From Chitinophagales bacterium (GTDB taxonomy: Bacteria > Bacteroidota > Bacteroidia > Chitinophagales > Chitinophagaceae), in contig JAJPKJ010000035.1 of assembly GCA_021323755.1 (NCBI GenBank), positions 1 through 34,502 of the forward strand: a stretch of 34,502 nt of DNA. Reading direction: 5' to 3'. Within the stretch, counting starts at the first letter, position 1; every line of letters starts with the position of its first letter. Shown here in pieces: positions 1 through 34,502 of the stretch. A model generated the notes under the pieces. That model saw only the letters and a list, made by a program, of their open reading frames with translations. It was not told the origin of the DNA and did no database searches. A program made the translations under genes and the position numbers.

Positions 1-60
1 ATAATGGTAGTACGACAGATTCTGGCTCTGTATGTTGGGGTTCGAGCCCTCATCGGGCAA
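1..60 (+). tRNA. tRNA-Gln (anticodon CUG), 5' end cut by window
   Basis: Only the part from the D-loop onward is present. The anticodon stem ACAGA/TCTGT (15-19, 27-31) closes a seven-base loop TTCTGGC, so the anticodon at 22-24 is CTG, which reads the glutamine codon CAG. A T-arm follows with stem TGGGG/CCTCA around loop TTCGAGC (41-47). The acceptor 3' strand TCGGGCA and discriminator A60 close the molecule. No CCA is encoded, so the tail must be added after transcription. The 5' acceptor strand, expected to be TGCCCGA, lies before the window. Confidence 0.9.
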
Positions 61-76
61 CAGTATATAATAATTA

Positions 77-118
77 AGACATTGTAAAATAATAAATTAT
101 AATGTCTGATTTATTTTG
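77..118 (+). terminator. hairpin and T-rich tail behind the tRNA
   Basis: An 11-bp inverted repeat starting AGACATT and ending AATGTCT, with one G-T pair and a 9-nt loop, is followed by GATTTATTTT. It sits 16 nt after the tRNA and fits a factor-independent terminator, although the stem is AT-rich and weak. Confidence 0.5.
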
Positions 119-238
119 AGGGATATCTTAGGGGATGGAATTGATAAAAAAATACCGCCATTCTCACAGCATGTCGCTCATTATATTTGTTGCTAGGAAT
201 ATTTAGTTTCACCAACCTGGTAATCCAACACTTCACAT

Positions 239-256
239 TACACCCGATGGGGTATA
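239..256. promoter_or_regulatory. HipB-type operator O1
   Basis: Imperfect palindrome TACACCC-GATG-GGGTATA. It is the first of three near-identical sites upstream of the antitoxin gene. The arms (ideal TATACCC/GGGTATA) resemble in style the known E. coli HipB operators, which are TATCC and GGATA half sites around a spacer. Repressor binding is inferred. Confidence 0.7.
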
Positions 257-278
257 AAATTTATTATTTTATTGTTTT

Positions 279-296
279 TATACCCGATAGGGTGTG
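279..296. promoter_or_regulatory. HipB-type operator O2
   Basis: TATACCC-GATA-GGGTGTG, beginning exactly 40 bp after the first site. The left arm is perfect and the right arm carries two A-to-G changes against GGGTATA. Confidence 0.7.
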
Positions 297-318
297 AAAT
301 TGATATTTTTTGTATATT

Positions 319-336
319 TATACCTGAAAGGGTATA
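319..336. promoter_or_regulatory. HipB-type operator O3, overlapping the ribosome-binding region
   Basis: TATACCT-GAAA-GGGTATA, again exactly 40 bp after the previous site and ending 3 bp before the hipB start codon. The purine run GAAAGGG inside this operator is also the only plausible ribosome-binding stretch, so the operator overlaps the start of the leader. Confidence 0.7.
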
Positions 337-339
337 AAC

Positions 340-780
340 ATGGCAACATTATCAAATCAAGTTTCAAATTTTGTAAAGTACAACAGGAACAAACTGCAGA
401 TGACGCAGGAAGAACTTGCCGAAAAAGCAGGTGTGGGATTACGCTTTATAAGAGAACTGGAACAGGGAAAAGAAACTTTACGAATGGATAAGGTGAACCA
501 AGTATTGGCTTTATTTGGTTACCAATTAGTGCCGGGGACTGAAAGAGTAAAAGACCCGTATGAAATATTGATGAACCATTTCAATAAAAAAGTACAAGTT
601 TTTTTAAATAATAAAACGGTGTTGCCAGGAATTATAATAGAACCGATAATGGAAAACAATGAAATAAAAGCATGGAAATTTATATCTGACAATAATGCCA
701 GAGAACACCAAAAAACAAAGGATCCAAAACTGGAACAGATTATTGAACATGGAGATATTGAAAACATAGAAAATCTCTAA
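340..780 (+). CDS. hipB: HipB-like antitoxin / transcriptional repressor
   Basis: A 146-residue protein with an XRE-type helix-turn-helix at about residues 8-60 (MTQEELAEKAGVGLRFIREL), matching the y4mF/HipB family in wording and length of the DNA-binding part. HipB proteins bind their own operators and neutralise the kinase toxin. After the HTH there is an unusual extension of about 80 residues (KDPYEILMNHFNKKVQVFLN onward) that looks like a small beta-rich domain and ends in an acidic tail (HGDIENIENL). Three matching palindromes upstream support autoregulation. The next gene starts 5 nt after the stop, so the operon is tight. The start is the ATG directly behind operator O3. The function of the C-terminal extension is unknown; it may contact HipS or HipT. 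Confidence 0.87.
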   Translation: MATLSNQVSNFVKYNRNKLQMTQEELAEKAGVGLRFIRELEQGKETLRMDKVNQVLALFGYQLVPGTERVKDPYEILMNHFNKKVQVFLNNKTVLPGIIIEPIMENNEIKAWKFISDNNAREHQKTKDPKLEQIIEHGDIENIENL

Positions 781-785
781 TATTT

Positions 786-1121
786 ATGAAACGCTCAGGT
801 AAAGTTTTATTTAAAAATAAACCGGCAGGAATTGTATGGCAAGATGAAAACGGATATGGATTTGAATACGACAAGAATTATCTGCAATTAAAAGATGCAG
901 CTGCGATAAGCCTTACATTACCCTTGAGAAAAGAACCTTACCTGAAGGATACAATGCTGCCATTTTTTGATGGCCTGATACCAGAAGGTTGGTTGTTAGA
1001 TATAACAGTGAAAAACTGGAAAGTGAATCCCAATGACAGAATGCAATTATTATTAATAGCATGTAAAGATTGTGTCGGCGCTGTAAGTGTTGAGCCGATA
1101 GAAAATAAAGAAGAAGAATAA
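786..1121 (+). CDS. hipS: HipS-like protein (HipA N-terminal subdomain as a separate gene)
   Basis: 111 residues that match only the N-terminal subdomain of HipA (couple_hipA type): a beta-rich start (GKVLFKNKPAGIVWQDENGY), then LPLRKEPY and the characteristic FFDGLIPEG at about residues 58-66. No kinase residues are present, so it is not a toxin by itself. The order hipB-hipS-hipT is that of the tripartite HipBST systems, where the small HipS protein takes part in neutralising the kinase. Its stop codon overlaps the next start (TAATG), which implies translational coupling. The charged tail NKEEE is probably disordered. The alternative reading, a frameshifted single hipA, is disfavoured because the overlap is clean and this split arrangement is common in Bacteroidota. 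Confidence 0.82.
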   Translation: MKRSGKVLFKNKPAGIVWQDENGYGFEYDKNYLQLKDAAAISLTLPLRKEPYLKDTMLPFFDGLIPEGWLLDITVKNWKVNPNDRMQLLLIACKDCVGAVSVEPIENKEEE

Positions 1122-2074
1122 TGAAAGAGAAGCGTTGTTTATATTGTTATGAGCCTTTGCCGGGAGATACTACAGATTTTCATGAAAAATGTAGCCGGAA
1201 ATTTTTTGGAACAACTATCCCACCACAATTAGATTATGGCAATGATCAAATGCAGGAGTTGGCCAAAGAAATTGTTATAAGAAGTTTAGCGGTAACCGGT
1301 GTACAGCCTAAACTTTCATTGACAATAGAAAAAGTATCGAATGATCCAAAGCATTCACGTTTTACTATTGTTGGGTTGTGGGGCAATTACATTTTGAAAC
1401 CGCCTATAGGAACTTTTCATCATCTCCCGGAAAATGAAGACCTGACCATGCATCTTGCCGAAGTTTTCGACATTCCTGCAGCCATGCATAGTTTAATCAG
1501 ATTAAAGTCTGGGGAATTAGCGTATATCACTAAACGATTTGACAGAATAAAAAAAGAGAAACTGCCCTTGGAAGATATGTGCCAACTTACCGAGACCTTG
1601 ACAAATGATAAATACAGAAGCTCGATGGAGAAGATCGGAAAATGTATTGAAAAGTATTCGACAAGGCCAGGATTTGATAAAACCATTTTTTTTGAAACTG
1701 CCCTATTTAGTTTTTTAACCGGAAATGCTGATATGCATTTAAAAAATTTCTCTCTGCTTACTACAAAAGAAAATGATATCGTATTGTCTCCTGCATACGA
1801 CTTAGTTTGTACTAAAATAGTAATACCAGATGATAAAGAAGAAATGGCGCTAACCATTAATGGAAGAAAAAATAAATTAAAAAGAAGTGATTTTGACAAC
1901 CTGGCGAAAAATCTAAAGATACCTGCCAAGGCGATGGAGAATAGTTATACAAAATTTGCTAATAGAATAAATCAAGCAAACAGATGGATTGAGATTTCTT
2001 TTCTGCCGGCGAAGCTGAAAAAAGAATACAAAAGGGTAATTACCGAAAATGCTAAAAAAATCGAATTGATATAG
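1121..2074 (+). CDS. hipT: HipT/HipA-like serine/threonine kinase toxin with N-terminal zinc-finger-like motif
   Basis: 317 residues. The N-terminus carries C6-x2-C9 and H21-x2-C24, a likely small metal-binding finger. The kinase part follows: a glycine-rich segment VTGVQPKLSL (58-67), a putative ATP lysine K93 in YILKPP, the catalytic loop GNADMHLKN (201-209; D204, N209), and the metal-binding aspartate D227 in SPAYDL. HipA-family kinases phosphorylate aminoacyl-tRNA synthetases (HipA on GltX, HipT on TrpS), which stops translation and causes dormancy; the target here is unknown. In the segment where HipT has its autophosphorylated S-x-S, this protein reads A57-V58-T59. The catalytic residues look intact, so the toxin is probably active. 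It is the last gene of the operon, and its start overlaps the hipS stop by one base. Confidence 0.87.
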   Translation: MKEKRCLYCYEPLPGDTTDFHEKCSRKFFGTTIPPQLDYGNDQMQELAKEIVIRSLAVTGVQPKLSLTIEKVSNDPKHSRFTIVGLWGNYILKPPIGTFHHLPENEDLTMHLAEVFDIPAAMHSLIRLKSGELAYITKRFDRIKKEKLPLEDMCQLTETLTNDKYRSSMEKIGKCIEKYSTRPGFDKTIFFETALFSFLTGNADMHLKNFSLLTTKENDIVLSPAYDLVCTKIVIPDDKEEMALTINGRKNKLKRSDFDNLAKNLKIPAKAMENSYTKFANRINQANRWIEISFLPAKLKKEYKRVITENAKKIELI

Positions 2075-2092
2075 AAGATATATCTTTCGGAT

Positions 2093-2248
2093 ATGAAGGG
2101 ATCTCGAAAGTTTGTTTTAATACTTATGAGTGGTGGAATAGATTCCACCGCTTGCATCAATTTTTATAAAAAAATGGAATTTAATGTTGAAGGAATTTTC
2201 TTTGACTATGGTCTGGCTTCAAATAAAATTAACTTTAACGAGCTTTGA
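2093..2248 (+). pseudogene. truncated PP-loop ATPase (QueC-like) fragment
   Basis: A 51-codon reading frame begins KFVLILMSGGIDSTACINFY and continues to GIFFDYG before a TGA. SGGIDST is the PP-loop signature of N-type ATP pyrophosphatases, and the following FDYG is typical of QueC-like members, which normally run to 200 residues or more. Only the ATP-binding N-terminus is left. The frame stops 6 nt before the first repeat arm of the cassette array, so the rest of the gene was probably lost when the array formed or moved. It lies 18 nt downstream of hipT and may once have belonged to the same transcript. It could still be translated, but catalytic function is unlikely. Confidence 0.65.
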
Positions 2249-2254
2249 TTATCT

Positions 2255-2304
2255 GCTGACATTTTTCAAATTCCGCCACATCGCCAATGCGAAAAAGTTA
2301 TGCG
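2255..2304 (+). repeat. left arm of cassette 1 (attC-like)
   Basis: Starts with a stretch shared with the later spacer (TTTTTCAAATTCCGCCACA, also at 3059-3077). It then carries the inverted-repeat boxes CGCCAATGCG (2282-2291) and GTTATGCG (2297-2304). Both boxes pair with the sequence directly after the cassette 1 gene: CGCATAAC at 2902-2909 and GCATTGGCG at 2913-2921. Confidence 0.7.
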
Positions 2305-2899
2305 AAATTATATGCGACAGACATTATTTGTTACGTCAATTATCCTTTTAACGAGTTTCAAAACGCAAGACAGTGCAGCTCGTAAAGTACACATTAATGA
2401 CATTGGTTGGACATTTGAAATTCCGTCATCATTGAAGTTTACAGATTCTTCTTTTAATGCAAAAGGTGACATAGACCCAAAACATTTTCAAACAACTTTT
2501 GGACAATTTTCATTGAAAGTCTTTTCGATAAACAATTTTCACAATGGTAGTTTAGATGCATACTTGTGGAACAATGAGCAGGATTCAATTCAATGGAATG
2601 AATATTTTCGAAAAGACGCAAGCTTTTACTTTCAGTCCTTTGCAAAAGTACCAAGTTATAAATTGCTTGACTCAACTTACTCCGAGGAAATAATAAACCA
2701 AAAAAAATTCAAAAGGCAGTACGTCAGATATTATGATAAGAAAGACAACGACACTATCAATCTGTTTCATTATTATTTATTACGCAGTGGTAAATCCAAA
2801 TGCAGTTTTACATTGGACATAAGTTTTGCATTTGCAGATTCAAATTATGGAAAAAAATATTTTAAATTATTGAAGAGTTCAAAGTTCAATGACGACTAA
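2300..2899 (+). CDS. secreted protein of unknown function (cassette 1)
   Basis: 199 residues, not recognised. The N-terminus has basic residues followed by a hydrophobic stretch (LFVTSIILLTSF), so it is probably exported to the periplasm or the outer surface. The mature part is rich in aromatic residues and lysine (for example FRKDASFYFQSFAKVPSYKL, KKFKRQYVRYYDKKDND) and suggests a compact alpha/beta domain. The first ATG lies inside the inverted-repeat box GTTATGCG; a second ATG at 2312 gives a shorter signal peptide and may be the real start. The gene is bracketed by a matching pair of inverted-repeat arms, so it looks like the payload of one mobile cassette. It has no close functional link to its neighbours. 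Confidence 0.65.
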   Translation: MRNYMRQTLFVTSIILLTSFKTQDSAARKVHINDIGWTFEIPSSLKFTDSSFNAKGDIDPKHFQTTFGQFSLKVFSINNFHNGSLDAYLWNNEQDSIQWNEYFRKDASFYFQSFAKVPSYKLLDSTYSEEIINQKKFKRQYVRYYDKKDNDTINLFHYYLLRSGKSKCSFTLDISFAFADSNYGKKYFKLLKSSKFNDD

Positions 2900-2901
2900 T
2901 G

Positions 2902-3103
2902 CGCATAACATTGCATTGGCGCTATGTTGGCGTACCGTACTGCTGGCTTTGGCTTGGGCTAACTATCCAACGTTAATTCCAGCTTGACGTTGGAAATTTA
3001 GGTGTGAATTTATTAATGAACTTTTGTAATTTTATTCAGCATCGGTTGTGGGCTAACGTTTTTCAAATTCCGCCACAAACGCCAATCCGCTAACGTTGGC
3101 TGC
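2902..3103 (+). repeat. attC-like junction between cassettes 1 and 2
   Basis: The 5' part (CGCATAAC-ATT-GCATTGGCG) is the right arm of cassette 1. The 3' part (CGCCAATCCGC at 3080-3090 and GTTGGCTGC at 3095-3103) is the left arm of cassette 2. In the centre, CCAACGT and ACGTTGG form a 7-bp hairpin with a 13-nt loop (about 2969-2995), and a 27-nt block at 3011-3037 recurs exactly at 3782-3808. At roughly 200 bp, the junction is longer than typical attC sites. Confidence 0.65.
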
Positions 3104-3130
3104 CATTTTTTTATGCAATTCTAAAATTAA

Positions 3131-3667
3131 ATGAAACTCATCTTTCTTACATTTTCTTTCATGTGTTTAGCGCTGATTAGTACCAAAAGTCTTGCACAAA
3201 AATCAATTCATAAAATTATTATCAAATCCGCTGTTATACCTGGAAATATTGACACAAACGAAATCAAAAAACTTGATGAGCCTTTAAAAGGATTATTAGC
3301 ACTTTATAGTTCAATGGGTGGGACAAATTGCGATGGAGAAAATTGTGATTTAACGACTGCATTGGGATTGGGTAAGCAGGGGTCCGATGCTCATAAATCC
3401 TTAATTAAAAAATATTTTCCTGATGACAAAGTTGCAAAAGAGGTTCTTGCTCAAGACTGTTATTTAAGACCAAGTGGTGCCTCCACATTTACTGAATATG
3501 AATATTTGACTTTATCAGTCTCGAGTGACACAGTGAAAGTTTATTATCAAAGGTGCTATTATGATCACGGCAAGAGTGGCTGTGTTAAAGGTCCAGATAT
3601 ATATTATTTCCATGACAACAAATATAAAATGCTGAGACGAATATTGTGGAGTCAGTATGACAAATGA
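3131..3667 (+). CDS. secreted cysteine-containing protein of unknown function (cassette 2)
   Basis: 178 residues, not recognised. A clear signal peptide (MKLIFLTFSFMCLALISTKS, then LAQ with probable cleavage before Q23) directs export. The mature protein has five cysteines (NCDGENCD, QDCYL, QRCYYD, SGCVKG), which suggests at least one or two disulfides in the periplasm or outside. A low-complexity turn region (YSSMGGTNCDGENCD) precedes a beta-rich C-terminal half ending in a basic tail. The ATG at 3131 is 27 nt after the left cassette arm, and the right arm starts 5 nt after the stop, so gene and cassette borders almost coincide. There is no operon partner; expression probably depends on read-through or on a promoter within the spacer. 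Confidence 0.7.
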   Translation: MKLIFLTFSFMCLALISTKSLAQKSIHKIIIKSAVIPGNIDTNEIKKLDEPLKGLLALYSSMGGTNCDGENCDLTTALGLGKQGSDAHKSLIKKYFPDDKVAKEVLAQDCYLRPSGASTFTEYEYLTLSVSSDTVKVYYQRCYYDHGKSGCVKGPDIYYFHDNKYKMLRRILWSQYDK

Positions 3668-3672
3668 ATCCT

Positions 3673-3845
3673 GCAGCCAACATTGCGTTGGCGTTACGTC
3701 GGCGGACACTAATGCTTACTTCAACTTCAGCTAACTGTGATTGTTAGTTCCAGTTTGACATTAAAGATTGAGCGAGAATAATATTAATGAACTTTTGTAA
3801 TTTTATTCTGCATTGGTTGTCGGCAGACGTTTACCAATCCAACAA
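3673..3845 (+). repeat. attC-like junction between cassettes 2 and 3
   Basis: The right arm of cassette 2 is GCAGCCAAC (3673-3681), then ATT, then GCGTTGGCG (3685-3693). It pairs with the arm in front of the cassette 2 gene. The first 26 nt from 3679 match the equivalent part of the previous junction (2907-2932) at 22 positions. The shared 27-nt block is at 3782-3808, and a shortened left arm (ACCAATCC, 3833-3840) precedes the third gene. Confidence 0.65.
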
Positions 3846-4256
3846 ATGACAAAACAAAAAGTTTTACTTCTTATTCCTTTGGCAATTATTGCTGGACTTT
3901 TGATTTTTTGTTGGATGACAATTTTATTTACAGACGAAGTTGCGACTTGGCGAAATTATATGGCACTTGCACTTTTTTTTGGACTAATTTATTTATTCTT
4001 TAAGAGTTTCAAAAAGACTCTTCTTGCGACTGGAATTTATTTAATATTTGGCACTTGCAATTTGTTGACAATTACCCCATCAGTTACTACAAATTCTTAT
4101 GGATTGAGAATCGGTTCTATAGAATTGTGGACACCGACATTTCAACCTTTGTCTTTTGGTATTTTGGTACTTTTTTTCGTTCTTAATTTTGACACACTAA
4201 TCAATATCCGACTCGACTATTTAGAAGCTAGACGAGCAAAAAAAGGAAAACAATAA
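3846..4256 (+). CDS. small multi-pass membrane protein of unknown function (cassette 3)
   Basis: 136 residues from the ATG at 3846, not recognised. Hydrophobic segments at about 5-28, 38-53, 57-75 and 97-115 predict four membrane helices in the inner membrane, followed by a short basic cytoplasmic tail (LEARRAKKGKQ). A TTG start at 3813 would extend it by 11 residues, but that stretch lies inside the conserved spacer, so the ATG is preferred. The 3' flank (GACATTACGTTATAA at about 4275-4289) only weakly resembles the right arms of the other cassettes, so this unit may be the degraded end of the array. Confidence 0.6.
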   Translation: MTKQKVLLLIPLAIIAGLLIFCWMTILFTDEVATWRNYMALALFFGLIYLFFKSFKKTLLATGIYLIFGTCNLLTITPSVTTNSYGLRIGSIELWTPTFQPLSFGILVLFFVLNFDTLINIRLDYLEARRAKKGKQ

Positions 4257-4655
4257 TTTGACAAATCTGCAATGAGACATTACGTTATAATTTGAAAATT
4301 GATTTTTTAGATCTATCACTTTCGGAATCGGTCAATTAATTTCCCAAAAGAAAAGATTCGGTGTGCCACTTTATTAGCGAAGCTACTCTTGGGGAAGCTT
4401 ACAAATGACTTTTATTAAGCAAGCTGGCACTATCAAAGCTAAAATTGACGGTTTTTGGTCGGACTAAACCTGCTTGTAATTTCAGGTCATTAACTTCCCG
4501 AAAACGGGGTACCTACTGATTTACTGGTTTTGGTATCTGTCTTCCAAAATATCATTAATAATTGTTCTAAAATCCTATTTTCAACTTCTATATCTTTAAT
4601 GCTCTCTTTTATCGACCAATGATTTTTAAAACCAACTGCAAACAACTTTTCATCA
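4257..4655. other. 399-bp intergenic stretch without a supported gene
   Basis: A degenerate cassette-like end may lie at about 4275-4289. Beyond that I see no gene, strong hairpin or repeat. A short minus-strand reading frame (4490-4681, 63 codons) runs into the acyltransferase start and has no recognisable domain. The stretch probably holds the acyltransferase promoter, which I could not place. Confidence 0.4.
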
Positions 4656-5777
4656 ATGAGAACTGATGCACTGATCACCAAACCTCATTATGCTATTCTT
4701 GACGGACTTCGGGGTGTAGCATCCATAATGGTGGTCGCCTTTCATATTTTTGAAGCTCATTCTACGAGTCACCTTGACCAAATAATAAATCATGGTTACC
4801 TGGCAGTAGATTTTTTCTTTGTCCTTTCAGGTTTTGTTGTCGGATATGCTTATGATGATCGCTGGAATAAGATGACGATAAAGGATTTTTTTAAGATCCG
4901 CCTGATCAGACTTCAACCAATGGTGGTGATCGGCATGATAATAGGCGCAGCCTGTTTTTATTTTCAGGATTCCGCAATGTGGCCAACCATACACCAGGTG
5001 CCTGTATGGAAGATGCTCCTGATCATGTTGATCGGATTTACTTTGATCCCTGTGCCGATATCGATGGATAACCGTGGGTGGCAGGAAATGCATCCATTAA
5101 ATGGCCCCGGCTGGTCTTTGTTCTTTGAATATATCGCAAATATTCTCTACGGCCTTTTTATAAAGAATTTTTCCCGGACCGCACTTTCCATATTGGTCTT
5201 TGTGTCTGCTTGCGCATTGATACATTTAGCTGTAACCAGTCCGGCCGGCGATATTATTGGCGGATGGTCAATCGATGCCACACAATTGCGCATCGGCATT
5301 ACCCGCGTGATGTATCCTTTTTTTGCAGGCTTGCTGCTTTCCCGAACCGTTAAACTGATACAGTTCAGCAATGCTTTTTTATGGACCAGTCTCTTAGTGA
5401 TCATTGTTTTTTCTATTCCAAGAATCGGCGGCAGCGAACATTTATGGCTCAATGGCCTCTATGATTCTCTCACTGTTATTTTGATCTTTCCTTTGATTGT
5501 TTTTTTAGGAGCAAGCGGAACAATTACCGGGAAAATATCATCCCGCATATGTAAGTTAGTCGGGGACATCTCCTATCCAATATATATCACGCATTATCCG
5601 CTGATATATATTTATACAGGATGGGTGAGTAATCACAAAACCACAATAGCCCAAGCATTGCCTTTCGCCCTGCTGACTTTTGTGTCAAGCATCTTACTCG
5701 GCTATGTTTGCCTGAAGTTTTATGATGAACCGATTAGACGATGGCTAAAAAAGAAAGTCCTGATTAAGAGTAAATAA
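4656..5777 (+). CDS. OafA/YrhL-type membrane O-acyltransferase (acyltransferase 3 family)
   Basis: 373 residues with many hydrophobic segments spread over the length. The family start ILDGLRGVASIMVVAFHIFE is clear, with H30 as the expected catalytic histidine, followed by VDFFFVLSGFVVGYAY. These inner-membrane enzymes transfer acetyl or other acyl groups to surface sugars, such as O-antigen, exopolysaccharide or peptidoglycan; the acceptor cannot be predicted. The length is normal for a family member without an extra periplasmic SGNH domain. It stands alone on the plus strand, ends 8 nt before a strong terminator hairpin, and is convergent with the next gene. The ATG is chosen because it gives the short N-terminus usual for the family. 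Confidence 0.87.
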   Translation: MRTDALITKPHYAILDGLRGVASIMVVAFHIFEAHSTSHLDQIINHGYLAVDFFFVLSGFVVGYAYDDRWNKMTIKDFFKIRLIRLQPMVVIGMIIGAACFYFQDSAMWPTIHQVPVWKMLLIMLIGFTLIPVPISMDNRGWQEMHPLNGPGWSLFFEYIANILYGLFIKNFSRTALSILVFVSACALIHLAVTSPAGDIIGGWSIDATQLRIGITRVMYPFFAGLLLSRTVKLIQFSNAFLWTSLLVIIVFSIPRIGGSEHLWLNGLYDSLTVILIFPLIVFLGASGTITGKISSRICKLVGDISYPIYITHYPLIYIYTGWVSNHKTTIAQALPFALLTFVSSILLGYVCLKFYDEPIRRWLKKKVLIKSK

Positions 5778-5784
5778 GAATTGA

Positions 5785-5830
5785 AACCAAAAACCAAAGC
5801 CGATCATTGGATAAGCTTTGGTTTTTGGTT
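5785..5830. terminator. strong bidirectional terminator hairpin
   Basis: A perfect 16-bp inverted repeat (AACCAAAAACCAAAGC / GCTTTGGTTTTTGGTT) with a 14-nt loop lies between two convergent genes. It can stop transcription from both sides. Confidence 0.8.
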
Positions 5831-5849
5831 GAAAACAATATTATCGATC

Positions 5850-6368
5850 TTAGAAATTAAATCCTATTCTGACTGCTGCCAGACCTCCAAAATTGCTCTT
5901 GGTAAAAACTTCATACCGCAAACTTATTTCAAATGCATTGGCCTGAACGCCTATCGCGGGAGCAAAAAGCCCGCTACCGGTACTGATGTTGTGTACAGAA
6001 CCGCCGCTGCCATAATAGGTGTTAAAATCAGCATAACCCAATTCACCCATTACAAAAAAATGATGCTGGATAATATATTTATATCCTGCTTTTACAGGAA
6101 TCTGCAACCCTACTTTTTCTGAAACTCCCGCAACTTTTTTTGGCGCAAAACCGACTCCACCGGTTGTTAAGGTTACAAAACCAGGACCAACATGATATGA
6201 AAAACGAATGGTCAGCCCGGCTGCAAAAGTGTAAGCATTTGAAATATTTCCGGTGGGCACGCCTGCTTCTATACCCAAACCCACGCTGAAATTTTTTGTT
6301 TCTTTTTGTGCCATCGCAGTTATCGCACAAAATGAAATCAGTGAAAAAAGAATGATTGTTTTTTTCAT
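5850..6368 (-). CDS. small outer-membrane beta-barrel protein
   Basis: 172 residues. A signal peptide (MKKTIILFSLISFCAITAMA, then Q) is followed by alternating, glycine- and aromatic-rich strands (FSVGLGIEAGVPTG, AAGLTIRFSYHVG, IQHHFFVMGELGYADF, FEISLRYEV). The protein ends in the aromatic C-terminus AVRIGFNF typical of outer-membrane barrels. The size fits an eight-stranded barrel of the OmpW/PorT-like or 'outer membrane beta-barrel' class; the exact family is not certain. It is divergent from the large sensor kinase gene and shares a 223-bp intergenic region with it, so regulation by that two-component system is possible but not shown. Confidence 0.75.
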   Translation of the reverse strand: MKKTIILFSLISFCAITAMAQKETKNFSVGLGIEAGVPTGNISNAYTFAAGLTIRFSYHVGPGFVTLTTGGVGFAPKKVAGVSEKVGLQIPVKAGYKYIIQHHFFVMGELGYADFNTYYGSGGSVHNISTGSGLFAPAIGVQANAFEISLRYEVFTKSNFGGLAAVRIGFNF

Positions 6369-6591
6369 ACATTTTATATTTTAGTAGGTGTTAAAAAAAT
6401 TCTTTCTTAAACGATCTGCCATAAACCACGAAATCTTTTTCAAGATTGATTTTCCGATTAGCTTAATATGTCAAAACTATTTTTATGTCCAAGGCAAAAC
6501 AATAACTCCTTTGTATTATTTTTTAGGGAAACATGTAGAAAAAAAAATCTATCTTGAATCCAGAGGCGAAGGGATTTTTCCTTTGATTCGT

Positions 6592-9500
6592 ATGGCAAGG
6601 TCTAAAACAACTTTGAGCTTTAACTGGCTGCTTAATATATCTGTTACGTGCGCTCTTGTAATATTTTATTTCAACTCATTCGCGCAAATTAACAATCGAA
6701 TTCAGGTCAAACGATGCCCGGTCAAGACCATTAACTACGATCAGGACCTGATGAATAATTCAATCCGCGGAATTATTACAGACGCATTGGGTTTTACCTG
6801 GGTCTCAACTTCTACCGGTATGCAACGCTATAATGGATATTCGCTCCAAACGATAAAACCGATCATAGATAAAGACACCATCCAGATCAATTACCCGGTA
6901 TATTTTTTAGAAAGTAAGAGCCATTCAATCCTGATTGGCTACAAGAACGGGATCCTTGAATACATCCCAGAAAATAATTCTTTTAAAAAAATTGTTTCAT
7001 TATCAAATCCGATGAGTTCTCATTTTGTGCTCATGCCAATAAAAGAGACGGGGGAAGGTATCTGGTGCTTTGAGGCAAACAAAGGAATTGTCATTTACAA
7101 TAGAAATGGAATTGCGGTCAGCCAGTTTCCTTCGACAGAAACCGCAAACGTGGCGGACCTTATCCGCTCAGAAGACTATACCATTACCAGAAAACTGGTT
7201 GCTGCCAATGACAATTTCATTTTCATCCGCATAGCACCAAACAAGATATTACAGATCAATACCGCTAACCATCAATCAAAAAAATGGGACTATCCCGGCG
7301 CCGGTATTATCGGGCTGGAATCCAATAACGATAAAATATTCGTAGCATCCGGTGATGGAATTGCATTTATTAAAATAGCTGACGGCGCCGTTTCAAAAAA
7401 GTTCTTATTCAATCAAATTATTGAGGAGCAGGTAACGAGAAGTTCAATTGAATTGTCCGGCGATGATCGTTTATTGGTTAGCGTGGAAAAACGTCTTTTT
7501 GAATTTGATACTGCGGGTGTATGTCTGAAAGAAATCATTTCCCTTAACCGGGAGCCTCTTCTCAATACCGGCTATATTCAAATTGCTTATGAAGATAAAT
7601 TCCGCCGCATTTGGTTGCTCACCCATGAAGATATCAAACGGATTCAAAATGTTGAAACGCCTTTTTCACAGTTGATCTATTCGAAGGAGAAAGATAATTT
7701 CATGCGATGTGTTTATTATGATAAAGAGAAAAACATCTTGCTTGGCGGTGGCTTTGTTGGTCTTATTCAATTATACGATTCGGCGGGAAAAGCATTGTGG
7801 GATAAGTCGCTGGTCAACGAAAAGATCAAACATATAATTGCCATTGAAAAGATTTCAGACGATCATTACCTGTTAATGACTCTTGGAAACGGATTACTCA
7901 TGTTCCATCTTAAATCAAAACAATTCTCTTCCGTTGATCTGAGTAATTTTCCCTCTCTTCAATCAGCAATAAAGGACAATTCTTATTCCAGTAATCTTCA
8001 GCGAATTGATGACAGCACCATTTTTATCAGTACCAGATCAAATGTTTTTCGTTGCCATATTCGCCATAACAATATTGTATCTGCCTTTTCTATATTGGAA
8101 AAATCACAGCTCGCTGGAAATTCGCTTTCTTGTTTTAATTATTCATCAAACAAAATATTATGGGTTAGTACATCATCGGGGGCGGTCTTGAGGATAGACC
8201 CATCTGGGATATTACAAACGATCAATATTCCTGAAAATTATTTGGTGCGATGTATGGCCGAAGATGCCATGCATCGCATGTGGATCGGAACAGAAAGAGG
8301 ACTTTTTATCTATGACTCGTTGGGGAAATTCGTTAAACATTTTGACAGGGATTCCGGGTTGCTTAATGATTTCATCTATGCATTACTCCCCACGGATGAC
8401 CAGGGTTTTTTTGCAAGCACTAATTTCGGACTCTCTTTTATTTCCAAAGAGGGCAAAATAAAAAATTATACAAGAGATCTTGGATTGCAGGAGAATGAAT
8501 TCAATACTCAATCCAGTGCAATGTCGCCATCAGGAAAATTATTTTTTGGCGGAATAAATGGCATCACGGCATTTTACCCTTCTGCCCTTGCGGTTGTTCG
8601 GGATTCTTCCCTAATTAATATTACGCGTCTTGTGGTGAACGATTCCCTGTATAATTCATTTGGCAGCGCGTGGAAAGGGGATTCTATTGCACTTGCCTAC
8701 AATCAAAACCATCTTCAGTTCGATATTGCGGCGACCGGGCTTTTGGATCCGAATGAATATCTTTACAGGTATCGCCTGAAAAATTTTGAAGAAGCCTGGC
8801 AAACGACCAATCAGCCAACCAATATCAGGTACACCTTAAATCCCGGTACTTATCTGCTCGAAATAATTTGCAGCCCAACCCTTTTTTCTAACACCCTTTT
8901 CCATAAAAACATAACGATAATAATAAATGAACCATGGTGGAAAACATGGTGGTTTATTATTGGTGCAATATGTATTGCATCAGCGCTTATTTTTTTCATC
9001 AGTTATTATATTATATGGCAGCGATACCAGTTGAAATTGGAAAAGCTGGAAGTAAAGCAACAATTGACCAGCGAACGGGAACGTATTTCCAGAGAGCTGC
9101 ATGATAATATCGGGTCACAGTTGAGTTATATCAGCAGCAACATCGATTGGTTGGTTGAAGCGCCGGAATCTTTCAGTAAGGAAGAAGAATCAAAAAGATT
9201 ATCAATCGTTAATGATACAGCAAAAAATCTGGTGACCGATCTGCGCGAAACGATCTGGGCGATGAAAAAAGAGTCTATCGGACTGGATGAACTAGCAGAT
9301 AAAATGAAATCATTTTTACAATCGCAATGCATTTTACAACCACAAATAGAAATGACGATCACAGAGGAAATCCGGAAAAAATACAGCTTCTCTCCAACGG
9401 AAGCCCTGAACGTTTTCCGAATTTGCCAGGAAGCGATTGTGAACAGCATTCGTCATGCCCAGGCTAGAAAAATTTTCTTCAACATTCAATCAAATACCAA

Positions 9501-9687
9501 TGAGGATTTTTCATTTACTGTGGAAGATAATGGGAAAGGCTTTGTCCGGGAAAAACAATACAAAGATCACTATGGGCTGGAGAACATGATGCATCGTGCG
9601 GCTGAAGTCGGAGCAGATCTGCTGATCAGTTCAGAACCGGGCAAAGGCACCAAAGTCACCATCACAAAACATACACAATCCAATTGA
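6592..9687 (+). CDS. propeller/Y_Y_Y sensor histidine kinase (NarL-partner type)
   Basis: 1031 residues from the ATG at 6592. That start is chosen because it gives a signal peptide (MARSKTTLSFNWLLNISVTC to NSFAQ); the frame is open further upstream but without plausible protein features. A long periplasmic part with two-component-regulator propeller repeats (for example IRGIITDALGFTWVSTSTGM) spans about 35-680. A Y_Y_Y domain (about 690-785, YLYRYRLKNFEEAWQ) and one membrane helix (about 787-810) follow. The cytoplasmic part is HisKA_3 with phospho-acceptor H837 (ISRELHDNIGSQLSY) and a HATPase with N-box RICQEAIVNSIRHAQ and G-box VEDNGKGF. Such kinases sense ligands, often glycans, in the periplasm. 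It lacks the fused regulator seen in many Bacteroidota hybrids; its partner is the NarL-type gene 78 nt downstream. Confidence 0.87.
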   Translation: MARSKTTLSFNWLLNISVTCALVIFYFNSFAQINNRIQVKRCPVKTINYDQDLMNNSIRGIITDALGFTWVSTSTGMQRYNGYSLQTIKPIIDKDTIQINYPVYFLESKSHSILIGYKNGILEYIPENNSFKKIVSLSNPMSSHFVLMPIKETGEGIWCFEANKGIVIYNRNGIAVSQFPSTETANVADLIRSEDYTITRKLVAANDNFIFIRIAPNKILQINTANHQSKKWDYPGAGIIGLESNNDKIFVASGDGIAFIKIADGAVSKKFLFNQIIEEQVTRSSIELSGDDRLLVSVEKRLFEFDTAGVCLKEIISLNREPLLNTGYIQIAYEDKFRRIWLLTHEDIKRIQNVETPFSQLIYSKEKDNFMRCVYYDKEKNILLGGGFVGLIQLYDSAGKALWDKSLVNEKIKHIIAIEKISDDHYLLMTLGNGLLMFHLKSKQFSSVDLSNFPSLQSAIKDNSYSSNLQRIDDSTIFISTRSNVFRCHIRHNNIVSAFSILEKSQLAGNSLSCFNYSSNKILWVSTSSGAVLRIDPSGILQTINIPENYLVRCMAEDAMHRMWIGTERGLFIYDSLGKFVKHFDRDSGLLNDFIYALLPTDDQGFFASTNFGLSFISKEGKIKNYTRDLGLQENEFNTQSSAMSPSGKLFFGGINGITAFYPSALAVVRDSSLINITRLVVNDSLYNSFGSAWKGDSIALAYNQNHLQFDIAATGLLDPNEYLYRYRLKNFEEAWQTTNQPTNIRYTLNPGTYLLEIICSPTLFSNTLFHKNITIIINEPWWKTWWFIIGAICIASALIFFISYYIIWQRYQLKLEKLEVKQQLTSERERISRELHDNIGSQLSYISSNIDWLVEAPESFSKEEESKRLSIVNDTAKNLVTDLRETIWAMKKESIGLDELADKMKSFLQSQCILQPQIEMTITEEIRKKYSFSPTEALNVFRICQEAIVNSIRHAQARKIFFNIQSNTNEDFSFTVEDNGKGFVREKQYKDHYGLENMMHRAAEVGADLLISSEPGKGTKVTITKHTQSN

Positions 9688-9705
9688 CCATCGCAGCCAA
9701 AGAAA

Positions 9706-9729
9706 AATAACCCAAAAGAGTTATTGTTT
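9706..9729 (+). terminator. weak hairpin between kinase and regulator genes
   Basis: AATAAC and GTTATT form a 6-bp stem around an 8-nt loop, followed by GTTT. It may only attenuate or process the transcript. The stem is short, so the call is tentative. Confidence 0.3.
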
Positions 9730-9765
9730 AATTGATCATAAAATGAAAAGCTTGCAGTTTATTTA

Positions 9766-10440
9766 ATGAAGAAGATACCTGTTGGCATAGTAGACGATAA
9801 ATCGCAAAACCGATTGCTGTTCACAGAAAGACTGAATTCTTCTGATGAAATAACCGTGGTATTAACGGCATCCGACGGAAAGGATTTCCTGGATCAAATG
9901 AAGGCGCTGAGTTTCGCCGAACATCCTGCTGTAATATTGATGGATATTGAAATGCCGGAGATGGATGGTATTACTGCGGTCCAGGCAGGAAAATTATTAT
10001 ACCCCCAAGTGCATTTTTTAATGCTTACTGTCTTTGATGATGATGATAAAATATTTGAAGCCATCAAAGCAGGGGCAGATGGATATTTACTAAAGAATGA
10101 AAAAATTTCATTGATCATCGATTGCATTATCCAATTGTCTGAATCCGGAAGTGCGCCCATGAGTCCGCGCATCGCAAGAAAAACGCTTGATCTTTTAATG
10201 TCCGCATCCATGCCCAAAACAGAGCAAGAAATTACAGAGAAACACGACTATGCATTGTCGGCGCGGGAAATAGAAATCTTAAAACTCACTGTTGACGGCT
10301 ATGGGTATAAACAAGTCGCAGACAAATTATTTATCAGCAGCCATACCGTAAAAAAGCATATTGCCAATATCTATATTAAACTGCACGTAACATCCAAAGC
10401 ACAGGCAATAAAAATTGCTACCAGGAACAAATTGATCTAA
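9766..10440 (+). CDS. NarL/LuxR-type response regulator
   Basis: 224 residues. The receiver domain (1-120) has the acidic pair D10/D11, phospho-acceptor D60 in ILMDIEMPEMDG, T88 and K110. A LuxR-type helix-turn-helix at about 158-220 (LSAREIEILKLTVDGYGYKQ, then SSHTVKKHIANIYIKL) binds DNA. The kinase upstream has the HisKA_3 type that pairs with this regulator class, and the two genes lie 78 nt apart on the same strand, so phosphotransfer between them is very likely. Targets are unknown; the divergent outer-membrane gene and the NHL lipoprotein downstream are the closest candidates. Confidence 0.92.
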   Translation: MKKIPVGIVDDKSQNRLLFTERLNSSDEITVVLTASDGKDFLDQMKALSFAEHPAVILMDIEMPEMDGITAVQAGKLLYPQVHFLMLTVFDDDDKIFEAIKAGADGYLLKNEKISLIIDCIIQLSESGSAPMSPRIARKTLDLLMSASMPKTEQEITEKHDYALSAREIEILKLTVDGYGYKQVADKLFISSHTVKKHIANIYIKLHVTSKAQAIKIATRNKLI

Positions 10441-10660
10441 GGACCTGGATCATTAATTAAAGAAGACGACTTCCATGATTCATTCGAACCATCGATGAAT
10501 CTTATCTCTATTTGCATGCAATAAATTCTCTTCTTCATTTACCAGTCCCATTTTCAAAAAAAATAATACTTATGAGTTATTGCCGTGATATCTGAGCTGA
10601 AATAATTTTAAGCCCTGAAAAATTCACAATACTAAAACCATATTTTAAAATTATTCGAAA

Positions 10661-11752
10661 ATGAAAACGATCAAACAGCACATGCTTCTTTTATTGGTGA
10701 TTGCCCTTGCTATTGGCTTTTCTTCTTGCAGTAAAAGTGGTACCGCGAAGTCAAACAAATCAACCGTTACCGTCTCTACATTTGCAGGCAGTGGTACAAT
10801 GGGTTCTGCCAACGGTACCGGTACCGCCGCAAGCTTTCTCTATCCTTCCGGAATAGTCAGCAGCGGAAATGGCGCTTTGTATATCGGTGACTTTGGAAAT
10901 AACCTGATTCGCACCATCAATATCAGCAGTGCCGCTGTAAATATTGTGGCCGGCACAGGAACTGCCGGTTTGATCAATGGATCTGTCACGGCAGCAGAAT
11001 TCAACGGACCAGCAAACATTGCCTTGGATGCAAGCGGTGACCTGTTTATCTCAGATGAAGAAAATAATGTTATTCGTGAAATTACGAGCGCAGGCAATGT
11101 AAGCACGGTTGCCGGCGCCGGCATAGCCGGGTACCAGGATGGTGCTGCGGGTACGGCGGAATTCAACTTTCCCGAAGGCATCGTCGTTGATGCTAACGGT
11201 GATCTATATGTGGCCGACGGGCATAATAGCGTCATTCGCAAGATCACCATGTCAACCGGGATGGTAAGCACCTATGCAGGCATCGCAGGCACGACCGGTT
11301 TTGCAAATGGTGCGGCGAGCAGCGCCACTTTCAATGAGCCCTACGGGTTAGCATTGGATAATAGCGGAAATCTTTATGTCACAGACATTCTAAATAATAG
11401 TATCCGCAAGATCACGGTATCCACAAACACGGTAAGTACTTATGCCGGTACCGGAACCAAAGGTTTCAGTAATGGAACTGCAGCGACCGCCACTTTTTAT
11501 TACCCGCTGGGTTGTGTATTAGATTCACAGGGCAACTTATATGTGAGTGACACCTACAATAATGTTATCCGTAAAGTTTCAACAAGCGGGAACGTTACCA
11601 CTTTTGCAGGGACCGGAGCACAGGGCTCAGCAGATGGTGACGCCGCCTCTGCAACGTTTAATTTTCCAATTGGCATATCGGTTTATGGAAACGCCGTTTT
11701 CGTAGCAGATACCCACAATAATGTAATTCGTAAAATCACCATCGGTCAGTGA
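10661..11752 (+). CDS. NHL-repeat lipoprotein
   Basis: 363 residues. A lipoprotein signal peptide ends in the lipobox FSSC with lipidated C23 (MLLLLVIALAIGFSSC), so the protein is anchored in the inner or outer membrane. Residues 35-363 hold six repeats of about 54 residues of the form 'VSTxAGTGTxGxxNG...ATFxxPxGIxxDxxGNLYVxDxxNNxIRKIT', which predicts a six-bladed NHL beta-propeller. Such propellers bind proteins, sugars or act in extracellular adhesion; no catalytic residues are visible. It lies 220 bp behind the response regulator with no obvious terminator in between, so it may be co-transcribed or controlled by it. It ends before a clear terminator. Confidence 0.87.
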   Translation: MKTIKQHMLLLLVIALAIGFSSCSKSGTAKSNKSTVTVSTFAGSGTMGSANGTGTAASFLYPSGIVSSGNGALYIGDFGNNLIRTINISSAAVNIVAGTGTAGLINGSVTAAEFNGPANIALDASGDLFISDEENNVIREITSAGNVSTVAGAGIAGYQDGAAGTAEFNFPEGIVVDANGDLYVADGHNSVIRKITMSTGMVSTYAGIAGTTGFANGAASSATFNEPYGLALDNSGNLYVTDILNNSIRKITVSTNTVSTYAGTGTKGFSNGTAATATFYYPLGCVLDSQGNLYVSDTYNNVIRKVSTSGNVTTFAGTGAQGSADGDAASATFNFPIGISVYGNAVFVADTHNNVIRKITIGQ

Positions 11753-11826
11753 TCTGATAAAATTTTTATTATAGATCCTTGATGGCAAGATCGCAATAAT
11801 AAATGGTTCATAAGCACCAAATGGAG

Positions 11827-11848
11827 AAGCCCGCTGTTTAGCGGGCTT
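11827..11848. terminator. terminator hairpin between convergent genes
   Basis: AAGCCCGCT-GTTT-AGCGGGCTT forms a GC-rich 9-bp stem with a four-base loop, followed by TATCGTTT. It ends the NHL gene and can also serve the convergent redoxin gene. Confidence 0.8.
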
Positions 11849-11920
11849 TATCGTTTCATAAGATCAATGAAATGACCAGTCGGGAATAAAAGCGAAAATC
11901 AGTTTCTCCCCCAATGACCA

Positions 11921-13051
11921 TTAATAATATCTTCCGATCAAATGATTATCAATGATCGTCTTTTTCAGTTCCGCAGCATCAACAGCGCCATCTTTTGCAT
12001 AAACAATTTTTCCCCCCGGTTCAACCAGCATGGTATAAGGCAGCGCGCCCTTCCAATTCGGATCAATGGCTTCAATCAATTTATATTTATCATCGATGGT
12101 AAAAAGATAATTTTTGTTTGATGCTTCCTGTTTTTTTAAGAACTCCAATACTTTATCTTTTTTCTCCATCACATCAGCACTCACGCTGATGAATTCAAAA
12201 TCCCTGTCGCGATACATTCTGTGTATGGTCACCAGATCCGGGAACTCAGTAACACAAGGACCGCACCAGGTCGCCCACACATTGATCAACCGCAATTTGT
12301 CCGAATTATTCTTCATCAACTCTTTCAAACCAGCTTCATCAAGGGTGTCAATTTTCACCGGTTCTTTCGCCCATTGTTCCTGCGCTTTTTCAATCCAGTT
12401 TCTTTTTTCCTTCCATTTGATGGAGCATCCAAAGACTTTTGTCGTCTTCACTTCAACTTCTTTATTATTCAGCAACGCCTCGATCGCATTTCGCGCATCA
12501 AAAACATGCGGCGTCTTTGCATGGCGATCCTCATCATCAATCCTTCCCTGGTAACGAAGTTTTCTTTGCTTGTCAAATATAAAAATGTGGGGCGTGGCCA
12601 CCGGACCATAAGCTTTTGAGATCTTTTCCGTTTCCCCGTCATACAAATAGGGAAAATTAAATCCCCTTTCTTTAGCCCTTATCTTCATTTCATCAAAGGA
12701 ATCGCCGATATCGCTAAAATCCAGTTCATCCGGTCTCAGGGATTGCGGATCATTTGGATTTATCGCTACCAGTCCAAGACCTTTGCTTTTGTAATCATCG
12801 ACAAGTTTTATTATTCGCTCTTCATAGGACTGCGCTGTCGGGCAATGATTGCAGGTAAAAACGATGGCGAGAACCTTCGCTTCCTTGAAAGAAGAAAGAC
12901 CATATGTTTTCCCGTCAACACCAGGTAAAGAAAAATCAGGAGCGCTCGCCCCTATCGATAATGTAGGATAATCATCGGAACCTGGTTCGCCCATTTTAAA
13001 GTGAAATAGTGTCAGCAGATTGGCGATCAAAACGAACTTGAAAAAGGCCAT
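11921..13051 (-). CDS. double thioredoxin-fold protein (redoxin plus TlpA-like domain)
   Basis: 376 residues with an N-terminal hydrophobic segment (MAFFKFVLIANLLTLFHF) that is a signal peptide or anchor. The first domain (about 32-195) is redoxin/AhpC-TSA-like with C67 and C70 in FTCNHCP and a cis-proline region VATPHIF. The second (about 228-372) is TlpA/ResA-like with the classic WCGPC (C261, C264) and ALPYTMLVE. Both active sites look intact. Such periplasmic proteins reduce disulfides or act in cytochrome maturation and peroxide defence; the substrate is unknown. Two different catalytic motifs (CNHC and CGPC) in one chain suggest an internal electron relay. It is convergent with the NHL gene and divergent from the LytS-type kinase. 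Confidence 0.82.
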   Translation of the reverse strand: MAFFKFVLIANLLTLFHFKMGEPGSDDYPTLSIGASAPDFSLPGVDGKTYGLSSFKEAKVLAIVFTCNHCPTAQSYEERIIKLVDDYKSKGLGLVAINPNDPQSLRPDELDFSDIGDSFDEMKIRAKERGFNFPYLYDGETEKISKAYGPVATPHIFIFDKQRKLRYQGRIDDEDRHAKTPHVFDARNAIEALLNNKEVEVKTTKVFGCSIKWKEKRNWIEKAQEQWAKEPVKIDTLDEAGLKELMKNNSDKLRLINVWATWCGPCVTEFPDLVTIHRMYRDRDFEFISVSADVMEKKDKVLEFLKKQEASNKNYLFTIDDKYKLIEAIDPNWKGALPYTMLVEPGGKIVYAKDGAVDAAELKKTIIDNHLIGRYY

Positions 13052-13138
13052 AGAACAGAGTTTATGAAAAGTTACACATTTTTAAGAAGTGGCGACTCAT
13101 GAAATTTCATTTGCATTTTTTTAAATTGAAGGCTCTTT

Positions 13139-13156
13139 ATCCTAAACAATTAGGAT
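13139..13156. promoter_or_regulatory. palindrome in the divergent redoxin/kinase intergenic region
   Basis: ATCCTAA-ACAA-TTAGGAT is a perfect 7-bp inverted repeat about 138 bp upstream of the LytS-type kinase start and 88 bp upstream of the redoxin start. It may be an operator or a small hairpin; there is no T-tract. Confidence 0.35.
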
Positions 13157-13293
13157 CAGATCAGAAATTTATTTCGTCATCATTTAAGAATCCTCCGATG
13201 AAATCATTTATTCGCCCGACAAAAAAAATAGTTCCGTCAATTGTCGTTTCTCATCTTGGAGATACCCTAATTTTATAGGACAAACCTACAATT

Positions 13294-14445
13294 ATGGAAT
13301 TCGATAATGACCGTAAAATTCGTCCCACCTACAAAACAGAAATTTATTTTTGGATCGTGTTCATATTATTGAATCCGATGGTGAACATGATCACTTTCTT
13401 TTGGTTCGACTCGGTTTTTCTTATCGCATTATTATTCATCCATGTGATTGCATTCCCATTCTATATTTTGTACGCACGCATTATCATTCCAAAATTTCTT
13501 TTTTCAAAGAAGCAGATCAGTTTCATACTTTTTACAACAGGCTTTTTCATTTTTATGTTATTGCTGGTAACAAGTACCAATGCATTCATTTCACTGTTCT
13601 CTTTAAAACTTCCCGAGCGTTTTTATTTATCCTATTCCCTCAGGTCATTTGTCCGCGATGGACTATGGATCTTCATCAATATGTTTTTGTGCGTCATGGT
13701 CGCTTTCCTGAAAAAATCCTTTGATGAACAGGAACTGGTCAGCAATCTTCAAAAAGACAATACCCTGTTCCGGCTGAAATATCTACAGTCCCAGTTGAAT
13801 CCACATTTTCTTTTTAATACACTAAACAGCATTTATTCCCTCAGTTTACAAAAGTCAGATCAGGCGCCGGATGTGATCATCAAACTTGCCGACATCATGC
13901 GCTATCTTATTTATGAATGCAATGAATCCAAAATATTATTAGACAAAGAAATCGCCTTCATCCAAAATTATATTGAGATTGAAAAAATAAGATACAAAGC
14001 AGATGTTCGCTTTACGGTTGAAGGAGACACAAAGAATATCATGATAGAGCCTTTTCTTTTTATTTCTTTTATTGAAAATGGCTTCAAACATGCCATGAAT
14101 GATGCCAGTGAAAATCCATTTATTTATATCACCATTAAAATAAGAGAAAAACAAATTGTGTTGAACGTGGTCAATAACACCAACCTCGATCTGGAGACGC
14201 AGGCAAAACGGATCAACGGTACAGGGATGAGGAACAGCAAAAGCCTGCTGGAGATCTTATACCCGGAATCACATGCCCTCAATATCATCCAAACTGACGT
14301 TCAGCCAAAACAAAAAAGCGGCTTGAGACTAAAAAATGCCAAAGAAAGGCTGATGATGTTCTACCCCGATGCACATACCCTTGACGTAATTTTGAATAAT
14401 AATGCATTCACTGTTTCATTGGTTGTAAATCCGGGCGCGCAATGA
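13294..14445 (+). CDS. LytS/YehU-type membrane histidine kinase
   Basis: 383 residues. Four membrane helices at about 17-37, 41-63, 75-95 and 122-140 are followed by a short linker and the His_kinase domain with H171 in LQSQLNPHFLFNTLNSIYSL, the signature of the family that partners LytTR regulators. The HATPase part includes PFLFISFIENGFKHAM and KSGLRLKNAKERLMMFYP. It has no periplasmic sensor domain, so it probably senses within or near the membrane. A 4-base overlap (ATGA) with the regulator gene shows translational coupling. Family members in Bacteroidota often control local envelope or transport functions; the target here is unknown. Confidence 0.92.
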   Translation: MEFDNDRKIRPTYKTEIYFWIVFILLNPMVNMITFFWFDSVFLIALLFIHVIAFPFYILYARIIIPKFLFSKKQISFILFTTGFFIFMLLLVTSTNAFISLFSLKLPERFYLSYSLRSFVRDGLWIFINMFLCVMVAFLKKSFDEQELVSNLQKDNTLFRLKYLQSQLNPHFLFNTLNSIYSLSLQKSDQAPDVIIKLADIMRYLIYECNESKILLDKEIAFIQNYIEIEKIRYKADVRFTVEGDTKNIMIEPFLFISFIENGFKHAMNDASENPFIYITIKIREKQIVLNVVNNTNLDLETQAKRINGTGMRNSKSLLEILYPESHALNIIQTDVQPKQKSGLRLKNAKERLMMFYPDAHTLDVILNNNAFTVSLVVNPGAQ

Positions 14446-15143
14446 TAAAATGTATTATAGTAGAAGATGAAAAACTGGCGCAACAGGTTATTCAAAATCA
14501 TTTGCAAAAAATTCCAGGATTTGAGATTGTAGCAATATGTAATAATGCGACAGAAGCATCTTGGGCGCTAAAAAAAAATGATGTTGATCTTATTTTTCTT
14601 GACATACAATTACCGGGGATCACCGGGCTTAATTTCTTACGATCCCTGCCAAACCCGCCCCTCGTAATACTGACAACCGCCTATGCAGAATACGCACTGG
14701 AGAGTTATGAATTCAGCGTGATAGATTATCTGCTAAAACCCATATCTTTTGAACGTTTCCATAAGGCGATCAATAAAATAACAGACGGACGCCTGTTCTC
14801 CCAGCTTGCCGTTGAAAAAGAAAATATACTGGCAGATCATATTTTCATCAAATCCAGTAATAAGTTCTTTAAAGTAAATTTTTCAGAGATCGTTTTTATC
14901 GAAGCAATGAAAGATTATCTGAAGATCCATACCAACGATTATAGACTGGTGACCCTGCAAACGATGAGCGAAATGGAAAGGATCTTACCGCAAAAACAAT
15001 TTTTGCGTGTTCACAAATCTTTTATTGTGGCGGTCTCCCATATTAGAACGGTTTACGGAAACAGCATTGAAATGGAAAAGGAGACCATCCCCATTGGCAT
15101 CAGTTATAAAAATGCGGTGATGAATTTTATTTCAGGAAAATAA
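14442..15143 (+). CDS. LytTR-family response regulator
   Basis: 233 residues. The receiver domain (1-118) has E8/D9/E10, phospho-acceptor D54 in LIFLDIQLPG, T78/T79 and K99 in YLLKP. A LytTR DNA-binding domain follows at about 133-232 (DHIFIKSSNKFFKVNFSEIV, FLRVHKSFIVAVSHI). LytTR proteins bind direct repeats upstream of their targets. The start codon overlaps the end of the kinase gene, so the two are made together and form a two-component pair. Confidence 0.93.
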   Translation: MIKCIIVEDEKLAQQVIQNHLQKIPGFEIVAICNNATEASWALKKNDVDLIFLDIQLPGITGLNFLRSLPNPPLVILTTAYAEYALESYEFSVIDYLLKPISFERFHKAINKITDGRLFSQLAVEKENILADHIFIKSSNKFFKVNFSEIVFIEAMKDYLKIHTNDYRLVTLQTMSEMERILPQKQFLRVHKSFIVAVSHIRTVYGNSIEMEKETIPIGISYKNAVMNFISGK

Positions 15144-15196
15144 TCTTATCTCGACCAAAATTATTTGATCGACCAAAGAAAAAGAAGACAGGATTA

Positions 15197-15676
15197 TTAG
15201 CTAATGGAAACTTCCTGGCTACGCAAGAATTTGCTCAGCAATTTTAACTGGAGTGTCGTACACATAATACCATTCATCTGGTATTGAATAATCTTCTTAA
15301 GACTGTTATTTATTACCGGCTGCCGCAAAATTTTACGATACAATTTTATTATCGGATATTCTACTTTGCTGCAAATATTCAAAGTCTCTTTTTGAATATT
15401 GAACGTTTTAGTGTCTGCATTATTCATAGTTTCGTCATGGTGACTATCCCAGTCAATATCATTAAATTCTCCACCCAGGCTGCGAATCTGAGAATGCAAC
15501 TCGCGCGCATACTGAACATTTAATTGTTCAAGATTAATGATCGTTTTGCGCAATTGCTCATTGCCAATTTTACGGGCAAGATCCTCACATTTTTTCTTTC
15601 CCTCCAATAATGCAGCACACAATTCGTGTAAAGTGGTAATGGCAACTGAAACAGTTTGATATTTTAAAGCCTTCAT
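15197..15676 (-). CDS. DUF2383/PA2169-like four-helix-bundle protein
   Basis: 159 residues from the ATG at 15676; an upstream in-frame start at 15727 would add 17 residues (MMRLFIHLLFFDHKIC) that do not resemble the family. The first half (TLHELCAALLEGKKKCEDLA, then LRKTIINLEQLNVQYARELH) fits the ferritin-like helical DUF2383 proteins of the PA2169 family, about 150 residues long and often found with stress proteins. No complete metal-binding set is obvious. The C-terminal half is basic (IKLYRKILRQPVINNSLKKI). The gene is convergent with the LytTR gene, with 53 bp between them. Its role is unknown; a general stress function is inferred only from the family. Confidence 0.6.
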   Translation of the reverse strand: MKALKYQTVSVAITTLHELCAALLEGKKKCEDLARKIGNEQLRKTIINLEQLNVQYARELHSQIRSLGGEFNDIDWDSHHDETMNNADTKTFNIQKETLNICSKVEYPIIKLYRKILRQPVINNSLKKIIQYQMNGIMCTTLQLKLLSKFLRSQEVSIS

Positions 15677-16031
15677 AAAACAGATTTTGTGATCAAAGAA
15701 TAGTAAGTGAATAAACAAGCGCATCATTAATACAACAACTGTTATACCAAGATCTCCTGGTCATTTATCATTACAGTTAAAAAATAATTAATAATGAATG
15801 ATTTATGATTTCATGCAGAAAGTCCGATCCGGGTAATTAATCATCCTTACAGTAAAACAATAAATGCATTCAGATAACATTTGCATTAACAATTCGTTTA
15901 CATTCAATGGAAGCCAATGTACGTTTGCATTAGCGGAGATTCACCGAATATTCAGGAGCAAAACCGGGAGGCATTATAAATTGTAGAAAACTTTTCTTAT
16001 TTTGTTACGAAATAACCCTAAACCATTGTAA
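15677..16031. other. 355-bp intergenic region between divergent genes
   Basis: It should hold the promoters of the DUF2383-like gene and the first microprotein gene. A nine-base word TTTGCATTA occurs twice, 34 bp apart (15890 and 15924). I see no further gene or strong hairpin and could not place a Bacteroidota -33/-7 pair. Confidence 0.35.
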
Positions 16032-16208
16032 ATGAAATTATTTCTGCTTTATATTGATCCGGGAAGCGGTAGCTATCTTGTTCAAATGATCATCGCCGGC
16101 GTATTGGCCGGGCTTTTTTACTTCAAAAACTTATGGTTTAAGGTTAGATCTTTTTTCGTAAAAGCCAAAAAAGATGAATCAGCGGAAAATGATATGCAGA
16201 ACCCCTGA
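16032..16208 (+). CDS. 58-residue membrane microprotein, copy 1 (IDPGSGSYLVQ family)
   Basis: The protein starts MKLFLLYIDPGSGSYLVQ, continues into a hydrophobic helix (MIIAGVLAGLFYFK, 19-32), then a basic amphipathic stretch and a polar tail. A second gene at 19850 encodes the same first 37 residues exactly while 19 of the 36 codons after the start differ synonymously, which shows strong selection on the protein. It probably sits in the inner membrane with a positively charged cytoplasmic tail (FKVRSFFVKAKKDE). No function is established. The sulfatase-like gene starts 113 nt downstream on the same strand, so it may be a small partner of that enzyme. Confidence 0.8.
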   Translation: MKLFLLYIDPGSGSYLVQMIIAGVLAGLFYFKNLWFKVRSFFVKAKKDESAENDMQNP

Positions 16209-16321
16209 TCATTTAAAATCTGCCTTGTTGCAATTACACCTTTGAAAATAATTAGGTACCAGAAGGAACATCCGAATAAATCTTGTTTAAATCTTAATGC
16301 GATGTTTTTTAACTAATTTCT

Positions 16322-17869
16322 ATGCAAGTCTTAAAAAAAACAGCAATTGTAGCTGTGTTGTTGCTACCTGCTTTTTTTCTGTTGCACAATTATAACGAGC
16401 TGTTCGGGTTTATTAAAATAAGCCAGTTATTGGTTTATGGAGCCATTATTTACACCCCGGTTTTTATTTGCTTGCTGACCATGTATTTGACCAGGAAATG
16501 GAACATAAAATCTTCGCTCATTCTTTTCTCCATTTTATTTTTACTCCTGCTTTTTGGACCGATCAATAATTACGCACGCCATATTACTCATTCTGGAATT
16601 TTTGGCAGCCGTTATACAATATTGATCATCTGCATTATTCTGCTCATGTTAATAATCCGGAAAATTATTAAGTCCAAAACGATATCCTCCCAGACCGTTT
16701 TTTTTGTGAACCTCGCGGTCGTCTGCCTGATTACCACCGAAGTAGTAATGGTTTTTTTAAATGCACAGGAGTTAAAAAGAACAAAAAACCTCATCTATCC
16801 TGATAAAACCTTATCACAACAATTTGTTTCTCCTAATTTGCCCGACAGCGCAAAGCCCGATATCTATTTCTTTGTCTTCGATGAATACACCAATAACGAA
16901 ACACTACAAAAATTATGGAATTATAATAACGATACCATCACCAACTGGCTTTTGTCAAGCGGATTTCATTTGCCGGCGAAACCAAGTGCCAATTATAGCT
17001 TCACGATTTATTCGGTGAGTTCTACATTTAATATGAATTATATTGATCCGAAAAAAGGATCGGATGGGACTATCCCGCTGAATGTACTACAGGCCAATGA
17101 ATCATTGAGCGATAATGAAACATTCAACATTTTGAAAAAAGAAAATTATGATATTCATTTTCTGGCACCTTTTGATAATAAGATCGAAACTACACCCACT
17201 CATTTTTTCGATTATATAAGCAATAAACAGATACAGGCACAAACACTACCCGGTGTTTTTGCTGAAAGTGAATTGTGGTCCTCGATCGCTGCAAAATTTT
17301 TTAACGGTGAAGATAAAAGTTCCCTCTATGCCAAAAGCCTGCAGGAAAAATATCAAATAATAAGATCCACTGTTGAAAAAATTAAAAGTACAACCGACTC
17401 CAACGTGAACAGAAAACCTCATTTTGTATACGGACATTTAATGGTGCCCCATGAGCCACATATGTTTGATAAAGCCGGAAAATTCTTAACCTACGATGAA
17501 TATTTAAAGTCGAACGCATTCAACACCTACACACCTCAAATAACTTACGGTAACAGTCTGATGAAAGAAATCGTTTCTTACATCAAGCAACACAATAAAC
17601 GAAACACCATTATTATCATCGAAGGCGATCACGGGTTCAGGGGATTTATTGAAGATGGCATTGACTGGTTTAACCGAACACCCGATTCTCTAAAACGCTA
17701 TTTCCTGCCAAACTTTAATGCGGTATATTTTCCGGACGGTAATTATTCAAAGATTTACGATCACATCAGTCCCATCAATACATTCCGGGTCCTATTTGAC
17801 CAGTTTTTTCATCAGAATTTTCCAATGCTTAAAGACACCGGCACAGTAGTAAAAGATACCATCTACTAA
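16322..17869 (+). CDS. membrane-anchored sulfatase/LTA-synthase-like transferase
   Basis: 515 residues. About four to five membrane helices (roughly 6-23, 36-57, 64-80, 100-113, 126-146) are followed by an extracytoplasmic alkaline-phosphatase-superfamily domain. Visible landmarks are a metal-ligand D187 in YFFVFDEYTNN, a likely nucleophile T228 in ANYSFTIYSVSSTFNM, HLMVPHEPH (371-380) and EGDHGFRGF with D436/H437. Enzymes of this build transfer phosphoglycerol or phosphoethanolamine to envelope glycans or hydrolyse such esters; the donor and acceptor are not predictable. It follows the first microprotein gene and is convergent with another member of the superfamily, which points to a surface-modification locus. 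Confidence 0.75.
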   Translation: MQVLKKTAIVAVLLLPAFFLLHNYNELFGFIKISQLLVYGAIIYTPVFICLLTMYLTRKWNIKSSLILFSILFLLLLFGPINNYARHITHSGIFGSRYTILIICIILLMLIIRKIIKSKTISSQTVFFVNLAVVCLITTEVVMVFLNAQELKRTKNLIYPDKTLSQQFVSPNLPDSAKPDIYFFVFDEYTNNETLQKLWNYNNDTITNWLLSSGFHLPAKPSANYSFTIYSVSSTFNMNYIDPKKGSDGTIPLNVLQANESLSDNETFNILKKENYDIHFLAPFDNKIETTPTHFFDYISNKQIQAQTLPGVFAESELWSSIAAKFFNGEDKSSLYAKSLQEKYQIIRSTVEKIKSTTDSNVNRKPHFVYGHLMVPHEPHMFDKAGKFLTYDEYLKSNAFNTYTPQITYGNSLMKEIVSYIKQHNKRNTIIIIEGDHGFRGFIEDGIDWFNRTPDSLKRYFLPNFNAVYFPDGNYSKIYDHISPINTFRVLFDQFFHQNFPMLKDTGTVVKDTIY

Positions 17870-17887
17870 AAACAGGTGCGCAATCCA

Positions 17888-19579
17888 CTATTGATCTTTT
17901 TTTATCTTGGCCGCCATCTTCACCAATGAGTCATAAGTAAATACCTTATCGCCAATACTCATCACTCTTTGTTTGCTATCCACAAAAGAACTCCGATCGA
18001 TACACTTTGCAGAATCCTGTAAAGGGAAATGTATATCACACATATCGGTAATCGTATGCAGAACATCTTCAGCTCCGATCTTATTATTCTTATGATCCAG
18101 CAGCATCGATATTTTTTGGGGAGATGCGTTTTTTACGGAATCATTATACCAAATAAAAAAAGGAACGTGAGCGCCATACATGGTTGCTTCAAAATCGCCA
18201 TGCAAAAACCGGTGATTGGCATCATCAAACAAATCTTCACCGTGATCAGAAATAAAATACACCATTGAATGGGCTCGCTGATGATCTACCACCCTGTAGA
18301 TACTGTCAAGGGTTGCATCATTGAACAATATGCAATTATCATAAGTATTGATCAGAACCTGTTTTTGTGAAAAATCACTCGGCCTTGCAAATACTGTTTT
18401 CTCTGAAGGTTTATAAACATCATAGTTTATCGGATAACGTTCTTTATAATCCCAATGACTTCCCATGGTGTGCATCACGATGAATTTCTTATCACCCGGT
18501 TCATTCAATACCTTTCGTAAAGTAGAAATCAGTTGCATATCCGTATTATCCAGGGTTACATTTTCTTCAGGTGAAATAACAAGGCGATAAACGTAATCCG
18601 CTTCTTCCTCATGCATTTTTATATGCCCCCTGTCTATCTGGTCGGTGATCCAATAGGTAGTAAACCCGGACTCTTTAAATGCACTGATGATACCTTTTTG
18701 CCTATAATGATCATCAAAATCATCAGGACCGACATTAGTGATGATCTGCGGTACCGCATATTCTGTTTCGCATGCCCCGGCAACCGTGTTTGGGAAAGAG
18801 ATCAGGTTCTCCCGTTTATCAATATGTGGAGATGTGTTTCTTTCATAACCATTGATGTGCCAGTGATCCGCCCTCGATGTTTCTCCAATTACCAGAACAT
18901 ATACCTGCTTTTTTGCATTATTCACCGTTTGTTTCGCATTGAATCTGAAATCATCTCTTTCCTGTTTGGTGTCCTTTATCAACCGGAAATCCTGGTAAAC
19001 CGATTTGGCGCAATAAGCAACCGAAAACGGAAATGTGGTATATATATTCCCCCGTAAGCGCTCAGGATAACTGTTCTTAAGCCTGATATAATCCTGTTGA
19101 AAAAAAGGCAGTATCAGAAAAACAACCAAACTGCAACCGCTTATCAGTAATCCCAGTCTGGCAGAGATTTTAGACGGCGTTTTCTTTACCAGAAATAGAT
19201 AAACTGCAATGGACAAAAAAAACACAATTACCACCGGGATGATATACTGGTGAAGCAATTCGAGCGCCTCTCTTTTTGTGGTGTTGACAATCGATAATAC
19301 AAGGCTGGTCGTAACCGGCAAATGAAAAAAGATTATTCCGCAAATGGAAAAAGGAACAAGCAGCATGACCGGGAATAATAACCAGGCATATAATTTAAGC
19401 CGGTTTCGAAATAAATAGACCGGGATGAGAAAAGCACAAAAACAAGTGGTGATCCTCATGGTTGCTTCGAAAAATTCAGCATCAAAAAGAAAATACAAAA
19501 AGTCGGAAGCAGCTATCAGGAAAATGATCAATAAAAAATAAATCAGCGCAGTTTTTGTTCGTTTTGAATGCAGATTCAT
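17888..19579 (-). CDS. phosphoethanolamine transferase (EptA/CptA-like)
   Basis: 563 residues from the ATG at 19579; an in-frame ATG at 19636 would add 19 residues. Five membrane helices in the first 165 residues precede the sulfatase-fold catalytic domain. The family signature VLVIGETSRADHWHINGYER supplies metal ligand E233, and AGACETEYAVP supplies the putative nucleophile T272 (E252 and T291 in the longer form). WITDQIDRG and FISDHGEDLFDD complete the site. Such enzymes move phosphoethanolamine from phosphatidylethanolamine to lipid A or core sugars on the periplasmic side and can change resistance to cationic peptides. It is convergent with the sulfatase-like gene, 18 bp apart, with no recognisable terminator between them. 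Confidence 0.82.
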   Translation of the reverse strand: MNLHSKRTKTALIYFLLIIFLIAASDFLYFLFDAEFFEATMRITTCFCAFLIPVYLFRNRLKLYAWLLFPVMLLVPFSICGIIFFHLPVTTSLVLSIVNTTKREALELLHQYIIPVVIVFFLSIAVYLFLVKKTPSKISARLGLLISGCSLVVFLILPFFQQDYIRLKNSYPERLRGNIYTTFPFSVAYCAKSVYQDFRLIKDTKQERDDFRFNAKQTVNNAKKQVYVLVIGETSRADHWHINGYERNTSPHIDKRENLISFPNTVAGACETEYAVPQIITNVGPDDFDDHYRQKGIISAFKESGFTTYWITDQIDRGHIKMHEEEADYVYRLVISPEENVTLDNTDMQLISTLRKVLNEPGDKKFIVMHTMGSHWDYKERYPINYDVYKPSEKTVFARPSDFSQKQVLINTYDNCILFNDATLDSIYRVVDHQRAHSMVYFISDHGEDLFDDANHRFLHGDFEATMYGAHVPFFIWYNDSVKNASPQKISMLLDHKNNKIGAEDVLHTITDMCDIHFPLQDSAKCIDRSSFVDSKQRVMSIGDKVFTYDSLVKMAAKIKKDQ

Positions 19580-19849
19580 AGCAACACAAGTAACGACTTT
19601 TATTATAAATAATTGCCGTTTTTTCCAATTTAACAACTCAATTTTAATTAATATCCCGAAAGGGTCAATTCTCTGATAATTGGCATGCAGCTTAACTAAA
19701 ATTCAATTTTCCTGTGCTAAATCCAAATAAAATACCGGGGAATTCGTTATGGGAACAGCATCGCGGATGATCGCTTTCAAAGCGGATTGAAACAATTATT
19801 CCGGCTTTGCTTATCTTGATCCTTATATAAATTTTAAACCATTTCTTTA

Positions 19850-20026
19850 ATGAAACTATTCTTACTTTACATCGATCCGGGGAGCGGCAGCTATCTTGTG
19901 CAGATGATCATCGCAGGCGTTCTAGCCGGATTGTTTTATTTCAAGAATCTGTGGTTTAAAATAAAATCTTTCTTTAGCAAACCAAAAAAAGACGATTCCT
20001 CAGAGAACGACAATGTAAATGGCTGA
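19850..20026 (+). CDS. 58-residue membrane microprotein, copy 2 (IDPGSGSYLVQ family)
   Basis: Same length as copy 1 and identical through residue 37; the tails differ (FKIKSFFSKPKKDDSSENDN) but keep the basic-then-acidic character. The last 8 nt overlap the start of the methyltransferase gene, so translation of the two is coupled. This links the microprotein family to a second, unrelated enzyme class within 4 kb. The DNA differs by many synonymous changes, so this is not a recent duplication. Confidence 0.8.
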   Translation: MKLFLLYIDPGSGSYLVQMIIAGVLAGLFYFKNLWFKIKSFFSKPKKDDSSENDNVNG

Positions 20027-21395
20027 TTATTTTCAACACCCCGCTTCCTTTAAAGATCCATCTGGCTTTGTATTCCGTGCAAACGATAAATTCTACAGGC
20101 AGGTGAACCAATCCTATGCCGATGATTACCATTTATTGATGTCATCCGGACTCTATAAGATCCTTACCGATAAAAAATTATTGGTACCTCACGCGGAAGT
20201 GAACGAGAATTTTACCCAATCCAAAGATTGGTACAAAACATTATTACCCGAGCAGCTTTCATTTATAAGCTATCCTTATGAATGGAGTTTTGATGAATTG
20301 AAGGATGCAGCCTTACTGACCCTGCGGGTAATGAAAATTGCCGTAAATCATGGAATGATCCTCAAAGACGCAACTTCATTTAATATCCAGTTCTACCAGG
20401 GCAAACCCATTTTTATCGATACGCTTTCTTTCGAAAAATATGATGCTTCAAAACCATGGATAGCTTATCGCCAGTTTTGCGAATGTTTTTTATTTCCGCT
20501 CCTCATTGAACATTACCGGCAAATTGATGTGCAAAAATTACTTTCTGTTTATCTTGAAGGAATTCCCGCACAGACAACAGCAAAATTATTACCACGCAAA
20601 AGCAAGTTCAAACTGAATATATGGCTCCATGTTTTTTTGCAAAGCAAAGTGGGCGCAAATAACAATAAGCCTTCAAACAGGACCATCAGCTTCAGCAAAG
20701 AAAAATTGTTGCGATTACTCGATAGTCTGGAAAGCACCATCAAGCCACTGCGCATCGTTACTTCCGTGCAAACAACATGGAATAACTATTATGATGAAAC
20801 GATCCTGAGCAAAGATTATCTCGATGCGAAAGAAAAAATATTCCGCGATTTTATCAATGATATTAACAATGGTCGCGTGATGGACGTTGGATGTAACGAT
20901 GGATATTTCTCAAAGATCCTTGCAGAAAAAAACAACAATGTCATCGCCGTTGATTTCGATAGCCAGTGCATCAACAGGTTATATGTTTCCGCAAAAAGCA
21001 ATAATATAACCAGTATTTTACCATTTTGCATTGACCTTACCAACCCCTCTCCTGCTGTGGGTTTCAACCATTCAGAAAGACAGTCTTTTGCAGAAAGGGC
21101 AAAAGCAGAAACGGTTACTGCATTAGCGCTCATCCATCATCTGGTACTCAGCAAAAATGTTCCCTTGCCGGATGTTGCCAATATGTTAGCCGGTCTGACA
21201 AAAAAATATCTCGTCATAGAATTTGTTCCGTTAAGTGATGAAAAATCGCAACAACTCATCGCCAACAAAACAAATTATCATACCCCTTACGATCCGCCGG
21301 CATTTGAAAAATACTTTAGTCAATATTTTGAAATAGAAAGACAACAGGTGATCCCTACAACAGACCGGATATTATACCGAATGAAGAAAAAATGA
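20019..21395 (+). CDS. SAM-dependent methyltransferase with N-terminal kinase-like segment (NoeA-like)
   Basis: 458 residues. The C-terminal half is a class I methyltransferase: motif I VMDVGCNDGYFS (287-298), acidic D312 at the end of strand 2, and ALALIHHLVL around 366-375. The N-terminal half (1-280) resembles the uncharacterised N-terminus of NoeA-type nodulation proteins; its segment LKDATSFNIQFYQGKP to FIDTLSF has a D-x4-N then D spacing (D117, N122, D134) like a kinase catalytic loop plus metal-binding aspartate. The substrate is unknown; a polysaccharide or glycolipid is plausible from the neighbours. Translation is coupled to the microprotein gene. Its 3' end overlaps the convergent phosphopantetheinyl transferase gene by 24 bp. 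A tailoring role in the adjacent peptide cluster is possible, but the opposite strand and coupling argue against it. Confidence 0.72.
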   Translation: MADYFQHPASFKDPSGFVFRANDKFYRQVNQSYADDYHLLMSSGLYKILTDKKLLVPHAEVNENFTQSKDWYKTLLPEQLSFISYPYEWSFDELKDAALLTLRVMKIAVNHGMILKDATSFNIQFYQGKPIFIDTLSFEKYDASKPWIAYRQFCECFLFPLLIEHYRQIDVQKLLSVYLEGIPAQTTAKLLPRKSKFKLNIWLHVFLQSKVGANNNKPSNRTISFSKEKLLRLLDSLESTIKPLRIVTSVQTTWNNYYDETILSKDYLDAKEKIFRDFINDINNGRVMDVGCNDGYFSKILAEKNNNVIAVDFDSQCINRLYVSAKSNNITSILPFCIDLTNPSPAVGFNHSERQSFAERAKAETVTALALIHHLVLSKNVPLPDVANMLAGLTKKYLVIEFVPLSDEKSQQLIANKTNYHTPYDPPAFEKYFSQYFEIERQQVIPTTDRILYRMKKK

Positions 21396-22133
21396 CGAAG
21401 GAGCATCAAGGAAATTGATCTGCTCTATTTGCCAATGATGGGCGACGCTTCCGATATATTCCCCAGCCATTTGAAAACTATTGATCTTCCAGTCCTGATC
21501 CGAATGGAGAACATTTGTTTCCAAATGATGATCCCCATGCAGACTGGGAATAAGATGCAGGTCATCATCAATACCTTTTGCCGTAGCTTTTAACAATGCT
21601 TCTTTCCTTGTCCATAATAAATAAAAATCCTGCTGAGGCTGTTTTGAACGCTGAACAAATTCCTTTTCTTCAGTATTAAAATTGGTTGCGAGAATTTCCT
21701 GATAAGAAAAACCATGATCCATCTTCTCCACATCGACGCCGATCTCCGTTTTTGCAATAGCGATCAAAATGCATGCGCCGGAATGCGCAACATTAAAATG
21801 CAAATCACCTTTTTGGTGATGCTGCAATATTGGTTTTTTATTCAACCCGGTAATCAATTTAATTTTCGCCGGCGATTGATTTAAATATTTCGCCAATATA
21901 AATTTTAATATTCCTTTTGAGATAATAAATCGTTGCCGGTCATTTTCCTGGTGATAGCGATCGGCTCGCTCCATTTCATCTTTTGATAGAATTTTATCAA
22001 AATGATTGAACATCCAAAGATCTGGTGATAATGTCGCGCGCCATATATCTATAGTGAAGTCCGATAAAGAGGAAACTGCATGTTCTTTTTTCCAAAAAAT
22101 ATTTTCAATGTTATTGCAAAGAACAGCAGGCAT
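21372..22133 (-). CDS. Sfp-type 4'-phosphopantetheinyl transferase
   Basis: 253 residues, the usual size of Sfp-type enzymes. Signature motifs are present: IGVDVEKMD (131-139; Mg-binding D134 and E136) and LLWTRKEALLKATAKGI (172-188; E178, K182). It transfers phosphopantetheine from CoA onto the carrier-domain serines of the two synthetases upstream, which is needed for their activity. The start lies 2 nt after the stop of the NRPS gene, so it is the last gene of the biosynthetic operon. The 3' end overlaps the convergent methyltransferase gene. Confidence 0.9.
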   Translation of the reverse strand: MPAVLCNNIENIFWKKEHAVSSLSDFTIDIWRATLSPDLWMFNHFDKILSKDEMERADRYHQENDRQRFIISKGILKFILAKYLNQSPAKIKLITGLNKKPILQHHQKGDLHFNVAHSGACILIAIAKTEIGVDVEKMDHGFSYQEILATNFNTEEKEFVQRSKQPQQDFYLLWTRKEALLKATAKGIDDDLHLIPSLHGDHHLETNVLHSDQDWKINSFQMAGEYIGSVAHHWQIEQINFLDAPSSFFLHSV

Positions 22134-22135
22134 AT

Positions 22136-25100
22136 TTAAACTGCTTTTAATTCTGTTTGGTCCCGCAATGCGTTCTTAAGAAATTCTTTTTGTGATGTGC
22201 GCTCGTCAAGCACTTTTTGCAGAATACGGGCAAAGGCTTTGTCGTAAGGGGGATACAAGAATGTTTTGTGATCGCCGGGAGTTATATGCGTTGAAATTCC
22301 TTTTTTGGCAAAAGGTTTCCAGCCAAGATATTCCATATCATCAAGATAATATAGTCGCGTCTTTACTTTGAACAGATCAATTAGTCCATCATATGGTGTC
22401 ATTTTATAATTGCGATACGCATAATCATATCGTTCTGCCAGTTTATCATCATTCCCTTTTTCTTCATTCGGGTTTTCTTTTTTCATGGGTCCGAAAAGCT
22501 TTTTAAACTTTCGTCCAAAAAACTCGGCCTGGTAGGAGAATGTTGGTCCCGGATTTCTAAAGAATGAACGCAGAATGAATATCATCTTCGGAACCTGACG
22601 ACTGATCTTTTTCCTGATCTTAACCACTCTTTCGTCAAAATAATCAGAGTTGTCTGCATTGGTGTCGAACATGGCCAGCATTTTGATCTCTTTTCCCAAA
22701 GCCTTCAGTTGCTTGGCCATTTCAAAAGCGATAATGCCCCCAAAAGAATATCCTGCCAGTGCAAATGAATCGCCCGGATTGCGTGCCAATATCTCAGAAA
22801 TATAATGCGCAGCGATGTCTTCCATTTTATCAAAGGATTCATCTGCACTTTTTAATCCCCGCGCTTGTAAAGCATAAACCGGTTGATCCTCATCCATATT
22901 TTTTGCAAGTGTATTGAATAACAACACATTCATTCCAAATCCATGAACAATGTAAATGGGCATTTTATTGCCGCTCGGTTTAACAGGAACCAATGAATCC
23001 CAGGTAATGGATTTTTCATCTTTCTCAACAAGCAAGGATAATTTTTCGATAGTAGGCGCTTCGAGCAAACTGGCGAGCGGCATGCGCCTGCCGGTTTCTT
23101 TTTCCAGGCGCGTCATTGCCTGTACAGCAATCAGGGAATGCCCTCCCAATTCAAAAAAATCATCATTGACACCGACTTGTTTTAAATTCAACACATCCGC
23201 CCAAATGTTCGCAATTATTTTTTCTGTTTCAGTTCGCGGAGCAACATATTTTCTTTCTCCGCCTTCTGAGACCTGCGTTGGTTTTGGTAACGCATTTCTG
23301 TCGATTTTTCCATTGGGGGTCAAGGGAAGTTTTTCCAACAATATGAAATCTGCAGGGATCATATAATCCGGCACCAATTCCTTCAGTGCTTTTTTCCATT
23401 TATTGAACTGCTCCAATTGCAATTTCGGATCCCCCATCAGTTTTTGGGTATGATCACCAACAATATAAGCATACAGCCTTTCATTCCATGCAAGAACAAC
23501 AGCCTCTTTGATGCCGCTCTGATTAATAAGCCCCTGCTCTATCTCTCCCAATTCAATTCTATAACCCCGGATTTTTACCTGGTGATCTATTCTGCCCAGA
23601 CATTGGATTTCTCCATTCTCCAAGAATTTTCCCAGATCACCGGTGCGATACATTTTTTCTCCTGCCTTATCAGAAAATGAATTATTGAGAAATCTTTCGC
23701 GCGTAAGTTCATCGCGATTCAAATAACCCCTTGCAACACCATCACCCGCAATAAATATTTCTCCTATCGCAGCCTCCGGAAGCGCATTCAGATCCTCATC
23801 AAGAATATAAACCTGCGTATTGTCAATCGGCCTTCCGATGGTGATGATCTCATCATCAGCCTTGATCTGTTTTAGCGTTGACCAAATGGTGGTCTCTGTT
23901 GGTCCATACATATTCCAAAAAGAACTGCATCGGACAATCAATTTATCTGCAATATCTTTTGGTAATCCCTCACCCCCACATAAAATTTTCAGATCAAATT
24001 TTTTCTGCCAGTCTGCATTCAGCATCATTCGCCAAGTTGAGGGAGTTGCCTGCATCACCGTGATATTGTCATCTTCTATCACTTCTAGCAATTGACGCCC
24101 GTCTTTGGCTGTCTCTGCATCAGCAATTATTAATTCTGCTCCACTTATTAAAGGCAGGTATAGTTCGAGCCCGGCGATATCAAAAGAAATAGTAGTGATC
24201 GCAAGCAGTTTATCCTCGGCTTTTATCCCGGGCGCTTTTTGCATGCTCAATAGAAAATTAACCAGGCTGTGATGTTCGATCTGCACCCCTTTGGGATTTC
24301 CTGTCGAGCCGGATGTGTACAAGATGTAAGCAAGATCCTTTCCGTTGAGAGAAACCTTTACCTCCTGGTTTGAAATGGAATTTGTTTTTTTCCAAACATC
24401 CTCGATGAGTATTTCTTTTGTTTTTGCATGAAAACGTCCCTTATATTTTTGAGATGTCAATAAGATCTTGGTAGAAGAATCATTGAGCATGAACTCAATT
24501 CTTTTTTGCGGAAACCCCGGATCCATTGGAATATACGCCGCACCTGATTTCATTATGGCCAATAATGAAATCAACATTTCCAGCGATCTGTCAACAGCAA
24601 GTCCGATGACATCTCCCCGTTGAATATTGTTCTCCAATAATACCAGGGCAACCTTATTGGTGATGTCCTCCAGTTCCTGGTAGGTAATGCTGCGATCGCC
24701 AAAGCGGGCAGCAATCTTTTTTGGAAATTTTTTTACCGTTTCACTGATAATATCGGTCAATGATTTTTCTTTGGGATAATCAACTTCCGTATCATTCCAT
24801 TTTTTGAGTTTGGCGCCCAATTCATTTTGAGTACGCCGCGGAATATCCTTTACATGAACCTGCGGATTTTGAACGATCGCTTCCAACAAGAATTCAAAAT
24901 CATCCATCATCCTTTTTATTGAGGATGGTTTGAATAATTGGGTGTTGTATGACCATTCCAGCGTGAGCGCTTGCTCCGAACCGCTTGCATTCAGAAATAT
25001 TTCAAAATTCTCATACTCGCGCGGATTATAGACCAGTTTGTGTCGCAATTCATAAAAGCCCACTCCGTCATCCAAACCCATATCGATATTAAATATCACC

Positions 25101-26215
25101 GGGACCAGCGGCATGCGCGATGGATCACGTTGAATATTGAGTTTCTTTAATAGACTTCCGAATGTGAATTGCTGATGATCGTAGTCATTGAGCACTTTTG
25201 ATTTCCTTTGCTTCAGATATTCAATAAAGGACTGTTCCCCTTCATGATAACTTCTTAATGGAAGAAGGTTCACGCAATGACCGACCAATGCATAATGACC
25301 GGTTGCGGATTGCCCGGCAGTGGGCAGCCCGATCACAATATCATTCTGAGATGTCAGCCGGTACATGAAAACTTCAAATGCAGTAAGCAATGTGGTGACA
25401 AAACTGCAACCGGCCTTCGCCCCTATTTTTTTTACTGCATTAACCAATTCGACATTTAACTGATAATCGTCGCGCTGACTTTTATAGGTTCTTAATGGAG
25501 GGCGGGGAAAATCTGTTGGCACATTTAGTACGGGGACATTATGTTTATATTCATCGACCCAATACTGTTCCGTTTTTTTGTACTCCGGCGTCTCAGAAAA
25601 TTTCAAATACTCACTGGCATATTCACTGAATTGAAATGCCTGGGGTAAATTGGGAGTTTCTTTTTTTGCATAAGCAGAATAGATCTTACTAAGATCCTGT
25701 AACAAAATACCCAGGGACCATCCATCGCATACGATATGATGCGCCGTGATTTTTAGATAATGTTCTTTTTCAGATAATTTGAATAATGCGATCCTGAATA
25801 ACGGCCCATTTAAAAGATCAAAACAAGTGGATGCATCATTTTTTGAAAAAGCATTAATGAAGGCTTGCTGATCGCTCTCATTCTTTGAAGAAAGATCTTC
25901 AAAAGTGAGATTCACCGGTAATTCCTTGTAAATGCATATCTGTTTCCCATCGCCACTGAATGAAGAACGCAATGCCTCATGACGATTAACAATATCCTGC
26001 AATGCTGATTCCATCGCCTGCTGGTAAAAAGTTCCTGACAAGCGAAGCGAAACAGATTCGTTGTACGCACGGTTAGCATCTTCGCCACCTATTGCACAGG
26101 AAACCCAAATCTCCAATTGTGATTCTGTGGCGGGGGCGAGCTTGGTGATCTCGGGACCTCCGAATGGGTCGAAATCAACGGGCTGAAACACTTCTATATT
26201 TTCTTTTTTCTTCAA
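22136..26215 (-). CDS. NRPS, C-A-PCP-TE (terminal module, glycine-type A domain)
   Basis: 1359 residues. Condensation domain about 25-465 with HHIVCDG (159-165). Adenylation domain about 480-975 with LYTSGSTGNPKG, YRTGD and K970. Carrier domain about 990-1065 with phosphopantetheine serine S1027 (FFELGGHSL). Type I thioesterase about 1085-1335 with S1157 (GYSFGG), D1184 and H1316. Reading the A-domain pocket by alignment to GrsA gives D679-I680-L683-Q722-L745-G747-M769-I777-W778-K970; DILQLGxIWK is the known glycine code. The protein should therefore condense the aminoacyl-polyketide from the upstream enzyme with glycine and release it. It starts 10 nt after the preceding gene. The N-terminal 25 residues before the C domain replace an in-line linker. 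No epimerisation or methylation domain is present. Confidence 0.93.
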   Translation of the reverse strand: MKKKENIEVFQPVDFDPFGGPEITKLAPATESQLEIWVSCAIGGEDANRAYNESVSLRLSGTFYQQAMESALQDIVNRHEALRSSFSGDGKQICIYKELPVNLTFEDLSSKNESDQQAFINAFSKNDASTCFDLLNGPLFRIALFKLSEKEHYLKITAHHIVCDGWSLGILLQDLSKIYSAYAKKETPNLPQAFQFSEYASEYLKFSETPEYKKTEQYWVDEYKHNVPVLNVPTDFPRPPLRTYKSQRDDYQLNVELVNAVKKIGAKAGCSFVTTLLTAFEVFMYRLTSQNDIVIGLPTAGQSATGHYALVGHCVNLLPLRSYHEGEQSFIEYLKQRKSKVLNDYDHQQFTFGSLLKKLNIQRDPSRMPLVPVIFNIDMGLDDGVGFYELRHKLVYNPREYENFEIFLNASGSEQALTLEWSYNTQLFKPSSIKRMMDDFEFLLEAIVQNPQVHVKDIPRRTQNELGAKLKKWNDTEVDYPKEKSLTDIISETVKKFPKKIAARFGDRSITYQELEDITNKVALVLLENNIQRGDVIGLAVDRSLEMLISLLAIMKSGAAYIPMDPGFPQKRIEFMLNDSSTKILLTSQKYKGRFHAKTKEILIEDVWKKTNSISNQEVKVSLNGKDLAYILYTSGSTGNPKGVQIEHHSLVNFLLSMQKAPGIKAEDKLLAITTISFDIAGLELYLPLISGAELIIADAETAKDGRQLLEVIEDDNITVMQATPSTWRMMLNADWQKKFDLKILCGGEGLPKDIADKLIVRCSSFWNMYGPTETTIWSTLKQIKADDEIITIGRPIDNTQVYILDEDLNALPEAAIGEIFIAGDGVARGYLNRDELTRERFLNNSFSDKAGEKMYRTGDLGKFLENGEIQCLGRIDHQVKIRGYRIELGEIEQGLINQSGIKEAVVLAWNERLYAYIVGDHTQKLMGDPKLQLEQFNKWKKALKELVPDYMIPADFILLEKLPLTPNGKIDRNALPKPTQVSEGGERKYVAPRTETEKIIANIWADVLNLKQVGVNDDFFELGGHSLIAVQAMTRLEKETGRRMPLASLLEAPTIEKLSLLVEKDEKSITWDSLVPVKPSGNKMPIYIVHGFGMNVLLFNTLAKNMDEDQPVYALQARGLKSADESFDKMEDIAAHYISEILARNPGDSFALAGYSFGGIIAFEMAKQLKALGKEIKMLAMFDTNADNSDYFDERVVKIRKKISRQVPKMIFILRSFFRNPGPTFSYQAEFFGRKFKKLFGPMKKENPNEEKGNDDKLAERYDYAYRNYKMTPYDGLIDLFKVKTRLYYLDDMEYLGWKPFAKKGISTHITPGDHKTFLYPPYDKAFARILQKVLDERTSQKEFLKNALRDQTELKAV

Positions 26216-26225
26216 ACGATTTTTT

Positions 26226-29200
26226 TTAATTCACCTGCAAATATTTTCCTGGCCGATTTGGATCCATAATGAACCATGCCGGATTGCCATCTTTGTCTTT
26301 ACCCAGTTTGGCTCCGGGTACCGGTGGTGCATCCAAGGTCTTGTGCGCACCGTTTGTTGCGCCATTGGTCTTGGAAGACGGAAAAAATTCTCCCTTCACT
26401 AATTCATTCAAACTCTCTTCAAATTTTTGAACGATCATATGCACATCATCGGTCGTGTGCGCTTCGGTAAGAAAACAAGGAAATCCATCCTGAATATGAA
26501 TTCCTTTGTGTCGCATTAATGTAAAGAGCAACTCGCTATAAGGAATCTCCTCTTTAAATTTTATTTTCCATAACGAACCGAACTGTGCAATATAGATCGG
26601 TAATTCCATTTTATAACAAATGGCATTGAGTGCATCAGCCATTTTCTTTGTTTTGTCACTTAATGCCTGCTGTAATGCGGGACCTTTCGCCTTCATATAT
26701 TCCAGGGAAGCTTTCGCCGTGGCCAATGCCAAAGGATGGCGAACAAAAGTCCCTGCGAAATAGGTTACCCCCACTTCCGGCGTAGAGGAGTCGCCAAAAC
26801 TCCAGAAGCCACCATCAAGTGCATCCATAAATTGCTTTTTACCCGCAATAATGCCGATGGAAATTCCCGCGCCAACCACTTTCCCATAGGTCCCCAGATC
26901 AGCTTTTACCCCAAATAATTCCTGCGCTCCACCCGGATGCATCCTGAATCCGGTGATCACTTCATCAAATATCAACGCGGTTCCTGACTCTTCGGTTATC
27001 TCTCTCACTTTCTTTAAAAAATCAACCGGCTGGAATTCCGGTCTGCGACTCTGAACTGGCTCAACCAGCACCGCCGCCAATTCGTGCGCACGTTCTTTGA
27101 TGATCTTCAGACTTTCATCTGTGCCGTAGTCTAAAATAAGCATATTTTGAACAGCCTCCGGCATTATACCCGGTGCAGCAGGAAAGGATTTTAACTTTTT
27201 TGTCCCGCGAACGATCACTTCATCAACAATGCCATGATAGGACCCTGAAAACGCAACAATGGTTGAGCGACCGGTTACCGTCCTGGCGATACGCATCGCA
27301 CCGAGCACGGCTTCCGAACACGTGTTGCACAATGCCGCTCTGTCAGAATTCGTGAACTCGCAGATAAGTTTGCTCACATCGCCAGCCAACTCATGCTGCG
27401 GACCTACTTCATATCCTTTTTCGATTTGCTGTTTTAGAGCACTGGTAATAAAGTCAGGTTGGTATCCAAACATGTTTGAACCAAAACCATTCAGCGCATC
27501 AACATATTCATTGCCGTCAATATCCCAAAGACGAGAACCCTTCGAACGGTTCACCACCAGCGGATAAACAACTTCTTTCGTTAATGGCCGGAAGCCGGAG
27601 ACCACGCGTGGATCTGCCATATATGCGCGATGCTGTTGCGTATAGGTTTTGCTGTTTTTTGTTTTTTGATTATAGTTCCTGATGAGATCATCAAGAAAGG
27701 TTTGCTGCGTTGCATTCAATTTTGTCGCCTGCTTTTCGATCTTTGCCGTTGCACCAAATGGCTTTTTTAATTCCACCATTTCTTCTGCAGATAATCCTGC
27801 CTCTGTCATTTTCTTTTCAAGTGGCGGTTTACTCGATTGTGGAGCGGGGGTGGCAACGGAATTAACCGGAGCTGCATTATTTCCCTGCAATAAGGCTACC
27901 TGCTGCGCAAGTAACTGTATCTGTTGCGTAATAAGATTGATCGCGTTGTTATTGCCAGCGACAGGTGCAGCTGAAATCTGCGCTGCAACGGGCTGCTGGG
28001 CTTGCGCTTTTTCTTTGGGAAGATTAGCATCAAGATAATCGGCAAGCAGATCCAGACTTCCATATTCTTCCGTAAGTTGTCTGAAGGTTATGGGTAGCCC
28101 AAACTCTTTTTTCAGATTCAATGCAATTTGGGTTAATAGCAATGAATCAAGCCCGATCTCAATAAAGGTCATATCCGGAGTCACGCCTTCCATTTCAATA
28201 CCGGAAGCATTCTCCAATATTCCTTTCACCTGTTCAATCAATGCGTCTTTTCTCATAATATTATTTTGTGTAGATGTGTTTTCAAGATGATTATTGGCCT
28301 GTGGGTTTTGAATATCCGTTGAAATATCAAGGATCGGCTGTGCATTACCGTTAGTAACATTATTTACAACCGGGTTTACCCAATAAACATTTTTCTCGAA
28401 TGCATAATTCGGTAAATGCAATTTAAGCCGTTGCTGACCTTTATAAAATGATTCCCAGTCCAACCCAATTCCATTAAGCCATAATTGGCCAACCGCTTTT
28501 AAAATAGAATAATATTCAGACTGACCTTCTGAAATATCCAGACTTGGAATGGCAACAGATATTTTCTTTGCAGCCTGCTGGCGAACCAAGGATGCAGTGA
28601 CATTTTTCGGACCCATTTCCAGGATCAGTTTATTATCTTCTTCTAAAACTGTCGCCACAGCGTCAGCAAAGCGAACCGTGGAACGAAGATGGGCAGCCCA
28701 GTATGCCGGATCGGTGGCATCCGCATCTGTCAGCCATTTTCCGGTAACAGTGGATACGATCGGTAATCGGGGTAAACTCAATTTAACTTGTTTCACTATT
28801 TCTTCAAATGGTTTCACGATCGGATCCATCATGGAAGAATGAAACGCATGACTTGTTAATAGTACCCTGTTCGAAATATTTTTTTCAGAAAGCAATTTTG
28901 AAAAATCAGCGATCGAATCAATGGGTCCCGCAATTACACATGAACCAGGACTATTAATGACTGCAAGAGACAGATCATTGGTTAATAAATTTGAGATCCT
29001 TTCATAATCAGACCGAACGGCAAGCATGCTTCCACGAGGTAATGCTGCCATCATCCGCCCGCGGGTCGCGATCAATTTCAGTCCATCTCTTAAACTGAAA
29101 ACGCCTGCAAAATGAGCGGCGACAAATTCACCGATGCTATGCCCGACAAATGCATTGGGCTGCAAGCCCCAACTCATCCAGAGTCTGGCAGTCGCATATT

Positions 29201-32200
29201 CGATCACAAAGATTGCCGGCTGCGTATAATAAGTGTTATTTATCTTTTCTTCAGCTTCTTTATCACTATTTTTTGGATATATAATATCCCGGATATCTTC
29301 ATTCAGGGTTTCTTCCAGCAATGATGCACACTCGTCAACGGCATCGCGAAAGACAGGTTCATCTCGGTACAATTCAATCCCCATATTCACATATTGCGAC
29401 CCCTGTCCCGGGAACATGAAAACAATCTCACTTAGATTATCTTTTAACTGTTTGGATTCTGTTGGAAGAACTGCAGATGAATTCAATATCCCGATCAACT
29501 CTTTATTATCAGCAGCAATTACAAAACGACGGAAATTAAAATCCTGGCGGGTGGTGTTTAGCGTATAGGCGATATCAGCTGTATTGACGTTTGGATCTTT
29601 TTCGACCCAGCCTGCAAGTCTTTTTGCAAAAGCTTCCCTGCTGTTTGCGGTCTTTGCCGACCAGTTTATTAATTGCCAATGCCGTGATCCTCCGGATTGC
29701 CGGGGGATATTTTCATATTCTTCCACTACAACATGCACATTTGTTCCACCCACACCGAATGAACTTACTCCCGCAATTCTCTTATTCTTCACATTCCAAT
29801 CCCGGAATTTATCATTTACAAAAAATGAACTGTTCGCAAAGTCAATATTTGGATTTGGTTTTTTGAAATTGATCGAAGGCAGTAATTTTTTATTATGCAA
29901 CGAAAGAACGGTCTTGATGAAACCCGCTACACCGGAAGCTGCCGTAAGATGCCCCATATTGCTTTTGACAGAGCCGATCGCACAAAATTGTTTTTTTTCC
30001 TGATTGCCAAAGGCAATATTCAGTCCTTCAATTTCAATCGGATCGCCGAGAGGGGTCGCCGTTCCATGGGTCTCCACATAACTGATGTCCGCAGCAGGAA
30101 TTCCTGAATCCTGGATCGCCAAGGCAATCGCCCCAGCTTGTCCTTCTGCACTGGGCGCAGTGAAACTTCCTTTCCCGCCACCGTCATTATTAACACCGAT
30201 ACCTTTGATGATCGCATAGATCTTATCGCCGTCACGTTCCGCATCCTCCCTGCTTTTTAATAAAACAGCGCCAGCTCCATCGCTAAATACTGTTCCTTGC
30301 GCATCGATATCAAAAGACCGGCAATGCCCATCCCGGCTAAGCATCGCACCATCCTGGTAAATATGCCCGCTCTTAAGGGGAGAGGTAATGGCAACGCCGC
30401 CGGCGATGGCGACATCACATTTGCCACCGCGAATATTTTCAACAGCCTGCGTAATGGCCAATAAAGAAGTTGAACACGCAGAATATACACTCACTGCAGG
30501 CCCATTTAAATTTAGCTGATAAGCAGTGCGGGAAGCAACATAGTCTTTTTCGTTAAATGTCATTACCTGGAAACTTCCCATTCTTTCAACAAGCACTTTA
30601 TTTGAAAGCACATTATTGAGATAATAAGAATTATTTCCCGAGCCGGCGAATATCCCAATGGAACCCGAATATCTCTGTGGAAGATAACCGGTGTTTTCCA
30701 AGAGTTCCCAAACCACTTCCAAAAATATTCTTTGTTGCGGATCCATCAACTCAGCCAATTTTGGATTGATACCAAAAAAAGCAGGATCAAATTTGTCCGC
30801 ATCATCTATCAATCCGCGTGCGCTGACGTAATCAGGATCGTTCTTTATTTCAGTTGGGATAAATGGATCAAGTTCTTCTTTGGTAAAAAAAGAAATTGTT
30901 TCTTTTCCTTCTTTTAAAATATTCCATAGCTCCGCAATTGTGTTCGCGCCGGGAAAACGACCCGCCATCCCAATTACCGCAACATCGCCATTTTGATTTG
31001 ATCTTGATTTTTTCTGGTTGATTTTTGATTCCGGTCTTTTTGAACCTTCAAGATGTTTTACAATTTCATGTATGGTCGGATATTGATATAATTTTGTGAT
31101 AGGCAAATTGATTTTATGATGCAATTTGAGATCGGCCACTGTTTTGACAGCAAGCAAAGAATTACCGCCCAGTTCAAAAAAATTATCATTGACGCCGACT
31201 TTATCCAACTGCAATAGTGAAGCCCACAAGGACGCCATTATTTTTTCTGTCTTACCGACAGGCGCTTTGTACAGAACGGCCAATTCAGGTCTTTTGATCT
31301 CTGGTTTTGGCAATGCTTTCTTATCAATCTTTCCGCTCGTCGTTTTCGGCAATACCTCCATCCACACAAAAGCAGAAGGAATCATATAATCAGGCAGATG
31401 TTGCTCTACAGATTTTCTTAATGACGCGGTATCTTTTTTATTATCCGAAGAAACAAGATAGGCAACAAGGCGTTTTTGCCCGGGGATATCCTCCCGTGCA
31501 ACAACAACAGCCTGCTGAATATTTTTTTGATGATTCAATAAGACTTCGATTTCTCCCAACTCAACCCGGTAACCGCGGATCTTTACCTGGTCATCTTTTC
31601 TTCCTAAAAATTCAATATTGCCATCAGGCATATAACGGGCATGGTCACCTGTTCTATAGATCTTTTGAAAGTTGTTATTGGCATTTTTCCAGTCAATGAA
31701 TTTTTCTGCAGTTAACTCGGGGCGATTAAGATAACCATCTGCCAAACAGATCCCCGCAATACATAATTCGCCGATCTCGCCCTTGGGTAATGCATTTAAA
31801 TGCTCATCGAGAATGAGCATCTCGGTATTATCAATTGCTTTACCAATAGAAGGCAAAGCCGGCCAGGAAGCAGGATCACCCTCGAGTTTTAATTCAGTGA
31901 CCACATGACATTCGGTTGGCCCGTATTGATTATACAAAATTGCATCAGGTAAAGCTTTAAAGAAACCAATAACCTGCGGCGTGATCTTTAATTGCTCGCC
32001 GGCTGTCATTACTTCCTGTAATGAAGAAGGAAAGAACTGGTTTGCATCTGCAGCTTCGGTCAGGTATTGCAAAGCGACGAAAGGAACAAAAATCCTGTTT
32101 ATTTTTTCTTGCTGAATAAAATTCAAAAGACTTTGCGGATCAAGACGAAGATCATCTTCTATCAATACCAGCGTTCCTCCTGTTGTTAATGTCGCAAATA

Positions 32201-32831
32201 TTTCCTGGAAGGAAACATCAAAACTCAAAGGTGCAAACTGTAAGGTCTTGGTGCCGATGCCAGCGCTTGAATGCTTTTGTTGCCACAACAATAAATTTAC
32301 CAGGGGCCGGTGCCCCATGCAAACCCCTTTTGGTTTTCCGGTTGAACCTGAGGTATAAAGAACGTAAGCAAGATGCGCATCTGGCTGTTGGTTCTTCCCA
32401 ACAGTTTTATAACCATCATCCAAATTCAAAACAGACACACCAAAAGATTTGAATAATGATGATTCTTTTTTTAATGATAGACAAGAGTCAATTCCGGAGT
32501 CACTCACAATTTGTTGCAATCGATCTTCCGGATAGGTCGGATCGAGGGGTAAATAGGCTTTGCCTGATTTTAAGATGGCCAGAACGCCGATGATTGTTTC
32601 AATACTCCGCGTCGTGCTTATTCCAATGATCGAAGAAACGGGAGAATTCTTTGAAATATTCTCAGCAAGTAGGTTTGCTTGTTCATTCAACTCGTCATAG
32701 CTTATCGTCTTTTGGCCAAAACAAATAGCCACCAAATCCTTTACTTCTGAAAGCCTATGCTCAAAAAGCTCATGGATGAGGCCAATATTTTCATTATTCC
32801 CAAAAGATATCTTTTCAAATGAACTATTCAT
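26226..32831 (-). CDS. hybrid NRPS-PKS: A-PCP-KS-AT-ACP-aminotransferase
   Basis: 2201 residues. Loading A domain about 15-510 (LYTSGSTGKPKG, YRTGD, K501); PCP about 520-595 (S558). KS about 615-1040 with C786, H922 and H961. AT about 1135-1425 with GHSIGE (S1232) and malonyl-type HAFH (1328-1331). ACP about 1530-1600 (S1563). A Gln/Ala/Pro-rich linker at 1605-1665 follows, then a class III PLP aminotransferase about 1735-2145 with D1956 and Schiff-base lysine K1984 (TYGKVVGAG). No KR, DH or ER. The A pocket reads DVQFMAQVVK, close to proline codes. Expected chemistry is loading of Pro, one malonyl extension, and beta-transamination of the keto group, as in mycosubtilin or microcystin type synthases. 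It ends in GNPAWFIMDPNRPGKYLQVN, which in related synthases appears to be an internal linker before a C domain. Confidence 0.93.
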   Translation of the reverse strand: MNSSFEKISFGNNENIGLIHELFEHRLSEVKDLVAICFGQKTISYDELNEQANLLAENISKNSPVSSIIGISTTRSIETIIGVLAILKSGKAYLPLDPTYPEDRLQQIVSDSGIDSCLSLKKESSLFKSFGVSVLNLDDGYKTVGKNQQPDAHLAYVLYTSGSTGKPKGVCMGHRPLVNLLLWQQKHSSAGIGTKTLQFAPLSFDVSFQEIFATLTTGGTLVLIEDDLRLDPQSLLNFIQQEKINRIFVPFVALQYLTEAADANQFFPSSLQEVMTAGEQLKITPQVIGFFKALPDAILYNQYGPTECHVVTELKLEGDPASWPALPSIGKAIDNTEMLILDEHLNALPKGEIGELCIAGICLADGYLNRPELTAEKFIDWKNANNNFQKIYRTGDHARYMPDGNIEFLGRKDDQVKIRGYRVELGEIEVLLNHQKNIQQAVVVAREDIPGQKRLVAYLVSSDNKKDTASLRKSVEQHLPDYMIPSAFVWMEVLPKTTSGKIDKKALPKPEIKRPELAVLYKAPVGKTEKIMASLWASLLQLDKVGVNDNFFELGGNSLLAVKTVADLKLHHKINLPITKLYQYPTIHEIVKHLEGSKRPESKINQKKSRSNQNGDVAVIGMAGRFPGANTIAELWNILKEGKETISFFTKEELDPFIPTEIKNDPDYVSARGLIDDADKFDPAFFGINPKLAELMDPQQRIFLEVVWELLENTGYLPQRYSGSIGIFAGSGNNSYYLNNVLSNKVLVERMGSFQVMTFNEKDYVASRTAYQLNLNGPAVSVYSACSTSLLAITQAVENIRGGKCDVAIAGGVAITSPLKSGHIYQDGAMLSRDGHCRSFDIDAQGTVFSDGAGAVLLKSREDAERDGDKIYAIIKGIGVNNDGGGKGSFTAPSAEGQAGAIALAIQDSGIPAADISYVETHGTATPLGDPIEIEGLNIAFGNQEKKQFCAIGSVKSNMGHLTAASGVAGFIKTVLSLHNKKLLPSINFKKPNPNIDFANSSFFVNDKFRDWNVKNKRIAGVSSFGVGGTNVHVVVEEYENIPRQSGGSRHWQLINWSAKTANSREAFAKRLAGWVEKDPNVNTADIAYTLNTTRQDFNFRRFVIAADNKELIGILNSSAVLPTESKQLKDNLSEIVFMFPGQGSQYVNMGIELYRDEPVFRDAVDECASLLEETLNEDIRDIIYPKNSDKEAEEKINNTYYTQPAIFVIEYATARLWMSWGLQPNAFVGHSIGEFVAAHFAGVFSLRDGLKLIATRGRMMAALPRGSMLAVRSDYERISNLLTNDLSLAVINSPGSCVIAGPIDSIADFSKLLSEKNISNRVLLTSHAFHSSMMDPIVKPFEEIVKQVKLSLPRLPIVSTVTGKWLTDADATDPAYWAAHLRSTVRFADAVATVLEEDNKLILEMGPKNVTASLVRQQAAKKISVAIPSLDISEGQSEYYSILKAVGQLWLNGIGLDWESFYKGQQRLKLHLPNYAFEKNVYWVNPVVNNVTNGNAQPILDISTDIQNPQANNHLENTSTQNNIMRKDALIEQVKGILENASGIEMEGVTPDMTFIEIGLDSLLLTQIALNLKKEFGLPITFRQLTEEYGSLDLLADYLDANLPKEKAQAQQPVAAQISAAPVAGNNNAINLITQQIQLLAQQVALLQGNNAAPVNSVATPAPQSSKPPLEKKMTEAGLSAEEMVELKKPFGATAKIEKQATKLNATQQTFLDDLIRNYNQKTKNSKTYTQQHRAYMADPRVVSGFRPLTKEVVYPLVVNRSKGSRLWDIDGNEYVDALNGFGSNMFGYQPDFITSALKQQIEKGYEVGPQHELAGDVSKLICEFTNSDRAALCNTCSEAVLGAMRIARTVTGRSTIVAFSGSYHGIVDEVIVRGTKKLKSFPAAPGIMPEAVQNMLILDYGTDESLKIIKERAHELAAVLVEPVQSRRPEFQPVDFLKKVREITEESGTALIFDEVITGFRMHPGGAQELFGVKADLGTYGKVVGAGISIGIIAGKKQFMDALDGGFWSFGDSSTPEVGVTYFAGTFVRHPLALATAKASLEYMKAKGPALQQALSDKTKKMADALNAICYKMELPIYIAQFGSLWKIKFKEEIPYSELLFTLMRHKGIHIQDGFPCFLTEAHTTDDVHMIVQKFEESLNELVKGEFFPSSKTNGATNGAHKTLDAPPVPGAKLGKDKDGNPAWFIMDPNRPGKYLQVN

Positions 32832-32848
32832 GGATAACAGGAGTAATA

Positions 32849-32856
32849 CAAATTTA
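32849..32856 (-). promoter_or_regulatory. candidate Bacteroidota -7 element
   Basis: On the minus strand the sequence is TAAATTTG, which matches the consensus TAnnTTTG, 17 nt before the synthetase start codon. No convincing -33 TTG is seen at the right distance, and the leader would be very short, so the call is weak. Confidence 0.3.
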
Positions 32857-33107
32857 ACGTTTAGGATAAGGTCATCTAGAAAACATATAAGTAGCTGATA
32901 TTATTGCGCATAATGGTGAATAAGATCAAAAAAATATAATCAAATCCAATGCAATCAAAACACCACGCGCAGCAATAAAGTTCGGCAAAACCAAGCAGTT
33001 GTCAATATCTCTTAAGAATCCATTCAAAAAACTGGAATAATCAGTTGGCGAGCAATACTTTATCAATAAAACGGATGTTTCAGTAAATAACCAGACCAAA
33101 CGGGCTT

Positions 33108-33134
33108 TTTCCGGATGGTTGAAATTACCGGAAA
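33108..33134 (-). terminator. possible hairpin after the cupin-like gene
   Basis: TTTCCGG and CCGGAAA form a perfect 7-bp stem with a 13-nt loop, 6 nt after the stop codon of the minus-strand cupin-like gene. No T-tract follows, so it may be a partial terminator or mRNA-stabilising hairpin. Confidence 0.3.
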
Positions 33135-33140
33135 CTGGAT

Positions 33141-34019
33141 TTAGCTTAGTCTTGATTTTAAGAATCCAAAGCCTTTCAGATAAAGTGAAAATAAGGAGGC
33201 AAGTTTGGGATGATTGCTGTTTTTCTCCAGATAACCAATCAGCTCATTCCAATTGGAAGAATTGGAAACGCTGATCACAGTCGATAAAGAAGTTCCTGGA
33301 ACTTTTGTCGTATGCCACCACCCGCAAGGCATGAACACGCTTTCCCCCGCGTGCAGTACAACACGGATCGCTTTTGCTTTTGCAAACAATGGAAATTTTT
33401 CCAGATCCGGATTGTCAACATCTTTTATTTGAGAGAAGCGGTCCTCATTAACGCGGTACAGATATGGTTCCTGATCGGGAGGATAAACGATAAATTCCTT
33501 ATCGCCATAATGCTGGGTGATGAATGCATGGACGCCCAGGTCATCAACATGGAGGTATGGAAAGATTCTGCGACCGCAGAAATTGACTTCGATAAAAGAT
33601 TCCCTGTTCAGTCTTTCATTGATGCGCCCAACAAAATAATTTCCGCCAAGCCAGTTGGGAAGAACATATGATGGCGTTGGTTCAACATTGTCGATCAGAT
33701 CCGGGAAAACATCTTTCAGTGGTTGTTCACGCAAAAATGGCCCGGGTCTATCACTATTTTCTGTAATCGCATCAATAAATTCATCCATGCGCATCTCACC
33801 CTGATCTGTACTCACCATTTTATCCGGGTAGGTCTCTTTGAACCATTGCGGCGTCCAGTTAGAAGCTTTCCATTTTGCCGTAGCATCGGTGATAATCACC
33901 GGCTTTCGGGGGAACAAATACTTGCTTTTAAATTCTTCATAAGACAAATTGCTTCGTCTTTCTATTACTATATCATTTGTATTTGAAGTGGTGTTGTTAG
34001 GAGTTACTGAGGTTTCCAT
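33141..34019 (-). CDS. JmjC/cupin-like Fe(II)/2-oxoglutarate hydroxylase
   Basis: 292 residues, the usual size of cupin-like domain 8 / JmjC-type proteins. The fold landmarks are FPRKPVIITD (about 36-45), YLHVDDLGVHAF with the iron-binding H-x-D, and GESVFMPCGWWHTTK with the distal histidine. Such enzymes hydroxylate amino acids, peptides or proteins using oxygen and 2-oxoglutarate. The gene lies 42 nt after a related partial gene and 309 nt before the synthetase gene on the same strand, so it is a good candidate tailoring enzyme, for example for hydroxylation of a proline-derived or beta-amino unit. The substrate is inference. The first 20 residues (METSVTPNNTTSNTNDI) are polar and probably disordered. 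Confidence 0.82.
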   Translation of the reverse strand: METSVTPNNTTSNTNDIVIERRSNLSYEEFKSKYLFPRKPVIITDATAKWKASNWTPQWFKETYPDKMVSTDQGEMRMDEFIDAITENSDRPGPFLREQPLKDVFPDLIDNVEPTPSYVLPNWLGGNYFVGRINERLNRESFIEVNFCGRRIFPYLHVDDLGVHAFITQHYGDKEFIVYPPDQEPYLYRVNEDRFSQIKDVDNPDLEKFPLFAKAKAIRVVLHAGESVFMPCGWWHTTKVPGTSLSTVISVSNSSNWNELIGYLEKNSNHPKLASLFSLYLKGFGFLKSRLS

Positions 34020-34061
34020 TTTGAAATTATTAGTCTTGAAGCGATTTTATATTTAGCATTT

Positions 34062-34502
34062 TTAATTATTCGCCATTTTGCATGTCTGTCCGGCCAACCA
34101 GGCATAGCTGTAAAATGCAATCGCTTTCATTTTACCTTCACGACTTTTAAAGTCCCATACATCTTTCATAAAATCCTTGAAATTCTTTTTATTCAATTGG
34201 TCGAAGGCCACCGAAATTGTTGGACTCAATGAATAAGCCGTATGCCAGGTTCCAAAAGGAATGAATAAAGTTTCGCCGGCATGCACGGTAAAATTGATTG
34301 GCGTTGCATTCTTATATTTCGGATATTTCTCGAAATCGGGGTTGAAGATATTGATGTCTGATTGCCAGGGGTCATTTGCTTTTGGATATAGAAATTCTTC
34401 CTGCCCGCGGGGGAAAACAGTGAATCGCTTGTCGCCGTATAACTGTGTAACCCATGCGTTCAAATGATAATAATCAAGATGCAAATAAGGGAATTTACCG
34501 CC
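34062..34502 (-). CDS. JmjC/cupin-like hydroxylase, N-terminal part outside window
   Basis: 147 codons of the C-terminal part are visible, starting GGKFPYLHLDYYHLNAW at the window edge. The iron ligands H-x-D (LHLD) and the distal histidine (FIPFGTWHTA) are both present, so the active site looks intact. It is clearly related to the neighbouring cupin-like protein (compare TQLYGDKRFTVFPRGQEEFL with TQHYGDKEFIVYPPDQEPYL) but not a close copy, so this is an old tandem duplication. It precedes that gene by 42 nt on the same strand and is probably in the same transcript. The true start lies beyond the window. Confidence 0.82.
   Translation of the reverse strand, partial: GGKFPYLHLDYYHLNAWVTQLYGDKRFTVFPRGQEEFLYPKANDPWQSDINIFNPDFEKYPKYKNATPINFTVHAGETLFIPFGTWHTAYSLSPTISVAFDQLNKKNFKDFMKDVWDFKSREGKMKAIAFYSYAWLAGQTCKMANN

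Follow-up and report, generated by a model that had tools for sequence, protein, structure and literature searches.

Known cassette systems

The cassette system described here is closest to the canonical integrons (IntI, attI and attC), of which a locus from the same phylum, L160, serves as a control. Both have one-direction arrays of one-gene cassettes, complementarity between each cassette's own R' and R'' boxes, sites of R-spacer-stem layout, a GTT crossover and an attI-like entry site, putative in the present case. They differ in their recombinases: the one found here is without the IntI insertion, carries an additional N-terminal domain and is encoded on the same strand as the cassettes, whereas that of the canonical control is divergent. 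Because some canonical integrons are also co-directional, the last difference is not decisive. The sites differ as well, with a longer uninterrupted stem, a wobble asymmetry replacing most extrahelical bases, and three lengths. Archaeal XerA, a chromosome-dimer recombinase, is a second point of comparison. Matches to its structures (PDB 4a8e, 5hxy) span the recombinase core only and not the N-terminal extension.

According to PMC7790495, cassette capture requires the I2 insertion of IntI, which confers single-strand recombination and is present in no other protein. The integron searches described in PMC9668308 demand an IntI-specific domain, and such searches would be expected to miss a cassette system of the present kind. 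For Bacteroidetes proper, the IntegronFinder 2 report (PMC9024848) mentions a single complete integron, that of Salinibacter ruber, besides In0 elements reported earlier. The integron-like simple tyrosine recombinases of Smyshlyaev et al. 2021 (PMC8138268) can be likened by description, sharing an Xer-like two-domain core, and that paper's account of the integron-like subgroup describes no cassette arrays for members without the insertion. Clusters of attC sites without an integrase (CALIN) match the state of the arrays in the genome studied here and differ in that the recombinase of its relatives is not a canonical IntI.

The array in the window

The window is a 34,502-nucleotide stretch of a Chitinophagales genome, and its array has the following features:

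2093..2248, + strand: truncated reading frame resembling the N-terminus of QueC, 51 aa plus stop, fused to the array start (Pfam, sequence)
2230..2296, + strand: half site at which the array starts, corresponding to the right-hand portion of an attC-like junction (direct repeat, covariance model)
2297..2306, + strand: R' box opening cassette 1, GTTATGCGAA (end-matching analysis)
2300..2899, + strand: cassette 1 gene, 199 aa, no Pfam family (ORF list, Pfam)
2900..2909, + strand: R'' box closing cassette 1, 9/10 positions complementary to its own R'
2910..3094, + strand: J1, complete attC-like site, 185 bp (covariance model R1, DNA matches)
3095..3104, + strand: R' box opening cassette 2, GTTGGCTGCC (end-matching analysis)
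3131..3667, + strand: cassette 2 gene, 178 aa, single Pfam match far below cut-off (E 0.034)
3672..3681, + strand: R'' box closing cassette 2, 9/10 positions complementary to its own R'
3682..3840 (right limit approximate), + strand: J2, attC-like site lacking its right end, CCGCC..CGCCAATGCG..GTT (R1, alignment)
3846..4256, + strand: gene 3, following the broken J2; 136 aa from ATG (sequence, no Pfam match)

This region is very probably what remains, without an integrase, of an integron-like system of the window's class that has its own distinct recombinase and sites. Two cassettes, one complete site and two broken sites remain. Every box quoted in the sequence-only reading was located in the window: for cassette 1, CGCCAATGCG (2282-2291), GTTATGCG (2297-2304), CGCATAAC (2902-2909), ATT (2910-2912) and GCATTGGCG (2913-2921); for cassette 2, CGCCAATCCGC (3080-3090), GTTGGCTGC (3095-3103), GCAGCCAAC (3673-3681), ATT (3682-3684) and GCGTTGGCG (3685-3693). 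The junction size of about 170-200 bp given there agrees with the 185 bp between the J1 boxes, and judged by their sequence the junctions are attC-like hairpins of about 185 bp. As in attC sites, R'' and R' of one cassette are complementary, with an AAC/GTT core.

The half site is recognized from a 76% direct repeat (2230-2280 against 3027-3077) and from a weak covariance-model match of its region (2102-2305, 31.8 bits). In the truncated frame beside it, residues 9-42 match positions 3-36 of the 210-position QueC profile at 1.5e-5. R1 scores J1 at 196 bits (2901-3103), J1 itself being among the nine model-building sites, and J2, which is outside that set, at 134 bits (3673-3869). Since no R'/R'' boxes of its own were seen by eye, gene 3 is taken for either a cassette that has degenerated or a gene of the host. 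An Rfam scan of the window matched only a tRNA truncated by the start of the window, and a literal attI-like motif occurs in it three times against 2.5 expected by chance.

J1 also has DNA matches to sites in a second array of the same genome (G000), which holds about 15-16 cassettes on another contig (G000:C20, locus L030) and provides the other small genes between sites of the same kind that had been proposed as a check. Both window cassette proteins, and 6/10 further array proteins scanned from this genome, match no Pfam family at an E-value of 0.01 or less. No integrase is seen among the window's ORFs, as the sequence-only reading had noted, and a recombinase-profile search of the whole genome gave two Xer-like matches only, neither spanning the N-terminal domain. 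The genome has probably lost its recombinase. The earlier proposal of an attC cluster without integrase is half right: it describes the state of this genome's arrays, and fails in that the system differs from canonical integrons.

Matching cassette ends

The outer boxes co-vary with their own partners, as first noticed in the window: over 15 cassettes, 94/105 positions after GTT are identical, far beyond chance. In 100,000 rounds of partner permutation on this set (the 13 of about 16 L030 cassettes with both ends placeable, plus the two window cassettes), the mean was 60 matches, the best 84, and none reached 94/105. The sequence-only reading extended this co-variation to the inner boxes, which is not supported, as these pair inside one junction and not inside one cassette. 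Over nine L030 sites, the left arm pairs with its own junction's right arm at a mean of -20.2 kcal/mol, against -15.7 with the junction that precedes its own cassette and -12.8 with others. In the window, the inner boxes of cassette 1 match perfectly and those of cassette 2 do not.

Arrays and recombinases of relatives

Relatives carry tandem one-gene cassettes in one orientation, as in an integron platform, with a tyrosine recombinase encoded ahead of such arrays and in the same direction as the cassettes, so that the recombinase sought in the sequence-only reading is found beside arrays in other genomes. Tiled arrays reach 4-11 cassettes with exact 9-nt ends, and base shuffling inside 100-bp blocks gives at most 3; cassette counts are approximate because a few chains hold false members (e.g. 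in L067 and L103). Across 22 array loci, 135/142 cassette ORFs share the recombinase strand. The script left the recombinase unlocated in 4/22 loci; in the remaining 18, the first detected cassette begins 45-132 bp past the recombinase stop in nine and 301-5,017 bp from the recombinase in the other nine. A conserved sequence that is a candidate attI-like site, GCGTATATTTATG-GTTG or a related form, precedes the first cassette in eight recombinase loci picked by eye. The exact form from genome G160 occurs at one other place among 327 loci, inside the array of the window's genome.

The cassette behaviour first proposed is borne out by exact cassette duplications, which break at GTT as those of integrons do. 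In L103, a 475-bp duplication at 100% runs from CGTT to CGTT. In L130, the cassette at 18,825 is repeated at 99.8% behind the recombinase at 2,506, and this copy sits in first position. Two clear cross-genus cassette pairs have gene and ends in common but not the site, which simple cassette transfer does not explain.

Integron integrases contain an insertion of roughly 40 residues that is missing from this recombinase, which in turn carries an additional domain at its N-terminus. By alignment, the catalytic lysine-to-HxLRH spacing is 63-66 in 40/40 new rows against 105 in 14/14 IntI rows, nine of which were chosen by spacing, leaving only five independent of it. By motif, it is 64-67 in the 28/40 rows with both motifs found and 107 in 6/6 IntI rows. 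In a midpoint-rooted tree of the last 310 residues, with one Xer protein as outgroup, the 14 IntI rows split off at 100/100 and the 40 new rows fall outside. The G170 recombinase does not reach the TIGR02249 cut-off of 265 bits, its score being 174 bits, split over two stretches. The core of the new recombinase resembles archaeal XerA no less than it does IntI4. The N-terminal domain has weak, below-cut-off Pfam links to DUF5710 (12/20 members, best 3.9e-5) and a weak link to HARP (3/20, best 1.1e-4), and a fold search with this domain alone found nothing at E 0.001 or below. Links to phages and plasmids were looked for and rejected: none of the 80 viral matches listed covers the domain, and coverage of the query reaches at least 80% in 2 of the 263 plasmid records that matched.

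In the proposed mechanism, complete copies would consist of this tyrosine recombinase, kin to integron integrases and archaeal XerA, upstream of an array and on its strand, and the adjacent recombinase is probably the acting enzyme. The mobile unit would be one gene with its downstream site (near 54, 118 or 183 bp). Recombination would occur at the GTT core, with excision between two sites and insertion between a cassette site and the attI-like site behind the recombinase gene. We propose that R' and R'' of each cassette are complementary because both become arms of one hairpin in the circular cassette.

Site structure and strand choice

Over 76 sites, 90.6% of stem cells are paired, with double changes in 21/23 pairs (301 such cells), and slid partners pair at most 42% of cells; this set includes nine sites used for model building, and its alignment was fitted to the covariance model. 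When whole sites are folded, J2 departs from its shuffles (z -2.83) and J1 does not outdo them (z -0.50). Site lengths, listed for 20 loci picked for having chains, cluster near 54, 118 and 183 bp, in steps of about 65 bp or roughly six helical turns, and 11/13 sites of 50-60 bp come from a single locus (L177). R1 barely reaches the short sites of other families: across 20 loci it gave 12 matches, all weak, the best at E 2.5e-5.

The substrate would be the folded bottom strand. The leading alternative keeps the same cassette system and has the recombinase use double-stranded or cruciform sites in Xer style, the palindromes binding two monomers with no strand folding. We consider it unlikely, though it draws on the missing integron-integrase insertion, the XerA-like core and the helical-turn steps in site length. 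It also draws on the extrahelical bases: on one alignment-penalty set, 30/122 sites have a net left-arm excess, 40 a right excess and 38 no extra base at all, so that 92/122 lack a net left-arm extra base, as against left-arm excess in 9/9 sites of L160. In the main G000 site type, left-arm extrahelical bases were read by eye, as TT[A]TGT[C]GG. Set against this alternative is the asymmetry of the stems, in which the bottom strand folds better in 84/106; among 92 scored for strand asymmetry, the bottom is favoured in 63 and the top in 6, with 23 ties. Wobble pairs are strand-biased 169 to 59 and clustered at two stem places, needlessly for double-stranded recognition; of the 106 stems, which are of 100 bp or more, 14 had been left out of this count beforehand for low alignment score. 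The R''-spacer-stem layout also speaks against it, since the unpaired spacers between the R and L stems, 2-3 nt on the left in 75/122 sites and 5-6 nt on the right in 84/122, are close to the 1-2 and 5-6 nt of 9/9 L160 sites.

Two observations stand against the folded-strand reading: the insertion held necessary for single-strand recombination is absent, and left-arm excess is confined to the minority of sites given above. The earlier alternative of a different hairpin-recognised system of Bacteroidota proves half right, in that the relatives' recombinase is not IntI and the sites mostly lack left-arm excess; it does not hold for this genome's own arrays, which are an integrase-less cluster.

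Distribution among genomes

In a phylum sample of 395 genomes, the recombinase family was matched in 53 genomes of the window's class, and a canonical integron integrase in one. Among 33 genomes of the genus, five carry the recombinase, all five with sites, and 25 have neither (counts not corrected for ancestry). An array of at least four cassettes is detectable at 7/20 recombinase loci from one-contig genomes and at 12/80 in the named set, where four of the 12 beat shuffles by only one; the locus sets were gathered from recombinase matches, not at random. Along with the J1 fold, the nine loci whose first detected cassette lies 301-5,017 bp from the recombinase, and the cross-genus pairs that differ in their site, this small share of recombinase loci with a detectable array weighs against the preferred explanation. 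On a Chryseobacterium plasmid, cassette-like ends can be seen by eye, but the chain there counts 3 members, against 5 reached in shuffles.

It is very improbable that the window holds plain attC sites of canonical integrons from which intI was lost, despite an R and spacer layout the same as that of L160 and a genome without integrase. Canonical IntI above the TIGR02249 cut-off occurs in 0/147 family genomes and in the single class genome of the phylum sample, R1 on 10 canonical loci gives nothing better than E 0.11, and the five recombinase-bearing genus genomes carry the other kind of enzyme with such sites. Dispersed palindromic repeats (REP/MITE-like) between unrelated genes, without cassette mobility, are hardly credible: sites inside one genome do resemble each other and are palindromic, but the gene-specific matching ends, single orientation and recombinase adjacency speak against this idea, and exact gene-plus-site duplications breaking at GTT contradict it.

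Significance

An integron-like gene-shuffling system is present in many related bacteria, and the window holds a small leftover of it. Tentatively, and with rather more doubt than confidence, we read the results jointly as a second, class-wide kind of integron, in which a relative of Xer and IntI without I2 would recombine folded strands. Strand choice would come mainly from G-T wobbles (9-12 and 14-15 nt after AAC) rather than extrahelical bases, the DUF5710/HARP-like N-terminal domain would grip the hairpin in place of I2, and site lengths would be set in steps of about 65 bp.

A widespread cassette system without I2 would mean either that there is another route to recombining folded single strands or that a pre-I2 state has been preserved, and it would reveal a large, so far hidden reservoir of mobile genes. 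Since the recombinase that apparently runs it lacks the part thought essential for integrons, the system would offer a direct test of how integrons work.

Cassette arrays and their ends

The window is one contig (C75) of a 4.08 Mb assembly, G000, and every box quoted in the sequence-only reading is found where that reading placed it. Searching the genome with J1, the complete 185-bp attC-like site between the two cassettes of the window, yields about ten hits on one strand of contig C20 (72–84 kb), which mark a second array. The 15 kb of this array that were read contain about 15 small genes, on one strand as read, most of them flanked by two such junctions.

The outer boxes at the start (R') and end (R'') of each cassette match each other, as had been proposed: 94 of 105 positions after GTT agree in 15 cassettes (13 from C20, two from the window), compared with 84 of 105 for the best of 100,000 partner permutations. 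R'' of one cassette and R' of the next, which face each other across one junction, pair at a mean of 3.5 of 7 positions. The inner boxes, also claimed to co-vary with the cassette, pair best inside their own junction (nine sites). The sequence-only reading thus holds for the outer boxes but fails for the inner ones. Integron cassettes have the same layout, in which R' and R'' meet only in the excised circle.

Other features noted in the window and in the second G000 array are:
Window 340–2074, directly before the array: an HTH regulator and split HipA-like genes (Couple_hipA and HipA_C domains).
Window 22136–32831: a pair of very long reading frames (1,359 and 2,201 residues), which we take to resemble NRPS and PKS/NRPS modules.
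L030 13800–14340, in the G000 array: an interrupted site with, by eye, an apparent broken IS110-type transposase fragment inside.

Structure and length of the junction sites

A covariance model of the junctions (R1), built from nine sites, retrieves 76 sites, the nine included, at an E-value of 1e-5 or better in 23 sources comprising G000 and relatives. Among 1,531 cells, 90.6% are paired, and 21 of 23 pairs have changed on both sides (301 such cells). Since the sites were aligned to fit the structure, the slid-partner controls, at most 42% paired, outweigh this raw figure. Arms of 122 sites from 20 array loci have a median of 19 paired positions, against 11 for arms taken from different loci.

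Unpaired spacers measure 2–3 nt on the left in 75 of these 122 sites and 5–6 nt on the right in 84, close to the 1–2 and 5–6 nt of the nine sites of L160, a canonical integron array from the same phylum used as a control. The stems themselves differ. All nine canonical sites carry more extra bases on the left arm than on the right and have a first unbroken block of 3–7 columns, whereas the new sites show a left excess in 30, a right excess in 40 and no extra bases at all in 38, with a median first block of 16 columns (16–20 in 51, 8 or fewer in 35). The main G000 site type has two bulged bases by eye. According to the excerpted text of PMC3053210, attC sites that IntI1 excises best have T-N6-G extrahelical bases. 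Asymmetry in the new sites is mainly borne by wobble pairs: across 92 stems, 169 G-T pairs occur in the bottom strand only versus 59 in the top strand only, favouring the bottom strand in 63 stems and the top in 6 (23 ties). Bottom-strand wobbles are concentrated 9–12 and 14–15 nt after AAC.

Measured from AAC to GTT, the sites fall into groups of 52–57 bp (13 sites, 11 from one locus; mode about 53), 111–125 bp (57 sites, 15 loci; mode 118) and 176–190 bp (39 sites, 13 loci; mode 183), with 13 of the 122 outside them; canonical L160 sites measure 76, 98, 110 (four sites), 115 (two) and 119. The step between groups is about 65 bp, as seen in L103, L104, L125, L130, L177 and other loci. Many long sites contain a GG[CG]N0-2GAC motif repeatedly, near positions 20, 70 and 140.

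A recombinase associated with the arrays

G170, a relative from the same genus, carries a tyrosine recombinase gene with about ten cassettes downstream on the same strand. A profile search of G000 returned two Xer-like matches only, neither covering the N-terminal domain of this recombinase. Across the genus, 5 of 33 genomes contain the recombinase and 8 of 33 contain R1 sites, including all five with the recombinase; G000, G127 and G161 have sites without it. The chance of such overlap if the two were unrelated is 56 in 237,336 by our own arithmetic, which ignores ancestry.

One-contig genomes from across the phylum provided 20 recombinase loci, of which seven have a chain of at least four cassettes above shuffles; none of the five loci whose recombinase is under 300 residues has one. 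Such chains of four or more also occur in 12 of the 80 named loci listed, including Seonamhaeicola aphaedonensis, Algibacter onchidii and Rufibacter sp. SYSU D00344, although four of the 12 exceed shuffles by just one. The cassette reading frames of 22 array loci share the strand of the recombinase in 135 of 142 cases.

Further observations at recombinase loci are:
L067 15400–15620 (G170), upstream of the recombinase: an apparent inverted partial copy of its coding region, as read, which would reflect either a fold-back in the assembly or a genuine inversion.
L326 8980–14300, Chryseobacterium plasmid NZ_CP041688.1: the recombinase, then a few cassette-like genes, with ends seen by eye only and a chain not above shuffles.
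L102 4171–4714, near the array end: a ParE-like toxin frame with a small adjoining frame.
L102 10918–11488, upstream of the recombinase: two frames similar in size to the ParE-like pair.

Probable traces of cassette movement

L103 contains one cassette with its site twice, 475 bp at 100% identity that runs from CGTT to CGTT between unlike flanks. In L130, one cassette has a second copy of 99.8% identity immediately behind the recombinase, at a distance of 16 kb, and another is repeated in tandem. These repeats form the pattern expected if cassettes were excised and then inserted at an attI-like site; long repeats in L133 and L134 have less clean breakpoints.

In loci picked by eye, the interval that separates the first cassette from the recombinase stop contains a candidate attI-like stretch, GCGTATATTTATG or a relative of it, followed by GTTG. 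The exact form behind the recombinase of G160 occurs just once more in 327 loci, within the G000 array (L030 11169–11190), which suggests that G000 may once have had a recombinase.

Both clear cross-genus pairs, G000/G068 (L030 7110–7672 with L103 15158–15721; about 76%) and G170/G068 (L067 12765–13445 with L103 14294–14978; 84%), have the gene and both ends in common; the likeness ends at AACATT and the sites differ, which argues against simple transfer.

Proposed mechanism and relation to known integrons

The cassettes, the GTT core and the adjacency of the recombinase are established at the level of sequence. Most likely, the recombinase joins the GTT cores of two sites, or that of a site with the attI-like stretch, acting on folded bottom strands; that the enzyme acts in this way, and on a folded substrate, is inferred. 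In the main rival explanation the cassette system is the same but the enzyme acts on double strands; its ground is the absence from the recombinase of I2, the ~40-residue insertion of integron integrases, which confers single-strand recombination according to the excerpted text of PMC7790495. An integron-like recombinase subgroup with an incompletely conserved insertion is already known, yet the insertion is termed essential for integron function (PMC8138268, in excerpt), and the IntI-specific domain has served as a search criterion (PMC9668308, in excerpt).

For Bacteroidetes, the excerpted IntegronFinder 2 account names one complete integron, that of Salinibacter ruber, beside those of Chlorobi and Ignavibacteriae, and also mentions In0 elements from earlier work (PMC9024848). 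Among the matches listed by a literature search, with preprints and most subscription papers outside its scope, no account was found of arrays of this kind that have a non-IntI recombinase in these bacteria. We consider the reported finding real. What the window contains is a degraded fragment of a system that seems to be a distinct, widespread integron variant.
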